DNA of 64,000 nt, from the NCBI RefSeq assembly GCF_001428825.1, contig NZ_LMIT01000011.1, forward strand, positions 337,502-401,501, given 5' to 3'. This stretch comes from Nocardioides sp. Root240 (GTDB lineage Bacteria > Actinomycetota > Actinomycetes > Propionibacteriales > Nocardioidaceae). A program made the position numbers and the translations under genes. The stretch's first letter is position 1. Each line of letters starts with the position of its first letter. Below the pieces are notes generated by a model that saw only the letters and a list, made by a program, of their open reading frames with translations, did no database searches and had not been told where the DNA came from. Positions 1-64,000 of this stretch are shown here, one piece after another.

Positions 1-1
1 G

Positions 2-559
2 GAACCGGAGCCCGTCGTCGAGCCGTCCCCCGAGCCTGCGCCCGTCGCGGTGGCCGAGCCGGCCCCCAAGCCCACTCCGAAGCCCACTGCGACGCCCGTC
101 GAGGTCATCCCCGAGCCGGTCGACCCCGCGGCCGTCGAGGACGCCGAGATCGCGTCCCTCGGGTCCGGCGGCCCGCTGCTGACGGCGTACCGTGCCGCGG
201 CCCTCAGCGGCCTCGTCGTGGGCGCCGGCATGGTGGTGCTGACCTGGCTGTCACTGCGCGGCTGCGAGGCCGTGCGCGGGACTTCCTCGTGCGGCGGTGG
301 CCCCGGGTTCCTGCTGCTCGTCGCGACCTTCGCGGTCTGCGTCCTGCTCGGCAGCGCCCTGCTCAGGACCTTCCAGATCCCCGACCCCGGCAGCAGCAGC
401 TTCCTCGCGGTGGGCCTGGTGGCCGTGGTGGCGCTGCTGTTCCTGATCGACCACCTCGACCACTGGTCGATGCTGATCGTGATCCCGGTCCTCAGCATCG
501 GCGGCTACCTCGCGTCGGTCTGGGTCACCAAGACCTTCGTCGAGCCCGTCGACACCTGA
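2..559 (+). CDS. Proline-rich membrane protein, C-terminal part (5' end outside window)
   Basis: The reading frame is already open at base 2, so the gene starts upstream of the window; a GTG at 50 lies in the same frame but is probably internal. The first 50 or so visible residues are dominated by Pro, Glu, Ala, Val and Lys, typical of a flexible spacer. Four hydrophobic segments follow, with two cysteines in the loop after the first (around L-R-G-C and S-S-C-G-G). The layout resembles actinobacterial proteins with a cytoplasmic proline-rich arm and a small membrane domain. No enzymatic motif is seen and no function can be assigned. It converges on asd, from which it is separated by two long palindromes. 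Confidence 0.75.
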   Translation, partial: EPEPVVEPSPEPAPVAVAEPAPKPTPKPTATPVEVIPEPVDPAAVEDAEIASLGSGGPLLTAYRAAALSGLVVGAGMVVLTWLSLRGCEAVRGTSSCGGGPGFLLLVATFAVCVLLGSALLRTFQIPDPGSSSFLAVGLVAVVALLFLIDHLDHWSMLIVIPVLSIGGYLASVWVTKTFVEPVDT

Positions 560-576
560 TCCACCCCTGGACGACG

Positions 577-622
577 AAACTCACGCCTGGACGATGAAGC
601 TTCATCGTCCAGGCGTGAGTTT
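577..622. repeat. Perfect 46-bp palindrome between convergent genes
   Basis: Two 23-base arms are exact reverse complements with no loop, centred on AAGCTT at 597-602. The half-unit CCTGGACGA(C/T)GAA occurs twice in tandem on the left (566-578 and 586-598). An imperfect mirror copy continues to the right up to about 634, so the symmetric structure is larger than the perfect core. It lies between the end of the plus-strand gene and the end of asd. It could act as a bidirectional terminator, but it lacks a T tract on either side. Confidence 0.85.
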
Positions 623-635
623 TCTCGTCCAAGCG

Positions 636-669
636 CGGGAGTTTCACCGGCCGGCCGGTGAAACTCCCG
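636..669. terminator. Perfect 34-bp palindrome abutting the asd stop codon
   Basis: Two exact 17-base arms meet at CCGGCCGGCCGG. The structure begins one base outside the asd stop codon, the usual place for a transcription terminator. As with many actinobacterial terminators there is no clear T run. Together with the neighbouring 46-bp palindrome it fills the whole convergent interval. Confidence 0.5.
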
Positions 670-2987
<2,318 letters not shown>

Positions 2988-3077
2988 GAGGGCTCACTCC
3001 TGGCGGTTCGGGGGAAGGGACGTCGCCCCGCGACCTGGGTGGGCCGCTGGGCCGACGCCGATTCTACCGAGAGGACG

Positions 3078-3734
3078 CTAGGCGTTTTCCGCGCTGTCCA
3101 GCACCGCGGACGCCACCTCGACCAACGCCAGCTCCTGGGTGGTGTCCAGGTCGACGTCGAGCCGGTCGTGGGCGACCACGGACAGCAGCGCCTTCATCGC
3201 CGATCCGGCCAGCGCACCCCACGAGGAGACGTAGGAGAACTGCCACCACCACAGCGCCTCCTCGACGTCGCCGGCCTCGTAATGGCGGACGCCGACGGCG
3301 AGGTCCGCCGCGATGCTGGTGAGGTCGTCGGAGAGCAGGCCCTCGACCACCTCGGGCTGGTAGGGGTCGAAGACGTAGCTGTAGGTGTCGAGGTCGCCGA
3401 GCAGCGTCGCGAGCTGCAGGCGCAGCTCGTCGATGTCGTCGGGGTCCGGACCGTCGTCGGGCTGGTACTCGTCGCGCGGCGCGAAGTCGCGGTGGACTCC
3501 CAGCCGGGCGCCGGTGAGCGCGATCTGGCTGATCTGGAGCAGCAGCAGGGACACCGCCTGCCCGCCGGTCGCCTCGGCCGCGACCACGCGCAGGCCGTCC
3601 AGGAAGGACCGGACCGATGCTGCGATGTCGTCGGCGAGCCGGACCGTCTCCGTCTCGACCGCGATCAGTGCCTCGAGGGCCGCGAGGCCCGGGAGCTGCT
3701 CGGTGCTGGTGTTGTCGCTCATGTTCCCGCTCAT
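3078..3734 (-). CDS. DUF5063 family protein
   Basis: 218 residues, no signal peptide or membrane segment. The protein is acidic and mostly helical. It has an N-terminal E-T-E-T-V-R-L-A region, a D-D-G-P-D-P-D-D linker, and a C-terminal W-W-W-Q-F-S-Y segment typical of the DUF5063 family, whose function is unknown. In actinobacteria this family commonly sits between recR and the lysC operon, as here. Its ATG overlaps the recR stop (ATGA), so it is probably co-transcribed with dnaX-ybaB-recR. A second in-frame ATG four codons downstream is an alternative start. Confidence 0.85.
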
Positions 3735-4327
3735 GTCGCTGTCTGCCTTCCCACGAATGCCCGACCCAGGGTGACCTCGTCGGCGTACTCCAGGTCTCCT
3801 CCCACCGGAAGTCCACTGGCCAAACGCGTCACGCGCAACCCCAGGGGGCCGAGCATCCGCGTGAGGTACGTCGCCGTCGCCTCGCCCTCGAGGTTCGGGT
3901 CGGTCGCCAAGATCACCTCGGTGACCGCTCCGTCACCCAGCCGGGTGAGCAGCTCACGGATGTGCAGCTGCTCCGGACCGATGCCGTCGATGGGCGAGAT
4001 CGCCCCGCCCAGGACGTGGTAGCGACCGCGGAACTCACGCGTCCGCTCGATCGCCACGACGTCCTTGTACTCCTCCACCACGCACAGCACCGACGGGTCG
4101 CGCCGCGGGTCGCGGCAGATCCGGCACTGGTCGTCCTCGGCCACGTTGAAGCAGATGCTGCAGAACTTGACCTTGTCCTTGACCTCGATCAGGACGTCGG
4201 CGAGGCGTCGTACGTCGGCCGGGTCGGCCTGGAGGAGGTGGAACGCGATCCGCTGGGCGCTCTTCGGACCGACGCCCGGCAGCCGGCCGAGCTCGTCGAT
4301 GAGGTCCTGGACCACGCCTTCGTACAC
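3731..4327 (-). CDS. recR: Recombination mediator protein RecR
   Basis: 198 residues from a GTG start. RecR works with RecO (and RecF) to load RecA at gapped DNA. Visible parts are the N-terminal helix-hairpin-helix ([11 protein letters not shown]), the four-cysteine zinc motif (C-S-I-C ... C-R-I-C-R-D) and the C-terminal Toprim domain with V-V-E-E-Y-K-D and T-D-P-N-L-E-G-E. The longer frame upstream lacks homology and overlaps ybaB. The GTG at 4325-4327 gives the standard family length and starts 13 bases after ybaB. Confidence 0.96.
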
Positions 4328-4340
4328 GTGCTCGTCCCGG

Positions 4341-4742
4341 TCAGAAGCCGAGCTGACCGGACGCCTGGCCCGGTCCGCCCAGCCCCGGCAGGCCACCCAT
4401 GTCGGGCAGGGCGCCGAACGGGCCGATCAGCTCCTCGGCGAGCGCGTCCGCCTTGGTGCGGGCGTCGCGGAAGGCCGCGACGACGAGGTCGCCGAGGTCG
4501 GCGAGCGCGTCGGCGTCGGTGCCGTCGAGGGCCTCGGGGGCGATCTTGACCGCGGTCAGCTCGCCCGCGCCGGTGATCGTCACCGTCACCGCGCCGCCGG
4601 CGACGCTGCCGTCGACGGTCGCCTCGGCCAGCTGCTGCTGCGCACCGACCAGCTGCTCCTGCATCTGCTGGGCCTGCTGGAGCAGGGCGTTCAGGTCGAG
4701 GCCACCGCCTCCGCCGAGTGCGTCGAACGGGTTCTGGCTCAT
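4341..4742 (-). CDS. YbaB/EbfC nucleoid-associated protein
   Basis: 133 residues. Family members are small dimeric DNA-binding proteins that decorate the nucleoid. The central part (A-Q-Q-M-Q-E-Q-L helix, then a G-G-A-V-T-V-T strand pair and a [10 protein letters not shown] helix) is the YbaB fold. The N-terminus carries a Gly run and the C-terminus a Gly/Pro/Leu-rich tail, both usual in actinobacteria. It lies between dnaX and recR, the classic order. Confidence 0.94.
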
Positions 4743-4791
4743 CGCTTGGTCTCTTCTCTGACTGGTTCGGTTGGGCGGGGATCGGGCCGGC

Positions 4792-6957
4792 TCACGAGCC
4801 GCGCGGGATCTCCTCGATCATCTGGGCACCGAGCTCTCGGCTGAGCAGGTCGGCGGTGGACTCGGCGTCGACGTCGGCGTCGTCGAAGTTCACGTGGACG
4901 TCCGGGTCCTCGGGCGAGCCCTCTGCCCACGAGTCCTCACGGGCCTGGACGTCGGCGATCAGCTGCCGGCGCGAGGACGGCTGCTCGACCTCGTCGCCGG
5001 GGGCGGCGTCGCCGGGGACGTCCCACGGCGGCGGGTCGCTGGGCGGCGGGCCGTCCTGGGGCGCCGGCGCCCGGTCGGGCTGTGCCGCAGCCTGCGGGGC
5101 GGCGTTCGGCGGGGCGTCGACCGCGGGCCAGCCGCCGGAGTCGGCCTGCGGTGCCGCGGCGGGCGCGGTGTGCGCGGCGGCCGGCGGCTCGGCGCCGGGA
5201 TTCGCCGCCGGGTCGACGATCGCGTCGATCCGGACCTGCGCCCCGATCTCGTCGATCACTGCCTGCTGGACGATGTCGGCGTGCCCGCCGGACTCGAACG
5301 AGCGGCGCGGCCCGTCGGCCTGGAACCCGAGCGCGATCACGTTGTTGTCGAAGCCGACCACCTGGGAGTTCTGGGTCAGGTGGATCCAGGTCACCCGCTT
5401 GACGCCCTTGACCCGGTCGATGACCGAGGGCCACAGCCGGCGGATGTCGACGAGGGTGAGACCGCCCGCAGGGCCGGCCGGGGCCGGCGCGGCGACGGCC
5501 GGGCCGGGGGCCGGCGGGGGTTCCGGGGCCGGCTCAGGCTCGCGAACCGGCTCGCGAACCGGCTCGGGCTCGGGGGCCGGGGCCGGGGCCGGCGCGACGA
5601 CCGGGGTCGGCACGGTCGGTTCAGCGACAGGTGTGGGGGTGGGCTCCGGAGTCGCCGCCACCGGTGCGGGCGCCGGGCGGTCCTCGGCCCGCTCGGGCGC
5701 GGCCCGCTCGGCCCGGGACGGGGCCGGCCGGTCCTGGGCCGGGGCGGCGGGAGCCGCGACGGGAGCCGACTCCGCGGACGTCGTACCGCCGATGGAGACG
5801 CGACGCTCCAGCCGGTCCAGCCGGGCGAACACCCCCTCGGTCGTGTGGTCGGCCGCCGGGAGCAGGATCCGCGCGCAGATCAGCTCGAGCAGGAGACGCG
5901 GGGCGGTGGCGCCCCGCATGTCGGTGAGGCCCGCGGCGACCAGGTCGGCGGCGCGGGTCAGCTCACCGCGCCCGAATGCGGTGGCCTGGGCGACGAGGCG
6001 GTCGGCCTGGTCGGCGGCGACGTCGAGGAGGCCGGACGCGGCGGCGTCGGGCACCGCGGAGATGATGACGAGGTCGCGCAACCGGCGCAGCAGGTCCTCG
6101 GTGAACCGGCGCGGGTCCTGCCCGGTCTCGATGACCTTGTCGACGACGCCGAACACCGCGGAGCCATCGCCGCTCGCGAAGGCGGAGACCACGTCGTCGA
6201 GCAGGGTGTCGGGCGTGTAGCCCAGCAGCCCGCTGGCCAGCGCGTAGGTCACTCCCTGCGGACCGGCACCGCCGAGCAGCTGGTCGAGCACCGAGAGCGT
6301 GTCACGCGCGGAGCCCGCGCCGGCGCGGACGACCAGCGGCAGCGCCGCCGGCTCGATGGTGACGCCCTCGCGGTCGCACAGCTCGGTGAGGTAGGAGGTC
6401 AGCAGCCGCGGCGGGATCAGCCGGAACGGGTAGTGGTGGGTGCGCGAGCGGATGGTCGGGATGACCTTCTCCGGCTCGGTCGTCGCGAAAATGAAGCGCA
6501 GGTGGGGAGGCGGCTCCTCCACCAGCTTGAGCAGGGCGTTGAAGCCCTGCGTCGTGACCATGTGGGCCTCGTCGATGATGTAGACCTTGTAGCGGCTCCG
6601 CACCGGGGCGAAGAAGGCCTTCTCACGCAGGTCGCGCGCATCGTCGACACCACCGTGCGAGGCGGCGTCGATCTCGATGACGTCGATCGAGCCCGGACCG
6701 TTGCGAGCCAGGTCGCGGCAGCTGTCGCACTCGCCGCACGGGTCGGCGATCGGGGCCCGCTCGCAGTTGAGCGCGCGGGCCAGGATCCGGGCGCTCGTGG
6801 TCTTGCCGCAACCACGTGGGCCGGAGAAGAGGTAGGCGTGGTTGACCCGGTTGCCCGCGAGCGCCGAGCGCAGCGGCTCGGTGACGTGCTCCTGGCCGAT
6901 CACCTCGGCGAAGGTCTCGGGCCGGTAGCGGCGGTAGAGAGCGAGCGGGGAGTCCAC
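4792..6957 (-). CDS. dnaX: DNA polymerase III subunit gamma/tau
   Basis: 721 residues from a GTG start. It is the clamp-loader ATPase that loads the beta clamp and links the polymerase cores. Walker A is G-P-R-G-C-G-K-T (46-53), followed by the zinc cysteines (N-C-E-R-A-P ... C-G-E-C-D-S-C) and Walker B with D-E-A-H. The AAA+ and collar domains end near residue 380. A long Pro/Ala/Glu-rich linker (about 390-500) then leads to a C-terminal tau-like region. No programmed frameshift slippery run was noticed. It heads the dnaX-ybaB-recR-DUF5063 operon. Confidence 0.97.
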   Translation of the reverse strand: MDSPLALYRRYRPETFAEVIGQEHVTEPLRSALAGNRVNHAYLFSGPRGCGKTTSARILARALNCERAPIADPCGECDSCRDLARNGPGSIDVIEIDAASHGGVDDARDLREKAFFAPVRSRYKVYIIDEAHMVTTQGFNALLKLVEEPPPHLRFIFATTEPEKVIPTIRSRTHHYPFRLIPPRLLTSYLTELCDREGVTIEPAALPLVVRAGAGSARDTLSVLDQLLGGAGPQGVTYALASGLLGYTPDTLLDDVVSAFASGDGSAVFGVVDKVIETGQDPRRFTEDLLRRLRDLVIISAVPDAAASGLLDVAADQADRLVAQATAFGRGELTRAADLVAAGLTDMRGATAPRLLLELICARILLPAADHTTEGVFARLDRLERRVSIGGTTSAESAPVAAPAAPAQDRPAPSRAERAAPERAEDRPAPAPVAATPEPTPTPVAEPTVPTPVVAPAPAPAPEPEPVREPVREPEPAPEPPPAPGPAVAAPAPAGPAGGLTLVDIRRLWPSVIDRVKGVKRVTWIHLTQNSQVVGFDNNVIALGFQADGPRRSFESGGHADIVQQAVIDEIGAQVRIDAIVDPAANPGAEPPAAAHTAPAAAPQADSGGWPAVDAPPNAAPQAAAQPDRAPAPQDGPPPSDPPPWDVPGDAAPGDEVEQPSSRRQLIADVQAREDSWAEGSPEDPDVHVNFDDADVDAESTADLLSRELGAQMIEEIPRGS

Positions 6958-7185
6958 CCCTGAACACTAACGAGCGCCCCCGACAGCCGACAGTCGTGGG
7001 CCCGAGCCGTCTCCTGCCGGCTGTGGACGGCCCCGACATGCGCGAGCGCCGCGCGACCCCGACGAAGACAGCAACCGTCGCGCCGCCCGCCGTTCCTGCA
7101 CGGAGGAGCGAGCGAGCGGGGAAGGAAGAAACGGCGTTGGCAGGCGGCGCGACAATGTGCGAGCGCAGCCAGCACAAATGGAAAA

Positions 7186-7274
7186 GGCCCCCCGCACACC
7201 CGATAGAGCTCACTTACCCTTGCTGCCTTCCGGCCCTGGGGGAGTTGGGTGAGATACCGCCGCGCGGGGGGTTG
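7186..7274 (-). ncRNA. ffs: Signal recognition particle RNA, small bacterial type (4.5S-like)
   Basis: Read on the minus strand, the interval contains the diagnostic SRP apical motif (GGCCGGAAGGCAGCAAGGGT), whose GGAA tetraloop region binds Ffh. The outer ends pair: CCCCCC near 7271 with GGGGGG near 7188. A T-rich stretch (CCTTTTCC) follows immediately downstream and looks like the terminator tail. The ends are estimated from the base-paired helix and are good to a few bases. Its place just upstream of dnaX is common in actinobacteria. Confidence 0.93.
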
Positions 7275-7361
7275 CGCCCACTCTAGACGACCGCCCCGAC
7301 CCGTCCCGATTCCGGGCGCCCGATTTCTCCCCGCCCGACCCTGACCGGTAATCTCCTCGAC

Positions 7362-7450
7362 GGAGCTGTCGCCTAGTGGCCTATGGCGCTCGCTTGGAAA
7401 GCGGGTTGGGTTAACAGCCCTCGGGGGTTCGAATCCCCCCAGCTCCGCCA
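7362..7450 (+). tRNA. tRNA-Ser(GGA), CCA encoded
   Basis: The acceptor stem pairs GGAGCTG (7362-7368) with CAGCTCC (7440-7446), followed by G and an encoded CCA. The anticodon stem CTCGC/GCGGG encloses the loop TTGGAAA, with anticodon GGA at 7396-7398, reading UCC and UCU. A long variable arm and the T-arm GGGTTCGAATCCC complete a class II serine tRNA. Confidence 0.97.
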
Positions 7451-8118
7451 TCACGGACGGCGCCGACTGATTCAGTCGGCGCCGTTCGGCGTCGTGACCG
7501 CGGCCCGCCGCCGCCGTCGCGCCGCCCGGACCGCTTCCCGTGGATCCCCACCGACCATCGCGCCGCGACGATCCCGACAGCCGTACCAGCGATCACGTCG
7601 GTCGAGCGATGGACACGGATCGTCACCCGGCTGGCCGCGACGGCGGCACACAGCGCGCCGGCTGCGGGTACGGCGACCTGTGACGACCGCGGTCGCTCTG
7701 GGGCCCCACGGAGGAGCAGGCCCATCGCGAGGTAGACGGACGCACTCGCCGCGGCATGCGCACTCGGGAAGCTCGAGCCCATCGGCAACGGCACGTCCCC
7801 TGCGGGCCGCGGGCGGCGTACGAGCGGACGGGTGCTCCACACGATCGCCTCAGCGAGCCCGAAGGAAGCCAGGAGCGCGACGACAGCACCGGGTTCGCCG
7901 CGGCGCGTCCACCGGTAGCCCGCCGTACCCACTGCGGCTGCGAGCACCTGAAGATCCCCCGCGTGCGTGGCGATCTCGAGCCACGGTCTCACACCAGGTC
8001 CCTGGAGGCTCGCGTCCAGGCGGTCGTCGATCCGATCGAGGATTCCCGGTGCCAGGCCGGCGACAGCGACAACGCCCGCCCAACCAGCGGCCGCCCGTAA
8101 GGGGGCTCGCCGCCTCAC
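7411..8118 (-). CDS. PAP2 family phosphatase, membrane protein
   Basis: Open frame of 235 residues from a GTG that overlaps the upstream GNAT stop (GTGA). The phosphatidic acid phosphatase type 2 signature is present in order: K/R-x6-R-P (around R-P-L-V-R-R-P-R-P), P-S-A-H (in S-F-P-S-A-H-A-A-A) and S-R-x5-H-R-S-T-D near residue 175, with hydrophobic segments between. These enzymes dephosphorylate lipid phosphates such as prenyl or diacylglycerol phosphates at the membrane. The last 40 bases run antisense through tRNA-Ser, giving the familiar G-G-I-R-T-P artefact tail. The functional protein probably ends near residue 200, although no earlier stop exists. Its proximity to an isoprenoid cluster is suggestive only. 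Confidence 0.8.
   Translation of the reverse strand: MRRRAPLRAAAGWAGVVAVAGLAPGILDRIDDRLDASLQGPGVRPWLEIATHAGDLQVLAAAVGTAGYRWTRRGEPGAVVALLASFGLAEAIVWSTRPLVRRPRPAGDVPLPMGSSFPSAHAAASASVYLAMGLLLRGAPERPRSSQVAVPAAGALCAAVAASRVTIRVHRSTDVIAGTAVGIVAARWSVGIHGKRSGRRDGGGGPRSRRRTAPTESVGAVRDGGAGGIRTPEGC
7457..7485 (+). terminator. Hairpin downstream of tRNA-Ser
   Basis: Fourteen-base arms (7457-7470 and 7472-7485) are exact reverse complements around one central T. The hairpin starts seven bases after the tRNA CCA, so it probably terminates the tRNA transcript. There is no T tract. It also lies inside the antisense PAP2 reading frame. Confidence 0.6.
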
Positions 8119-8606
8119 GTGAGGTACATGGCGTGCGCCTCGCCCGTGGGGCGGAGCCCCATCGAGGCGTAGAGCTGACGGGCAGGGTCATTCCGGTCGT
8201 GGAAGTAGAGCGAGACCTTGTAGGCACCGCGAGCACGGGCGCGCTCGAGTGCGACCTGGACGAGGGTCGTTCCGACGCCGCGGCGCCGCACGCCATTGGA
8301 GACGACGAGGAGATCGATGAACGTCGAGACGCGACCGCCGTGGACGAGTGAGGGCATGTCCACCATGGTGAGAACTCCGCCAACCCCGCCGTCGCTCTCG
8401 GCAACGAGGACCTCTACACCGCCGTTGGCGATGACCGACTCCGCGGCCTCCGTCGCCCTGGCGAGATCGGATCCAGCGCTCGCAGACGCGCTCGGGTTCG
8501 CGTCGGCGAACTCGCGGGCCAGAGCAGCGACGGCCCTCGCGTCGCGCTCCTCCGCCAACCTCACCGACCAGACGCCACGGAGCTCTGGAGTGGCTGCCGA
8601 CGACAT
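8115..8606 (-). CDS. GNAT family N-acetyltransferase
   Basis: 163 residues. The acetyl-CoA-binding motif A is visible as R-R-R-G-V-G-T-T-L-V near residue 115. It is preceded by the central strand F-I-D-L-L-V-V and followed by the C-terminal Y-F-H-D-R-N-D-P-A-R-Q-L-Y segment, the usual GNAT order. The substrate cannot be read from the sequence. The ATG at 8604-8606 was chosen because upstream codons in frame lack homology. The stop overlaps the PAP2 start. Confidence 0.9.
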   Translation of the reverse strand: MSSAATPELRGVWSVRLAEERDARAVAALAREFADANPSASASAGSDLARATEAAESVIANGGVEVLVAESDGGVGGVLTMVDMPSLVHGGRVSTFIDLLVVSNGVRRRGVGTTLVQVALERARARGAYKVSLYFHDRNDPARQLYASMGLRPTGEAHAMYLT

Positions 8607-8737
8607 GTCGGCACAGTAGCGACGGCTCACTCCGGCGGCAAGGAGTTGGGGAACCTTCACCGTCGGGCCTGCGACCTTCCGCGATCCGGTTGGGGACCCG
8701 GCCAGAGCGGTCATCGACGAGGGGTGGCCTGACTGCC

Positions 8738-10060
8738 ATGATGCCGCCTGTGAGCAAGCGGTTCGTCGTCGTGGGGGCAGGCCCAGCCGGGCTGGCCGCG
8801 GCACGTGTCCTGGCGATCTCGGGCGCCGACGTCCAGGTGCTCGAAAGCGGCAGCACGCCGGGGGGACGCACCGTGTCGATCACCCGTCACGGCATCCGCA
8901 TCAATGCCGGGGCCACGTTCTTCACCTCGTTCTACGCGCGGTGCCTCGACCTTTCGGCCCAGCTGGGGGTCGATCTGATCTCCCCCCAGCTCCACCCGGG
9001 ACATCCCGGCGACCTCCGGAGGTTCGTCACCCCGGCGGGCCAGCTGGTCTTCGAGCCCGGTGACCTGCGCAGCCTTCTTTCGTTCCCGCTCGTCCCGCCG
9101 CTGCAGAAGGCGAGGCTCCTGGCGACCTTGCTGTCGCACCTCCCGCGTCGGCGCCTCCACATTGCCGATCTCGAAAGTCTTGCGGCCCTCGACGACGGCG
9201 AGAGCGCCGAAGCCTGGGGCCATCGGGTGGTCGGAGTGGAGGCGACGGACTACGTCCTGCGCCAGACAGTCGAACCGTTCTTCTACTTCCAGGCAGCGGA
9301 CTCCTCGGCTGCCATCGCGCGGTGTCTCCTTCGGCACGCGATCCGCTGGTCGCTGCTGACCCCGACTGGCGGGATGGGCTCCTTCTGCGACGCCCTCGCG
9401 CGCGGCGTCGACGTGCACACCGGCCATCGGGTCCGTGCCGTCACACGCAACGCGAGCGGGTACACCGTGGAGCACGATCACGGATCCGAGCAGGCTGACG
9501 GCGTCGTTCTCGCCGTGCCGGCACCCGCCTTGCGACAGATCGACGTGCCCCTGTCCGACGCCGACCGGGCCGACATCGACACGGTGCGCTACGAGCCCTG
9601 CACCAAGCTGCTGCTCGGCTACGACCGTCCCGTGCGCCTCGACCCTCCTGTGCTCACGCCGTTGGGCCCGGGGCGGCATCCGATCATCGGTATCCGCGCA
9701 CTGTCCACCGCGGGCGCGCCCGACCTCATCCCGGCCGGCCGGGAGGTGGCGACCGTCCTCACCATGGGCTGGCGGGCCCGTGAGCTCGCCGGGCAGGACG
9801 AAGACGCCGTCGCAGCTGCGCTGACGAGCGATGCCGAGATGCTCGGCATGAACCTTCCAACGGCCGACTGGCGCGTTGTCGTCCCGTGGGACGCCGCGAC
9901 GGTCGTCCCGACGCCGGGCAGCCTGCGCCGGATGGCAGCCCTGGGCCGGCGCAGACGAACAGGCGTTGTCCTCGCAGGCGACTGGACGAGCGGGATATCG
10001 ACAGTCGAGAGCAGCGTCCGCAGCGGCGAGGCCGCGGCACGTTCTCTGCTCCAGGGCTGA
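8738..10060 (+). CDS. FAD-dependent amine-oxidase/phytoene-desaturase-like oxidoreductase
   Basis: About 440 residues. The N-terminus has the dinucleotide motif V-V-G-A-G-P-A-G-L-A-A-A followed by an acidic strand end (V-L-E-S-G) and G-G-R-T. The C-terminus has the second FAD motif G-V-V-L-A-G-D-W-T-S-G-I-S-T-V-E, as in phytoene desaturases, HemY and monoamine oxidases. Reactions in this family are desaturations or amine oxidations. Beside prenyl synthases and a geranylgeranyl reductase, an isoprenoid or pyrroline substrate is plausible (inference). ATG codons at 8738 and 8741 and a GTG at 8750 are all possible starts. It converges on the minus-strand operon. Confidence 0.85.
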   Translation: MMPPVSKRFVVVGAGPAGLAAARVLAISGADVQVLESGSTPGGRTVSITRHGIRINAGATFFTSFYARCLDLSAQLGVDLISPQLHPGHPGDLRRFVTPAGQLVFEPGDLRSLLSFPLVPPLQKARLLATLLSHLPRRRLHIADLESLAALDDGESAEAWGHRVVGVEATDYVLRQTVEPFFYFQAADSSAAIARCLLRHAIRWSLLTPTGGMGSFCDALARGVDVHTGHRVRAVTRNASGYTVEHDHGSEQADGVVLAVPAPALRQIDVPLSDADRADIDTVRYEPCTKLLLGYDRPVRLDPPVLTPLGPGRHPIIGIRALSTAGAPDLIPAGREVATVLTMGWRARELAGQDEDAVAAALTSDAEMLGMNLPTADWRVVVPWDAATVVPTPGSLRRMAALGRRRRTGVVLAGDWTSGISTVESSVRSGEAAARSLLQG

Positions 10061-10095
10061 GCAAGGAGCGCCCGTGCTGGATGACGGGCGCCGTC

Positions 10096-10899
10096 TCAGC
10101 GGGCACGACGGGCCGTCTCGAGGACGACCGCCACGGTCTGGCGTGGAGCGTCGATCATCGGCACGTGCCCGCTCAGCGCTAGTACCCGAGCACGGACGTG
10201 AGGCGCGTCGGCCTGCCAGCGTGCGCACTGTCGCACCGGCAGCTGCAGGTCGGCGCGGCCCCACAGGATCGAGGTCGCGACGTCGAGATCGGCGAGCGAC
10301 GGCGCTCCTGCACGATGACGACTGATCCAGTCGAGGGTGGCCGCCACGCTCGTCGACGACGCCGACGCGGCTTTCAGGAAGTACGCCACGTCGTCGTGCG
10401 GGAGCCGCCACCCGAAAAGCGCGATCGGCAGCAGGGCGATGGTGCGGAGCGGTGCCCAGCGCCCGATGAGGTCCGCCCACCGGGCGGCGAGCCGGGCGCC
10501 GCCCATCGCCGACCGCGTCAGTCGGTCCAACGCCCGCCACTCCCGGTCGGTCCACCGTCCCGACGGCGCGACGAGGGTCAGCGACGCCGCCCTACCGCGG
10601 AGCGCGAGCTCTGCTGCGATCCAGCCGCCCAGCGAGCTGCCGACGAGGTGCGCACGATCCCAGCCGGCCGCGTCGAGCTCGCGCTCGACCGCTTCGACGA
10701 GGGCGGGCACGGACGGCTCGACCACCAGACCCGGTGACCCTCCGCAGCCGGGAAGGCTGACCGCAAGGACGTCGTGGTGCAGGGCGAGGGAATCCAGCAC
10801 CGGTCGCCAGATGCGCCAATTGGCACCGGTTCCGTGGATGAGCAACATCGGCTCGCCCTCTCCCGCGCGCCACCGATCACTGCAGGGGCCGGTGCTCAC
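10096..10899 (-). CDS. Alpha/beta hydrolase
   Basis: 267 residues from a GTG overlapping the upstream prenyl synthase stop (GTGA). It shows the oxyanion-hole segment L-L-I-H-G-T-G-A-N, the nucleophile elbow G-S-S-L-G-G and the catalytic histidine in L-S-G-H-V-P-M-I-D. A C-terminal aspartate occurs in the W-G-R-A-D-L region. It is the last gene of the 12-gene operon. A thioesterase or ester-forming role releasing the product from the carrier protein would fit the operon, but the sequence only supports a generic hydrolase. Confidence 0.88.
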   Translation of the reverse strand: MSTGPCSDRWRAGEGEPMLLIHGTGANWRIWRPVLDSLALHHDVLAVSLPGCGGSPGLVVEPSVPALVEAVERELDAAGWDRAHLVGSSLGGWIAAELALRGRAASLTLVAPSGRWTDREWRALDRLTRSAMGGARLAARWADLIGRWAPLRTIALLPIALFGWRLPHDDVAYFLKAASASSTSVAATLDWISRHRAGAPSLADLDVATSILWGRADLQLPVRQCARWQADAPHVRARVLALSGHVPMIDAPRQTVAVVLETARRAR

Positions 10900-11987
10900 T
10901 CCCAGTCCTGGCCGGGAGCGTCCCGATCCGGCAGCAGTGCGAGCTGCTCCACTGCAGCCTGGGGCCACGCCAGCGCCCAGTCGTGGAGGAGGTCGAGCAG
11001 CGGCTGTCCCTCTGGCCATCGTGCCCGCAGCCGCCGGATCCTACGGGCCGCTTCCTCCCCGTTCGCCACCAGGTGCTCCGCGCTCCGCTCGAACGTCCGG
11101 TAACGCTCCAGCAGATCGATGCCCTCCGCCAGCGACATCGGCGCTCCCGGCCGCAGGTTGAAGTGCGCCTCCAGCGACTCACGGTCGACCGGGTCCATGA
11201 CCTGTTCGAGACACAACAGGACCGGGAAGGTGACGCGTCGGCTGGCGAAGTCGGCCAGCTCGTCCCCGTGGTCTGTCGAGCCACCGGTGTAGTCCAGCAG
11301 GTCGTTGCGCAGTTTGCCGTTGGCACACATCAGGGCCGCACAGGAGTACAGCTCACGCAGGACGTCGTCCGGGACATCACCGGCCACCGGCGCGACGATC
11401 GCCCACAGCGCGGCGCTGTTGCTGTAACCGCCCACCTTGCTGTAGCTCGCTAGGGTCCACCGCCGGCGTGGGACGGCACTCGCCAGTGCTTGACCGGTGG
11501 CGAGCAGGCCCCAACGCACGAGCTGGCCACGTCGGTGCCAGGTCAGCGGCATCCGCACGGTCAGCACCGGCACCATCAGCGCGAGGGTCGACCCGGCGGC
11601 GACCAAGGTCCGCACCCGGCCGTACTCGGAATGGGCGCACCGGTGGTTGTCCCTGAGGTTCCCGCCATCGATCAGGTCGTCGACGACGAGTGCGCAGCTC
11701 CAGCCCAGCTCGACAGTCGCGCCCAGGAGGGGCCCGACGGCCGCCGAGCGGGAAGCGTCGGCTGCGGCGAGTGCGAAGCCGGACCGGAAGAAGGACTCCC
11801 GCTGATCGAGCGTCCAGACGACCGGCTCGGTCAGGTACCTGAGGAGGCGGCCGAAGGCTCGCGAGGTGCCGATCCCAAAGGCACCGTCGACGCCGGGGCG
11901 CACCGTCGTCCGGTACGACGCCTCGAAGGCCTGCAGCTGAGCTGCGACCCACCGGGACGCCGGTCCCGACTCTGCCGTCTCATTCAT
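10896..11987 (-). CDS. Polyprenyl synthetase family protein (divergent)
   Basis: 363 residues. Trans-isoprenyl diphosphate synthases elongate allylic diphosphates with IPP. The first aspartate-rich motif is intact, D-D-L-I-D at 103-107. The second is N-D-L-L-D at 228-232, with Asn in place of the first Asp, preceded by G-K-L-R. The rest of the all-alpha fold follows the family, but sequence around the motifs is unlike the second synthase in the operon (22418-23338). It may act on a different chain length, as a terpene cyclase-like enzyme, or as a partner subunit. The carrier protein gene lies 64 bases upstream. Confidence 0.8.
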   Translation of the reverse strand: MNETAESGPASRWVAAQLQAFEASYRTTVRPGVDGAFGIGTSRAFGRLLRYLTEPVVWTLDQRESFFRSGFALAAADASRSAAVGPLLGATVELGWSCALVVDDLIDGGNLRDNHRCAHSEYGRVRTLVAAGSTLALMVPVLTVRMPLTWHRRGQLVRWGLLATGQALASAVPRRRWTLASYSKVGGYSNSAALWAIVAPVAGDVPDDVLRELYSCAALMCANGKLRNDLLDYTGGSTDHGDELADFASRRVTFPVLLCLEQVMDPVDRESLEAHFNLRPGAPMSLAEGIDLLERYRTFERSAEHLVANGEEAARRIRRLRARWPEGQPLLDLLHDWALAWPQAAVEQLALLPDRDAPGQDWE

Positions 11988-12051
11988 GGTGGCGTGGAGT
12001 ATCGGGCATCGGCCTCGACGCAGGCAAGGGGTACATGTGAATCCTGCTGAC

Positions 12052-12321
12052 TCAGCCAGTGCCGCGGGTCAGGGACGTGACCACGAGCGAGGTGATCGAA
12101 TCGAGCGTCCTGAAGTTGTCCGCCGTCATCTCGGTCGCGGGAATCTCCACCCCTACCCGATCTCGTACGAAGGCGAGCAGCCGGACGATCGTGATCGAGT
12201 TCAGCACACCCCACTCGAGCAGTGGCGAGTCGTGCGCGATCCCGCTCTCGCCGCGCAGCACCACACGCTGCACGTAGTCACGAACCAGCTCGAAGATCTC
12301 GTCTCGTTCAGGCATGGTCAC
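12052..12321 (-). CDS. Acyl/peptidyl carrier protein
   Basis: 89 residues, acidic, helical. The phosphopantetheine attachment site is Ser42 within W-G-V-L-N-S-I-T-I-V-R-L; Asn replaces the usual Asp before the serine. It overlaps the end of the AMP ligase. A GGAGGA sits five bases before the GTG at 12321, and an ATG at 12315 is an alternative start. With the adjacent ligase and acyl-CoA-dehydrogenase-like gene it forms the three-part set known from pyrrole-2-carboxyl biosynthesis (PltL-PltF-PltE order of function). The partner phosphopantetheinyl transferase is three genes upstream. Confidence 0.88.
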   Translation of the reverse strand: MTMPERDEIFELVRDYVQRVVLRGESGIAHDSPLLEWGVLNSITIVRLLAFVRDRVGVEIPATEMTADNFRTLDSITSLVVTSLTRGTG

Positions 12322-13756
12322 GGGCTTCCTCCGCTGCTCGGATCTGGTGGGACAGGGTGAGCCGGTCGATCTTGCCGTTCGCGGTCAGCGGAAGCGTCGA
12401 CCGGTGGTGCACTGCATCGACCGACATGTAGGGAGGGAGGTGTTCCGCGCACATGCGCTTGACGGCCAACAAGGACGGCGAGTCCCCAACGGCCCGGCTG
12501 GCCACCACCGCGTGGACCGAGGTCTCCAATCCGACTCCCAGGCCCAGCACGACCACGTCATCGACACCCGGCAACTGGCGGATCACTGCCTCGAGCTCGG
12601 CAGGTTCCACGCGATGACCACGCACCTTCATCATGTCGTCCTTGCGTCCGGCGTACTCGATGTCACCGGACGCCAGGCGGCGCCCGATGTCGCCCGTGCG
12701 GTACGCGCCGTGGTGACGCTCGCGACCCCAGTAGCCGAGCATGACGGTCGGCCCGGACACGACGATCTCGCCTTCGGGCTCCGGGTCGAGCACGACGGTG
12801 TCGCCCGCGCAGGCGGTGCCGATCGGCAACCACGAGCGGCCCTCGAGGTCTTCAGGGACGCACTCGTGAGCGGTGCAGACGTTCGTCTCGGTGGGCCCGT
12901 ACCAGTTGACGATGCGTGCGTCAGGCAGTGCTGCGTGAAGCAGACGAACGTCACTGGGCGGCATCGCCTCCCCCGCAACGATGCAGGCGCGGAGCCGCGG
13001 CGGATCGGACGAGAACGCGCCCGCGCGCAGTGCCGGCGCCAAGGCCGACGGCACCGAGTACCAGACCGTGATCCTCTCCTCGCGGAGGAAGCGAACCAAC
13101 TCATCGGGCGAGTACGCCAAGTCCGACGGCACCAGCGCGACCGACGCGCCCGCGCAGAAGGCCCCGTAGAGATCGAACACCGAGAGGTCGAAGTTGAAGG
13201 CCGCATGGTTGGAGAGCCGGTCGTGGGGCGCGAGTTCGACGGCGCGCACGGCCCAGTCCACGAAGGAACAGGCGTTTCCGTGGCTCAGCACCACGCCCTT
13301 GGGCGCGCCCGTGGAGCCCGACGTGTAGAGAATGTAGGCCGGGTCATCGGGGTGGTTCTGGTGGCGTGGCCCCGGGGTCCCGTTCGGCGCTGCGAGCTCA
13401 GTGAGGGACACCGTCTTCCCTCTGGAGCGCTCTGCGTGCAGGTCCGACACGACGACCACTGCCGCGCAGTCATCGGCGATGGCGCGGACGCGGACGTGGG
13501 GATTCGTGTCCGCGACCGGCACGTAGCACGCGCCCAGGCGCAGCGTCGCCTGCATCAGTCCGACGGCTTCGGGGGTCTTCCGCGCCCAGATCACCACCCG
13601 GTCTCCGGGGCCGACACCCAGGTCCCGGAGGTTGGCGGCCTGGGTCTCCGCAAGCGCGTCGAGCTCGCCGTAGGTCATGGCGAGGCCGGCAGACCGCACC
13701 GCCACCGACCGAGGGTTGCGACGCGCGGTCTCTCGCACATAGCTCTCGAGCGTCAC
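12308..13756 (-). CDS. Amino acid--[carrier protein] ligase (stand-alone adenylation domain, probably proline-specific)
   Basis: 482 residues from a GTG overlapping the dehydrogenase stop (GTGA). ANL-family motifs are clear: Y-T-S-G-S-T-G-A-P-K-G (A3, 144-154), N-W-Y-G-P-T-E-T (A5), Y-R-T-G-D (A7) and the catalytic lysine in A-N-G-K-I-D-R (Lys462). Asp190 in F-D-L-S-V-F-D is the residue that binds the amino group in amino-acid-activating domains, so the substrate is an amino acid rather than a plain acid. Read by eye, the pocket is roughly D-L-F-A-I-A-W-V-C-K. L-proline is inferred from the neighbouring PltE-like dehydrogenase and carrier protein. Confidence 0.85.
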   Translation of the reverse strand: MTLESYVRETARRNPRSVAVRSAGLAMTYGELDALAETQAANLRDLGVGPGDRVVIWARKTPEAVGLMQATLRLGACYVPVADTNPHVRVRAIADDCAAVVVVSDLHAERSRGKTVSLTELAAPNGTPGPRHQNHPDDPAYILYTSGSTGAPKGVVLSHGNACSFVDWAVRAVELAPHDRLSNHAAFNFDLSVFDLYGAFCAGASVALVPSDLAYSPDELVRFLREERITVWYSVPSALAPALRAGAFSSDPPRLRACIVAGEAMPPSDVRLLHAALPDARIVNWYGPTETNVCTAHECVPEDLEGRSWLPIGTACAGDTVVLDPEPEGEIVVSGPTVMLGYWGRERHHGAYRTGDIGRRLASGDIEYAGRKDDMMKVRGHRVEPAELEAVIRQLPGVDDVVVLGLGVGLETSVHAVVASRAVGDSPSLLAVKRMCAEHLPPYMSVDAVHHRSTLPLTANGKIDRLTLSHQIRAAEEARDHA

Positions 13757-14892
13757 AGTCCCAGCTCTCGCGCGATGATCAGCTTCTGGACGTCCGACGT
13801 GCCCGAGAAGATCCGGCCGGCGGTGGCGTCCCGCACGGCGACCTCGATGCCGTGGTCGGAGAGGTAGCCCCAGGCTCCAAACACGGCCACGGCGTCCAAC
13901 GCGTTGGCGACCGCTGCCTCGGAGACGGCGAGCTTGGCCAGCGCGATGTGCTGGTCCGGATGCTCTCCGACGTCGATGGCCCAACAGGCTCGGTAGAGCA
14001 GCAGACGCGCAGCCTCCAGCCTGGACTTCATCTCGGCGATCCGGTGCGCCACCGCTTGGAAGTCACCGATCGGCCGCCCGAACTGCGAACGGGTCTGCGC
14101 GTGCTCGACAGTCCGGCGCAGGAGACGATCCATGGATCCGACGTAGCCCGCGAAGAGGCAGGTGCGCTCCCACCTCATCGAGCGGTTGAACACCTCCGTG
14201 CCCTGCCCGATGGCACCGAGCACCTGGTCACTGGGGACGAAGCAGTCACCGAATGCGACGATCCCCGCACTGGCGGAGTCGAGCCCCATCTTGTCCATCG
14301 GCGGACCGAGGTGGATGCCCGGTGTCCTCGTTTCGACGACGAACGCGGTGATGCCGAGGTAGCCCGCCGTCGGGTCGGTCTGCGCGTAGGTGACCAGCAG
14401 GTCGGCGATCGGACCATTCGTCACGAACGACTTCTCGCCGCTCAGCAGATAACCCCCATCGACGGCGACCGCACGGGTACCGAGCTTCGACAGGTCGGAT
14501 CCTGCGCCACTCTCCGTCATGGCGTTGCCCGCCACGAGGGCTCCTGAGCACAGGGATGGCAGAAAACGCTCCCGCGCCTCCTCGGTCCCGAACTCGGCGA
14601 TCGGCATCGCGCAGGCGAAAAGGTGAGCGGCAGTGGCGAACACGAGGCCCATGTCGGTGCAGGCGTCGCCGAACGCCTGGACACGCAAGGCGGTGTCCCG
14701 CACGTCGAGCCCGCCGCCGCCGTACCTCTCCGGGACGCTCAGCCCCAGCAGCCCCCACGAGGCCAGGTCATGCCGAGCCGCTCGAAGGTCGGACTCACTG
14801 TCCGCAACAGAGCGGTCGTCCTGCCATGAGCCGATCGCGGCAAGAAGCTCCTCGAAGGCGTGACGTTGCCCCTCTGACCATCCGAAGTCCAT
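13753..14892 (-). CDS. PltE-like prolyl-[carrier protein] dehydrogenase (acyl-CoA dehydrogenase fold)
   Basis: 379 residues, the length of PltE/RedW/CloN3-type flavoproteins that oxidise prolyl-S-PCP to pyrrolyl-2-carboxyl-S-PCP. Characteristic stretches are C-T-D-M-G-L-V-F-A, A-A-H-L-F-A-C-A-M-P-I and the C-terminal I-F-S-G-T-S-D-V-Q, which from memory match PltE closely. Ordinary acyl-CoA dehydrogenases have Glu where this protein has the Ser of F-S-G-T. It is coupled by GTGA overlap to the amino acid ligase. Other carrier-bound amino acids remain possible, but proline is the best-supported substrate. Confidence 0.82.
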   Translation of the reverse strand: MDFGWSEGQRHAFEELLAAIGSWQDDRSVADSESDLRAARHDLASWGLLGLSVPERYGGGGLDVRDTALRVQAFGDACTDMGLVFATAAHLFACAMPIAEFGTEEARERFLPSLCSGALVAGNAMTESGAGSDLSKLGTRAVAVDGGYLLSGEKSFVTNGPIADLLVTYAQTDPTAGYLGITAFVVETRTPGIHLGPPMDKMGLDSASAGIVAFGDCFVPSDQVLGAIGQGTEVFNRSMRWERTCLFAGYVGSMDRLLRRTVEHAQTRSQFGRPIGDFQAVAHRIAEMKSRLEAARLLLYRACWAIDVGEHPDQHIALAKLAVSEAAVANALDAVAVFGAWGYLSDHGIEVAVRDATAGRIFSGTSDVQKLIIARELGL

Positions 14893-14894
14893 GA

Positions 14895-15659
14895 CTACGA
14901 TGCCCTCTCGTCTCGAAACGCGGGCGGTTCGGAACTGGACCTGCCCCAGCCGATCGAGACCGCCGTCAGCACGAGCCCTCGGGACACTCCGATGCGCCCC
15001 GACACACCGTCGTCGCGTCTCGGCAGGCGCCGGCCCTGGCCCGTCGACGGGGCGGCCAGGATGCGAGCCGCAAACGTTCGCCTCGATCCGTCGATCACGA
15101 CCCGCGCGTCCCCGAAACCCAACCGCTCGCCCGTAAACGCGAACCATGCCTTGTAGATGCTCTCCTTCGCCGAGAACAGGACGGTGTCCCAGTGGATGCC
15201 CCGCCGGGCCGCCATCAGCTGCGCCACCAATGCCGACTCTTCGGGGCTCGCGATGAAGGACAGGACACCCTCGGGCAACGGCTCGTGTGGTTCGGCATCG
15301 ATGCCCACGGCTCGCCATTGCGCCGCCGGCGCGACCGCAGCCGCCCGGTAGCCACGACAGTGCGTGAGACTGCCCACCACCCCGTGCGGCCAGTCGGGAT
15401 GGCCGTGCTCTCCGCGCAACAGCGGGACGGGCGGGTGCCCGATGTCCGACAGGGCAGCGCGGGCGCAGGCCCGGGCGGTCGCGAACTCTCGAGCCCGCTC
15501 TTCACCGACGCGTCCGAGCTGGGCCCGTTCGGATTCCATGAGGACCAGCTCGGGGTCGGCGTCCTCAAAGGTCTCCCGCACTGCCACGCTCGGGGGAACC
15601 AGGGACTGCAGACGGCCGATCGGGGCTCGCGGGGAGCAAGGACGGAGACTGTCGGGCAC
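14895..15659 (-). CDS. 4'-phosphopantetheinyl transferase (EntD/Sfp superfamily)
   Basis: 254 residues from a GTG 13 bases after the preceding gene. It transfers the phosphopantetheine arm from CoA to carrier proteins. The Mg-binding motif V-G-I-D-A-E and the F-S-A-K-E-S-I-Y-K-A-W motif are both intact. The N-terminal R-E-F-A-T-A-R-A-C-A-R-A-A-L segment is the substrate-binding part shared with EntD-like enzymes. Its place immediately before the dehydrogenase, ligase and carrier genes indicates that its client is the operon's own carrier protein. Confidence 0.93.
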   Translation of the reverse strand: MPDSLRPCSPRAPIGRLQSLVPPSVAVRETFEDADPELVLMESERAQLGRVGEERAREFATARACARAALSDIGHPPVPLLRGEHGHPDWPHGVVGSLTHCRGYRAAAVAPAAQWRAVGIDAEPHEPLPEGVLSFIASPEESALVAQLMAARRGIHWDTVLFSAKESIYKAWFAFTGERLGFGDARVVIDGSRRTFAARILAAPSTGQGRRLPRRDDGVSGRIGVSRGLVLTAVSIGWGRSSSEPPAFRDERAS

Positions 15660-15672
15660 GGTGGGTACTCGC

Positions 15673-16224
15673 TCAGCAGAACAACGGACGTTGGGCGCAC
15701 TTGCGGATCTGCTGCACCTCGCTGACCATCTGCTCGAGCACGGTGAGCGCCTTGGCGAAGGACGTCTGGAGAGCCTCCGTTGTCTGCGCCATCGCATGTG
15801 CGTCAGCGGAGATCGACCCCATGTCGCCCGAGATCGCGGCCAGGTCGGCAGTCGCCGAGGAGATGTCGTTCAGTCGCCCGAGCAGCTTCGACATCTGCTC
15901 CTTGATGTGCACCAGCTCCTGCGAGTTCTCGCTCAGCCTGCCGAGATCGCCCGTGTTGGCGTTGAGCGTCTCCAACTGATCCTGGAGGCCGTCCAACGGC
16001 TCGGCGAGCTGCTTCTGGAGGCCGTCCAGCTCGTCCAGCAGAGCCCTCGCGCTTCCGCCGCCCTGCGTCGGCGGCAGAGCAGGAAGAACTTCCTCTGTCG
16101 AGCTCGGAGCGTCCTCGGAAGTGTTCTGCACGATGCGCCACATGAGCACGTTCATGCTGGCCAGCAGCAGACCGACCACCGCGATGGCCAGGACGAGAGG
16201 ACGACGCTCTGTCGCACGGATCAT
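15673..16224 (-). CDS. Membrane-anchored coiled-coil protein
   Basis: 183 residues. A single N-terminal transmembrane segment (about residues 9-29) follows a short basic start, leaving a long extracytoplasmic helix. Leucine heptads and repeated L-D-G-L-Q / L-N-A-N-T-like units from about 60 to 165 suggest a coiled coil. Two cysteines lie near the C-terminus. No family is recognised. It sits three bases downstream of the lipoprotein gene and after the ABC transporter, so it is probably part of an export apparatus, perhaps as an adaptor (inference). Confidence 0.75.
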   Translation of the reverse strand: MIRATERRPLVLAIAVVGLLLASMNVLMWRIVQNTSEDAPSSTEEVLPALPPTQGGGSARALLDELDGLQKQLAEPLDGLQDQLETLNANTGDLGRLSENSQELVHIKEQMSKLLGRLNDISSATADLAAISGDMGSISADAHAMAQTTEALQTSFAKALTVLEQMVSEVQQIRKCAQRPLFC

Positions 16225-16227
16225 TCG

Positions 16228-17025
16228 TCATTCCTCCGGTTCCACTGACAGAAGTACGGCATGGTACTTCGCTCGGTACTGGTCGAGTCCGTACTCACGA
16301 ACCGTCTCCGAGTCGATGATCACCGGCAGCTTCTCGTCCACGGAGAGCCACGTGGTGGCCGTCTGCCAGCCCTGCAGGTCACCGGCGAAGGTCGACCGGA
16401 GCTCCACCCCGACCGTTCGGACCCTGCGCCCGCCGACCTTGATGGTGCGGCGCCCCACGACACTGGCCTGGTAGTCGCCCTGGGTCGTACCCGCGAAGGT
16501 TCCCGTCCACTCGAGCTCCTTCGGGTCCAGCGACCGGATCGCAGGGTTGGGCACGTAGGTCACGAGATCGCCTCCCGACTGGAGCTCGACGGCGACCAGG
16601 AACAGCTCCTCACCGCGCAAAGCGAACGTTGCAGTGTCGGCGATCTCACCGGTGAGCCTGTTCTGGACGCGGAAGCAGGAGACGCCTCCCACGGTCCGCG
16701 CGTCGGTCACGTACGCATCCATGGTCTTCGGCAGCTGACGCCGCTCGACCACCTTCCCGTCCCGCCGCGTCTCGATCACGCCCCTCGAGGCGAACGCGTA
16801 ACGTCCCGGCGCAGGGGGATCCTCCGTCGTGGCCGCCCCCGCAGAGCGATCGCCCGCGAGCTGGGTGCACTCGTCCTCCGACGGCGTGTCAGGCGGATCC
16901 ACCAGCACCGAGCGGCGCTCGCCGTCCTGACTTCCATCATCCCCGCAGCCCGACAGCGTCGCGCCGACGAGAACCGTGGTGAGCAGGAGGGTCACTCCCC
17001 TAGTCATTCGACAGTGCTTCGGCAA
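16228..17025 (-). CDS. Secreted lipoprotein of unknown family
   Basis: 265 residues. The N-terminal hydrophobic stretch ends in the lipobox L-S-G-C, so the mature protein is lipidated on the outer face of the membrane. The remainder is beta-rich without cysteine clusters, roughly in the style of actinobacterial lipid-carrier lipoproteins, but no family can be named. The TTG start at 17023-17025 is supported by AGGAGG seven bases upstream, inside the preceding permease gene. An ATG at 17007 is the alternative and would remove six residues. It probably works with the adjacent ABC transporter. Confidence 0.8.
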   Translation of the reverse strand: MPKHCRMTRGVTLLLTTVLVGATLSGCGDDGSQDGERRSVLVDPPDTPSEDECTQLAGDRSAGAATTEDPPAPGRYAFASRGVIETRRDGKVVERRQLPKTMDAYVTDARTVGGVSCFRVQNRLTGEIADTATFALRGEELFLVAVELQSGGDLVTYVPNPAIRSLDPKELEWTGTFAGTTQGDYQASVVGRRTIKVGGRRVRTVGVELRSTFAGDLQGWQTATTWLSVDEKLPVIIDSETVREYGLDQYRAKYHAVLLSVEPEE

Positions 17026-19528
17026 CAGACATCCTCCTCAGTTGGTTGAGAGGCGCCAGGCTCGACACGACGACCATCAGCACCGTCAGCAGCCCGACCT
17101 TCCCGATCAGGTCAGCATGGACGGAGAAGTGAAGCGGATAGGACGTGCTCTCGACCAGAGCCCGGACTGCGAGCGCCGAGCCGGCGATGCCCGCCACGCA
17201 CCCCAGCACCACACCCAGCACCGCGACCGACGCGACCTCGATGAGGACCGACATCCCGAGCTGAAGCCGGCTCAGACCGACGGCGAGGAGGATCGCGTGC
17301 GTCCGGCGTGACTGCGCGATGGTCAGCAGCATCACAGCGGCCACGGCCAGGACCGACGCAAGGCCCACTCCAGCCGCGATCTGTCGCAGGACCTCCGTGC
17401 CATCACTCGCCACTTCCGACGATCGCCGCTGCGCCTCGCTCGCCGTCTCCACCCGCAGTCCTGCACCACGGACGAGGGTCGCGACATCGTCCTTGACGGA
17501 CTCGCGCGATGCCCCGGGATCGAGCTGGATCGCGACGATCGTCGCCGCCGTCGACGGCCACCAACGATCGTAGGTCCGCTGGTCGACCACGACCGTTCCC
17601 GGGGGCCATCCGTAGCTCGGGAGGAGCGTGACCAGCTCGAGCGTCCTTCGGCCAGCTGGTGTCGGCACCGTGAACTCGTCGCCCAGCCCGAGGTCGCGCT
17701 GCTTCGCCAAGGACGCCGTCATCAGAGCCTGGGGTGGTTGGTGCTCCTCCACGAAGGGATTGTGCTCGCCAGCGAAGACCCGGATGGCCGGCAACGGCGT
17801 GTCATCGACGCGGTGTGCCCCGATCGCCAGGACGAGTTGACCGTCCCAGTCCAGGAACCGGGTGGTCGTGGCGTCGGCCGAGGCGACGCCGGGGACAGCC
17901 GCCAGGCGATCACCCCACGCTCTATCGAACGGCTCCTGGAGGTAGACGTTCTGAGGCGTGTCGCGGGAAACCCACAGGTCGGCGTCGGCGAAGAGTGCTG
18001 AGGACAGGTCGTCGGTGGCCGTCTCGATACTGCGCGTGACGCCCTCCACGATGAGGAGCAGCCCGGTTGACAGGGTGCAGACGACGGCAATCGCCGCAGC
18101 TTGTGTCGGCCGTGCCGACAACTGACCGACCGCGACGCGAAACAACCTCCCGAGGAACGGCGCTCGTGCGGCGAGTCGAAGCAGAGCCGGCACCGCACCG
18201 ATGGTCAGCGCCGCCGCCGCGCACATCGTCAGTGCAACCGCGGGGATTCCCCGCCCGACTCCGCTGCCCGCGGCAAGCGCCGTGACTCCGCTCAGGACCA
18301 GCCCGAGGACCAGCATGGTCCTGCCCGGCCAGCGGTCGGACCTCTGGGCGATTCCATCGGACCTCATGGCCTCGGCTGGGTCAACAGCGACGAGTCGCAG
18401 TGTCGGGTAGGTTGCGGCACCGAGGGAGGCGACCAGCCCACTGACGCCACCCACGACCGGAGCCCATGCCGGGAACCGCTGGGGTGGGAGGAGCGCGAAG
18501 GCAGCTGTCAGGAAGGCCGGCGGCTGAGGGGCGGTCCACGTGAACGTGGCGTACCCGACGGCCGTGCCCAGGATCGCGCCCAGCACGCCGAAGAAGAGGG
18601 CGTCGAACACCCCACCGAACACGATGACCGTGCGCGATGCGCCGATCGCCTTGATGACCGCGACCTCACGCCGTCGTTCGAGGGCTGAGAGCAGCATTGC
18701 GCTCGCCGCGAGCAGTGCGCCGACCCCCAGGCAGTTGGCACCGAGGAGCGAGGCCGCGGCGCGGCTGATCGCGCTCGCCTCGGAAAGCATGCCCGACTGC
18801 ACATCGAGATCGTTGACGACGGCCTGGGATCCGACCGTCGCAGCGATCCGCTGCCGAAGCCCAGTGTCCGGCTCACCGCTCGTCACGATGAGCGCGCTGT
18901 CGATCCGCTGACCGGCACCTGCCAGGCGCTGTGCCAGCCCGAGGGGAGCAGCGACGAAGGAAGCGCCCGCGAACCTGCCGAGCTGGTCGTCGTCGACGAC
19001 AGCGACCACGATGACGGCCACCGGATCGCGACCTGCCGCGATCCGCACCCGGTCACCGACCCCAACGTTCAGGTGCTCGGACACCCGCTCCGAGACGTAG
19101 AGGCCGAGATCGCGCTCGGTCGGACGGTTCGGCATCGTCTGGGAGAACGTGCCGCCCAGCTCGCTGAATGCCTGATCGATGCCGAGCAACGGGACGTCGT
19201 GAGACTCCCGCCCGGCGTAGAGGACGGCAGACCGCTCGATCATCGGTGCGACGACCTCCACGCCCCGCACACGACGCAGGTCGGTCACCACCTTCTGGTC
19301 CACACCAGACGGTGATTGCGCGTCGACCTGCAGCGTCGCGTCGCCGAACAGCTGCTTCGCGTACCCGTCGAACGGTGCCTGCAGGGTCGCGTTCACCGCC
19401 TGCACCACCACCATGAGGGTCACCCCGGCGCTGATGCCGACGATGGTCAGGGCAGACCGTAGCGGGTGTTTCCACAGCCGCCACCGGACCATGCGGACGA
19501 TCGGCGCGACGACGCTGGTCCGACTCAT
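17000..19528 (-). CDS. FtsX-like ABC transporter permease (MacB/LolC/E type)
   Basis: 842 residues. The first membrane helix is near residues 25-45, then a large extracytoplasmic domain. A cluster of helices at about 250-385, further helices at 400-500 and a final set at 715-835 give two FtsX-type modules in one chain. The repeated E-A-M / E-A-L ends after each module (V-D-P-A-E-A-M, S-V-A-E-A-L) are typical. Such permeases do not pump small solutes; they extract lipids, lipoproteins or hydrophobic molecules from the membrane. Coupled to the ATPase by ATGA overlap. Confidence 0.92.
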   Translation of the reverse strand: MSRTSVVAPIVRMVRWRLWKHPLRSALTIVGISAGVTLMVVVQAVNATLQAPFDGYAKQLFGDATLQVDAQSPSGVDQKVVTDLRRVRGVEVVAPMIERSAVLYAGRESHDVPLLGIDQAFSELGGTFSQTMPNRPTERDLGLYVSERVSEHLNVGVGDRVRIAAGRDPVAVIVVAVVDDDQLGRFAGASFVAAPLGLAQRLAGAGQRIDSALIVTSGEPDTGLRQRIAATVGSQAVVNDLDVQSGMLSEASAISRAAASLLGANCLGVGALLAASAMLLSALERRREVAVIKAIGASRTVIVFGGVFDALFFGVLGAILGTAVGYATFTWTAPQPPAFLTAAFALLPPQRFPAWAPVVGGVSGLVASLGAATYPTLRLVAVDPAEAMRSDGIAQRSDRWPGRTMLVLGLVLSGVTALAAGSGVGRGIPAVALTMCAAAALTIGAVPALLRLAARAPFLGRLFRVAVGQLSARPTQAAAIAVVCTLSTGLLLIVEGVTRSIETATDDLSSALFADADLWVSRDTPQNVYLQEPFDRAWGDRLAAVPGVASADATTTRFLDWDGQLVLAIGAHRVDDTPLPAIRVFAGEHNPFVEEHQPPQALMTASLAKQRDLGLGDEFTVPTPAGRRTLELVTLLPSYGWPPGTVVVDQRTYDRWWPSTAATIVAIQLDPGASRESVKDDVATLVRGAGLRVETASEAQRRSSEVASDGTEVLRQIAAGVGLASVLAVAAVMLLTIAQSRRTHAILLAVGLSRLQLGMSVLIEVASVAVLGVVLGCVAGIAGSALAVRALVESTSYPLHFSVHADLIGKVGLLTVLMVVVSSLAPLNQLRRMSVAEALSND

Positions 19529-20253
19529 GCCCGGCTCGGCGGATCCGCATCCTCATCGAGAACCGCCTCCTCCACCAACGTGCCGTCGTCGAGGCGCCAC
19601 AGCCGATCCGCGTACCGCACGGTGCCCGCGTCGTGAGTCGCCATCAGGACCGCGACATCGTTCTTCTTCGCAAGGTCTCGCAACAGTGAGAGGACTTCGC
19701 GACTGTTCGCACCGTCCAGGTTGCCTGTGGGCTCGTCGGCGATGAGAACCGAGGGCCGCGGCGCCAGAGCGCGGGCCACAGCGATGCGCTGCATCTCCCC
19801 ACCGGACATCTGCGACGGGAGGTGCAAGCGGCGGTGCCCCATCCCCACCATCTCGATGTACTCGTCCGCGCGCGCTCTCGCCTCTCGGCCGGGCATGCCG
19901 TCGAACCGCAAGGGCAGGGCGACGTTCTCGACTGCGTCGAGCCCGTCCACGAGATTGAAGAACTGGAACACGAAGCCGATCTCTCGTCGACGCATGCGGG
20001 TCATCTCCCGCACCGTCATCTGTGCGAGGGAGTCGCCGCGGAGTCGCACCTCGCCCGCCGACGGCCGATCCAGGCCCGCGGCGAGCTGCAGCAGCGTCGT
20101 CTTCCCCGACCCGCTCGGGCCCATCACCGCGACGAAGTCGCGCTCCCTCAGCGTCGCGGTGCAGGGACGGAGCGCGTGCACGGCGGTCTGGCCGCTGCCG
20201 TACACCCGGCTGACCTCGTCGATCTCCAGGACCCTCGCGCGGTCCTGACTCAC
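19525..20253 (-). CDS. ABC transporter ATP-binding protein (MacB/LolD type)
   Basis: 242 residues. Walker A is G-P-S-G-S-G-K-T-T (45-53), the signature is M-S-G-G-E-M-Q-R, and Walker B is V-L-I-A-D-E-P followed by the D-loop G-N-L-D. The M-T-R-M-R-R-R-E-I-G-F-V-F-Q segment is characteristic of the LolD/MacB/FtsE group that partners FtsX-like permeases. It overlaps both neighbours by 4 bases, the geranylgeranyl reductase fusion upstream and its permease downstream, tying export directly to the biosynthetic genes. Confidence 0.96.
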   Translation of the reverse strand: MSQDRARVLEIDEVSRVYGSGQTAVHALRPCTATLRERDFVAVMGPSGSGKTTLLQLAAGLDRPSAGEVRLRGDSLAQMTVREMTRMRRREIGFVFQFFNLVDGLDAVENVALPLRFDGMPGREARARADEYIEMVGMGHRRLHLPSQMSGGEMQRIAVARALAPRPSVLIADEPTGNLDGANSREVLSLLRDLAKKNDVAVLMATHDAGTVRYADRLWRLDDGTLVEEAVLDEDADPPSRA

Positions 20254-22421
20254 GAGGTCTGCCCGACGGGCTCCCGAACCAGTTCGAGAGGGGTACGGGC
20301 CAGCGCGTCCAGGGCGCCTGAGGCAGCGGTGATCGACATCAGCTGGCGTCGAGCCTCCGCGACATAGCCCTCACACGCATCAATGCTCATCCGGATTCCC
20401 CCGACTTCCGTCACCTTGCGGACAAGCGCATCGAACTCGTTGGTCTCGCACGCCCGCTTCGCCATCGCCGTCACGTCCGGAGCCGCAGCCATCGCGAACA
20501 CCAGGGGAGCTGGTTGCGGCCCGGCCGCGGTGATCGTCCCCGCACGGCGGCCGGTGGCATGGTCATCGACCAGGAGGGCTCGGATGTCGTTCGAGATGCG
20601 GTACGCCGTACCGATCGCGCTGCCGTAGGCCTCAGCGGCCGACGCCGACGCCGTGTCCGCTCCGGCCATCTCGGCGCCGAGCCGGGCCGCCACCGCACCC
20701 TGCATCCCGGCTCCCTGAGCCGTCGCCTCGAGGAACTGAGCCGGGGTGGGCGACTCGAGCTCACGCATCAGGCCCTCGCCCGCGTTGCAGGCGAGCCTCG
20801 CAAGTCTCTTCATCGTCTGTGCACCCAGGGTCCGGCAGCTCATCCAGAGCGCTTGGCTGACGTAGTAGTCCGAGACCAGGATCGGGAGCGCGTTGTTCAA
20901 CTTGCCCTGATCCGTGTGCTGCGAGTCATCCCCGAGCTGGACCAGCGGCCGCTGGGCAATGCGGACCATCTCCAACGCCAGCGCCAGGCTGACCTCGCGT
21001 CGGCTCGGCTTTCCTCCGAAAGCCTGGAAGCTCGCAAGGAAGAGCGCAGCCTGGAAGGGCCCGGCCTCCGACCGGAGATTCTGGAACAGGATCTCGTGCA
21101 CGAAGGGGAAGTCAGAAGTCAGGTCGGACGCCGCGAGGCTCTCCACGGCTCCCAGCGCGTCAGCCAGCTCTGTGTTCACGCTCGCGCAGGTCTGCCATAC
21201 GGGCGTGCTCTGCAACGTCACACTGCGGCCGTCGACGATGAGGTCGAGCAGTCCTTTGAGAAAGGGCTCGCGGGCGAACGAAAGGAGGTCACCGTGCGCA
21301 GGACTCGAAGGGTTGTTCACCCGACGAGTCATGGAGCTGAGCAGCATGCGAGCAACCGGCGCAACATTCTGGTTGAGCCTGGGAAAGTTCGTTGCGTACT
21401 GCGTTCCGATGGAGATGGTGGCGTCGTGCGAACGAATCGCCCGATCGATCTCGTTGCCCAGGATCTCACCACCCCTGAGGGCGAAGTAGATGCCTTCGCC
21501 GTTGAACGGGTCCGTCATCCGCGCCGCGTCACCGACGCAGTAGATGTTCTCGTGCTGGCACGACCCGGCCCGGAAGTTGGTCCCGACCGGCGCTCCGATG
21601 ACCTTGCTGACCGCGCGGATCTCGCCCCACGATGCTTCCTTGTTCCGCTGGAGACCAGCGACGAACTCATCGAGGAGCGTGCGAAGAGAGGGAACCGCCG
21701 GGAGACCTTCACCCCGGCCGAACCCGATTCCGATGTTCGCGGTCCGCGGTCCGACGGGAAAGATCCACGCGTAGCCGACCATCGGCCGAGAGTCGAAGAC
21801 GACCGGGATGTGCAGGTCGAAGTACGGGTCGAGCTCACCCTCGGTCTCGAAGTACTGGCGAGCGGCGTACGACTCGATCGTCGCTGAGCCACCCGCCAGC
21901 CCGAGAGAGTTGCCGAGGCGCGACACAGCGCCCGTCGCCAGCACGAAGTGCTGGGCGCGGACGAGGCCCATGGTGCCGCTCGCGTCCCGCACCTTGAGCA
22001 GGTGGGCCCGCCCTCGGCTGTCGTAGAGGAACTCGTCGGCACGCGCCTTCATCAGCACGGCTCCTGAGTCGATCGCCTCACGGATCAGGGCCTCGTCAAG
22101 GGCGTACCTCGTCAGGCAACGTCCGATGGAGTCGCTGGGGTACCTCTTCAGCTTCTCGACTCGCTGATCGATGACGAGGCGGCTGCCATCGATGGGGTGC
22201 GCCGATTCCACCAGCTGGCGCAAGCCGAACCGTTCGAGGAAGGCAACGGCGTCACGCGGCAGACCGTCGCCACACGGCTTGTCCCGCGGGAAGTCGTCCT
22301 TGTCCAGCACCACGACGTCGCGCCCCAGCCGAGCCAGGGTGGCCGCTGTCGTGGCGCCGGCCGGACCACCCCCGATGACGGCTATCTCTGCCTGGTGGAG
22401 GATCTCCAGCGTGGCGCTCAC
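20250..22421 (-). CDS. Geranylgeranyl reductase family flavoprotein fused to a degenerate polyprenyl-synthetase-like domain
   Basis: 723 residues, about 300 longer than ordinary geranylgeranyl reductases. Residues 1-400 are a complete family member: G-G-G-P-A-G (17-22), D-F-P-R-D-K-P-C-G-D-G (43-53) and G-D-A-A-R-M-T-D-P-F-N-G-E-G-I (298-311). Such enzymes saturate prenyl double bonds. Residues 440-720 resemble the all-alpha fold of prenyl synthases (S-D-Y-Y-V-S-Q-A-L near 517, A-Y-R-I-S-N-D near 606, a GRRAGTIT-type segment near 624). Both Asp-rich motifs are broken, so this half is probably non-catalytic. The gene overlaps the true synthase upstream (ATGA), suggesting a reductase-synthase complex. 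Confidence 0.85.
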   Translation of the reverse strand: MSATLEILHQAEIAVIGGGPAGATTAATLARLGRDVVVLDKDDFPRDKPCGDGLPRDAVAFLERFGLRQLVESAHPIDGSRLVIDQRVEKLKRYPSDSIGRCLTRYALDEALIREAIDSGAVLMKARADEFLYDSRGRAHLLKVRDASGTMGLVRAQHFVLATGAVSRLGNSLGLAGGSATIESYAARQYFETEGELDPYFDLHIPVVFDSRPMVGYAWIFPVGPRTANIGIGFGRGEGLPAVPSLRTLLDEFVAGLQRNKEASWGEIRAVSKVIGAPVGTNFRAGSCQHENIYCVGDAARMTDPFNGEGIYFALRGGEILGNEIDRAIRSHDATISIGTQYATNFPRLNQNVAPVARMLLSSMTRRVNNPSSPAHGDLLSFAREPFLKGLLDLIVDGRSVTLQSTPVWQTCASVNTELADALGAVESLAASDLTSDFPFVHEILFQNLRSEAGPFQAALFLASFQAFGGKPSRREVSLALALEMVRIAQRPLVQLGDDSQHTDQGKLNNALPILVSDYYVSQALWMSCRTLGAQTMKRLARLACNAGEGLMRELESPTPAQFLEATAQGAGMQGAVAARLGAEMAGADTASASAAEAYGSAIGTAYRISNDIRALLVDDHATGRRAGTITAAGPQPAPLVFAMAAAPDVTAMAKRACETNEFDALVRKVTEVGGIRMSIDACEGYVAEARRQLMSITAASGALDALARTPLELVREPVGQTS

Positions 22422-23338
22422 CTGGCCTCCTGGCGCATTGCGGGGACGGAACGGTGCAGGAGATCATGAAAGACCCGAGCCTCATCGACAGTGGCCAGTG
22501 CCTCCTCGGCCGCACGGAAGTGCTCGCCGCACTCGGCCTCAGCCATCGCGACTCCACTCGTCGACTTCACCAGTTGAGTGACCGAGCGGATGTTCGCCTC
22601 GGTGACCCCGGCCAGCAGCTGACCGCGCAGCTCGTCGGACTCGGCGATCGCGTAGATGACCGGCAGCGTGTAGACCCCCTGCAGGAGGTCCTTGCCCGTC
22701 GGCTTCTTCATCACCGCGGAGACCGACAGCAGGTCGAGCAGGTCGTCGTTGATCTGGAATGCCATTCCGAGCGCGCGGCCATAGGCCTCCATCGCCGAGA
22801 CGACCTCGTCTGAGCAGCCGCCGAGCAACGCACCCAGGTGCGCCGAGAGTGCGAACAGCTCCGCGGTCTTCCCGTCGATCGACCGCAGGTAGCGCTCTCG
22901 CGTGCGGTCCACGTTGTGGAGGTCCTTGATCTCGAGGATCTCGCCGTCGACGATGTGCTTTGCCGCCTCGGCGAAGCGCTCCGTGGCCCTGTCCCCGCAC
23001 TCAGCGATCAGCTCCAGCGCTCGGGCGAAGAGCCAGGCGCCGGTGATACCCGCTGCCACGTTGCCAGCCCGGGCCCCGACGGTGGGCGATCCACGACGGA
23101 CCTGGCAGTCGTCGATGACGTCGTCATGAGCAAGCGTGGCGAGGTGGACGACCTCCACCACGGTGGCGGCCAGCTCTGCCTTCTCCTCATCGACCCCCGC
23201 GCCGAGCCGGGCGGCCTCGAGCAGGAGGGTCGCCCTGACCTGCTTGCCCTTCGTACTCAGGAGATGGCGGCAATTCTCGTCCAGCGTCGGCTGTTCAGGA
23301 CGACCGACGATCTCCCGAACGCGGCTCGTTGCAAGCAT
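22418..23338 (-). CDS. Polyprenyl diphosphate synthase (trans-type)
   Basis: 306 residues. All hallmarks are present: G-K-Q-V-R-A-T-L (the basic G-K-x-x-R motif), D-D-V-I-D-D (72-77) with R-R-G-S-P-T after it, G-K-T-A-E-L-F, and the second motif Q-I-N-D-D-L-L-D (195-202). It makes a C15-C25 or longer allylic diphosphate. Chain length cannot be set by eye, though His and Asp residues rather than bulky aromatics near the first motif would allow GGPP or longer. It is the first gene of the 12-gene operon and overlaps the reductase fusion. Confidence 0.92.
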   Translation of the reverse strand: MLATSRVREIVGRPEQPTLDENCRHLLSTKGKQVRATLLLEAARLGAGVDEEKAELAATVVEVVHLATLAHDDVIDDCQVRRGSPTVGARAGNVAAGITGAWLFARALELIAECGDRATERFAEAAKHIVDGEILEIKDLHNVDRTRERYLRSIDGKTAELFALSAHLGALLGGCSDEVVSAMEAYGRALGMAFQINDDLLDLLSVSAVMKKPTGKDLLQGVYTLPVIYAIAESDELRGQLLAGVTEANIRSVTQLVKSTSGVAMAEAECGEHFRAAEEALATVDEARVFHDLLHRSVPAMRQEAR

Positions 23339-23391
23339 TCACGGCCCCTTCTCCGGATGCCGAGAAAAGCCCATCGGCAAGCGCGCCCCAT

Positions 23392-23445
23392 GCACGGTGA
23401 GCAGTGTCTAGCAGAGGAAATGGGCGGATCGCTACGGCACCGTGC
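23392..23445. promoter_or_regulatory. Divergent promoter region with a spaced inverted repeat
   Basis: The 182-base gap between the prenyl synthase (minus) and the WS/DGAT gene (plus) must carry both promoters. It contains the 7-base inverted repeat GCACGGT (23392-23398) and ACCGTGC (23439-23445), plus an A/T-richer stretch between 23410 and 23490. No regulator gene lies in the block. Operator function is a guess. Confidence 0.3.
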
Positions 23446-23520
23446 GAGATTTTTCGTCCCTTCGCCAACCAGCCGGTGCTCTAATGGGCCCGCCGCGACG
23501 CCACCACCGCCGAAGGACGG

Positions 23521-24804
23521 GTGAGACCTCGAGTGACCGCCTCCCCGTCCGACCCGACCCGGCTCAGTGCGCTCGATGCGGCGTACTTGGCGGTCGGGCG
23601 TCGCCGCCAGCAGGTCAACTCACCGACCTTCGTCATCGAGGTCGCTGGGTCGGCGCCGGAGCAGGACACGCTCCTCGACCACGTCTCGCAGTGCGTGGCC
23701 CGGATGCCACGTCTGCGCCAGCGGGTTCGCCGATCGGGGCTCGGCCTGCGCCGTCCGCTGTGGGTCGAGGATGTCTCCTTCGTTCTGGAGCAGCATGTCG
23801 GCGTGAAGCACGTCCAGAACGAGGACGAGCTGCGCATGGTCGTCGACCAGTGCCTGTCCGAACCCATCGACCTGGACAAGCCCCCCTGGGACCTGAGGCT
23901 CGTCACGGGTCACTCGACGAGCGGCTTCGTCCTCCTCCTGCGGGTGCACCATGCCGTCGGCGACGGCGACGCCCTGGTCAACCAGGTCCTGGCCGAGTTC
24001 TTCAAGTCGAGGGACGACCCCCCGATCCTCTTGGCACCGGGCCACCGGATCAGCCGACGACGGGACGCAGTGCTGGGCCTGGCGGAGCTGCTCGCCGACA
24101 CCACTCGCCGTCCCGCCCCTCGCGTGGCTGAGCTCAACGGGCCCCTCGGAACCGACCGGCACCTCCACTGGAGCACGTCATCGGTCCGGGACTACGCCGT
24201 CGCAGCCGAGCGTCATGGTGGCTCCATCAACGACATCTTCCTCACTGCACTGGGGGGAGCGCTGCGCGACTGGCTCGGCGCACGGCAGCTACCCCTGCCG
24301 GCAGACCTGGCGGTCGGGGTTCCCGTCAACCTCCGGTCACATCGTGAGGCAGGTGCGCTCGGCAACCGCCTCGCCGGCTTCCGGCTGCACCTCCCCCTCG
24401 GGCCGAGCGACCCGACGAGACGTCACGTGCTCGTACTCGGCCGCATGCAGGCCCTGAAGTCCGGGCGGCAACTCGAAGGGGCGATGCTCGAAGCCGAACT
24501 GTCCCGACTCGTCCCCACCCCCTTCCTCGGGACGAGCATGCGCCTGCGCTTCTCGCGCAGGGTCGTCAACCTGATGGCGTCCAACATCGCCGGTCCGTCG
24601 CGACCCGCGACCTTCATCGGGCGGCGAGTGGTGAGCATCGTGCCGGGCCCGCCGCTGCCGCCGCGCCACCGGCTCATCGCCCAGATGAGCACCTACGCAA
24701 ACACCGTGAGCGTCGCCGTCGTGGCCGATTCATCGGTCGGCGACGCGGACGCCATCGTCGCGAGCATCGGTGAACACGTCTCACGCCTGGTTGGCGACCA
24801 GTAG
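23521..24804 (+). CDS. WS/DGAT-type acyltransferase
   Basis: 427 residues. The wax ester synthase/diacylglycerol acyltransferase catalytic motif H-H-A-V-G-D-G lies near residue 142. The N-terminal L-S-A-L-D-A-A-Y-L and the C-terminal N-I-A-G-P segment are also typical. The family esterifies alcohols with acyl-CoA and shares its fold with NRPS condensation domains. At the edge of an isoprenoid and carrier-protein operon, it could esterify a prenyl alcohol with the carrier-bound or CoA-bound acid (inference). GTG codons at 23521 and 23533 are both possible starts. It is divergent from the operon. Confidence 0.88.
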   Translation: MRPRVTASPSDPTRLSALDAAYLAVGRRRQQVNSPTFVIEVAGSAPEQDTLLDHVSQCVARMPRLRQRVRRSGLGLRRPLWVEDVSFVLEQHVGVKHVQNEDELRMVVDQCLSEPIDLDKPPWDLRLVTGHSTSGFVLLLRVHHAVGDGDALVNQVLAEFFKSRDDPPILLAPGHRISRRRDAVLGLAELLADTTRRPAPRVAELNGPLGTDRHLHWSTSSVRDYAVAAERHGGSINDIFLTALGGALRDWLGARQLPLPADLAVGVPVNLRSHREAGALGNRLAGFRLHLPLGPSDPTRRHVLVLGRMQALKSGRQLEGAMLEAELSRLVPTPFLGTSMRLRFSRRVVNLMASNIAGPSRPATFIGRRVVSIVPGPPLPPRHRLIAQMSTYANTVSVAVVADSSVGDADAIVASIGEHVSRLVGDQ

Positions 24805-24814
24805 ATGCCGCCGG

Positions 24815-25139
24815 GTCTGATCGCCGTCGGCTCGGCGAACACCCGCAGCAGTTCGTCGATCGCCGCCGCGTCCCCGTCGACCACGATCCGCCCGTCGAGC
24901 ACTGCCTCCACCGCGCTCGCGCGGCCCGCCCCGACGACGGCGACGGTCGCCGCGTCCAGCGTGATCGTCGCGTCGGGGGCGCCGTCGCCCTCGCCGACCA
25001 GTACCGACGCCCGGCCGTCACGGAGCTGGAGGTACGCCGCGCGCCCCGCGATCACGAACCGGTACGTCGCCGCGATCCCCTCGAGCGCAGCGGGATCGAC
25101 GAGGTGGGTGAAGGCCAGCAGCGCCCAGTGCGGCCTCGA
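24815..25139 (-). pseudogene. Remnant of an HxlR/SCP2-type regulator, N-terminus lost
   Basis: The minus frame from 25139 reads like the C-terminal SCP-2-like ligand domain found behind HxlR helix-turn-helix domains: T-H-L-V-D-P-A-A-L, A-T-Y-R-F-V-I-A-G, then D-A-T-I-T-L-D-A-A-T-V and V-D-G-D-A-A-A-I-D-E-L-L. A TAG codon stands directly before it and no DNA-binding domain follows upstream. The frame also has no natural stop after the domain and runs on antisense into the WS/DGAT gene to 24693. The 494-base gap 24805-25298 therefore holds gene debris. A plus-strand piece at about 25165-25280 (G-N-T-L-D-T-I-A-Q-R-Y-G-V) faintly resembles a LysM end. Confidence 0.5.
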
Positions 25140-25298
25140 CTACAACCCCGCCAGGCCGTCGGCGTCGCCCGCTTCCTCGCCACCCACCACCGCAAGCGGG
25201 TCCACGACGGCAACACGCTCGACACGATCGCCCAGCGGTACGGCGTCCGCAGTGGACCGCTGGCGCCGGCTGCGCCGCTGAGCGCGTAAATTCCACGG

Positions 25299-26033
25299 GT
25301 GCTCGACTCGCGTCTCCTCCGCCCGTTCGTCCTCTGTGCGCTCGTCCTCCTGGCCGGCCACCTCCTCGGACTGGTGGCCCGCGAGGCCTACGACGTCAAC
25401 CCGCGCATCGGCATCGTGCGGCAGTTCGACCTCAACGCGGAGGGCAACCTCGCAGCCTGGTTCTCGTCCTTCCTCCTGCTGCTGTCCGCCGGCCTGTGCC
25501 TGCTGGTCGCACGGATCCGGGCGCTGCGGGACGAGCCGCTCGCGGGGCGCTGGGCCGCCTTCGCAGCGTTCTTCCTGCTGATGGCGATCGACGAGACGTC
25601 CCAGCTGCACGACCTCGCCACCCGCCCGGTCCGCAACGCGCTCGGCCTCGACTTCGGCATCTTGTACTTCGCCTGGCTGCTGCCGGCCCTGCTGGTCGTG
25701 GCGGCGGCGGCGTACTGGTTCCGGCCGCTCGTCGCAGCGATGTCCGACGCGGTCCGCCCGCGCCTCGTCATCGCCGCGATCGTCTACCTCACCGGCGCCG
25801 TCGGCTTCGAGATGCTCGGCGGCGAGGTCGTCGCGGACGGCCACTACACGCTGCGCTACCTGCTGACGATGACGTGCGAGGAGTCCCTCGAGATCGCCGG
25901 TGGCCTGCTGTTCCTGGCGGCGCTGCTCGCCCAGGTGCGGGAGCTGCGCCCGGAGCTCGTCGTCCGCTGGACCGGTCCCCTGCCCGAGGTCGTCGAGCTC
26001 CACGAGCGCCAGCCGCGCACCTCTGAACGTTAG
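25299..26033 (+). CDS. Integral membrane protein
   Basis: 244 residues from a GTG start, with about six hydrophobic helices and a hydrophilic C-terminal tail after residue 215. Charged residues occur inside or next to helices (F-L-L-M-A-I-D-E-T-S-Q-L-H-D and M-T-C-E-E-S-L-E). This D-E-x-x-Q-x-H and E-E pattern might bind a metal or substrate, but no family is recognised. The stop codon overlaps that of the convergent acyl-CoA dehydrogenase. Confidence 0.8.
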   Translation: MLDSRLLRPFVLCALVLLAGHLLGLVAREAYDVNPRIGIVRQFDLNAEGNLAAWFSSFLLLLSAGLCLLVARIRALRDEPLAGRWAAFAAFFLLMAIDETSQLHDLATRPVRNALGLDFGILYFAWLLPALLVVAAAAYWFRPLVAAMSDAVRPRLVIAAIVYLTGAVGFEMLGGEVVADGHYTLRYLLTMTCEESLEIAGGLLFLAALLAQVRELRPELVVRWTGPLPEVVELHERQPRTSER

Positions 26034-27826
26034 AACCAGCTCTCCCGCATCTCCAGCGAGGTCAGGTCGCCGGAGGCCAGCAGGTCGAGCATCGGCGTGA
26101 TCTTCGGGAGCTCGGTGGCGAAGAAGTATGCCGCGGCCTGCCGCTTGCCGTCGTAGAAGTCGCCCTCGTTGCCCTCGGCGACCAGCGCCTGCTCGAGCCA
26201 CAGCCAGGCGACGACGAGGTGGCCGGCCGCCTCGAGGTAGGCCGTCGCGTTGGCGAGGATCGTCTCCGGCTCCCCGAGCCCGGCGAGCCCGAAGGTCACC
26301 TCGCCGAAGCGGTCGAGCTGCGCCTTGAGCTGGTCACCCCAGGCCGAGCACCGTCCGCCGACCCCGTGGGCACGGGCGATGGCCGCCTCGATCCGCGCTG
26401 CCAGGGCCATCAGCCCGGCGCCGCCGTCGAGGAGCACCTTGCGACCGAGCAGGTCCATCGCCTGGATGCCGTGCGTGCCCTCGTGGATCGGGTTCAGCCG
26501 CTGGTCGCGCCAGTGCTGCTCGACGTCGTGGTCGCGGGTGTAGCCGGCACCGCCGAGCACCTGGATCGCGAGCGAGGTGCTCTCCTGGCCCCACTGCGAC
26601 GGCCACGACTTCACGATCGGGGTGAGGACGCCGAGCACCTTCGCGGCCTCCGCCCGCTCCTCCTCAGTGGGCGCGGAGCGCTCCTCGTCGAGCTGGCGCG
26701 CGCAGTAGAGCGTCAGCGCGAGCGCGCCCTCGACGTACGCCTTCTGGGCCAGCAGCATCCGTCGTACGTCGGTGTGCTCGATGATCGCGACCTGCGGCGC
26801 GGCCTGGTCGGTCGTCGCGACATCGCGGCCCTGCGGGCGCTCGCGGGCGTACTCGAGCGACTTGAGGTAGGCGGCGTAGGCCGTGCCGGTGGCAGCCGTC
26901 CCGACCGCGAGCCGGGCGGCATTCATCATGTGGAACATGTACTTCAGCCCCTTGTGGGGCTCCCCGACGAGGTGGCCGATCGCACCCGCCTGCCCACCGG
27001 GCATGAAGGCGCCGTCACCGAAGACCGGCGCGGTGTTCACGGTGCCGCGCGAGCCGAGCTTGTGGTTGATGCCGGCGATCGCGACGTCGTTGTGCTCGCC
27101 GAGCGACCCGTCGGCCTCGACCACGAACTTGGGGACGACGAAGAGCGAGATCCCCTTCGTGCCGGCCGGGGCCTCGGGCAGCCGCGCCAGCACCAGGTGG
27201 ACGATGTTGTCGGCGAGCTCGTGGTCGCCACCGGAGATCCACATCTTCGACCCGAAGATCCGGTAGCTGCCGTCGTCCTGCGGGACCGCGCGGGTGGTGA
27301 TGTCACCCAGCGAGCTGCCGGCGTGCGCCTCCGACATCGCCATCGTCCCGAACCAGCGGCCCTCCAGCATCGGCGGCACGTAGCGCTCGCGGATCTCGGC
27401 CGACGCGTGCTCCTGCAGCAGGCCGGCGTTGGCCTGGGTGAGGAACGCGTAGCAGATCGTCCCGATGTTGGCCGCCGTGAACCAGGTCGCCGCGGCGGTG
27501 CCGACGGTCGAGGGCAGTTGCAGGCCGCCGGCCTCGGCATCGGCACCGAGCGCGAAGCCGTCCATCTCGGCGAAGCGGCGCAGTGCCTCCCCGACCTCGG
27601 GGATCACGGTGACGGTCGTGCCGTCGAAGGACGGCTCGTTCTCGTCGCTCTTGCGGAAGTGAGGCGCGAAGTGGTCGGTCGCCAGCTGCTCGCACAGCTC
27701 GAGCAGCGCGTCGTAGGTCTCGCGGGAGTGCTCCGCGAAACGCTCCCGCAGCGACAGCTCGCTGACGTCGAGCCACTCGTGCAGCAGGAAGGAGACGTTG
27801 CGGGCGGACAGCAGGTTCGAGCTCAC
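26030..27826 (-). CDS. Acyl-CoA dehydrogenase, DmdC-like long form
   Basis: 598 residues, about 200 longer than ordinary acyl-CoA dehydrogenases. The extra C-terminal domain is as in the 3-methylmercaptopropionyl-CoA dehydrogenase (DmdC)/FadE5-like group. The FAD-binding segment T-M-A-M-S-E-A-H-A-G-S-S and the catalytic glutamate in I-H-E-G-T-H-G-I-Q are visible. The I-H-E-G-T-x-G-I-Q-A-x-D-L-L-G-R-K string is characteristic of the group. The substrate is probably a medium- or long-chain acyl-CoA; DMSP breakdown cannot be claimed without other dmd genes. Confidence 0.9.
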   Translation of the reverse strand: MSSNLLSARNVSFLLHEWLDVSELSLRERFAEHSRETYDALLELCEQLATDHFAPHFRKSDENEPSFDGTTVTVIPEVGEALRRFAEMDGFALGADAEAGGLQLPSTVGTAAATWFTAANIGTICYAFLTQANAGLLQEHASAEIRERYVPPMLEGRWFGTMAMSEAHAGSSLGDITTRAVPQDDGSYRIFGSKMWISGGDHELADNIVHLVLARLPEAPAGTKGISLFVVPKFVVEADGSLGEHNDVAIAGINHKLGSRGTVNTAPVFGDGAFMPGGQAGAIGHLVGEPHKGLKYMFHMMNAARLAVGTAATGTAYAAYLKSLEYARERPQGRDVATTDQAAPQVAIIEHTDVRRMLLAQKAYVEGALALTLYCARQLDEERSAPTEEERAEAAKVLGVLTPIVKSWPSQWGQESTSLAIQVLGGAGYTRDHDVEQHWRDQRLNPIHEGTHGIQAMDLLGRKVLLDGGAGLMALAARIEAAIARAHGVGGRCSAWGDQLKAQLDRFGEVTFGLAGLGEPETILANATAYLEAAGHLVVAWLWLEQALVAEGNEGDFYDGKRQAAAYFFATELPKITPMLDLLASGDLTSLEMRESWF

Positions 27827-27836
27827 GGCCCGGAAT

Positions 27837-27855
27837 ATTACAGCAGCGTAGTAAT
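27837..27855. promoter_or_regulatory. Inverted repeat upstream of the acyl-CoA dehydrogenase
   Basis: ATTAC and GTAAT separated by nine bases lie 11-29 bases before the dehydrogenase ATG, in an unusually A/T-rich patch between two minus-strand genes. Position and symmetry suggest an operator over the promoter, as for TetR-type regulators of fatty-acid genes. No regulator gene is adjacent. Confidence 0.35.
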
Positions 27856-27859
27856 CAAC

Positions 27860-29068
27860 TCAGCGCCGTCGCCGGGCCAGCGCCGGGCGCAGCACGAGGA
27901 GGACGACGAGCGCCCCGCCTCCGCCGAGACCCCACCAGACGGCGTCGTGGCGAGTGTCGGCGAGCAGGTCGGCCCGCTGAGGCGGTACGTCGCCGCGCGG
28001 CACCTGCGCGGCCCGCTGGCCCCCGGGGGCGAGGCTCTCGAGGGGACGCTGCAACGCCTCGACGGGCTGGACGACGCCGTAGCCGGTGAGCGGGCTGGCC
28101 TCGCCGTTGCCGCTGGCCGTGCCCTCGAGCCGCGCGCGGAGCTCGGCCGCGGAGTCGTCGCGGTGGATCGACCACACCAGGGCCGCGACACCCGCGACCT
28201 GCGCGGCCGCCCAGGCCGTCGACGGCTCGGTGACCCGGCACCATCCGCCCTGCGCTCCGATCGACACCGCTCCGACGCCCGGCGCCGCGAGGTCGACCTC
28301 GGAGTTGCGCAGGGCCAGCGAGGACAGCGGCGGCGCGAGGCCGACCGCGAGGACGGCGTCGTCGACCGCGGCGGGCCACACGTCGGCCGCCGCGTCCTGG
28401 CCGGGCCTGGCGTCGCCGACGTAGTCGTCGAGGAGGCCGTCGGCCTGCTGGGGGCGGTCGCCGGACGGCGCGATGACCAGGGCGCCCCGGCGCGCCAGCC
28501 GCTCGAGCGCCGACCGCAGGCTGTCGCCGGGTCCGACCACCGCCGGCACCAGGACGACGGTACGACGGCCCACCGAGATGCCAGCGAGGGCGCTCGCGAG
28601 CGCGCCGGGCTCCGGCTCGGCCTCTCCGTCGGCGGCGCTGCCCCGCTCGGCGTCGTAGAAGCGGACGGGGCGGACGTCGGCAGCCGGCGCGATGCCGACC
28701 GCGACGTCGCCCTTGCCCTGCTCGGGCCCACCGACGATGCCGGCCGCCGTGAGCCCGTGGCTGCTGACCAGGTCGGGGCGGGGCGCGACCGCGACGCCGC
28801 CCGGCACCTGGGTGTCGACCACCACGACCGTGACGCCCTCACCCGGACGGCGGCCCGCCTTGCGCACCAGCGCCGTCGCGGCGGGGACCTGCAGCGCGTC
28901 GTTGGCGGCGTTGGCGCCGGTCACCGTGCGCTGCGGGGTGTCCACGTCGGTCGAGCCGCACACGGGGTCCTCCGCGGCGCGCGCGGGTGCTCCCGGGAGC
29001 ACCAGCAGCGGGAGCGCCGCACCCATCAGCGCGGCGCCCGTCGTACGGTGACCGCGGATCACGCGCAT
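27860..29068 (-). CDS. mycP: Type VII secretion mycosin-like serine protease
   Basis: 402 residues. A signal peptide (to about Ala32), a subtilisin-like S8 domain and a C-terminal membrane helix followed by R-R-R-R give the mycosin layout, with the protease outside the cell. Catalytic residues are Asp85 (V-V-V-D-T), His104 (S-S-H-G-L) and Ser283 (E-P-S-T-A). The region that normally holds the oxyanion asparagine reads P-S-G-D-R, and the usual G-T-S is P-S-T, so activity may be altered. The start overlaps the eccB end by 10 bases. Confidence 0.88.
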   Translation of the reverse strand: MRVIRGHRTTGAALMGAALPLLVLPGAPARAAEDPVCGSTDVDTPQRTVTGANAANDALQVPAATALVRKAGRRPGEGVTVVVVDTQVPGGVAVAPRPDLVSSHGLTAAGIVGGPEQGKGDVAVGIAPAADVRPVRFYDAERGSAADGEAEPEPGALASALAGISVGRRTVVLVPAVVGPGDSLRSALERLARRGALVIAPSGDRPQQADGLLDDYVGDARPGQDAAADVWPAAVDDAVLAVGLAPPLSSLALRNSEVDLAAPGVGAVSIGAQGGWCRVTEPSTAWAAAQVAGVAALVWSIHRDDSAAELRARLEGTASGNGEASPLTGYGVVQPVEALQRPLESLAPGGQRAAQVPRGDVPPQRADLLADTRHDAVWWGLGGGGALVVLLVLRPALARRRR

Positions 29069-30498
29069 GACGGCCCGGTGGGCGCCTCGGCGGCCGAGCT
29101 CGTGGGCCGCGGCGGGCACAGCGCGTCGAGCTGCGACAGGTCGGGGCCGGGCCGGAACAGCTGCAGCCACGACTCGGGGACGACGACGGCGGGGACCCCG
29201 CCGTAGCCGAGGTTCTCGACCTCGAGGTCGCCGGCGATGGAGTAGCTGCGGCCGGCGTCGTCGACGAGGTGGACGGTGCCCCCCGAGGAGGTGTTCCAGT
29301 CGGCCGAGTGGACGACGGCGCCGTAGCCGGGCTCGACACGGACGTCGGCGTCGGCGGGCGCGATGTCGCCGAGCATGGTCGGCCCCGACGGGAAGGTCGC
29401 CAGCGTGACGCCCGGCTCCTCGCCCTCCGCGGTGTCCAGGACGCCGCACACCGTCGCCGTGCTCGGCGTGGATCCGCCGCTGACGGGCGCCTGGGGCCAG
29501 GCTGCGTCGTCGTAGGTGCTGCCGACGTTGTCGAACGGAGCGCTCTCGGAGTTCTCCTCGATCAGTCGCGGGTAGCCCTTGCCGAGCCGGGTGTTGCGCA
29601 GCACGGCGAACGCGAACTCGTCGAGCAGCACGAAGCCGTCGCGGCTGACGGCGTAGACCTGGCCGCTGCGCTCGTAGTAGTCGCCGACGCGCGCGGTGGA
29701 GTAGCCGGCCAGGTTCGCGGCCTCGCCCCAGCCGTCGAGGCCCAGGCCGTCCTGGTCGAGGGTGCCGCCGACCGGGAACAGCGCGAGCCAGGCGTCGGGG
29801 ACGACGATCTCGTCGGCCGCCTCGAGGTGCAGGTCGGAGTAGAGCGCGTCGGCGTCCTCGGGGGCGCGGTAGCGGTAGGCGCGGTTGCGGTGGCCGGGCG
29901 CCGTCGCCTGGGCGATGACGTAGCGGACCCCGCTCTTCTGCGCGCGGACGACGAAGGCGGAGTCCGGCGCCGGCTCGACCGCCGCGCTCGGGGTGACCTC
30001 GGTCTGCACGCCCTTGCCGGCGGCGGTGCACGACACCCAGCCGCTGTTGAGCAGCCGGTCGGGACCGGGCACGGTGGGCGGCGCGTCGAGGATGCCGATC
30101 GACGGGCCCTTGTCGGCGGACGCGAGGTCGTCGTCGGGGATGCTCTTGGTCTGGACCTTGCTGCCGAGGATCAACCGGGCCGAGGTCACGTTGATCACCG
30201 GCCGCAGCTTGGCCTGGCCCTGCGACTGCTCGTCGGTGAGGACGACGTAGAGGGCGCCGTGGTTGTCGGTCACCAGGTTGCCCGGGCTGTTCCAGTCCTC
30301 GGGCGCCCGGCCCGAGAGCGCGCCGGCGATGGCGGCGCCGGCGATCAGCAGCACCGCGAGCGCGACACCGCCGACGATCATCCGGCCCGGGCGGGCGGGC
30401 TCCACCTCGCGGCCCCCGGGCGCACCGGAGACGAACGCGGTGACCAGGCGGCGGCGGCTGAACGAGTAGGCCTCGACGAGGTCCTTCTTGGTGGCCAT
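29059..30498 (-). CDS. eccB: Type VII secretion protein EccB
   Basis: 479 residues. A short cytoplasmic N-terminus with A-T-K-K-D-L-V-E-A-Y-S-F-S-R-R-R-L is the EccB signature. One transmembrane helix (about 40-62) and a large extracytoplasmic repeat domain with paired cysteines follow. EccB is part of the membrane-spanning ESX pore, with ATPase-like activity reported for some members. It lies upstream of mycP in the same run. The 172 bases between it and eccD hold nothing recognisable. Confidence 0.94.
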   Translation of the reverse strand: MATKKDLVEAYSFSRRRLVTAFVSGAPGGREVEPARPGRMIVGGVALAVLLIAGAAIAGALSGRAPEDWNSPGNLVTDNHGALYVVLTDEQSQGQAKLRPVINVTSARLILGSKVQTKSIPDDDLASADKGPSIGILDAPPTVPGPDRLLNSGWVSCTAAGKGVQTEVTPSAAVEPAPDSAFVVRAQKSGVRYVIAQATAPGHRNRAYRYRAPEDADALYSDLHLEAADEIVVPDAWLALFPVGGTLDQDGLGLDGWGEAANLAGYSTARVGDYYERSGQVYAVSRDGFVLLDEFAFAVLRNTRLGKGYPRLIEENSESAPFDNVGSTYDDAAWPQAPVSGGSTPSTATVCGVLDTAEGEEPGVTLATFPSGPTMLGDIAPADADVRVEPGYGAVVHSADWNTSSGGTVHLVDDAGRSYSIAGDLEVENLGYGGVPAVVVPESWLQLFRPGPDLSQLDALCPPRPTSSAAEAPTGPSCA

Positions 30499-30670
30499 CT
30501 AGGTCGTGCCTCCCGTTCCTAGGTGGATGCCCGGGTCGTCCGGTGCGTGTGATGGCAAGGCGCCGGCGCGCGGGCATGCTGGGCGCACGTCGAGCGTCGG
30601 CAACGCCGCCAGCGCGCGTGCTGGACGGCCTGGGCGCCGCCAAGGAACGGGAGTCACGACCTGGGGGTCC

Positions 30671-32065
30671 TCAGCCGATGGCCTCACGGACGGACGTGAA
30701 CAGTCCGACCGCGACGACGAGCAGCGGCAGCAGGGCGATCAGGGCGGTCGACTCGAGCACGTCGCCGAGGCGGCCGCGGCGGACGGACGGGACCGACGGG
30801 GTCAGCGTCGCCGCGAGCAGCACGGCACCGGCCACCGCGAGCAGCACGGCGAGCGTCGGGCGCCAGTCGTCGTGGACCGCGAGCACGGCGACCGCCGTCG
30901 TGGCCAGGCCGGCGATGCCGGCGGTCAGGCCGGTGAGGACCTCGCTGCCGGTGCGGTACTGGCGGGTCCGCAGCATCACGATCAGGCAGGCGTCGACGGC
31001 CAGCAGCGTGCCGGTGACGCCGAGGCTGACGGCCAGCGGCACGATCAGGACGAGCAGCAGGCCGACCGTGCCGGAGATCGCGAGCAGGATCTCGTGGGCG
31101 ATCCGCGCGTCGGCCGCGACCCGGTCACGCTCGATGTCGTCGGGGTCGGCGACGATGTCGGCCGGCGTGTAGAGCTGGTCGATCCGCGTCGACGTCGCAC
31201 CGAGCGCCAGCCACGGGAAGACGCTGCCGGCCAGCACGATCAGGGCGAGCACCGTGGTCAGCAGCTCGGCCGGCGCGAAGCCGTCGCCGTCCGCGGAGTC
31301 GAGGTAGAGCCCGGCCGCCGCGGCGAGCGCGCCGACCACGACCGGCGGGAAGACGAGGGTGCGCCCGGGGCCCAGCCCGATCACGCACACGATGCCCGCG
31401 ACGAGCGCTCCGGCACCGGCGAGGGCCAGCGGCTGGCCGAGCGGCACGCCGCCGTCGGGCGCGAACATCACGCCCGCGACCGCGGCGTACCCGGCGCCGA
31501 GCCAGGCGACGCCGACCGCCGCCTCGGGCTCGCGCTGGGCGCGGGAGAGCACGATGGCGCCGGCGCAGAGGGCCAGCGCGACGACCCCGGTGGCAGCCGC
31601 GGCGAGGTCGGAGCCGCGCTGCACGAGGAGCGCGGCGGCGCCGAGCACGAGGAAGAGGCCCGCGGCGAGCAGCGCCGTACGACGACCGGAGGCCGCCTGC
31701 CAGGGCTGGAGGTCGTGCTCGACCACGTCGGCCATCGCCTCGACGACGTCGTCGTAGACCCGCGGCGGGGGGTCGTCGACGCCGGCCGTCACGGTGAGCA
31801 GGCCGCCGTCCTCGACACCCTGGAGGGTGAGCCCGGTGTCGGGCACCAGCCGGCGGCCGTCGGCGGTGCCGACGCGGTAGCCGCCGTGGACCGTGGCCGG
31901 GTCGAGCAGGCCGACGCTGCGGGCGAGCTCGGGCAGGAGCTCGGCGACGGGGACCGCGCCGGGGAGCACGAGGTCGACCCGGCGGGTTCCGGAGGTGACC
32001 GTCACCCGGACCAGGCCGGAGGCGACCGTCACGGGCGCCCGGCCCGAATGCGCCGCTTGCGTCAT
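30671..32065 (-). CDS. eccD: Type VII secretion integral membrane protein EccD
   Basis: 464 residues. The first 90 residues form a ubiquitin-like (YukD) domain, followed by about eleven transmembrane helices, the EccD topology that lines the ESX membrane channel. The segment V-Y-D-D-V-V-E-A-M-A-D-V-V-E before the first helix and the loop R-I-D-Q-L-Y-T-P are typical. A second EccD-like gene lies beyond the WXG100 pair. Confidence 0.93.
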   Translation of the reverse strand: MTQAAHSGRAPVTVASGLVRVTVTSGTRRVDLVLPGAVPVAELLPELARSVGLLDPATVHGGYRVGTADGRRLVPDTGLTLQGVEDGGLLTVTAGVDDPPPRVYDDVVEAMADVVEHDLQPWQAASGRRTALLAAGLFLVLGAAALLVQRGSDLAAAATGVVALALCAGAIVLSRAQREPEAAVGVAWLGAGYAAVAGVMFAPDGGVPLGQPLALAGAGALVAGIVCVIGLGPGRTLVFPPVVVGALAAAAGLYLDSADGDGFAPAELLTTVLALIVLAGSVFPWLALGATSTRIDQLYTPADIVADPDDIERDRVAADARIAHEILLAISGTVGLLLVLIVPLAVSLGVTGTLLAVDACLIVMLRTRQYRTGSEVLTGLTAGIAGLATTAVAVLAVHDDWRPTLAVLLAVAGAVLLAATLTPSVPSVRRGRLGDVLESTALIALLPLLVVAVGLFTSVREAIG

Positions 32066-32106
32066 CTGCTCACACCTTCCCGAGAGACCAGGGGGGCCAT
32101 CGTGGC

Positions 32107-32127
32107 ACGACCGCCGGGGGCGGTCGT
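32107..32127. terminator. Hairpin in the WXG100-eccD gap
   Basis: ACGACCGCC and GGCGGTCGT pair over nine bases around GGG. It is the second of two hairpins met by transcripts leaving the WXG100 genes. It may be a backup terminator or processing site before eccD. Confidence 0.4.
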
Positions 32128-32156
32128 CGTCCGGATCCGCCCAGGGGCGGACATGA

Positions 32157-32189
32157 CGGGAGGGCCGACGCTGGGCGTCGGCCCTCCCG
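32157..32189. terminator. Strong hairpin immediately downstream of the WXG100 pair
   Basis: A 15-base GC-rich stem with a three-base loop (TGG at 32172-32174) starts 18 bases after the last WXG100 stop codon. It has no T tract. The likely role is partial termination or 3'-end stabilisation, so that the substrates are made in excess over the membrane components encoded downstream. Confidence 0.6.
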
Positions 32190-32206
32190 CAGTTCGGCGA
32201 TCGACC

Positions 32207-32503
32207 TCAGAAGTCGAAACGGCCAGCACCACGCTTGTCGGCGGCGCGGTACTCGTCGTTGGACTGGTAGACCGTCTGGTGGCTCTGGTCGAGCAGGTCC
32301 TTCAGCTCGTTGATGGCGAAGTCCCAGGCCGCCTTCGAAGTGCGGTAGGCGTCCTGCTGGTCACCGGACCACGTGGAGACCTTCGGCTGGATGTCGTTCT
32401 CCAGGCTGGTCAGGGTCTCCTCCATCTTCTTGACGGTGGAGTACATGCTCTGGGCAGCGGCTTCGAGCTCGCTGTGGTTGACGCGAAGTCCGTCGAGGCT
32501 CAT
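32207..32503 (-). CDS. WXG100 family type VII secretion substrate (first of pair by position)
   Basis: 98 residues, two predicted helices joined by the W-S-G turn (in K-V-S-T-W-S-G-D-Q-Q-D-A-Y). The C-terminus has Y-Q-S-N-D, matching the Y-x-x-x-D/E secretion signal. Proteins of this class form heterodimers with a second WXG100 partner, here the gene 28 bases upstream. The pair sits between two eccD-like genes. Confidence 0.96.
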   Translation of the reverse strand: MSLDGLRVNHSELEAAAQSMYSTVKKMEETLTSLENDIQPKVSTWSGDQQDAYRTSKAAWDFAINELKDLLDQSHQTVYQSNDEYRAADKRGAGRFDF

Positions 32504-32531
32504 CTTGTTGTCTCCTGTTCCTGGGGCCGGA

Positions 32532-32852
32532 TCAGATCTGGCCGAGCTTGTTGAAGAGGTTGTTCATGCCGGCGCCGGCCTGCTGGTCGACGGCGACGTT
32601 GTCCTTCTCGGTCTCGGTCAGCGCCGCGTGGAACTTGTCCAGGGCGGTGGAGACGACCTTGTGCTTCTCGGTCCAGGCCTGGTGCAGGATCGCGAAGGCA
32701 CGGCCACCGTCGCCGTCCCACTTGCCCCGCATGTTCCCGATCTGGCCATCGAGGGTGTCGGAGTGCTTCTTGAACTCCTCCTTGGCCTGGATGACGCGCT
32801 CGGCAATCTGCTTGAGCGCGCCCTCTGCGTGGCCGAACTCAACATTCGACAT
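32532..32852 (-). CDS. WXG100 family type VII secretion substrate (partner)
   Basis: 106 residues, helical hairpin with W-D-G (in R-G-K-W-D-G-D-G-G-R-A-F) at the turn. A clear Y-x-x-x-D signal is missing near the C-terminus, so export probably depends on the partner, as in EsxA/EsxB-type pairs. It is the first gene of the pair and is preceded by its own hairpin and a promoter-sized gap, suggesting independent expression. Confidence 0.95.
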   Translation of the reverse strand: MSNVEFGHAEGALKQIAERVIQAKEEFKKHSDTLDGQIGNMRGKWDGDGGRAFAILHQAWTEKHKVVSTALDKFHAALTETEKDNVAVDQQAGAGMNNLFNKLGQI

Positions 32853-32948
32853 GTTTGCTCCTTGATCAGTTGGGCGCTCGCGCCCGTCGGATGGCTTCCC
32901 TGGATCTGGCTCCCGAGTGCTGCCAAAGAGCCGATGCGTGGCTTGCTA

Positions 32949-32966
32949 CCCGTGTCTCCGCACGGG
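32949..32966. terminator. Hairpin between the second eccD-like gene and the WXG100 pair
   Basis: CCCGTG and CACGGG form a six-base stem with a six-base loop just downstream of the eccD-like stop. It probably insulates the WXG100 genes from upstream transcription. The remaining gap (32853-32948) would hold their promoter, but no clear -35/-10 pair is seen. Confidence 0.4.
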
Positions 32967-32973
32967 CTAAACA

Positions 32974-34368
32974 TCAGCTCGTCAGTTCCCACAGGTGACG
33001 GAAGAAGCCGACGGCCACCACGAGGGCCCCGATGGCGAAGGAACCGCACACCGCTTCGGCCACCTCGGCCCGTCGCGACCACCACGCCGAACGCCAGCCG
33101 CGGCCGACCAGGACCGCCACGAGGACCAGCACGGCCGCCGTACCGATGGCGAGGGAGGCGATGATCCCGGACCGCCCGGAGTCGGCGTCGCCACCGGGCC
33201 CCAGGCCCAGCAGGACCAGCGCGACGAGACCCAGTGCGACCACTCCCGCGAGGCGCAGCAGGCGGCGCGCGGCGGCGTGGCGGTAGCTGCGGGCGGCGAG
33301 GAGGAGCGAGGCGCCGCCGAAGCCGACGAGGCAGCGGGCACCGGTGCGGTCGAGCGGGAGGTCGGCGGTCCAGAGCAGCAGCGGAGCAGCGACCAGGACG
33401 ACGACGAGGATCGCGACCGCGGCCGCACGCACCGTGCGGGCGCCGCGGGCGGCGACGACGTTGACGGCCTGCTCGGGGACGACGATGCGACCACGCCGAC
33501 CGCTCGGACGCTCCCGTGCGGACCAGGCGGTGACGGCCAGTCGCTCGAGGTCGAGCAGGAACTGGTCGGGGACGTCGACGGCGACCTCGGGCACGAACCG
33601 GGCACCGAGCACGGCCAGCAGGAAGAGCACGGCCCACACGGTCTGCGGCGAGGCGCCCGTGAGGGCGGCGACCCCGGCGATCGCGAACCACGCCGCACCG
33701 ACGAACAACCAGGTGCGCAGGGCCTGCTCGGCCGAGCCGTCCGGGTCGGCCAGGGCGCGGCCGACCGCCGCGGCGACGGCCGCAGCGAGGGCTGCGGCGC
33801 CGAACACCATCGGCAGCCGCTCCGGCAGCGGGTCCCACACGACCGCGAAGACGGCGGCGCCGGCGAAGGCGGGCGCGGCCACCACCCGCTGCGGGGCGAG
33901 GGCGCCGAACGGCAGGCAGCCCACGAACGCGGCGACGAGCAGGACGGCGACCGCCGGCCACCGCTCGTCCTCGGCCAGCCGGGTGGCGGACCAGCCGGCG
34001 ACGACGGCGACGCCCACCGCGACGGCGAGCCAGGTGGCGGACACCGCGTCGGCCACCGGCCCTGCCGCGTCGCCGGCCATCGACCGGCGTCGCGGCAGGG
34101 ACTGCCGGGCCGTCGGGTCGATAGCGACGAGGACCGAGCCCGGGACCAGCCCGGCCGCCCCCACCTCGGTCGTCATCGGCAACGCCTCACCCGTGCGGCT
34201 GACGAACGGCAGCGGCGCGGGAAGGGCCGTCTCGGCGGCGTACACCCGGGCCACGTCGAGCAGGGTCGCCGCCGTCGGCACGGTGAGGTCGAGGACGCCG
34301 CGGGGACCGTGCACCGTCACCGCGGTGACCGCACCGGCCGCGGGCGACCGGGACGTCGGACCGGACAT
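32974..34368 (-). CDS. Second EccD-like type VII secretion membrane protein
   Basis: 464 residues. It repeats the EccD layout: an N-terminal ubiquitin-like region (V-T-V-H-G-P-R-G-V-L-D-L-T-V to about 90) and then about eleven hydrophobic helices. It is clearly diverged from the eccD at 30671. EccD dimerises in known ESX pores, so two different chains could form a heterodimer here (inference). Alternatively it could be a specialised paralogue related to SnM-type proteins. It diverges from eccC. Confidence 0.8.
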   Translation of the reverse strand: MSGPTSRSPAAGAVTAVTVHGPRGVLDLTVPTAATLLDVARVYAAETALPAPLPFVSRTGEALPMTTEVGAAGLVPGSVLVAIDPTARQSLPRRRSMAGDAAGPVADAVSATWLAVAVGVAVVAGWSATRLAEDERWPAVAVLLVAAFVGCLPFGALAPQRVVAAPAFAGAAVFAVVWDPLPERLPMVFGAAALAAAVAAAVGRALADPDGSAEQALRTWLFVGAAWFAIAGVAALTGASPQTVWAVLFLLAVLGARFVPEVAVDVPDQFLLDLERLAVTAWSARERPSGRRGRIVVPEQAVNVVAARGARTVRAAAVAILVVVLVAAPLLLWTADLPLDRTGARCLVGFGGASLLLAARSYRHAAARRLLRLAGVVALGLVALVLLGLGPGGDADSGRSGIIASLAIGTAAVLVLVAVLVGRGWRSAWWSRRAEVAEAVCGSFAIGALVVAVGFFRHLWELTS

Positions 34369-34454
34369 CGGGCCTCCCGAGATTGATGTGTCGCCCCTGA
34401 GGGTAGTGCTCAGGGTCGTGCGCCCTCCCCTACCCGCCTGCGGCCCCGCCTATC

Positions 34455-34473
34455 ATCATCCGCGTCGGATGAT
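34455..34473. promoter_or_regulatory. Inverted repeat in the eccD-like/eccC divergent promoter region
   Basis: ATCATCCG and CGGATGAT, separated by three bases, lie 25-43 bases upstream of the eccC GTG. Such a symmetric site in a 129-base divergent region is a good operator candidate for joint control of both sides of the secretion locus. Confidence 0.45.
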
Positions 34474-34497
34474 CGGGCGTCGACAGGGGACGGCAAC

Positions 34498-37400
34498 GTG
34501 ACGGTGACTCAGGGCAGTGCGCCCGGACGGCGCATGGCCGCGCCCGGAAGCCTGACCCACCGGGGTGGCCGGGGCGACCGACCCGAGATGCCGAGCGGCA
34601 AGGTCCAGATCCAGCCGCCGCCGCAGATCCAGCCCAACGAGGGTGCCGCCGGCGTCGCGATGAACGCGATCCCGATGCTCGGCAGCCTCGGCTCGATCGT
34701 GCTGGTCGCCAGCCTCGGCGGCTCGGGCAGCAACGGGCCGCTGCGCCTGATCGCGGCGGGCATGTTCCTGTTCGCGACCCTCGGCTTCATCGTCGTGCAG
34801 ATCGACCGGCAGCGGAAGCAGCGCCAGGAGCAGGTGTCCGGCTCGCGCACCGAGTACCTCCGCTACCTCTCCAGCGTCCGCGGCGTGGCCCGCGAGGCCG
34901 CCGACCAGCAGCGCCGCGCGCTGACCTGGACCCACCCCGACCCGTCGGCGCTGCCGGCGCTCGCCGAGGACCGGTCGCGGATCTGGGAGCGGGCGACGTC
35001 CGACCCCGCCTTCCTCCAGGTCCGGTACGGCGTGTGCGCGCAGCCGCTGGCCCTCGAGCTCGTGCCGCCGGAGGGCGCCCCCATCGACGACGTCGACCCG
35101 GCGTCGGCGTCCGCGCTGCACCGCCTGCTCGTCGTCCACCGCCTGCAGCCCGACCTGCCGGCATCGATCGACCTGCGGGCGTTCGACCGGATCGAGGTGT
35201 GCGGCGGCGAGGACGAGGCCCGCGCGATGGCCCGCGCGCTGCTCTGCTCGGCCACCACCTTCCAGTCGCCCGAGAACCTGCAGGTCGCGGTGCTCGCGAG
35301 CGACGCGACGCTGGCCCACTGGGACTGGGTGAAGTGGCTCCCGCACGCCCACAGCCAGCACCAGACCGATGCGGTCGGACCGGCCCGGATGGTCACCACG
35401 TCGCTGACCGACCTCGCCCAGATGCTGCCGCCGGACCTGAGCGAGCGGCCGCGCTTCGGCGCCGACGAGCGCCCCGCGATCCCGCACATCGTGCTGATCA
35501 CCGACGGCGCCGAGCTGCCGCCGGGCAACCACGTGATCCCGCCCGACGGGCTGCACGGCGTCACCGTGATCGACCTGCCCGCCCGCTGGGGCGAGCTCGA
35601 CAGCGCGACGGCGCTGCGCCTGGAGCTGGACGACAGGACCGCCGAGGGGCCGGTGCCGCTCGTCGCCGTACGACTGCGGACCGAGCCGGTGCGCGCCAAG
35701 GGCGACCAGTGCAGCATCGCCACGGCCGAGGCGCTCGCGCGCCGGCTGACCCCGCTGTTCACGCCGGCAGCCGGTGCCGCCGTGGGCGACGAGGCCACCG
35801 ACATCACCGCGCCGACCGACTTCATGGACCTGATCGGCATGGGCGACGTCTTCACGTTCGAGCCCGACTCGGCCTGGCGCTCCCGGCCCGCGCGCGACCG
35901 GCTGCGGGTGCCGATCGGCGTCGGCGACAACGCCGGCCCGATCCACCTCGACATCAAGGAATCGGCCCAGCAGGGCATGGGCCCGCACGGCCTGGTGATC
36001 GGCGCGACCGGTTCCGGCAAGTCCGAGTTCCTGCGCACGCTCGTGCTCGGCCTCGCGATGACCCACTCCCCCGAGCAGCTCAACATGGTGCTCGTCGACT
36101 TCAAGGGTGGTGCGACCTTCGCGGGCATGTCGGAGATGCCGCACGTGTCCGCGGTGATCACCAACCTGTCGCAGGAGCTCACCCTCGTCGACCGCATGCA
36201 GGACGCCCTGTCGGGCGAGATGGTGCGTCGCCAGGAGCTGTTGCGCGAGGCCGGCAACTTCGCCTCGATCCGCGACTACGAGAAGGCCCGGACGTCGGGC
36301 GATCCCGCCGGCGCGCAGCTGGCGCCGCTGCCCTCGCTCTTCATCGTCGTCGACGAGTTCTCCGAGATGCTCACCGCGAAGCCGGAGTTCATCGACCTCT
36401 TCGTCGCGATCGGCCGGCTCGGCCGGTCGCTGGGCCTGCACCTGCTGCTCGCCTCGCAGCGACTGGAGGAGGGCCGGCTCCGCGGCCTCGAGTCGCACCT
36501 GTCGTACCGGATCGGCCTGCGGACGTTCAGCGCGCAGGAGTCGCGCGCCGTGCTCGGCGTACCGGACGCCTACGAGCTGCCCGCCGTTCCCGGACTGGGC
36601 TACCTCAAGCCGGACCCGACCCAGCTGACCCGGTTCAAGGCGGCCTACGTCTCGGGTCCGCCCGAGACGGGCCGACGACGCGTCGACCGCGACAGCGGCG
36701 GCAAGGTCCGCGGCATCCTGCCCTTCACGATCTCGGAGGTGCAGACCTTCGACGAGCCGGTGGCCGAGGAGCAGGAGACCGCGAAGCCGGCGAACGACGA
36801 GTCGGCCTCCCTGCTCGACATCGCCGTCCAGCGGATGGAGGGCCACGGCCTGCCGGCCCACCAGGTCTGGCTGCCGCCGCTCGACACCCCCGACACCCTC
36901 GACCAGCTGATGCCCGACCTCGCCGTGCACCCGGAGCTCGGCCTCGTCTCGATGCAGTGGCGCCAGGCCGGCAGCCTGACCGTCCCGATCGGGACCGTCG
37001 ACCGCCCGCGCGAGCAGCGTCGCGACACCCTGACGGTGAGCCTCAGCGGCGCGGCCGGCCACGTCGCGATCGTCGGCGGTCCGCGCAGCGGCAAGTCCAC
37101 GCTCCTGCGCTCGATCGTCACCAGCCTGTCGCTGACCACGACGCCGCTGGAGTCGCAGTTCTACGTCCTCGACTTCGGTGGCGGCACCTTCGCCCCGATG
37201 ACCGCCCTGCCGCACGTCGCCGGCGTCGGCAGCCGCTCCGAGCCGGAGGTGGTGCGCCGGATCCTCGCCGAGGTCAAGGGCATCGTCGACCGCCGCGAGG
37301 CCTACTTCCGCCAGCACGGCATCGACTCGATCGAGACCTACCGGAGCCGGCGGGGGCAGGGCCGCGCCGACGACGGGTACGGCGACGTCTTCCTCGTCAT

Positions 37401-38544
37401 CGACGGCTGGGGCACGCTGCGGGCCGACTTCGACGACCTCGAGCTGGAGATCCAGCAGCTCGCCGGACGCGGCCTGACCTTCGGCCTGCACGTCGTCACG
37501 TCCTCGGCCCGTTGGGCGGACTTCCGGGCCGCGATGCGCGACCTGCTCGGCACCAAGCTCGAGCTGCGCCTCGGCGACGCGATCGACTCCGAGATCGACC
37601 GCAAGATCGCCGCACTCGTCCCGACCAACCGGCCCGGCCGCGGCCTGGTGCCCGGCAAGCTGCACTTCCTCGGCGGCCTGCCGCGCATCGACGGCAAGGC
37701 GTCGGCGGAGACGCTCGGCGACGGCGTCGACGCGCTGATCTCCGCAGTGGCCAAGGCCTGGCGCGGCCCCGCCGGCCCGAAGCTGCGCCTGCTGCCCAAC
37801 CGGATCTCGCTCGACGAGGTCCGCGCACTCGCCCCGGCCGGTCCGGGACGCCCGCTGCTGCTGGCGATCAACGAGAAGGAGCTCGCTCCGGTCGCGTTCG
37901 ACGTCGACGCCGAGCCGCACCTGCTGCTCTTCGGCGACGGCAAGTCCGGCAAGTCCAACTTCCTGCGCACCTACTGCCAGGAGATCATGCGGACCCGGAC
38001 GTCGGCCGAGGCCCAGATCGTCGTCGTCGACTACCGGCGCTCGATGCTCGGCGAGGTCCCGGAGGAGTACCTCCTCAACTACCTCACCTCCGCGACCCAG
38101 GCCCAGCCGGCGCTGAGCGACCTGGCGACCTACCTCCAGAACCGCCTGCCCGGCCCCGATGTCACGCCCGACCAGCTGCGCAACCGCTCCTGGTGGACGG
38201 GCGCCGAGGTGTTCGTGGTCGTCGACGACTACGACCTGGTCGCGACCCAGCAGAGCTCACCGATCGCGCTGCTCCAGCCGCTGCTCGCCCAGGCCCGCGA
38301 CGTCGGCCTGCACGTCGTGATCGCCCGTCGTTCGGGCGGTGCCTCGCGGGCGCTCTACGAGCCGGTGATCCAGTCGCTGCGCGACCTCGCGATGCCCGGC
38401 ATCCTGCTCGCCGGCAACCGCGACGAGGGCGTGCTGATCGGCAACCTCCGGCCCGGACCGGCCGCGCCCGGCCGGGGTCGGCTGGTCTCGCGCGACCGGG
38501 GGGCGGAGGTCATCCAGCTGGCGTGGACGGACCCGTCGATCTAG
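34498..38544 (+). CDS. eccC: Type VII secretion FtsK/SpoIIIE-family ATPase EccC (fused EccCa-EccCb)
   Basis: 1348 residues from a GTG start. Two N-terminal membrane helices (about 55-100) precede three ATPase domains with Walker A motifs G-A-T-G-S-G-K-S (near 502), G-G-P-R-S-G-K-S-T (near 861) and G-D-G-K-S-G-K-S-N (near 1146). The first also has a full Walker B, F-I-V-V-D-E-F-S-E. EccC recognises WXG100 substrates and powers ESX secretion. It is divergent from the rest of the locus and overlaps the convergent yibE/F-like gene by 35 bases at its end. Confidence 0.96.
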   Translation: MTVTQGSAPGRRMAAPGSLTHRGGRGDRPEMPSGKVQIQPPPQIQPNEGAAGVAMNAIPMLGSLGSIVLVASLGGSGSNGPLRLIAAGMFLFATLGFIVVQIDRQRKQRQEQVSGSRTEYLRYLSSVRGVAREAADQQRRALTWTHPDPSALPALAEDRSRIWERATSDPAFLQVRYGVCAQPLALELVPPEGAPIDDVDPASASALHRLLVVHRLQPDLPASIDLRAFDRIEVCGGEDEARAMARALLCSATTFQSPENLQVAVLASDATLAHWDWVKWLPHAHSQHQTDAVGPARMVTTSLTDLAQMLPPDLSERPRFGADERPAIPHIVLITDGAELPPGNHVIPPDGLHGVTVIDLPARWGELDSATALRLELDDRTAEGPVPLVAVRLRTEPVRAKGDQCSIATAEALARRLTPLFTPAAGAAVGDEATDITAPTDFMDLIGMGDVFTFEPDSAWRSRPARDRLRVPIGVGDNAGPIHLDIKESAQQGMGPHGLVIGATGSGKSEFLRTLVLGLAMTHSPEQLNMVLVDFKGGATFAGMSEMPHVSAVITNLSQELTLVDRMQDALSGEMVRRQELLREAGNFASIRDYEKARTSGDPAGAQLAPLPSLFIVVDEFSEMLTAKPEFIDLFVAIGRLGRSLGLHLLLASQRLEEGRLRGLESHLSYRIGLRTFSAQESRAVLGVPDAYELPAVPGLGYLKPDPTQLTRFKAAYVSGPPETGRRRVDRDSGGKVRGILPFTISEVQTFDEPVAEEQETAKPANDESASLLDIAVQRMEGHGLPAHQVWLPPLDTPDTLDQLMPDLAVHPELGLVSMQWRQAGSLTVPIGTVDRPREQRRDTLTVSLSGAAGHVAIVGGPRSGKSTLLRSIVTSLSLTTTPLESQFYVLDFGGGTFAPMTALPHVAGVGSRSEPEVVRRILAEVKGIVDRREAYFRQHGIDSIETYRSRRGQGRADDGYGDVFLVIDGWGTLRADFDDLELEIQQLAGRGLTFGLHVVTSSARWADFRAAMRDLLGTKLELRLGDAIDSEIDRKIAALVPTNRPGRGLVPGKLHFLGGLPRIDGKASAETLGDGVDALISAVAKAWRGPAGPKLRLLPNRISLDEVRALAPAGPGRPLLLAINEKELAPVAFDVDAEPHLLLFGDGKSGKSNFLRTYCQEIMRTRTSAEAQIVVVDYRRSMLGEVPEEYLLNYLTSATQAQPALSDLATYLQNRLPGPDVTPDQLRNRSWWTGAEVFVVVDDYDLVATQQSSPIALLQPLLAQARDVGLHVVIARRSGGASRALYEPVIQSLRDLAMPGILLAGNRDEGVLIGNLRPGPAAPGRGRLVSRDRGAEVIQLAWTDPSI

Positions 38545-39754
38545 GTGAGGCGACCAGCGTCGCCAGCACCGTCGTCACCGGTACGGCGAGCACCAGCCCG
38601 ATCGAGGTGACCATCGTCCGCACGACCTCCTCGGCGAGCTGCTCGGTCGAGAGCAGCTGGAGGATCGGGCGGTCGTAGACCTTCAGCAGCATCAGCAGGA
38701 GCAGCGCGGTGCCGACGTAGGCGAAGACGATCGTGTAGATCGTGGACGCGATGTGGTCGCGGCCGATCCGCATGGCGCTGGCGAAGACGGTCGCGCGGCT
38801 GGCGTCGGGGGTCGCGGCACGCAGCTCCCACACGGCCGAGGCCTGGGTGATGGTGACGTCGTTGAGGACGCCGAGGCCGGCGATGACCAGGGCGCAGCCG
38901 AGCAGGGCCGGGAAGTCGAGCGTGCCGAAGGTGGCGAGGATCTGGCCGCCCTCGTCGCTGATGCCGGTCAGCCGCGCGTCGCCGATGGCGATGACCCCGA
39001 TGCCGGCGGTCAGCACGATCCCGACGATGGTGCCGGCGAGCGCAGTGCTGGTGCGCAGCGAGAGGCCGTGGGTCGTGTAGAGGACCACGAACATGATCGC
39101 GGACGCGCTGGTCAGGGCCACGCCGACGCCCGGCGCTCCGTCGAGCAGCGCCGGCAGCATCCACCACCACACGACGGCTCCGCCGAAGGCGAGCCCGACG
39201 AGCGCGAACAGCCCACGCCACCGGGCGATCGCGAGCACCACGACCACGAACGACAGGCCGAGCCAGACCAGGGTGCCGTTGCGCTCGGTCGCGAAGTAGG
39301 CGTACGACGGCTCCTGGATCACCGCGTCGGCCTCGGGCGGCCGGCGGAGCAGCTCGACCTTGTCGCCCTTCACGATCCCGGAGTCGAGCACGTCCGGCGT
39401 CACCTGGACCACCACCGGCTCGCCCTCCCCCGCGACGCGAACCGCCAGCGAGCCGCACCCGTCGGTCCCTGGCGCCTCGTCGCCGGCGCAGTGGCGACCG
39501 ACCTCGACCACCTCGCCGGTCGGGAAGGTCACGCCCGGTGCGGCGAACTGGGCGGCCTCGCCGCCGTTCTCCGCCGCCTTCTCGACGGTGTCGGACGGCG
39601 GCCACCACACGCCGATCCCGACCAGGGTGGCCAGCAGCACGACGCCGAGCCCGGCCAGCAGGACGGTGCGTGCCGTCCTGCCGACCCGGATCTCGTCGTC
39701 GATGCCGGTCGTCGCGCGGTGGGAGTGTCCGTGGCCGTGACCCATGGGGCTCAC
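38510..39754 (-). CDS. YibE/F family membrane protein
   Basis: 414 residues. The N-terminus is histidine-rich (G-H-G-H-G-H-S-H), suggesting metal binding. A first helix is followed by an extracytoplasmic beta domain with two cysteines (about residues 85-135), then seven or eight helices typical of YibE/F, including the conserved D-E-G-G-Q and L-N-D-V-T-I-T-Q segments. The family's function is unknown. GTG at 39754 or ATG at 39745 may be the start. It lies downstream of the zinc-responsive rpmG gene, so a metal link is possible. Confidence 0.88.
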   Translation of the reverse strand: MSPMGHGHGHSHRATTGIDDEIRVGRTARTVLLAGLGVVLLATLVGIGVWWPPSDTVEKAAENGGEAAQFAAPGVTFPTGEVVEVGRHCAGDEAPGTDGCGSLAVRVAGEGEPVVVQVTPDVLDSGIVKGDKVELLRRPPEADAVIQEPSYAYFATERNGTLVWLGLSFVVVVLAIARWRGLFALVGLAFGGAVVWWWMLPALLDGAPGVGVALTSASAIMFVVLYTTHGLSLRTSTALAGTIVGIVLTAGIGVIAIGDARLTGISDEGGQILATFGTLDFPALLGCALVIAGLGVLNDVTITQASAVWELRAATPDASRATVFASAMRIGRDHIASTIYTIVFAYVGTALLLLMLLKVYDRPILQLLSTEQLAEEVVRTMVTSIGLVLAVPVTTVLATLVASPRSTGPSTPAG

Positions 39755-39760
39755 CCTCTC

Positions 39761-39777
39761 AGGGGACCTGCTCCCCT
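39761..39777 (-). terminator. Hairpin between rpmG and the YibE/F gene
   Basis: AGGGGA and TCCCCT enclose a five-base loop just after the rpmG stop codon. It could terminate the short zinc-regulated transcript before the membrane protein gene. Confidence 0.4.
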
Positions 39778-39781
39778 CCGG

Positions 39782-39952
39782 TCAGCGCTCCTCACGGAAG
39801 GCGACGTGGCGTCGTACGACGGGGTCGTACTTGCTGAGCACCATCCGGTCGGGGTCGTTGCGCCGGTTCTTGCGGGTGACGTAGGTGAACCCGGTGCCGG
39901 CGGTGGACCGCAGCTTCACGATCGGCCGGACGTCGCTGGACTTGCTGGCCAT
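39782..39952 (-). CDS. rpmG: 50S ribosomal protein L33, zinc-free (C-) paralogue
   Basis: 56 residues: the L33 pattern [13 protein letters not shown] and N-R-R-N-D-P-D-R-M is complete, but the two C-x-x-C pairs of the zinc form are absent. Such C- paralogues replace the zinc-binding L33 when zinc is scarce and are controlled by Zur. The Zur box lies 24 bases upstream of the ATG. The much longer frame through this gene is an artefact. Confidence 0.95.
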
Positions 39953-39975
39953 GGCGGCTCTCCCTTCGTGCATAC

Positions 39976-39990
39976 TGAGAACGATTCTCA
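39976..39990. promoter_or_regulatory. Zur box in the rpmG/mrf divergent promoter
   Basis: TGAGAA-CGA-TTCTCA is a perfect six-base inverted repeat with three-base spacing, matching the actinobacterial Zur consensus (TGAAAATGATTTTCA type). It lies between the two divergent genes and would repress both in zinc-replete cells. Confidence 0.88.
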
Positions 39991-40016
39991 TTCCTATCAT
40001 GCGTGGAGGTAACTCG

Positions 40017-41105
40017 ATGACGTCCCCGATCCATTCCGTGCGGCCGGTCCCGGTCGTGGTCCTGTCCGGCGCCGACCCCGACGCGATGGCGACGACGCTC
40101 GTCGGGCTGCAGTTCGACCTGCCGGAGGCGGTCGCCGTCCGCCACCACATCGACGTCGAGCGCGGCGTGCTGACCCGCACGGTGAGCGACATGGGCGGCG
40201 AGGTCGAGCGGCACGAGGTCCTGCTCGAGCACGCCTGCGTGACGTGCGCCCTGCGGGAGGACGTCGTACCGACCCTCGAGCGGCTGGCGCGCGACGGCCG
40301 CTGGCGCACGATCGTCGCGCACCTGCCGGTCGGCGCCGAGGCCGCGCAGCTGTGCACCGCCCTGTCCCGCGACATCCGACTGGCCCGCGTGCTGCGCGTC
40401 TCGTCCGTGGTCGCGGCCGTCAGCGCCCGGCAGCCGGTGCGCGACCTGCTCGGCGACGACCTGCTGGCCGAGCGCGGCCACCACAGCGCACTGGACGACC
40501 GGCGGGGCGTCGGCGAGGTGCTGGCCGCGATCATCGAGCACGCCGACCTGGTGACCTTCGACGACGTACCCGACCCGGTGGCCCACGGCCTGGTCGGCGC
40601 GCTCGCCCGCCCCAGCGTCCCGGTGGCGACCGGCGGGCACGGCCTCCCCGGCAGCGACCTGACCGGCCGCCTGCATGCCGCCGCGCACACCGCGGCGTGG
40701 ACCAGCCCGGCCCGCTCGGTGGCCCTGCCGCCCGTCCGGGCGGAGGGCGTCTGGCGGCTGGACCTGCAGTCCCTGCGGCCGTTCGACCCCGCACGCCTGC
40801 TGTCCTCGATCGAGCAGCTGGGAGCAGGGGCACACCGCTCGCGCGGCTGTTTCTGGCTCCCGACCCGGCCCGGCCGGGTGCTGGAGTGGGACGGCGCCGG
40901 CGGCCAGCTCAGCATCGGCGACCGCGGCCCGTGGGGCGAGCGCACGCCGTTCACCCGGATCGTGCTCACCGGCGTCGGTGCCGCACCCGCGCACCTGCGG
41001 CCGGCGTTCGACGGCCTGCTCGCGGCCGGGCCCGAGCGCGTCGTGCGACGAGTGGCGGAGGACGGCTTCGAGCCGTGGCTCGGGGAGATCCGGTCGGCAG
41101 CCTGA
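40017..41105 (+). CDS. Mrf-like COG0523 protein with degenerate P-loop
   Basis: 362 residues. The ATG follows a clear GGAGGT. The CobW-type core and C-terminal domain are present, and the C-x-x-C motif is [11 protein letters not shown] (Cys74, Cys77). The nucleotide-binding loop, however, reads [11 protein letters not shown] instead of G-x-L-G-x-G-K-T-T. The same degeneration is seen in mycobacterial Mrf, which is induced with C- ribosomal proteins in zinc starvation and recruits the hibernation factor MPY to ribosomes. The Zur box and adjacent C- rpmG support that role here (inference). Confidence 0.8.
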
Positions 41106-41131
41106 CCGGACCCGCGACCTAGGATGCCGCC

Positions 41132-42076
41132 GTGTCCCGCGTGCCCGTCGTCGCCCTCACCGGCCACCTCGGCGCCGGCAAGACGACCCTGCTCAACCAC
41201 CTGCTGCGCCAGCCCGGCGCCCGGGTCGGCGTGGTGGTCAACGACTTCGGCGCGGTCAACGTCGACGCCGCCCTCGTCAGCGGACAGGTCGACGAGCTGG
41301 CCTCGATCGCGGGCGGCTGCCTGTGCTGCCTGGAGGACGCCGGCGGGCTCGACGACGCACTGGCGAAGCTGGCCGAGCCGAGGCGCGGGCTCGACGTGAT
41401 CGTGGTCGAGGCCAGCGGGATCGCGGAGCCGGGCGCGCTCGCGCAGATGATCGTCGCGAGCAGTGCCCCGCGGATCCGGCCCGGCGGGGTCGTCGACGTG
41501 GTCGACGCCCTGGAGTACTTCGACACCGTCGACGGCGGCGGCCTGCCGCCCGCGCGCTTCGCGGTCGCGACGCTCGTGGTGCTCAACAAGTGCGACCTCG
41601 TCACCGAGGACGTGCTCGAGCGCATCGAGGCGCGGGTGCGCGAGCTGAACCCGCACGTCCACGTCGTCCGCACAACGGGCGGGGAGGTCGACCCCGCCCT
41701 GGTCTACGACGTCGCGAGCACCGACGAGCCCGAGGACGAGCTCCCCCTCGCGGCACTCCTGCGTGCCGAGCGACCGGCGGCGCAGGGCCACACCCACGCG
41801 TCGTCGGTCACGGTGACCACGACCGAGCCGGTCGATCCGGCCGCGCTCGAGGCGCTGCTCGCCGTACCCCCGCCGGGGGCGTACCGGATCAAGGGGACGG
41901 TCGCCGTGCGCTCCGGCTCACGGGTCCGCGGCCAGGTCGTGCACGTGGTCGGCCGGCAGGCCTGGGTCACGTCGTGCCCGCCGCCGGCGGAGAGCGCCCT
42001 CGTCGCGATCGGGCTCGACCTCGACCCCGAGGTCGTGCGCCCCCTGCTCGCGGCGGGACTTCGCCCCGCCCGGTGA
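41132..42076 (+). CDS. COG0523 (CobW/ZNG1-like) GTP-binding metallochaperone
   Basis: 314 residues from a GTG, 26 bases after the Mrf-like gene and likely in the same Zur-controlled transcript. Walker A is G-H-L-G-A-G-K-T-T (11-19), the metal-binding motif is G-G-C-L-C-C-L-E (Cys63, 65, 66), and the guanine motif is N-K-C-D (152-155). A short His-containing segment (G-H-T-H-A) precedes the C-terminal domain. Proteins of this family deliver zinc or other metals to client enzymes using GTP. Confidence 0.93.
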
Positions 42077-42078
42077 AC

Positions 42079-42092
42079 TAGAACACGTTATC
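42079..42092. promoter_or_regulatory. KstR-like half-matched operator
   Basis: TAGAACACGTTATC matches the T-n-n-AAC-n-n-GTT core of mycobacterial KstR sites except for the last conserved base. It lies 9 bases before the ATG of a KstD-like flavoprotein, where a repressor would block translation start or the promoter. The imperfect right half keeps confidence low. Confidence 0.35.
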
Positions 42093-42100
42093 GTTTCGCC

Positions 42101-43624
42101 ATGAGTGCGTACGACGTGATCGTGGTCGGTTCCGGCGGCGGGGCCCTGACCGGCGCCGCCCTGGCAGCGAAGGCCGGCCTGCGGACCCTCGTCCTCGAGC
42201 GGACGCCGCTGATCGGGGGCACGTCGGCGTACTCCGGCGGCGCCTGCTGGCTCCCGGGCACCGACGTCCAGCAGCGGGCCGGGCTGCCGGACTCGACCGA
42301 GGGCGCCCGGGCCTACCTCGCCGCGGTCCTCGTGGACCCGGACCAGGAGCGGGTCGAGGCGCTGCTCGCGCACGCGCCGAAGCTGGTGGCCCAGCTCGAG
42401 GCGGACCCGCTCATGGAGTTCGAGTGGATCCCGTTCGCGGAGTACTACGACGCGCCAGGCCGGGTGCCGATGGGGCGCTCGATCCAGCCGAAGGCCATCA
42501 GCCGCGACGAGCTCGACCCGCGGGTCGACGCGATCCTGCGCCCGCCCGTCGAACGCGACCGTGCCGGCCGACCGGGCCGCTCCACGCTGTCCGGCGGCCA
42601 GGCGCTGATCGGGCGGCTCGCGGCGATGGTGCTGCGCGACGGCGGCGAGATCCGGACCGGGCACCACGTCACCGGCTTCGCGCGCGACGGCTCCGGGCGG
42701 GTCACGACCGTGCTGGCCCAGGGGCCCGACGGCCCGGTCGAGCTCACCGCGACGCGCGGCGTGCTGGTCGCCGCCGGCGGCTTCGAGGGGAGCGCCGAGC
42801 GTCGTACCGAGCACGGGACGCCGGGCCGCGCCGCCTGGTCGATGGCGCCGCGGGGCACCAACACCGGCGAGGTCATCGACGCGGCCGCCGCGATCGGTGC
42901 GGCGACGGACTGGTCAGGCGAGGGCTGGTTCTGCCCCGGCCTGCTGCAGCCCGACGGCAGCGGCACCTTCACCCTCGGCTTCCGCAGCGGCCTCATGGTC
43001 GACCAGTCCGCGCAGCGCTACGGCAACGAGTGCCTGCCCTACGACCGCTTCGGACGCGTGATGGCCGCGGCCGAGGACCGGACGCCGTCCTGGTACGTCT
43101 TCGACTCCCGCGAGGGCGGCCGCCTGCCGGCCATCGCGATGCCCGAGGGCGACCCGGCCGAGCACCTCGCCGCCGGCACCTGGGTGCAGGCCGACACCCT
43201 CGAGGAGCTCGCCGCGGCGACCGGGCTCGACGCCACGGCGCTGACCGCGACCGTCGAGCGGTTCAACGGCTTCGCGGCGTCCGGCGTCGACGAGGACTTC
43301 GGTCGCGGCGCCGACGAGTACGACACCTTCTTCGCCTCCGCCGGCAGCCCCAACAAGGCGCTGGTGCCGCTGGACCAGCCGCCGTACCTGGCCGCGCAGT
43401 TCGTGCTCTCCGACCTCGGCACCAAGGGCGGGCTCGTCACCGACGCCGCCGGGCGCGTCCTCGACGGGTCCGGTACGCCGATCGCGGGCCTCTACGCGGC
43501 GAGCAACTCGACCGCGTCGGTCTTCGGCTCGGCGTACCCGGGTCCGGGCGCGCCGCTCGGCGCGGCGATGGCCTTCGCCTCGCTCGCGGTCGAGGACATG
43601 GTCGGCAGCCTCAGCGAGAGCTGA
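42101..43624 (+). CDS. FAD-binding 3-ketosteroid delta1-dehydrogenase-like protein
   Basis: 507 residues. The N-terminal V-V-G-S-G-G-G-A-L-T-G-A, E-R-T at the end of the second strand and G-G-T-S-A-Y-S-G-G fit the KstD/fumarate reductase flavoprotein superfamily. The C-terminal G-S-A-Y-P-G-P-G-A-P-L-G-A-A-M is the KstD-type FAD segment. Steroid delta1-dehydrogenation is the most likely reaction, but related enzymes act on other ketones, and no other clear ring-degradation gene is adjacent. It overlaps the convergent marR gene by 14 bases. Confidence 0.85.
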   Translation: MSAYDVIVVGSGGGALTGAALAAKAGLRTLVLERTPLIGGTSAYSGGACWLPGTDVQQRAGLPDSTEGARAYLAAVLVDPDQERVEALLAHAPKLVAQLEADPLMEFEWIPFAEYYDAPGRVPMGRSIQPKAISRDELDPRVDAILRPPVERDRAGRPGRSTLSGGQALIGRLAAMVLRDGGEIRTGHHVTGFARDGSGRVTTVLAQGPDGPVELTATRGVLVAAGGFEGSAERRTEHGTPGRAAWSMAPRGTNTGEVIDAAAAIGAATDWSGEGWFCPGLLQPDGSGTFTLGFRSGLMVDQSAQRYGNECLPYDRFGRVMAAAEDRTPSWYVFDSREGGRLPAIAMPEGDPAEHLAAGTWVQADTLEELAAATGLDATALTATVERFNGFAASGVDEDFGRGADEYDTFFASAGSPNKALVPLDQPPYLAAQFVLSDLGTKGGLVTDAAGRVLDGSGTPIAGLYAASNSTASVFGSAYPGPGAPLGAAMAFASLAVEDMVGSLSES

Positions 43625-44084
43625 GCCGACCGAGCACCCGCTCGGTGAAGTCGCCCAGCGCGCGGACCTGGTCGCGGGTCGCGCCCTCGAAGAAGAGGTC
43701 GCGCACCAGCTCGACGTGCGCGGGGGCGGCGGCCTCGATCGCCGCGCGTCCCTCCGGCGTCAGGTCGACGAAGGCCCCCCGGCGGTCGTCGGCGCAGTGG
43801 CGACGCTCGACGAGGCCGCGGGCCTCCATCCGCGACACCTGCTTGGAGACCCGGCTCTTCTCCCACTGGAGGCGCTCGCCGAGCTCGAACATCCGCAGCG
43901 AGCCGTCAGGAGCCACGTCGGAGGTCAGCTCGACGAGGATGGCGTAGTCGGACAGCGAGAGGCCCGTCGTGGACTGCAGCTGGCGGTTGATCGCCGCGTT
44001 CAGCTGCGCGTGCACGTCGAGGAAGCCGCGCCACGCGCGCTGCTCGTCGTCGTCCAGCCAGGTCGTCGTTTCCATCGCGCCCAT
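43611..44084 (-). CDS. MarR family transcriptional regulator
   Basis: 157 residues. The winged helix is visible as L-S-L-S-D-Y-A-I-L, R-M-F-E-L-G-E-R-L-Q-W-E-K-S-R-V-S-K-Q-V-S-R-M-E and the wing D-D-R-R-G-A-F-V-D-L-T. An ATG three codons further in (44075) is an alternative start. An inverted repeat covers its own start codon, implying autorepression. It is divergent from the VOC gene, its probable target. Confidence 0.92.
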   Translation of the reverse strand: MGAMETTTWLDDDEQRAWRGFLDVHAQLNAAINRQLQSTTGLSLSDYAILVELTSDVAPDGSLRMFELGERLQWEKSRVSKQVSRMEARGLVERRHCADDRRGAFVDLTPEGRAAIEAAAPAHVELVRDLFFEGATRDQVRALGDFTERVLGRLSSR

Positions 44085-44098
44085 TCTAGCCGAGAATG
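44082..44098. promoter_or_regulatory. Inverted repeat over the marR start codon
   Basis: CATTCT and AGAATG separated by five bases, extended by one further pair on the outer core. It lies between divergent marR and VOC genes, and its first three bases are the marR ATG. Probable MarR operator. Confidence 0.5.
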
Positions 44099-44135
44099 TT
44101 GACACATCCACGACTTCAGGAGCATGGTGGTTGAC

Positions 44136-44633
44136 ATGGCAACTATCGACATCGACGCGATCACCCGGGACCGGGAGCGGATCAAGAAGGAGTACCTCGC
44201 TCCCGAGGGCGAGCGGCCGGAGAGCAGCGCCCGCGGGATCCACCACGCGGCACTGCTGTCGTCCGACGTACGACGGACGGTCGAGTTCTACCAGGGCCTG
44301 CTCGAGTTCCCCCTGACCGAGATCTTCGAGAACCGCGACTACGCCGGCTCCGACCACTTCTTCTTCGACGTGGGCGTCGGCAACCTGCTGGCCTTCTTCA
44401 CGCTGCCCGGCCTCGACCTCGGGCCCTACCAGGAGGTCCTCGGCGGCCACCACCACATCGCGATCTCGGTGACCCGCGAGAAGTGGGACCTGCTGCGCGC
44501 CAAGCTCGACGACGCCGGGGTCGCGTACCACCTCGAGTCGAACGCCTCGCTCTACTTCCCGGGCCCCGACGGCGAGCGGCTCGAGCTGCTGGCGGACCCG
44601 CTCGGCGAGATGTACGGCACGAAGGTGCTGTGA
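44136..44633 (+). CDS. VOC family (glyoxalase/dioxygenase fold) protein
   Basis: 165 residues. Metal ligands are plausible at G-I-H-H-A (first His), H-H-H-I-A-I-S (second) and R-L-E-L-L-A (Glu), the arrangement of vicinal-oxygen-chelate enzymes. The N-terminal R-D-R-E-R-I-K-K-E-Y-L-A-P-E-G arm is not part of the fold. An ATG at 44124 would add four residues. Substrates range from methylglyoxal-type adducts to catechols; none can be chosen here. Divergent from marR, whose operator lies in the shared promoter. Confidence 0.88.
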   Translation: MATIDIDAITRDRERIKKEYLAPEGERPESSARGIHHAALLSSDVRRTVEFYQGLLEFPLTEIFENRDYAGSDHFFFDVGVGNLLAFFTLPGLDLGPYQEVLGGHHHIAISVTREKWDLLRAKLDDAGVAYHLESNASLYFPGPDGERLELLADPLGEMYGTKVL

Positions 44634-44755
44634 CGCCTGCTGTGACCCGTGCTGTGACAAAGTCCACTCGTCCCGATGGGCGGCCCGATTGCGCACCGAC
44701 CGGGGGCCCGGGCCTACGATCGAGCGGCTTTTGTCGACTGCTATAGGGGATTTCG

Positions 44756-46195
44756 TTGAGCGTCATCGAGGAAAAGTTCGACCGCTGGAAGCAGCACGAG
44801 GAGCTTGCGGAGGCGATGATCCCGATCGTCGGCAAGCTGCACCGTGAGAAGGACGTCACCATCCTCCTGCACAGCCGCTCGCTGGTGAACAAGTCGGTCA
44901 TCGACATCCTCAAGACCCACCGCTACGCGCGCCAGATCGACGGCGTCGAGCTGTCGGTCGCCGACACCTTCCCCTTCCTCGAGACCATCGCCGGCCTCGA
45001 CCTGGGTGCCGTGAAGATCGACCTCGCGCTCCTGATCCGCGCCTACCGCGCATCGGGCGAGGGCACCGCGATCCCCGAGTTCACCGCGGCCGCGCTGGCC
45101 GAGGCGACCGGCGACAACAAGATCGCCGGCCCGGGCTCGCAGGACGTCGTCCTCTACGGCTTCGGCCGCATCGGCCGCCTCGTCGCGCGCCTGCTCGTCG
45201 AGAAGTCCGGCTCGGGCAACGGCCTGCGCCTGCGTGCCGTCGTCGTCCGCAAGGCCAAGGGCGACGACCTGAAGAAGCGAGCCTCGCTGCTGCGCCGCGA
45301 CTCGATCCACGGGGCCTTCAACGGCTCGATCACCGTGGACGAGGAGAAGAACCAGATCATCGCCAACGGCAACGTGATCCAGGTGATCTACTCGAACTCC
45401 CCCGAGGAGATCGACTACACCGAGTACGGCATCAACGACGCCATCCTCATCGACAACACCGGCATCTGGCGCGACCGCGAGGGTCTCTCGCAGCACCTGC
45501 GCCCCGGCATCGCCAAGGTCCTGCTGACCGCGCCGGGCAAGGGCGACGTCCCCAACATCGTCCACGGCGTCAACCACCTGACCGTCGACGCCTCGGAGAA
45601 GGTGCTCTCCTGCGCCTCCTGCACGACCAACGCGATCGTCCCGCCGCTGAAGGCGATGGAGGACGCGTTCGGCATCAGCCGCGGCCACGTCGAGACGGTC
45701 CACTCGTTCACGAACGACCAGAACCTGCTCGACAACTTCCACAAGGCCGACCGCCGCGGCCGCTCCGCACCGCTCAACCTGGTCATCACCGAGACCGGTG
45801 CCGCCTCGGCCGTCGCCAAGGTCCTCCCCGACCTCGACGCCAAGATCACCGGCAACTCGATCCGCGTCCCCACGCCGGACGTCTCTATCGCCATCCTGAG
45901 CCTCCAGCTCAAGCGCGAGACCACCCGCGAGGAGGTCAACGAGCACCTGCGCCAGGCCTCGCTCGTCGGCCCGCTCGCCCGCAACCTCGACTACACGACG
46001 GCCACCGACGCGGTCTCCACCGACTTCATCGGCGCCCGCGCAGCCTCGATCGTCGACGGCGGCGCCTCGATCGTCGACGGCGACTCCGCCATCCTCTACG
46101 TCTGGTACGACAACGAGTTCGGCTACTCCTGCCAGGTGCTGCGCACCGTGCAGTACATCTCGGGCGTGGAGTACCGGACCTTCCCGACCGCCTGA
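44756..46195 (+). CDS. Glyceraldehyde-3-phosphate dehydrogenase, long (GapB-type) form
   Basis: 479 residues from a TTG preceded by AGGGGA. About 128 N-terminal residues come before the normal enzyme, which starts at V-V-L-Y-G-F-G-R-I-G-R (131-141). The catalytic cysteine is Cys289 in S-C-A-S-C-T-T-N, and the conserved C-terminus W-Y-D-N-E-F-G-Y-S is complete. This long form matches the corynebacterial GapB class, proposed to favour the gluconeogenic direction with NADP. Near the C-terminus the coding DNA contains a near-exact tandem duplication (A-S-I-V-D-G twice). Confidence 0.93.
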   Translation: MSVIEEKFDRWKQHEELAEAMIPIVGKLHREKDVTILLHSRSLVNKSVIDILKTHRYARQIDGVELSVADTFPFLETIAGLDLGAVKIDLALLIRAYRASGEGTAIPEFTAAALAEATGDNKIAGPGSQDVVLYGFGRIGRLVARLLVEKSGSGNGLRLRAVVVRKAKGDDLKKRASLLRRDSIHGAFNGSITVDEEKNQIIANGNVIQVIYSNSPEEIDYTEYGINDAILIDNTGIWRDREGLSQHLRPGIAKVLLTAPGKGDVPNIVHGVNHLTVDASEKVLSCASCTTNAIVPPLKAMEDAFGISRGHVETVHSFTNDQNLLDNFHKADRRGRSAPLNLVITETGAASAVAKVLPDLDAKITGNSIRVPTPDVSIAILSLQLKRETTREEVNEHLRQASLVGPLARNLDYTTATDAVSTDFIGARAASIVDGGASIVDGDSAILYVWYDNEFGYSCQVLRTVQYISGVEYRTFPTA

Positions 46196-46198
46196 TCG

Positions 46199-46286
46199 GC
46201 TTGTAACTCGGTGTCACGGAGAACCACCACGGAGTCCTGACCGGTCAGGACTCCGTGGTGGTTCACACGAACACCGAGTTACAAGC
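46199..46286. repeat. 88-bp nested palindrome between convergent genes
   Basis: Outer arms of 16 bases (46199-46214 and 46271-46286) and inner arms of 22 bases (46221-46242 and 46243-46264) are each exact reverse complements. Only six-base spacers on each side are unpaired. The whole can fold into one 88-base hairpin with a single internal bubble. It begins three bases after the gap stop codon and ends 26 bases before the DUF445 stop, so bidirectional termination is likely, yet there is no T tract. Confidence 0.85.
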
Positions 46287-46312
46287 AGTGGGGCGGAGTG
46301 GGCGGCGGCCCG

Positions 46313-47563
46313 TCAGATGCCGCCGAGGTGGGTGACGATCTCGACCTGCAGCTCGCCGACGAGGAAGCCGAGCACGGCGCCCACGGAGATCATCAGCCAC
46401 TCGTCGTCCTTGAAGATCGGGCGCATGATGCCCTCGAACTGTTCGGTCGTGAGCTCGGCCATCTTCTCGGCCAGCACGTTCTCGACGTCCAGGACCCGAG
46501 CGGCGTAGTCCTCGACCTCGGGCATCTCCGGCAGCAGCGCCAGCACGCGACGGGCGACGGTGGCCTTGGCCTGCTCGTAGCGCGCGGTGCCGATCCCGAG
46601 CGCCACCAGGACCCGGGTGGGGCCCAGCGTGCGGGCCAGCACGTCGTCGACCTCACCGTGGACCAGGGCGAAGAGGCGATCCGAGCCCCCTCCGGTCAGC
46701 ACCGCCTCGAGCAGGGCCGACGGCTGGAAGAGGTCGGCCGCCATGATCCGGGCGTAGTCACGGGTGATCTGGTCGCGACTGGCGTGCAGCACGCCGTGGA
46801 AACGTCGGCCGAGGATCCGGCGCGGCGCCTGCGGGCGGAACAGCAACGTGAGCGCCACCCAGTCGCTGACGAAGCCGGTCACGAACCCGAAGACGGGCAT
46901 GATCCACACGTTGTGCCACAGCGCCCACGCCACGACCTGCACCAGGCCGATGCCGAAGCCGAAGACCAGGCCGGTACGACGCAGGAAGAGCATCGAGCTT
47001 CCGGCGGTCCGGCGCATCATGTCGTTGAGCCGGTGCTTGTTGCGCACCAGCGTCGTCACCGTCAGGTAGTGGAGGTCGACGAACTGGTCGACGTCGGCCC
47101 GGATCTCGGCGAGCAGCCGGTCGACGATGCCGGGCGCTTCCTGCTGCACCCGGGAGCGCACCAGCCGCCGGACCGACTCGGGCAGCGCGTTCCATCCCCC
47201 CGGAGTGACCTGGTCGACGACCTCGCGGGCGATCTCGTCCACGGCCCGCGAGAGGGGCACCCGGAGCTCCCGCACCGCGTCGGCACCATCGATCCGGGCC
47301 AGCAGGTCCTCGGCACGCAGCAGGTTGTCGGTGAGCAGCCTGATCGTGACCGCGGCGACCTTCCCGGCGCGACGAGGGACGAGGCCCTGCCAGCCGAACG
47401 GGCCGATGCCGACATGGCGCATCGGACGGTAGAGCATCTCGATCGCGACGATCTTGGTGACGTAGCCGATGACGGCCGCGATCACCGGCATCGAGGCATA
47501 CACGTACCAGTGCTCGGCGAGGTCGGCGCGGATCTCCGGCCAGGACTGGACGAGCGGGATCAC
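46313..47563 (-). CDS. DUF445 family membrane protein
   Basis: 416 residues from a GTG that overlaps the upstream Abi-alpha stop (GTGA). An N-terminal helix (V-I-A-A-V-I-G-Y-V-T-K) and central helices (I-G-L-V-Q-V-V-A-W ... G-F-V-T-G-F-V-S-D-W-V-A) flank amphipathic stretches. The family is widespread and of unknown function. The M-L-Y-R-P and L-F-R-P motifs following membrane helices are typical. The coupling to an Abi-alpha gene suggests a two-protein membrane system. Confidence 0.9.
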   Translation of the reverse strand: MIPLVQSWPEIRADLAEHWYVYASMPVIAAVIGYVTKIVAIEMLYRPMRHVGIGPFGWQGLVPRRAGKVAAVTIRLLTDNLLRAEDLLARIDGADAVRELRVPLSRAVDEIAREVVDQVTPGGWNALPESVRRLVRSRVQQEAPGIVDRLLAEIRADVDQFVDLHYLTVTTLVRNKHRLNDMMRRTAGSSMLFLRRTGLVFGFGIGLVQVVAWALWHNVWIMPVFGFVTGFVSDWVALTLLFRPQAPRRILGRRFHGVLHASRDQITRDYARIMAADLFQPSALLEAVLTGGGSDRLFALVHGEVDDVLARTLGPTRVLVALGIGTARYEQAKATVARRVLALLPEMPEVEDYAARVLDVENVLAEKMAELTTEQFEGIMRPIFKDDEWLMISVGAVLGFLVGELQVEIVTHLGGI

Positions 47564-48123
47564 CCGCTCGCCTGTCGCGACGACCACAGCTGGAGCCCGA
47601 GGTCGGACAGGACGAGTCCACCCCGGCGGATCCGTGGTCCGACGGGCCCGCGGCCGGCTGCACGGATCGCGTCGAGCACGTCGGGTTCAGCCAGCAGGAC
47701 CTCGTACTCCTCGGCGCGCTCGGGGCGCTCCGGCGTGGTGGCCACCAGGCCCGAGGCGAGCAGACGCGTGACGTAGAAGGGAGTCCGGCGCACCAGCGCG
47801 ACGCCCGCCTGGCGTCCGATCAGGGACGCGTTGCGCAGGCCGAGGTGGTCCTCGCCGTCGCGACGCGCTTCGACGTGCACCAGCGGGCTCCACCCCCGTG
47901 CGGCCAGCGCCGCGACGACCCTGGCCTCGTCCGGGACCAGCCCTCGCACCAGGGCGTCGAGCAGTGCGTCCCCGGCCTCCTGGGTCGACTGTGCCAACGC
48001 CTCGTCGAGAAGCGCGCCGAGCCGGTGGGCCGCCGTGGTGCCCACGGCAGGCCCGGCCAGCTCCGGCGGAGCCGACCTGGCGGCGAGGCCCAGCAGCCAG
48101 CGCCCGACGTCGTCGACGATCAC
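47560..48123 (-). CDS. Abi-alpha (DUF4393-like) family protein
   Basis: 187 residues. The central P-D-E-A-R-V-V-A-A-L-A segment, the A-S-L-I-G-R-Q-A-G and T-P-F-Y-V-T-R-L-L-A-S-G-L-V region and the E-V-L-L-A-E-P-D-V-L-D-A-I-R stretch match the Abi-alpha family as recalled. Founding members were linked to abortive infection, but most are uncharacterised. It precedes and overlaps the DUF445 gene. The family assignment rests on remembered motif order. Confidence 0.65.
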   Translation of the reverse strand: MIVDDVGRWLLGLAARSAPPELAGPAVGTTAAHRLGALLDEALAQSTQEAGDALLDALVRGLVPDEARVVAALAARGWSPLVHVEARRDGEDHLGLRNASLIGRQAGVALVRRTPFYVTRLLASGLVATTPERPERAEEYEVLLAEPDVLDAIRAAGRGPVGPRIRRGGLVLSDLGLQLWSSRQASG

Positions 48124-48133
48124 CGGCGGGCCC

Positions 48134-49492
48134 TCAGCCGCCGACGGCCTTCTCCAGGGCCGTCAGCGCCTCATCGAGGTGGATCAGCATCCGCTGCAGG
48201 TGGGGCAGTGCGCGCCGGTCGCCGACGATGCCGAACGTCATCTGGTTGTCGTAGCGGGTCAGCGTGATGTTCATCGCCTGGGCCTCGGAGATCATCGAGA
48301 CCGGGTAGATGTCGGTCATCCGCGCGCCGTTGCAGTACAACGGCTGGTCGGGGGCGGGCACGTTCGAGATGATCAGGTTGAAGGCGTGGCGCGGCAGGGC
48401 GGTGACCCCTGTCAGCGAGGAGATGATGACGCCGCCCATGATGAGCTTGCTGACGGCGAGCACCTCCGCGGCCGACATGCGCGCGTAGCGTTCCTTCGCC
48501 GCGCGGGTCTGGTCCCGGATCGACTCCAGGCGCGCGACCGGGTCGTCGCCGGCCGTGCCCAGGTCGCAGAGCATCGCTCCGAAGGCGTTGCCCTCACCGT
48601 CGGCGAAGGACTCGCCCGCTCGGCGTACCGACACCGGGACCATGGCGACCAGCGACCTGTCCGGCAGGGAGCCGAGCTCCTCGAGGTAGGCCCTCAGGGC
48701 GCCGCCCGCCATGGCGAGACCGACGTCGTTGACGGTGCTGGCGGTGGCCCTCGCCACGGCCTTGAGCCGCTCGAGCGGCCACTGGTCGCCGGCGAAGCGC
48801 CGGGCTCCCCCCACCTTGACGTTCAAGGGCGAGGGGGGTGCCTCGAAGGGGATGCGGGCACTGTCGTCACGGGCCATGTCGACCAGCGAGCGGACGGTGC
48901 TCGCGCTGCGCAGGACCGGTGCGAGGCTCAGTCCGGCACCGTGGCGAGCGGCGCGGCTGCGGCGCCGGTGGTCGGGATCGGCCGCCCACGGCGGTCGCAG
49001 GGACCGTTCGCCGGGGTCGGCGCTCAGGCTCCCGAGCACGTGTCGGGCCAGCGACATGCCATCCGCTATCGCGTGATGGGTCTTGAAGGCGGTGGCGAAG
49101 CGCCCTCCCTCGAGGCCCTCGAAGACGTGGTACTCCCACAGGGGGCGCCGCCGGTCGAGCTGGACGCCGTGCTGGACCGACACCGCCTCGAGGAGCTCGC
49201 GGACCCGGCCCTGGCCGGGCAACGCCGAGCGCCGTACGTGGTGGTCGATCTCGACCGGCTCGTCGTCGACCCAGCGCAACGTGGAGGGCGAGAGCAGGCT
49301 CCTGGCCGGGCGCCGACGGAAGACCGGCTTCAGGTCGTCGCTCGCCAGCAGCTGCTGGAAGTAGTCGCCGACCCACTGCGCCGGGTCCGCCTCGTCGGGC
49401 GGACGGAAGAGCTGCAGCGTGATGACCTGGGCGGGCCGGCCGGCGGCCTCCCCCAGCAGGAACATCGCGTCGCCGAGGGCGATATTGCTCAT
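48134..49492 (-). CDS. Wax ester synthase/diacylglycerol acyltransferase (WS/DGAT)
   Basis: 452 residues. The catalytic T-H-H-A-I-A-D-G motif lies near residue 134. The N-terminal L-G-D-A-M-F-L-L-G-E, the central V-N-D-V-G-L-A-M and the late N-L-I-I-S-N-V-P-A-P segments are family landmarks. It makes storage or envelope lipids by esterifying long-chain alcohols or diacylglycerol with acyl-CoA. It is distinct from the WS/DGAT-like gene at 23521. The ATG at 49492 starts seven bases after the oxidase subunit gene. Confidence 0.93.
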   Translation of the reverse strand: MSNIALGDAMFLLGEAAGRPAQVITLQLFRPPDEADPAQWVGDYFQQLLASDDLKPVFRRRPARSLLSPSTLRWVDDEPVEIDHHVRRSALPGQGRVRELLEAVSVQHGVQLDRRRPLWEYHVFEGLEGGRFATAFKTHHAIADGMSLARHVLGSLSADPGERSLRPPWAADPDHRRRSRAARHGAGLSLAPVLRSASTVRSLVDMARDDSARIPFEAPPSPLNVKVGGARRFAGDQWPLERLKAVARATASTVNDVGLAMAGGALRAYLEELGSLPDRSLVAMVPVSVRRAGESFADGEGNAFGAMLCDLGTAGDDPVARLESIRDQTRAAKERYARMSAAEVLAVSKLIMGGVIISSLTGVTALPRHAFNLIISNVPAPDQPLYCNGARMTDIYPVSMISEAQAMNITLTRYDNQMTFGIVGDRRALPHLQRMLIHLDEALTALEKAVGG

Positions 49493-49499
49493 CGCGCGC

Positions 49500-49763
49500 T
49501 CAGCTCGCCACGCGGAGGACAACGAGCACGACGAGGGTGACGACGACGTAACCCTCGACCAGCAGCCTCAGCGCGAGCGGCGCGTCCCGCACCTCCATGA
49601 AGTGCAGCGCGACCAGGCGGACCTTGACGAAGGCGATGACGAGCAGCGCCAGGCCGACCGCGGTGGAGCCGCCGTGCTGCTCGAGACCCAGGACGGCGGT
49701 CAGCACCGTGGCGCCGACGAGGAACATCCAGACCGCGGTCTGGCGGTCGATGCGAACGGTCAT
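49500..49763 (-). CDS. Small cytochrome oxidase subunit IV/NorF-like membrane protein
   Basis: 87 residues with three hydrophobic helices (about 10-27, 35-55 and 65-85). The pattern F-V-K-V-R-L-V-A-L-H-F-M-E-V-R-D-A-P in the middle loop is the hallmark of the CyoD/COX4_pro/NorF-type small subunits. It directly follows the subunit III-like gene and probably forms an accessory module with it. No catalytic oxidase or NO reductase subunit is nearby. Confidence 0.85.
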   Translation of the reverse strand: MTVRIDRQTAVWMFLVGATVLTAVLGLEQHGGSTAVGLALLVIAFVKVRLVALHFMEVRDAPLALRLLVEGYVVVTLVVLVVLRVAS

Positions 49764-49768
49764 CGCGA

Positions 49769-50386
49769 TCACCTGATCAGGTAGAGCAACGGGAAGAGGA
49801 CCAGCCACAGCAGGTCGACCATGTGCCAGTAGATGCCGCCGCACTCCACGAACCTGCGCTGACCCTCGGTCGGCTCGGGTGTCCGTGCCACACGGAGCAG
49901 GAAGGCCACGACGACCGTGCCGATCACCAGGTGCGCGAGGTGGATCCCGGTGAAGACGAAGTAGTACATGAAGAAGTCGTTGGTCGCCCCCGTGTGGCCC
50001 TCACCGACGAGCAGGGAGTACTCCGCGACCTTGATCGCCACGAACCCGAGCGCGCACACCAGGGTGAGCGCGAAGAGGCGCGACGAGGCCGCGGTGCCGT
50101 CGCCGAGTCGGCGTACGCCGTGGACGACGAGGAGCGAGCCGGTCAGCAGCAGGGCGGTGTTGACGATGCCGAGCCACGGGTGCAGGTGCTGCTGCGCCGC
50201 GTCGAACATCGCAGGGTCCTGACCGCGGGTGACGGCGATGGTGCCGAAGAACAGGGCGAAGATCGCCATGTCGCCGAGGATGAAGACCCACAGCCCCTCC
50301 TCGCCGGGGATCCGGCCGCCGCGGCGGGGTGCCGGCGACCCGGACCCCGGCGGCGCGTGCAGCGTCGCCATCACGTCCGTACCCAT
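49769..50386 (-). CDS. Heme-copper oxidase subunit III/NorE-like protein
   Basis: 205 residues with five membrane helices. G-L-W-V-F-I-L-G-D-M-A-I-F-A-L-F-F near the N-terminus and Y-F-V-F-T-G-I-H-L-A-H-L plus G-G-I-Y-W-H-M-V-D-L-L-W at the end are the subunit III signature; a length near 200 suits NorE. The ATG is preceded by GGAGGT at six bases. Its promoter is shared with the divergent alpha/beta hydrolase and includes an inverted repeat. Confidence 0.9.
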   Translation of the reverse strand: MGTDVMATLHAPPGSGSPAPRRGGRIPGEEGLWVFILGDMAIFALFFGTIAVTRGQDPAMFDAAQQHLHPWLGIVNTALLLTGSLLVVHGVRRLGDGTAASSRLFALTLVCALGFVAIKVAEYSLLVGEGHTGATNDFFMYYFVFTGIHLAHLVIGTVVVAFLLRVARTPEPTEGQRRFVECGGIYWHMVDLLWLVLFPLLYLIR

Positions 50387-50414
50387 CCGTGCACCTCCAC
50401 GCCGGCGACCATAA

Positions 50415-50438
50415 CTAGACTTATCTTTTTTAGTCTAG
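50415..50438. promoter_or_regulatory. Inverted repeat operator candidate in the NorE/hydrolase divergent promoter
   Basis: CTAGACT (50415-50421) and AGTCTAG (50432-50438) are exact reverse complements separated by ten bases containing a run of T. The site sits in the only 63 bases between two divergent genes. A related T-run/TCTAG sequence occurs upstream of the yrbE/mce operon at 61494-61510. Confidence 0.6.
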
Positions 50439-50449
50439 GCTAGATCCTC

Positions 50450-51283
50450 ATGGAGAGGCAACCGTCTGCCGACAGCCCGCGGCCCGACACCCCCGGCCAC
50501 GTGCTGCTGCTGCACGGCATGGGCTGCGGCCCCTGGGTCTGGCGCGACGTCACGGCAGCGCTGCCGGCGCACCTGACGCCGGTGGCGGCGACGATCGCGG
50601 GACACCGCGGCGGGACCCGCCTCGAGCGGCGAGCCGACCGGCGCGCCCCGGACCAGATGCTCGACGACCTCGAGCGTCAGCTCGACGACCTCGGCCTGGC
50701 GAGGGTGCACGTGGTCGGGAACTCGCTCGGCGGCTGGCTGGCCCTGCGCCTGGCCGAGCGGGGCCGGGCGCTCAGCGCCCTCTGCCTGGCGCCGGCCGGA
50801 GGGTGGCGACCCGGGTCGCTCGGCGAGCGGATGGTCGTCTCGCGCTTCGTGGTCGGCCACCGGTTCGCCCGTCGGGTCGCCCGCAGCCCGCGTCTGCTCC
50901 GCAGCGCCGGCTTCCGCCGCACCATGATGGCGCCGGTCGCCCACCAGCCCGCCCGCATCCCGTACGAGGACGCGGTCACCTTCGTCAGCGACCTCGCCGA
51001 CTGCCAGGCGCTGCGGGCCGCCATCGGCCATCCCGAGGCCCGCGAGCTCGACGCGATCCTCCGGCTCGGCGCGCCGACGACGATCGCCTGGTCCGGCGAC
51101 GACAAGGTCCTGTCGGGGCCGTGGGCGCGGGAAGGCTTCGCCCACCTCGGGGCCGACGAGATCACGGTGCCCGGAGTGGGTCACCTGCCGATGCTCGACG
51201 ACCCCCGAGGCGTGGCGGCGCTGGTCGCTGCGCGCGTCAGCGGGTCTCTGCCGCCAGGACGGACAGCCTCCCGAGCTGGCTGA
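50450..51283 (+). CDS. Alpha/beta hydrolase
   Basis: 277 residues. The oxyanion segment L-L-L-H-G-M-G-C-G, nucleophile elbow G-N-S-L-G-G, acid residue region W-S-G-D-D and catalytic histidine in G-V-G-H-L-P-M-L-D give a complete triad. It could cleave an ester or C-C bond in a lipid or steroid pathway, given the mce importer nearby. Its last 47 bases overlap the convergent LLM oxidoreductase. Confidence 0.88.
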   Translation: MERQPSADSPRPDTPGHVLLLHGMGCGPWVWRDVTAALPAHLTPVAATIAGHRGGTRLERRADRRAPDQMLDDLERQLDDLGLARVHVVGNSLGGWLALRLAERGRALSALCLAPAGGWRPGSLGERMVVSRFVVGHRFARRVARSPRLLRSAGFRRTMMAPVAHQPARIPYEDAVTFVSDLADCQALRAAIGHPEARELDAILRLGAPTTIAWSGDDKVLSGPWAREGFAHLGADEITVPGVGHLPMLDDPRGVAALVAARVSGSLPPGRTASRAG

Positions 51284-52289
51284 CCCGCTCGGCGGGCTCG
51301 TCCGCGAGGGAGTTGAGCAGCAGGGTGCGCACGCCCGCATCCCAGAACTCCCGCAGCTGTCGCCGCAGCGAGTCCTCGTCGCCGATCAGGGTGACCGCCT
51401 CCACCAGCTCGTCCGGTACGGCGGCAGCTGCCTCCGCCTTCCGGCCGGACAGGTAGAGGTCCTGGATCTCCTTGGCCTCGGCCTCGTAGCCGTAGCGGCA
51501 GGCGAGCTGGTTGTAGAAGTTCTTGTCCCGCGCACCCATGCCGCCGACGTAGAGGGCGAGCTGGTTGCGGACCGACTGCAGCGCCTCGGGCGACGGCTCG
51601 CCGAGGTGGTAGTGGACCTGGAGCTGGATGTCGAGCTCGCCGAGGCCCGGGTCGCGCTTCGAGAAGCCCTCCTCGAGCGCCTCTCCCCACGCCTGCTGCG
51701 CCTTCTGGGGGTGGAAGAACAGCGGCTGCCAGCCGTTGGCGAGCTCGGCGACCAGGGCGACGTTCTTCGGGCCCAGGGCCGCGACGGAGATCGGGATCTC
51801 GCTGCGAAGGGGGTGGTTGATGATCTTCAGCGGCTTCCCGAGACCGGAGCCACCGTCCTCCTTGGTCAGCGGCACCGTGTAGTGCTTGCCGCGGAACTCG
51901 ACCGGCTGGCGCTGCCACACCTGCCGGCACACCTCGATCACCTCGCGTGTGCGGCCCAGCGGGGCGTCGTACTTGACGCCGTGGAAGCCCTCGATGACCT
52001 GCGGCCCGGAGGCGCCGAGGCCGAGGATGAAGCGACCGTCGGAGACGAAGTCCAGGCCCGCCGCGGTCATCGCCGTCAGCGACGGGGTCCGGGTGTAGAT
52101 CTGGAAGATGCTCGACATCAGCTGCAGCTTCTCGGTCTTCGCGGCGATGTAGCCGAGCTGGCTCACCGCGTCGAAGGAGTAGGCCTCCGCGACGCCGACC
52201 AGCTCGAGGCCGTTGCGCTCGTACTCCTGCAACAGCTCGACCGTCTCCGCGAAGCCGCCCGAGTAGTCGATGATCATTCCGAGGCGCAT
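51237..52289 (-). CDS. LLM class F420-dependent oxidoreductase
   Basis: 350 residues. It follows the luciferase-like fold: G-M-I-I-D-Y-S at the N-terminus, V-A-E-A-Y-S-F-D, R-F-I-L-G-L-G-A-S-G-P-Q-V-I-E-G-F-H (the family's central signature) and V-A-A-L-G-P-K-N-V. This subgroup usually uses coenzyme F420 in actinobacteria. The ATG at 52289 was preferred because the frame above it lacks family similarity. Likely a reductase or dehydrogenase acting on the imported substrate (inference). Confidence 0.9.
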   Translation of the reverse strand: MRLGMIIDYSGGFAETVELLQEYERNGLELVGVAEAYSFDAVSQLGYIAAKTEKLQLMSSIFQIYTRTPSLTAMTAAGLDFVSDGRFILGLGASGPQVIEGFHGVKYDAPLGRTREVIEVCRQVWQRQPVEFRGKHYTVPLTKEDGGSGLGKPLKIINHPLRSEIPISVAALGPKNVALVAELANGWQPLFFHPQKAQQAWGEALEEGFSKRDPGLGELDIQLQVHYHLGEPSPEALQSVRNQLALYVGGMGARDKNFYNQLACRYGYEAEAKEIQDLYLSGRKAEAAAAVPDELVEAVTLIGDEDSLRRQLREFWDAGVRTLLLNSLADEPAERVSQLGRLSVLAAETR

Positions 52290-52323
52290 GGCGCTCCTTC
52301 TGCGTCGTACCGGTTGGTGAGGA

Positions 52324-53091
52324 TCATCCTGCCGCACCCGCGACCGCGAGGTCCTCGACCTCGAGGCGGCGCAGCGCGTGCCACGTGAACCAGGTACCGA
52401 GGGCGGTGAAGGCGAAGAACTCGACGAAGACCACCCAGAAGCTGATCCCACCGTGCCAGGCGAACAGGCCCTTCTCCACGAACGGCATCACCGTCAGTGG
52501 CACGTAGCAGAACGCGGTGAAGAAGGAGAGATAGGCGAACCAGCGCGGGTACAGGCCCTGCGTGCGCCGATCCCGCAGGATCGCGACGCCGAGGGCGACG
52601 CTCTGCAGGGCAGAGCAGACGAACGTCGTGTCGAAGAACATCCAGCCGAAGTCGTAGAGGGTCTGCACCATCTCCGGGGAGCGGTCCTCGACCCGGAAGG
52701 CCGCCGTGATCCAGATGGTGGCGGGCGTGAAGGTCACCAGCCCGGTGAGCAGGCCGCCGATGACCTGGATGCCGGCGAGCGGCCCCATCGGGCCCTCGAT
52801 CCGCCCGATGACCTTGGAGATCGCCACGCTCCACGTCACGTAGAACGGACCGGCGAAGGCCATCATCACCATGCCGAGCGTGAGGCCGGTCTGGTGCTCG
52901 ACGAAGTAGGCGTGGATCTCCTGGGCGCTCCAGTCCTCGCCCGGCGGCGGCCAGAAACCGGCGAACACGGCGAAGCCGAGCAGGCCGAACAGGCAGTAGG
53001 ACCCGACGAGCAGCAGGGACACGCGCAGGGTGACGTAGTCCCCGTGCACCAGGTCGCGGTCGACGTTCGTACGGGGTTGCGTGGTCAGCAC
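52324..53091 (-). CDS. Multi-spanning membrane protein attached to the mce operon
   Basis: 255 residues from a GTG overlapping the mceF stop by seven bases, so it is the last gene of the mce operon. About six to seven helices; an aromatic G-F-W-P-P-P-G-E-D-W loop follows the first, and W-I-T-A-A-F-R-V-E-D-R-S-P-E lies in the middle. No family is recognised. Membrane proteins at this position are usually counted among accessory parts of the import system. Confidence 0.75.
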   Translation of the reverse strand: MLTTQPRTNVDRDLVHGDYVTLRVSLLLVGSYCLFGLLGFAVFAGFWPPPGEDWSAQEIHAYFVEHQTGLTLGMVMMAFAGPFYVTWSVAISKVIGRIEGPMGPLAGIQVIGGLLTGLVTFTPATIWITAAFRVEDRSPEMVQTLYDFGWMFFDTTFVCSALQSVALGVAILRDRRTQGLYPRWFAYLSFFTAFCYVPLTVMPFVEKGLFAWHGGISFWVVFVEFFAFTALGTWFTWHALRRLEVEDLAVAGAAG

Positions 53092-54260
53092 TTCGACACG
53101 TCGCCTTCTCGTCGGGCAGGGTCGTTCGGGCACGGCAGGTTCCGGGCGCCGCGGACGCCGCGTGGGTCGTTGTGGGGTGCTGTGCAGTAGATGAGCGGCG
53201 TGCGTCGGGGCGAGTTGTCGAAGGGCGAGGCCCAGTCCTTGCCGGGCAGGGCGCCCTGGACGCACTCGGGGGGCTTGTTGACATTCGCCACGGTGAGGCG
53301 CACCTCGTGCGTGGCGCTGTCGGGCAGGGTGACCGACTGCACGATGGAGGCGGCGAGGGGGTAGTCGCTCAGGGTCTGGGCGAGGTGGGCGTTGTAGGTC
53401 CGCAGCACCGCGAGCACGGGATTGGTGCGCGCCAGGAGCACGGGCAGCGAGACTGAGAGGTCGTCCAGGAAGGCGAGGGTCTGCTGGCTGAAGCCGGGTC
53501 CGCCCTCCAGGAGCCCACGCAGGTCCTCGTCCCCGGAACGGAGCTCGGTCGTGACCTGGTCGAGGCTGGCCGTCAACCGCCGGATGCCGTCGCCCTCCCC
53601 GTTGACGGTGGCCAGCACCGGGCCGACCTGGCGGAGCAGGGCCGCGGTGGGACGGAAGTTGACGTCCGCCTCGGCGATGAGGCGCGAGCTCGCGTCGAGG
53701 ATGGTCTGCAGGTCGCCGGCGCGGCCGGCGAGGGCCGCGCCGCTCTCGTCGACCAGCTGGGACAGCTTCTTCTCGTCGAGGCTGGCGACGAGCGCCTGCA
53801 CGTTGTCGAGCACGGGGCCGATCTCGACGGGGTACGACGTGCGGTCGACGGGGATGCGGTCGCCGTCAGCCAGTGCCGGACCGCTGCTCGCCGCCTCCCG
53901 AGGCGGGACGAGCGAGACGTACTGCTCGCCCACTGCGGAGCGGCTGTGGATCTCGGCGGTGACCTCGGCGGGGACCTCGACGTCGTCGACCAGGCTCAGC
54001 TCGGCGACGAGATGGTCACCCGAGAGCTCCAGGTCCTCGACCTTGCCCACGGGGTGGCCGAGGTAGACGACCTCGGCACCGGGGTAGAGGCCCGCCGCCT
54101 GCGCGAACTCGACCTGCACGGTGTGGCGGCCGATGCCGAGCTGTTCGGGCACCCGCAGGAAGGAGACCGCGAGCACGACCGTGCCGACGACGGCGGCGAT
54201 GCTGAACGCGATCAGCTGCTTCTTGATGATCGGGGCCGCGCCCTTGAGCAGGACCGTCAT
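53085..54260 (-). CDS. mceF: Mce family protein, sixth of operon (MceF position)
   Basis: 391 residues. One N-terminal membrane helix (about 17-36) precedes the MlaD/Mce beta-barrel domain (V-Q-V-E-F-A-Q-A-A-G-L-Y-P-G-A-E-V to about 130). A long helical region follows, whose hexamer forms the lipid tunnel. A Cys-containing C-terminal tail after residue 330 is typical of the last Mce protein. ATGA overlap with mceE. Confidence 0.93.
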   Translation of the reverse strand: MTVLLKGAAPIIKKQLIAFSIAAVVGTVVLAVSFLRVPEQLGIGRHTVQVEFAQAAGLYPGAEVVYLGHPVGKVEDLELSGDHLVAELSLVDDVEVPAEVTAEIHSRSAVGEQYVSLVPPREAASSGPALADGDRIPVDRTSYPVEIGPVLDNVQALVASLDEKKLSQLVDESGAALAGRAGDLQTILDASSRLIAEADVNFRPTAALLRQVGPVLATVNGEGDGIRRLTASLDQVTTELRSGDEDLRGLLEGGPGFSQQTLAFLDDLSVSLPVLLARTNPVLAVLRTYNAHLAQTLSDYPLAASIVQSVTLPDSATHEVRLTVANVNKPPECVQGALPGKDWASPFDNSPRRTPLIYCTAPHNDPRGVRGARNLPCPNDPARREGDVSKC

Positions 54261-55504
54261 CGTCCACCTGCCTTGTTGGTGCCGAGGAGGCCGCCGAGGA
54301 GCTCGGTCAGGCTGCTGGCGGGACCAGAGCTGCCCGTGCTGCCCGCGCCGGCCCCGGAGCCCTTCGGGGAACCCTTCGTCGAGCCCTGGGCACCACCCGT
54401 CGTGAGTCCGGCCAGGAGGCCCGACACGCCGGGGAGGAGTCCGCCGAGAAGGTTGCCCAGGTCGGGGAGACCGGGCAGACCGGGCACCCCGATCGATCCG
54501 TCGGGCCGGATGAACCCGTTCAGCAGGGAGGAGTTCGTCAGGTCGAGCGTGAGCGCGAGGTTGCAGTAGTCGCCGCGGCAGGCGTTCTGCACCGTCTCGG
54601 GGGCGAACGGGAAGGTGACGGCGAACCCCAGTGCGGAGACCGCGGAGTTCCCGGCGGCCCTGATCGACTGCAGCACGGGCACGAGGTCCTGGAGGTCCGC
54701 GACGAGGTCGTCCTTGACCCGGCCCACGAGGGGGGTCGCGACCTCGCTCAGGCGGGTCAGGGCGACCAGCGCCCTGGTCAGGTCGGGCCGGTTGCGGGCC
54801 AGGACGTCGAGCGCCGGGCCGATCTCGTCGAGGGCCGCGGTGATGGTGCCGCGGTCCCGGGCGAAACGCTGGGAGAGCCGGGCGACGTCGCGCACCGCGG
54901 TGAGGATCTCGCCGCGCTGTCCGTCGAGGGTGCCGACGAAGGAGTCCAGCCGGGGCAACAGGTCGGCGACGGCCCGGTCGTTGCCGCCGAGGACCTTGTT
55001 GAGCTCAACGGTGATGGTGGAGAGCTGCTCGAGCCCGCCACCGTTGAGCGCGAGCGACGCCGCGGAGAGCACCTGCTCGGTCGAGGGGTAGGCACGGCCG
55101 TGCTCGAGCGGGATGCGGTCGCCGCTGCGCAGCGCTCCCTCCGCCCGCGCGGGGGCGGTGAGCTCGACGTAGGCCGAGCCGAGGAGGGTGTTGACGCCGA
55201 CCTTCGCCAGGGCGTTGGCAGGCAGGTCGACGTCGCGCTCGAGGCTGAGGTCGGCCACTGCGTGCCAGTTCTCGACCCGTACCGCGGTCACGGTGCCGAC
55301 GGCGATGTCGTCGACCTTGACCTGGGCGTTGGGGGTGAGGGTGCCCACGTCGGGGAGCTCGACGGTGACCTTGATCGCGTCGTCACCGGTGCCCTTGCCT
55401 CCGGGCAGGGCCATCGAGTCGATGCCGTCGAACTTGCAGCCCGACAGCAGCAGCAGGCCGACCAGGAGGACCAGTCCCAGCCTGCGCAGGGAGGGTGGTC
55501 TCAT
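54257..55504 (-). CDS. mceE: Mce family lipoprotein (MceE position)
   Basis: 415 residues. The signal sequence ends in the lipobox L-L-S-G-C at about residues 19-23, as in LprK-type MceE proteins. The MlaD domain starts near 45 (I-K-V-T-V-E-L-P-D-V) and is followed by a helical stalk. The C-terminus is a Gly/Leu/Pro and Gly/Ser-rich tail. The ATG overlaps the mceD stop (ATGA). Confidence 0.93.
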   Translation of the reverse strand: MRPPSLRRLGLVLLVGLLLLSGCKFDGIDSMALPGGKGTGDDAIKVTVELPDVGTLTPNAQVKVDDIAVGTVTAVRVENWHAVADLSLERDVDLPANALAKVGVNTLLGSAYVELTAPARAEGALRSGDRIPLEHGRAYPSTEQVLSAASLALNGGGLEQLSTITVELNKVLGGNDRAVADLLPRLDSFVGTLDGQRGEILTAVRDVARLSQRFARDRGTITAALDEIGPALDVLARNRPDLTRALVALTRLSEVATPLVGRVKDDLVADLQDLVPVLQSIRAAGNSAVSALGFAVTFPFAPETVQNACRGDYCNLALTLDLTNSSLLNGFIRPDGSIGVPGLPGLPDLGNLLGGLLPGVSGLLAGLTTGGAQGSTKGSPKGSGAGAGSTGSSGPASSLTELLGGLLGTNKAGGR

Positions 55505-56658
55505 GCGGCACCTCCGGCGATGAGGAGCAGGAGCGCGTCCAGGAGCTTCTGCGACTGCGGGTTGTCCACGACCTTGCCGAGGAGGTCGCCGAGGAGCCGG
55601 TTGCAGAGCTTCTCGGCGCCGGCCTCGTCGGCCCCCGCCGCGCCGCCGATGGCACCGCAGATGAGCTGGCCCGGCGAGTGGATGTTGGCGCCGGTGAGGT
55701 TGACCCCGACGGCATTCTGACCCTGGTGGTAGGACTCGGTGAGGTTGGCCAGCGCGTTGGGCGCGACGTGGAGGATCTGTGCGAGGTCTCCCTGTTGCTT
55801 GTTGACGACCTGGACCAGGTCGGACAGGCGGGTGACCGCGGTGTCGAGGCCCTTGCGGTTGTCGCGGATGAAGGTCTCGACGTCGCCGACGGCGCCGCTG
55901 AGGTTTCTCAGCGCGCTGCGGACCAGGTGCTTGTCGTCGGCCAGCATCGCCGAGACGGCGTCCAGGTTGCGGATGAACTGGGCCATCTGGCCGTCGCTCT
56001 CGGCCAGGGCAGCGACGAAGACCTGCAGGTTGCGCACGACGGAGAAGGCGTCGTCGGCGCCGTCGTCCAGCACCCCGACCGCCGTGGAGAGGTCGGCGAT
56101 GGTCTGGTTGATCTTCGTGCCCTGCCCGTCGAGGGCAGCGGCCCCGGCGTCGACCAGGTCGGAGAGCGCACCCTTCTTGTTCGCTCCCCGCGGGCCCAGC
56201 GCCTCGGCCAGGCCGTTGAGCTGGTCCTTGATCTGGTCCCACTCCACCGGGACGGCGGTGTCCTTCAGCGCGATGGTCGCTCCGTCGGCCAGCTGCGCGC
56301 CACCGTCGTAGCGAGGCGTCAGCTGGAGGTAACGGCTGCTGACCAGCGAAGGAGCCACGATGACGGCCTTGGCGCCCTTGGGGATCTTCACGTCCGCGTC
56401 GACGTGGAACGCGACCCGGACCTTGCCGTTCTGGGGATCGATGCTGTCGATCTTCCCAACCGGTACGCCGAGCACCCGCACCTCGTCGCCGGCGTAGACC
56501 CCGTCGGTGCTGGGGAACCACGCCACGAGGTCGGTCCGCTCACGGTCGCGGAACCCGACGGTGAGCACCAGCACGGCGAGGACCGCCAGCGCCAGCAGGA
56601 TCCGCAGGCGGGGAGAGCCCAGCACACGACGCACGGGGGTGGGCATGGAGTGGCTCAT
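55501..56658 (-). CDS. mceD: Mce family protein, fourth of operon (MceD position)
   Basis: 385 residues. An N-terminal helix (about 19-35), the Mce domain with W-F-P-S-T-D-G-V-Y-A-G-D-E-V-R-V-L-G-V-P-V-G-K and a helical stalk with regular L/V heptads are visible. Two cysteines near the C-terminus (L-I-C-G and K-L-C-N) may form a disulfide. ATGA overlap with mceC on the upstream side. Confidence 0.93.
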   Translation of the reverse strand: MSHSMPTPVRRVLGSPRLRILLALAVLAVLVLTVGFRDRERTDLVAWFPSTDGVYAGDEVRVLGVPVGKIDSIDPQNGKVRVAFHVDADVKIPKGAKAVIVAPSLVSSRYLQLTPRYDGGAQLADGATIALKDTAVPVEWDQIKDQLNGLAEALGPRGANKKGALSDLVDAGAAALDGQGTKINQTIADLSTAVGVLDDGADDAFSVVRNLQVFVAALAESDGQMAQFIRNLDAVSAMLADDKHLVRSALRNLSGAVGDVETFIRDNRKGLDTAVTRLSDLVQVVNKQQGDLAQILHVAPNALANLTESYHQGQNAVGVNLTGANIHSPGQLICGAIGGAAGADEAGAEKLCNRLLGDLLGKVVDNPQSQKLLDALLLLIAGGAA

Positions 56659-57692
56659 CGCTGCCCCGCCTTTCCGAGCAGGCCGCTCAGGTCGATGCCG
56701 GACAGCCCCAGCTCGCCGAGATCGGGTTGGAGCAGGTTGCCGGGCAGCAGGTTGCCCAGGTAGGCGGAGAAGAACTCGCCGCTGGAGACCACTTCGCCGA
56801 GGCCGGTGGCGTAGACCGACAGTCCGCGCAGGGTCTCGCTGATGTTGGACTTGTTGGCCTGCAAGGTCGCGATCACCTTGTTCAGCTCCTTCAGCGCCGG
56901 TCCGATGGTGTCGTCGTTGTCGGCGACCAGGCCGCGGAGCTCGGTGGCCATCGCGGACAGGTTGGTCAGCAGCGCGGAGATGTCCTCGCGACGCTTGAGC
57001 AGCTCGGTGAAGAGCGTGTTGCCGTCCCTCATCAACGCCGTCAGGTCTCCGCTGCGATCAGCCAGGATGTCGCTGAACTGGTCGGCGTTCGCGAGCAGGC
57101 TGCGCAGGGAGTCGTCGCGACTGCTGATGGTCTGCGAGAGCCGGCTCATCCCGGTGATCGCATTGCTCAGCTCCGGGGTCGCGCCCTGCAGCGTTCCGGC
57201 GACCGTCTCCAGCGCGGAGGCGACCTGGTCGACGTCGATGTCCTGCGCCTCCTGCTGGAGGTCGGTCAGGGCGTCGTTGACGTCGTAGGGGACGCTCGCC
57301 CGTTCCATCGGGATCTGCGCCCCCTCCGCGAGGGCACCGTCGCCGTGCGAGGTGAGGACGAGCGCCTTGTCCCCCAGGACCGTCTCGACGCTGACGGCGG
57401 CCGTCGTCTTGTCGCCGAGGTCGATGTCGGTCTCGGTGAGCGCGAAGTCCACCCGGACGCCCTTGCCGTCCAGCTCCACCGTCCCGACGCGGCCGACGGT
57501 GAGTCCGCTGACACGCACCGGGTCCCCCTGCTTGATGCCGGCGGCCTCGGGCAGCATCACGCTGTACTTGCGGCCGAAGAGGCCCACGATGCCGTTGATG
57601 TTGAGGACGACGAGCACCATCACCAGCAGGGCCACCACGACCACCAGCCCCAGCGGGAGCGGGTTGCGCTCGCGGAACATCTTCATCGCCAT
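56655..57692 (-). CDS. mceC: Mce family protein, third of operon (MceC position)
   Basis: 345 residues. Start ATG at 57690-57692 preceded by GGGGAA. The order M-F-R-E-R-N-P, membrane helix (about 13-33), R-K-Y-S-V-M-L-P-E-A-A-G-I-K-Q-G-D-P-V-R-V-S-G-L-T-V-G is the usual Mce opening. The remainder is a long helical stalk. The gene lies 28 bases after mceB, the largest gap between mce genes here. Confidence 0.93.
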   Translation of the reverse strand: MAMKMFRERNPLPLGLVVVVALLVMVLVVLNINGIVGLFGRKYSVMLPEAAGIKQGDPVRVSGLTVGRVGTVELDGKGVRVDFALTETDIDLGDKTTAAVSVETVLGDKALVLTSHGDGALAEGAQIPMERASVPYDVNDALTDLQQEAQDIDVDQVASALETVAGTLQGATPELSNAITGMSRLSQTISSRDDSLRSLLANADQFSDILADRSGDLTALMRDGNTLFTELLKRREDISALLTNLSAMATELRGLVADNDDTIGPALKELNKVIATLQANKSNISETLRGLSVYATGLGEVVSSGEFFSAYLGNLLPGNLLQPDLGELGLSGIDLSGLLGKAGQR

Positions 57693-57720
57693 CAGCTGTT
57701 CCCCATCCTTCGGCCACCCA

Positions 57721-58743
57721 TCAGTTGCATCGTTCGAGCTGGCTGCGCACGACCGGGGTGCGGATCGTCTTGCCGCCCGGGCCACTGATCGCGACCTGGG
57801 CCGAGCAGAGGTAGAAGTTGAAGATGTTGCCGTGCGAGGCGATCCGGTCCAGCGTCTGGTAGGCGCCCGGCAGCGAGGCCAGCACCTTGTTGAGGGTCCT
57901 GGTGTTGGTGTTCAACAGCTTCGCGAGGTCCTTGACCGCGATCACGGTCTGCTTGAACGGCTCCCGGCCCTCGTGGAACAGGTCGGCCAGCGTCGCGGCC
58001 ATCTGGTTGATCGAGGTCACCGACGCGGCGATGGGGTCCTTGTCCTTCGCCAGGCCCGAGACCAGGGTCCGGAACTTCCCGATGGTCTGCCGCAGCTGGG
58101 CGTCACGGGAGTCCAGGCTGCCCAGCAGGACGTCGAGGTTGTCGATCAGCGACGTGATGGCCTTGCCGTCGTCGGCCAGGCCGTTGGTCAGGCTCCCGGT
58201 CCTCGCGAGCAACGACTCCACCGTTCCGCCGCGCCCCTGCAGGGTCGCGATCAGGTTCGATGCGAGCTCGTTGACCTGCCCCGGCTCCAGACCCCGGAAG
58301 AGCGGGCGGAAGCCGTTGAGCAGTACGTCGAGGTCCAGTGCCGGCGTCGTACGGTCGACCGGGATGGTGGCGCCGGCCGCGAGCGGAGCGCCCTCACCGG
58401 GCGGCTGCTGCAGCTCGAGGTACCGGTCCCCCAGCAGGTTCTCGTAGCGCACCAGCACCTGCGTCGCATCGGTCAGTGGCTGGTCCTCCTCGACGTGGAA
58501 GGCCACCTCGACCAGGTTCTCGCCCCCGTCCGCGACGGACAGTCCGTCGACCTGGCCGACCCGCACCCCGGCGACGCGGACCACGTCGCCGGCCTCGAGC
58601 CCGCTCGCGTCGGCCATCACCACGCGGTAGTCCTTGGTCGGCCCCAGCCGGGTCTCGCCGAGCGTGAGGTAGAGCAGCACGAGGATCAACGCTCCGACCG
58701 TGGCGAACACGGCCAGCCGGATCGCGTCAGCACGAACGTTCAC
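57721..58743 (-). CDS. mceB: Mce family protein, second of operon (MceB position)
   Basis: 340 residues from a GTG overlapping the mceA stop (GTGA). N-terminal helix, Mce domain with M-A-D-A-S-G-L-E-A-G-D-V-V-R-V-A-G-V-R-V-G, helical stalk, and two late cysteines (Y-L-C-S and E-R-C-N at the extreme C-terminus). Subunit of the hexameric periplasm-spanning lipid channel. Confidence 0.93.
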   Translation of the reverse strand: MNVRADAIRLAVFATVGALILVLLYLTLGETRLGPTKDYRVVMADASGLEAGDVVRVAGVRVGQVDGLSVADGGENLVEVAFHVEEDQPLTDATQVLVRYENLLGDRYLELQQPPGEGAPLAAGATIPVDRTTPALDLDVLLNGFRPLFRGLEPGQVNELASNLIATLQGRGGTVESLLARTGSLTNGLADDGKAITSLIDNLDVLLGSLDSRDAQLRQTIGKFRTLVSGLAKDKDPIAASVTSINQMAATLADLFHEGREPFKQTVIAVKDLAKLLNTNTRTLNKVLASLPGAYQTLDRIASHGNIFNFYLCSAQVAISGPGGKTIRTPVVRSQLERCN

Positions 58744-59828
58744 TGCGGGGTTCCTCGCTCCGGGACGGGGACCTGGCTGGGCTTGAGGCGAGGCAGGCCG
58801 TGGCAGTCGGGCCCACGGCCCTGTGGGTAGCCCGGCAGGTCGTTCGGGAAGGTGTAGCGGGACAGCTCCGAACGGACGCTGACCAACGCCCGCAGGGTGG
58901 CGTCGGTGCCTCCGATCACCTTCGCCATCGCCTGGCGCGTCACGTCCATGCCCTGGAGGAAGCAGGGCAGCTCGGTGGAGTAGGCCCGCAGGGTGGCGGC
59001 CGTGGGACGGGCCGAGGCCAGCAGGGTGGCGAGCGCATCGCCGTTCTCCCCCAGCAGGTTCTCCGCCCTGCCGCCGAGGAGGGAGAGGTCGACCAGCACC
59101 CGCGCCAGCGCCTTCTGCTCGTCGTTCACGGTGCCGGCCGTGACCGTGGCGTTGCGCAGGATCTCCAGCAGCGCCGGAGAGACCTCCACGGCGAGCCGAG
59201 CGAACCGGGCCACCTCGTGCAGGTCGCGCCGCAGCTGCGGCAGCAGCGGCTCCAGCCGCGTCAGGTAGGCATCGGCCTCGGCCGCGACCGACGCGATGTC
59301 GTCGCCGCGCCCCGACAGCGTCTGCGCCAGCACCGTCAACGTGCCGTTCAGGCTCGCGATGTCCACGCCGCTCAGCACCCGGTCCAGGCCGTCGAACACG
59401 GTGTTGATCTCGGTGGTCACCCCCGAGGCCTTGATGGTCGAGCCGTCGGCCAGGACCCCGCCAGCGGCACCCTTGGCGGCGGGCACCAGCTCGACGTACT
59501 TCGCGCCGAAGACGGTGGTGGCCCGGATCTCGCCGACCACGTCGGCGGGGATGTCGTGGATCTTGTCGCGGTCGATCTCCAGCACGATGCGCACACCGTC
59601 ACCGGCACGCTCGACCGAGCCCACCCGGCCGACCTCGACACCGCGCAGCTTCACCTTGCCGCCCGGGTCCATCACCAGGCCGGCACGCGAGGTCTCCAGG
59701 GTGACCTCCGCGGGGTTCGCGAACGCGCGGTTGTACAACGCCGCCGTCACCGCGACCGCCGTGGCGATCACCAGCACCAGGCCGATCCCGGCCAGGCGCA
59801 GGGTGCGCGGGCTCGTCACTCTGCTCAT
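58740..59828 (-). CDS. mceA: Mce family protein, first of operon (MceA position)
   Basis: 362 residues. After one membrane helix, the Mce domain carries S-R-A-G-L-V-M-D-P-G-G-K-V-K-L-R-G-V-E-V-G, the most conserved variant, as expected for MceA. A helical stalk and a proline-rich C-terminus with two cysteines follow. It starts four bases after the yrbEB gene, so the permease and substrate-channel genes form one transcript. Confidence 0.94.
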   Translation of the reverse strand: MSRVTSPRTLRLAGIGLVLVIATAVAVTAALYNRAFANPAEVTLETSRAGLVMDPGGKVKLRGVEVGRVGSVERAGDGVRIVLEIDRDKIHDIPADVVGEIRATTVFGAKYVELVPAAKGAAGGVLADGSTIKASGVTTEINTVFDGLDRVLSGVDIASLNGTLTVLAQTLSGRGDDIASVAAEADAYLTRLEPLLPQLRRDLHEVARFARLAVEVSPALLEILRNATVTAGTVNDEQKALARVLVDLSLLGGRAENLLGENGDALATLLASARPTAATLRAYSTELPCFLQGMDVTRQAMAKVIGGTDATLRALVSVRSELSRYTFPNDLPGYPQGRGPDCHGLPRLKPSQVPVPERGTPQ

Positions 59829-59832
59829 CAGG

Positions 59833-60672
59833 TCAGCCGCCCAGGTGGAAGGTGTTGAAGTTGGAGTAGATGGCCATCGCGATCAGCAGGTTGACGATCA
59901 TCACGCCCGAGAGGGACGCCCGCACCGAGCGGCCGACGGCCTCGCCCACACCGGCCGGTCCGCCGGTGGCGTTGTAGCCGTAGAAGGTGTGCACGAGCAT
60001 CACCACGATCACCATCCCGAGCACCTGCACGTAGGAGAAGACGATGTCCATGGGGTGCAGGTAGAGGAAGAAGTAGTGGCTGAAGTTGCCGCCGCCGACG
60101 TCGTAGAAGAAGACGAGGAGCAGGTAGTCGGCAAGGAAGCCGCCGAGCGTCGCGAACACGTAGAGCGGAGTGATCACGATCATCCCCGCGGTGACGCGCG
60201 TCGTCGCGAGGTAGGGCAGCGAGGGGATCGCCATCACCTCGATCGCGTCGATCTCCTCGCTGATCCGCATCGCGCCGAGCTGCGAGGTGGTCGCGGCGCC
60301 GAGCGTCACCGACAGGGCGACCCCGGCCAGGAGGGGGGTCGAGAGCCGGGCGGTGAAGAACGCAGCCAACAACGGGCTCAGCGACCCGACGCCCAGGCTC
60401 GACGACGACTCGAAGCCCTGGGCGGCCGCCACGGCGCCGGCGAAGAAGGTGATCGAGGCGACGATCACGACCGAGCCACCGACGAGCGCCAGGGCGCCGG
60501 TGCCGGTGCCGAGCTCGGCGATCAGCTTGACGATCTCGCCAGGGTGCCGGCGCAGCGCCCTCGGGATCCCGCCCAGCACGCGGGCGTAGAAGAGGCCCTG
60601 GGTGCCGATCGAGTCCAGCGCACGCAACGGCGCGCGACGGATCGCCTCGAGCTTGGGAGCAACGGAAGACAT
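59833..60672 (-). CDS. yrbEB: YrbE-type ABC permease (MlaE family), second of pair
   Basis: 279 residues with five to six helices. The MlaE pattern is clear: F-Y-A-R-V-L-G-G-I-P, the E-Q/E-G-like loop region R-I-S-E-E-I-D-A-I-E-V-M-A-I-P and a final hydrophobic segment. The E-E-I-D-A loop contacts the ATPase (MceG/Mkl), whose gene is not in the window. Import direction is established for this family in mycobacteria. Confidence 0.94.
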   Translation of the reverse strand: MSSVAPKLEAIRRAPLRALDSIGTQGLFYARVLGGIPRALRRHPGEIVKLIAELGTGTGALALVGGSVVIVASITFFAGAVAAAQGFESSSSLGVGSLSPLLAAFFTARLSTPLLAGVALSVTLGAATTSQLGAMRISEEIDAIEVMAIPSLPYLATTRVTAGMIVITPLYVFATLGGFLADYLLLVFFYDVGGGNFSHYFFLYLHPMDIVFSYVQVLGMVIVVMLVHTFYGYNATGGPAGVGEAVGRSVRASLSGVMIVNLLIAMAIYSNFNTFHLGG

Positions 60673-60683
60673 CTCGGAGCCCC

Positions 60684-61451
60684 TTACAAGACCGCGAACT
60701 GGATGAGGCTGATGGTCAGACTGACGGGGACCAGCACGGCCACGGTGATGACCACCGCCTGGTTGACGGCGTCGCCGACGCCCTTGGACCCGCCCGCGAC
60801 GTTGAGGCCGCGGTAGCAGGCGATGATCGCGGCGATCAGGCCGAACACGAACGCCTTGAACATGGAGAACATCAGCTCGGGGATGCCCGTGAAGAGAGGG
60901 ATGCTCGCGACGTAGGCGCCGGGCGTCACTCCCTGGAGGTAGACCGAGAAGAAGTAGCCGCCGGCCAGGCCGCCGGCACAGATCAGCACGTTGAGGACCA
61001 GGGTCACCAGCACGGCCGCCACGATGCGGGGGACGACGAGCCGCTGGATCGGGTCGATGCCGAGCACCTGCATCGCGGCGATCTCCTCGCGGATCGTCCG
61101 CGCCGCGAGGTCCGCGCACATGGCGGTCCCGCCGGCCCCGGCCACCACGACGACCGTGACGAACGGGCCGATCTGCTGCACGGAGGCAATGCCGGCGATG
61201 CCTCCGGAGAGGTCCAACGCGCCGAGGTCCTTGAGCAGCAGGTTGACCTCGAAGATCACCAGCAGCGTGAAGCCGAGCATGACCAGCAGCGTCGGCACGA
61301 GGGAGACCCGCGCGATGAACCACGACTGCTGCACGGCCTCGCGCCACGAGAACCGCTTGGTGAACATGATGACGAGGGCGTCCAACGCCATCGCCAGCAC
61401 GTCGCCGAGCGCACGCGTCGGCTTTGCCGCAGCCTCGACTGCTGACGCCAT
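60684..61451 (-). CDS. yrbEA: YrbE-type ABC permease (MlaE family), first of pair
   Basis: 255 residues. The coupling loop reads T-I-R-E-E-I-A-A-M-Q-V-L-G-I-D-P, the canonical MlaE motif, between hydrophobic helices. The ATG at 61451 has GGGGGA at three to four bases and was preferred over an ATG seven codons upstream without a ribosome site. First gene of the yrbEA-yrbEB-mceABCDEF operon. Confidence 0.93.
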   Translation of the reverse strand: MASAVEAAAKPTRALGDVLAMALDALVIMFTKRFSWREAVQQSWFIARVSLVPTLLVMLGFTLLVIFEVNLLLKDLGALDLSGGIAGIASVQQIGPFVTVVVVAGAGGTAMCADLAARTIREEIAAMQVLGIDPIQRLVVPRIVAAVLVTLVLNVLICAGGLAGGYFFSVYLQGVTPGAYVASIPLFTGIPELMFSMFKAFVFGLIAAIIACYRGLNVAGGSKGVGDAVNQAVVITVAVLVPVSLTISLIQFAVL

Positions 61452-61493
61452 GGTTCCCCCTGCCTGGTTCATCGTGGGCGCTTCCGTCGTTCC

Positions 61494-61551
61494 ATCTTTT
61501 TTGAATCTAGATTAAGATGAGGACGACTACGGAACCATAAGACGACTTATG
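61494..61551. promoter_or_regulatory. Palindromic operator candidates between the mce operon and the SDR gene
   Basis: Two symmetric sites lie in the divergent gap. AATCTAGATT (61504-61513) is preceded by ATC and six T, resembling the site at 50423-50438. CATAAG-ACGA-CTTATG (61536-61551) is a perfect six-base inverted repeat. The A/T-rich character stands out from the flanking coding DNA. Likely binding sites for a regulator controlling lipid uptake. Confidence 0.55.
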
Positions 61552-61618
61552 ATCGTGTGTCAAGCATCACTGCGCGGCCGATCCAGCAGGACGGCCGACG
61601 GCCATGGAAGGGGGCCCG

Positions 61619-62416
61619 ATGGACCTGGGACTGAAGGACGCACGCGTGCTGGTGACCGGCGGCGCCTCCAACATCGGACGGGGGATCGTGCACGCCTTCG
61701 CCGCCGAGGGCAGCCGGGTCGTGCTCGCCGACGTCGACGAGGAGCAGGCCGAGCGGGTGGCCGTCGAGGCTCTCGAGCGGGGCGCCGCGGCCGTCGAGGT
61801 CGTGGCCGGCGACCTGACCACCGAGGGCGAGGCCCAGCGCGCCGCCGACCGCGCGGTCGAGACCTGGGGTGGCGTGGACGTCCTGGTGAACAACGCCGGC
61901 TGGAGCGTGCCGGGCTTCATCGCGAAGAACACCGACCGTGCGAACTGGCAGAAGACGGTCGAGATCAACTTCTTCACCGCCATCGCCGCCACCCAGGCGG
62001 TGCTCGGTCCGATGCGCGAGCAGGGCCGGGGCTCGATCGTGTTCATCGCCAGTGAGTCCGCCTTCGGGCAGATCCGTCAGGGCGTCTACGGGGCCACCAA
62101 GGCCGCCGTCGTCGCCCTCGCCCGCACCACCGCCCGGGAGCACGGGCGCCACGGCATCCGCTCCAACATCGTGTGCCCCGGCCTCGTCGTCCCCGACGGC
62201 CCCGAGGCCGTGGGTTCGAAGAGCCTGTGGGCGGTCGGCAAGGACAACGTCTTCAACGACGACCAGGCGCAGTACCTGCTCAAGGACACTCCCCTCGGCC
62301 GCCTCACCTCCGCCGAGGACGTCGCGGGCGCCGTGCTCTTCCTCGCCTCGGAGCGGATGTCGCGCCAGGTCACGGGACAGCTCTTCAGCGTCAGCGGCGG
62401 CTACACGATGCCCTGA
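61619..62416 (+). CDS. Short-chain dehydrogenase/reductase
   Basis: 265 residues. T-G-G-A-S-N-I-G-R-G (13-22) binds NAD(P), N-N-A-G is the structural motif, and the catalytic Ser and Y-x-x-x-K lie in A-S-E-S-A-F-G and Y-G-A-T-K. D-V-D-E at the end of the second strand favours NAD. The ATG at 61619 has AAGGGGG five bases upstream; an ATG at 61604 is less likely. Divergent from the mce operon, it probably oxidises a hydroxyacyl or sterol intermediate (inference). Confidence 0.93.
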   Translation: MDLGLKDARVLVTGGASNIGRGIVHAFAAEGSRVVLADVDEEQAERVAVEALERGAAAVEVVAGDLTTEGEAQRAADRAVETWGGVDVLVNNAGWSVPGFIAKNTDRANWQKTVEINFFTAIAATQAVLGPMREQGRGSIVFIASESAFGQIRQGVYGATKAAVVALARTTAREHGRHGIRSNIVCPGLVVPDGPEAVGSKSLWAVGKDNVFNDDQAQYLLKDTPLGRLTSAEDVAGAVLFLASERMSRQVTGQLFSVSGGYTMP

Positions 62417-62448
62417 GCGGCAACCGTCCCGGCCGCCTCAGCCGGCGC

Positions 62449-63417
62449 TCACGCGAGCACGGAGAAGCGCCAGTCCAGGACCGGCCTCTCGCCGTCGGCC
62501 GTGACCTCGGCCCGCAGGTCGAGCACCTGCCAGTCACCGGCCGGCCTCGTCCGCTCGACCGTGAAGCGGCTGGTGAGGGTGTCGCCCTCGTGCACGGGGC
62601 CGATGTGGTCGCAGGACTCCCAGGCGAGCACCGTGGCCAGGTCCGGCAGCGCCCGCAGCAGCTGCGAGGTCGCGACCGCGATGGTGTGGCCGCCGTAGAC
62701 CAGCCGCCGGCCGCCGCCGGCGAACCGGTCGTGGTGCACCGCCGCGACGTTGAGGGTGAGCCGGGCCAGCTCGGGAGCGCTCGAGACGACGTCGCCGGTG
62801 GCGACCTCGAGCACCTCCCCCGCCTCCGGTACGACGCCGCGGACGCCCCCGCCGACGTAGGCCGAGCGGTCCCACTCCGGCACCAGCGCGAGCGGGTCGA
62901 CCGGCGCGAGGTCGCGCCCGATCGCGTCCAGGTCGTCGGCGTGCCCGGTCGGCGCGGCGCCCTCGCTCAGTGGCAACATCGCGCAGCGGAAGAAGTCGAC
63001 GACCGGGCGGGCCTCCTGGTCGACCGTCCGCATGTGCAGGGCGGCCAGGCCGGTGGGCGCACGACCCTCCCGGCGGGCGTTCTCGCGCAGGCCGACCACC
63101 GTCGTGGTGGTGCGCAGCGTGTCACCGATCAGCGGCTGGCGCAGGAGCGCGAAGCGCCGGTAGAAGAGGTTGGCCCGCACCCGCTGCGTGACCAGGGTCG
63201 TCTGGCCGACGGCGACATTGGTGACGAAGGAAGGACTCGCGACCGGCGCACGGGCGACCGAGCGGGCGAGGTGCTCGTCGAGGCAGAGCCGCCAGCGGTC
63301 GCCGACGATCGCCTGGTGCTGGGCAGCCCGGCCCTCGGAGAGGGTGACGCCGGGCGCGGCGTCGAAGACCTGGCCGACGGCGAGCTCGTCGAAGAACGGT
63401 CCCCCGACGCTCGTCAT
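62449..63417 (-). CDS. MaoC-like dehydratase, double hotdog
   Basis: 322 residues, twice the length of a single MaoC domain. The N-terminal half starts F-F-D-E-L-A-V-G-Q-V-F and has the hotdog helix region. The second half carries N-V-A-A-V-H-H-D-R and Y-G-G-H-T-I-A, typical of the active hotdog. Double-hotdog members hydrate or dehydrate enoyl-CoA or mesaconyl-CoA-type substrates. Its ATG shares one base with the stop of the CitE-like gene; a GTG just before it is an alternative. Confidence 0.88.
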   Translation of the reverse strand: MTSVGGPFFDELAVGQVFDAAPGVTLSEGRAAQHQAIVGDRWRLCLDEHLARSVARAPVASPSFVTNVAVGQTTLVTQRVRANLFYRRFALLRQPLIGDTLRTTTTVVGLRENARREGRAPTGLAALHMRTVDQEARPVVDFFRCAMLPLSEGAAPTGHADDLDAIGRDLAPVDPLALVPEWDRSAYVGGGVRGVVPEAGEVLEVATGDVVSSAPELARLTLNVAAVHHDRFAGGGRRLVYGGHTIAVATSQLLRALPDLATVLAWESCDHIGPVHEGDTLTSRFTVERTRPAGDWQVLDLRAEVTADGERPVLDWRFSVLA

Positions 63418-64000
63418 CACAGACCCGCCTTCGCCAGCACGCGGCGGGCGTCCTTGGCCATCGCCTCGTCGACGAGGGCACCGTCGACGACGGCAGCCCC
63501 CCGACCGTCGCCGGCCGCGGAGGCGAGGGTCGCGAGCACTCGCCGGGCGTGGTCGACGCGCCCCGGGGACGGAGTGAACCGCTCGTTGACAGCACCGACC
63601 TGTCGCGGGTGGATCGTCCACTTGGCGTCGAACCCGAGCCCCGCGGCCGCGTCGACCGCGGCCCGGAACACGTCGTCGGCGGAGACGCCGAGGAAGGGAC
63701 CGTCGACGGCGGCGATGCCGGCGGCCCGGGAGTTCATCACCACCGCATCCTGCACCCCGCGCCAGCTGGCCAGGTCCACGTCACGCTCCCGGCCGAGCGA
63801 GGCGGCCAGGTCGGCATAGCCGACGATGACCGAGGTGAGCCGCCGGACGTCGCGCACGACGTCCGGCAGACCGAGCAGGCCCGTCGCCGTCTCGACCAGC
63901 GCCTGCACGCCGAGCGGCGTGGACCGGCCCGCCTCGGCCTCCAGCCCGTCGAGCAGCCGCTCCGCGAACCCCACGTCCGCGCGCGACTCGACCTTCGGCA
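63417..64000 (-). CDS. CitE-like (HpcH/HpaI aldolase family) lyase, 5' end outside window
   Basis: The frame is open to the window edge, so the N-terminus is missing; 193 residues are visible. V-E-T-A-T-G-L-L carries the metal-binding Glu region, and V-G-Y-A-D-L-A-A-S-L-G and W-T-I-H-P-R-Q-V are CitE-family landmarks. Members cleave or form beta-hydroxyacyl-CoA thioesters such as malyl-CoA. The coupled MaoC gene recalls the citE-maoC pairing in mycobacteria and suggests a lyase-dehydratase sequence. Confidence 0.88.
   Translation of the reverse strand, partial: PKVESRADVGFAERLLDGLEAEAGRSTPLGVQALVETATGLLGLPDVVRDVRRLTSVIVGYADLAASLGRERDVDLASWRGVQDAVVMNSRAAGIAAVDGPFLGVSADDVFRAAVDAAAGLGFDAKWTIHPRQVGAVNERFTPSPGRVDHARRVLATLASAAGDGRGAAVVDGALVDEAMAKDARRVLAKAGL

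Follow-up and report, generated by a model that had tools for sequence, protein, structure and literature searches.

The window analysed here, a 64,000-nt stretch of the Nocardioides sp. Root240 genome, contains two divergent promoter gaps. In the first, a COX3/NorE-like subunit gene (49769-50386, minus strand; PF00510), followed by a COX4-like gene (49500-49844; PF03626) and a WS/DGAT acyltransferase gene (48134-49522; PF03007/PF06974), faces an alpha/beta hydrolase gene (50450-51283, plus strand; PF12697). The hydrolase has an orthologue in 6 of 146 other genomes of the genus, and both COX genes lie near it in G033, G091, G093 and G035. In the second gap, a minus-strand block (51237-61472) comprising two YrbE/MlaE permease genes (59833-61347 and 60684-61472), five ORFs with the Mce/MlaD domain PF02470 between 53 and 60 kb, and an LLM F420-dependent oxidoreductase gene (51237-52451), faces an SDR dehydrogenase gene on the plus strand (61604-62416; PF13561/PF00106). 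The surrounding cluster also encodes Rieske and flavin oxygenases, acyl-CoA ligases, ChsH2-like and thiolase proteins and a CitE-like lyase; the NCBIfam matches shown for the Rieske alpha subunit, the CoA ligases and the CitE-like protein all fall under their cut-offs.

The original prediction was that these two gaps share a string, ATC followed by a run of T and TCTAG, that each copy is part of an inverted repeat, and that one regulator may act at both. Reading the window sequence confirms the two strings, ATCTTTTTTAGTCTAG at 50423-50438 and ATCTTTTTTGAATCTAG at 61494-61510, both on the plus strand and both in divergent gaps. The pattern matches the 5.13-Mb genome at these two sites only (reversed-pattern control, 0), with a chance expectation in the window of 0.00 for a pattern that was written after both sites had been seen. 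Each string does touch an inverted repeat, CTAGACT-N10-AGTCTAG at site 1 and CATCTT...AAGATG around TCTAGA at site 2. These repeats differ between the sites, while a different dyad, AATCTA-N3-TAGATT, aligns both sites with those of relatives, and we rejected the repeats as operators. Nor did the literal pattern ATCTTTTTTN{2,3}TCTAG survive as a motif: the expectation that it would be conserved in relatives failed, since the exact string was absent from all 146 other genus genomes searched. A relaxed first version, TTTTNNTCTANNNTANA allowing one mismatch, found a third site, missed site 2, added a weak match on contig 16, and was discarded as well.

Judged from the alignments, the conserved unit is the 15-bp dyad AATCTA-N3-TAGATT with T-rich and A-rich flanks, and the T run is the flank of this dyad; in sites from other genera, T makes up 39-63% at positions -6 to -1. 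Sites of the dyad read ARTCTA-N3-TARAYT. Predicted operator 1 (50432-50446, no strand assigned) is AGTCTAGGCTAGATC, with 2 mismatches to AATCTANNNTAGATT; the first string spans its left flank and first half, and its predicted targets are the COX3/NorE-like gene on the left and the hydrolase gene on the right. Predicted operator 2 (61504-61518, likewise unstranded) is AATCTAGATTAAGAT, a degenerate dyad with 3 mismatches, between the putative targets yrbE with its downstream block and the SDR gene. A third predicted operator lies at G000:C11:401812-401826, about 310 bp past the window end (C11:401501) and before an acyl-CoA dehydrogenase gene.

Could the two sites be chance look-alikes in AT-rich gaps, with site 2 in particular non-functional? 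The window alone holds 3 matches at up to 3 mismatches against 0.57 expected, a weakly significant excess that 2 of 100 shuffles reach, and site 2, with 3 mismatches, is a poor dyad. The weight of the dyad evidence is carried by the genome-wide and cross-genome scans. At up to 2 mismatches the dyad occurs eight times in the genome (reversed control, 0), and six of the eight gather within 45 kb of this cluster, at C11:387933-432800; the binomial p is about 1e-11 for a span that was chosen after the fact, and two of the six had gone into our first matrix, leaving four as new. Outside the cluster, the match at C10:449370 contains a KstR-like box, TAGAACCTGTTCTA, and that at C2:131915 is without explanation. 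A second matrix was built from 38 hand-picked sites from nine other genomes, some similar-scoring matches being omitted and one or two weaker ones included; its source scans used the dyad and the first matrix, which had two own sites inside. In 116 kb of own sequence it finds nine places at 13 or above, all within C11:387933-439446, and two further places at 12.0-12.3, one overlapping a stronger place, where a Markov null gives 0.2 windows at 12 or above and 0.1 at 13 or above. Operator 2 scores 19.9 with this matrix, and its counterparts in relatives score 12-19 with the first matrix; operator 1, at 13.2, is the lowest of the nine and falls short of 18, the cut-off applied to other genera.

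Once redefined from relatives as a dyad, the motif is conserved in orthologous promoters. Sites aligned with operator 1 lie upstream of the orthologous hydrolase in five of six relatives, the sixth, G035, lacking a site before a hydrolase gene that there follows another gene. The yrbE//SDR gap holds TTGAA[TC]CTRGATTAAG in 5/5 relatives having that divergent gap, and the CitE//acyl-CoA dehydrogenase gap holds a site in 8/8 relatives that have it. With both positions conserved in orthologous gaps, though the exact string is confined to this genome, we regard chance resemblance as extremely unlikely.

The original prediction also proposed looking for a TetR gene just beyond the window, and one was found 1.6 kb past its end, at G000:C11:403071-403712, after the acyl-CoA dehydrogenase gene. 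It encodes a single-domain TetR of 213 aa with one TetR_N match, the N-terminal helix-turn-helix PF00440 (51.9 bits, cut-off 24; residues 30-76), and a C-terminal ligand domain, PF17932 TetR_C_24 (58.8 bits, cut-off 26.4). Seventeen NCBIfam models of named TetR equivalogs (ScbR-type, FadR, SACE_7040 and others) match at E<=0.001 and none exceeds its cut-off, the best scoring 72.2 against 150 bits. The 15-bp dyad in front of the acyl-CoA dehydrogenase-tetR unit provides the TetR with a palindromic candidate operator at its own transcription unit. Across 215 genomes of the genus, a dyad with at most 1 mismatch co-occurs with the TetR in 10 of 12 TetR-positive genomes and is found in 8 of 203 TetR-negative ones (Fisher p 6e-11), the latter being the level of the reversed pattern (11/203). 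This test is partly circular, six of the 12 TetR-positive genomes having supplied the first seven sites and the consensus having been fixed after scans of loci from all 12 had been viewed. The two TetR-positive exceptions, G001 and G051, have a variant site instead, immediately ahead of the TetR gene, and the seven exact dyads fall in seven genomes, all TetR-positive.

The repressor and the same kind of site also appear, from the sequences compared, to recur in mycobacteria, Nocardia and Rhodococcus. Excluding 8 that belong to Nocardioides, a Marmoricola MAG or a Propionibacteriales MAG reduced the 75 TetR loci to 67 of other genera. With a matrix of other Nocardioides sites, to which these genera contributed nothing, a site at 18 or above is present in 58 of the 67; the reversed matrix finds 6/67, and 60 column-permuted dyads find a mean of 4.9 and a maximum of 31. 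Nine loci lack such a site, including three of four Gordonia loci. With places less than 12 bp apart counted once there are 126 sites, of which 120 are non-coding when positions in the initial 60 bp of any called ORF are also taken as non-coding. This bears out the expected bias toward non-coding DNA; the 126 include orthologous promoters, comprise 94 different 15-mers and are not independent. Rhodococcus opacus PD630 and R. qingshengii plasmids carry the same cluster, with a site between the ferredoxin and TetR genes, and on an M. avium plasmid the two best sites do not adjoin the TetR. An order-wide search at E<=1e-45 found the TetR in 15 of 391 genomes and 3 of 40 genera, and six loci of the two other genera were scanned: in one, of the same family, AATCTGTGTTAGATT stands just upstream of 3/3 TetRs of 58-60% identity, and in the third genus the 3.6-kb loci around three TetRs of 47-50% identity yielded no site.

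The position of the dyad relative to promoter elements was directly observed. After removal of duplicates among the 55-bp windows and of those close to a locus end, TTGAC occurs 37 times over the 41 offsets tested, 29 times at -20/-19 from the dyad, and start codons peak 5-8 nt after the dyad. Such boxes are 17 or 18 bp from a TAnnnT at the dyad centre, and thus the operator would cover the -10 box. Operator 1 overlaps the -10 candidate TAGGCT, whose end is 8 nt before the hydrolase ATG, and the hydrolase transcript is probably leaderless. With -10 and -35 boxes built into the site, one might suppose that there is no repressor and that the sites share only an AT-rich promoter, a -10 box with an A/T spacer. 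Yet the symmetric 15 bp exceed a promoter, the dyad at up to 2 mismatches occurs 8 times in this genome and not at most promoters, column-permuted versions turn up far less often in the TetR loci of other genera, and the dyad tracks the presence of one TetR in the partly circular test above; we hold this explanation to be very unlikely.

We consider it very likely, instead, that both sites are operators of one autoregulated TetR-family repressor, the product of C11:403071-403712, which would control an acyl-CoA catabolic and Mce-import cluster. We infer that the TetR dimer binds the 15-bp dyad, in which the -10 hexamer would be either the central TAnnnT 17 or 18 bp from the TTGAC -35 box or the right half, TAGATT. 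As the dyad holds the -10 hexamer, RNA polymerase would be blocked by bound repressor, and where genes diverge this would often affect both promoters; as one dyad heads the acyl-CoA dehydrogenase-tetR unit, the repressor would control itself. Release would come from an intermediate of the pathway, a CoA thioester being the likeliest, and YrbE/Mce import would then be switched on jointly with beta-oxidation, acyl-CoA ligases, the hydrolase, and LLM, flavin and Rieske oxygenases. The single regulator originally proposed for import, hydrolysis and oxidation is supported; its extension to the orphan oxidase subunits is suggested by their conserved proximity.

The dyad could instead be the operator of another TetR of the cluster or of an Mce3R-type tandem double-TetR paralogue. 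Such genes are present in or near the clusters: in our genome, C11:416601-417197 (PF00440) and, TetR-like by its N-terminus only, the probable TetR C11:440042-440632, and in G033, G091 and G093 a double TetR whose halves are 42-48% identical to the C11:403071 TetR. For the two other own TetRs, only 2 and 1 of the 11 relative loci contain a relative, as do 0/67 and 6/67 loci of other genera, a comparison biased by the loci having been picked by the C11:403071 TetR and not covering whole clusters. A double-TetR search of our genome gave no match at E<=1e-35, and the Mce3R operator is described as asymmetric in PMC11667970. Such an assignment seems unlikely.

With the C11:403071 TetR as the regulator, a two-site observation becomes a testable regulon of one repressor gene, a 15-bp operator and roughly nine predicted sites spread across about 50 kb, which matching sites in several genera extend. 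The cluster appears to serve the uptake and degradation of a lipid-like compound under one repressor, and the predicted operator offers a handle on which genes (Rieske/flavin oxygenases, acyl-CoA ligases, ChsH2-like, thiolase, CitE-like, Mce) belong to one pathway, tying the Mce transporter to a specific catabolic programme. Since R. opacus PD630, a laboratory strain, carries the same TetR (plasmid locus K2Z90_RS38945), cluster and operator, the regulon is directly testable there. The spelled-out dyad has no match in open-licence PMC papers, and in the titles and abstract openings of that literature we recognised no description of this regulon. Somewhat short of an even chance, in our estimate, is the broader proposal of an undescribed TetR regulon shared by Nocardioides, Mycobacterium, Nocardia, Amycolatopsis and Rhodococcus, plasmids of the last included. 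In such a regulon the symmetric operator centre would be the -10 box, one dyad would silence two divergent, partly leaderless promoters, and the repressor would sense the CoA thioester of an undescribed pathway coupling Mce import, Rieske and flavin oxygenases and the orphan oxidase subunit pair.

Among known regulators, FadR (PDB 3whb, presumably the Bacillus-type TetR) is among the best solved relatives of the C11:403071 TetR at 49 bits, and the NCBIfam FadR model gives 51 bits, far under its 200-bit cut-off. A CoA-thioester ligand is, we assume, plausible by analogy with FadR, although the cluster here is catabolic, with oxygenases and Mce transport, and not limited to fatty-acid genes. KstR is the TetR regulator of steroid and mce genes in sterol catabolism; its box, TnnAACnnGTTnnA, differs from this dyad, and its model NF033703 scores 28.4 bits against a cut-off of 280. 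A KstR-like box also occurs elsewhere in this window. Operator, architecture or model score led us to reject KstR, KstR2, BkaR and Mce3R as the identity of this repressor. The motifs of 30 mycobacterial TetRs in PMC4482099 are given as logos, so one of those 30 may share this dyad. BkaR (Rv2506/MSMEG_4718), described in PMC3920632 as an autoregulated TetR repressor whose acyl-CoA gene targets include a citE and a fadE, resembles the system here, for which autoregulation is inferred, but has the operator GTTA(N)T(N4)A(N)TAAC, from which our sites differ. KstR2, the TetR of cholesterol catabolism, is likewise a repressor whose gene lies near a catabolic cluster with a short palindrome in its divergent gaps, but the KstR2 operator, AnCAAGnnCTTGnT in PMC3068626, is unlike ARTCTA-N3-TARAYT, and the C11:403071 TetR matches solved KstR2 at 37.8 bits only. 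Mce3R of M. tuberculosis, a distant sequence relative (PDB 9b7y, E 9e-10), is also of TetR type and represses an mce operon together with lipid genes; whereas PMC11667970 describes it as a double TetR of 406 aa that has two asymmetric 25-bp sites, the repressor proposed here is a 213-aa protein with one TetR_N match, and its predicted operator is a symmetric dyad of 15 bp.

Overall, we believe that the proposal of a single regulator coordinating the two divergent promoters holds in a sharpened form, as a predicted TetR regulon with a 15-bp dyad. Both strings of the original prediction, ATC followed by a T run and TCTAG, are present on re-reading at exactly window 50423-50438 and 61494-61510, and they are the only two matches in the 5,134,593-base genome (reversed control, 0). 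As claimed, each lies in a divergent gap: COX3/NorE-like gene (-) against alpha/beta hydrolase (+), and YrbE/MlaE permease (-) against short-chain dehydrogenase (SDR, +). Conservation in relatives fails for the exact string, which has no match in the other 146 same-genus genomes searched, and holds for the dyad in the orthologous gaps. The hydrolase has an orthologue in six of these 146 genomes, and an alignable element, ARTCTA-N3-TARAYT, stands directly upstream of it in five; in the sixth (G035), where another gene precedes the hydrolase, there is no such element before it. TTGAA[TC]CTRGATTAAG is kept in the yrbE//SDR gap of all five relatives having that arrangement. Judged by sequence, the conserved unit is the candidate operator AATCTA-N3-TAGATT (site 1, window 50432-50446; site 2, 61504-61518), and the relatives' elements therefore identify the original string as the dyad's left half plus the flank preceding it. 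The T run is a real, secondary part of the site, since across 126 sites in other genera the left flank is rich in T (39-63% at -6 to -1) and the right flank in A.

A relaxed pattern finds a third site in the same contig (C11:401812-401826), about 310 bp past the window end, in the gap that separates a CitE-like lyase gene from an acyl-CoA dehydrogenase gene. The latter is followed directly by C11:403071-403712, the TetR gene suspected beyond the window (213 aa, PF00440 and PF17932). At E<=1e-35, 12 of the 215 genus genomes have this TetR, among them all seven hydrolase-carrying genomes (this one and six others, among 147 searched), in which it lies 13-34 kb from the hydrolase. At least one, probably two, further TetR genes lie inside the cluster. 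Beside the same clusters in three relatives are tandem double-TetR open frames of 447-487 aa with Mce3R-like architecture (G033:C1:541152-542351, G091:C1:1578276-1579463 and G093:C1:727457-728686; loci L044, L046 and L048). Their halves are 42-48% identical to the single TetR, and they may be related to the form from which double TetRs arose.

From named genomes, 75 loci were gathered by TetR sequence alone, as the best of the matches listed; setting aside eight (Nocardioides, a Marmoricola MAG and a Propionibacteriales MAG) left 67, mostly Mycobacterium, Mycolicibacterium and Nocardia, with Antrihabitans, Amycolatopsis, Thermocrispum and others. Among these listed matches, a site scoring at least 18 occurs in 58 of 67 loci versus 6 of 67 in reversed sequence, and 60 column-permuted dyads over the same loci gave a mean of 4.9 and a maximum of 31; the nine loci lacking such a site include three of the four from Gordonia. 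The anticipated intergenic bias is seen in that 120 of the 126 sites are non-coding (with an ORF's first 60 bases treated as non-coding) in loci that are 76% coding, although many are orthologous promoters and hence not independent. In a second genus of the same family, AATCTGTGTTAGATT lies directly upstream of all three TetRs of 58-60% identity, and in a third, three of three TetRs of 47-50% identity have no site scoring above 10, so that the site seems to accompany close relatives of the TetR. Rhodococcus opacus PD630 and R. qingshengii both have plasmids on which the site falls between ferredoxin and TetR genes, in clusters annotated with Rieske alpha and beta, AMP-ligase, enoyl-CoA hydratases, thiolase with OB-fold protein, ferredoxin and reductase, and TetR; an M. 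avium plasmid has two sites of at least 18 in a 28.6-kb stretch, neither adjoining TetR. Two same-genus genomes with more distant orthologues (53-54%; G001 and G051, loci L057 and L056) have no standard dyad at up to one mismatch and carry a variant, AAT[CT]TGTATTAGAAT, 22-31 bp ahead of the point where the TetR match begins, possibly an operator shift.

With the motif recast as the dyad, the genome-wide scan suggested earlier finds eight places at up to two mismatches, six of them within C11:387933-432800 (reversed control, 0); site 2, degenerate as a dyad at three mismatches, is outside this count. With a matrix built on 38 sites chosen by hand in nine other genomes, nine places in 116 kb of own sequence score at least 13, all inside C11:387933-439446, and two more reach 12.0-12.3, one of which overlaps a stronger place; the Markov null gave a mean of 0.2 windows of at least 12 over 20 simulations. 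Site 2 scores 19.9, and the lowest of the nine scores, 13.2, is that of site 1. No called ORF covers seven of these places; the remaining two fall within the first 90 bases of called ORFs whose starts we take to be over-extended. Of the 215 genus genomes, 18 have the dyad at up to one mismatch: 10 of the 12 TetR carriers and 8 of the 203 others (Fisher p 6e-11), a test that is partly circular, as six of the 12 supplied the first seven sites and the consensus was set only after scans of loci from all 12 were viewed. The eight look like chance, because the reversed pattern reaches 11 genomes, none with the TetR. The exact dyad has seven copies in seven genomes, every one with the TetR. G131, without a TetR match at E<=1e-35, holds two one-mismatch dyads within 6.2 kb (G131:C47:134 and 6294), which may reflect a more distant regulator or chance.

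A promoter-box scan of 166 distinct sites, in both orientations and at 41 offsets, places 29 of 37 TTGAC appearances at -20/-19 from the dyad, 18 or 17 bp before the central TAnnnT, and start codons peak 5-8 nt past it. The candidate operator therefore spans the -10 box, and in divergent gaps it often does so for both strands. The looser TTG[AC] peaks again, less strongly, at -15/-14 (14 and 7), where its partner would be the right half, TAGATT; the 47 counted at -3, more than at any other offset, simply reflect the flank of the dyad itself. Several genes look leaderless, among them the hydrolase, whose ATG starts 8 nt after TAGGCT. A TetR dimer on the site would keep RNA polymerase off and, as the acyl-CoA dehydrogenase-tetR unit has the same site, should restrict its own expression. 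The TetR's solved relatives, among them KstR2 and a fatty-acid metabolism regulator, make a CoA thioester the likely inducer by analogy.

In this genome, sites are predicted in the COX3-like//hydrolase, yrbE-mce//SDR, CitE-like//acyl-CoA dehydrogenase-tetR and thiolase//unknown gaps, and before a flavin monooxygenase, a ferredoxin and its reductase, gene C11:415325-416533, an acyl-CoA ligase followed by Rieske alpha and beta subunits, and C11:438532-439467, which looks like an SDR. Two N stretches (C11:410151-410460) lie near the monooxygenase promoter. Many of these genes keep their neighbourhood in relatives, and several keep the site. The suggestion that the orphan oxidase subunits share the regulator is supported, not proved, by COX3/COX4-like subunits adjoining the hydrolase in G033, G091, G093 and G035.

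The yrbE//SDR gap (window 61519-61600) contains another conserved block on the SDR side of the operator, reading ACTTATGGAA in relatives and ACTTATGATC here. In addition, relatives share GTGTCAAGCRTCAC, whose minus strand reads TTGACAC, a possible -35 box for yrbE. These blocks may mark the site of a second regulator or be the mce promoter. At window 42079-42092, a KstR-like box, TAGAACACGTTATC, lies directly upstream of an FAD-dependent gene (42101-43624, PF00890) that resembles a 3-ketosteroid dehydrogenase, and a distinct steroid regulon may adjoin the TetR cluster. Inside or near a MarR-type ORF (43611-44696), a perfect inverted repeat with 5-bp arms, ATTCT-AGCCG-AGAAT (44083-44097), is possibly that regulator's own site.

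No paper spelling out the dyad was found in the open-licence PMC literature. These sequences point to a candidate TetR regulon of an ordinary kind, with a dyad that differs from the operators of KstR2 (PMC3068626), BkaR (PMC3920632) and Mce3R (PMC11667970) as given in passages of those papers.
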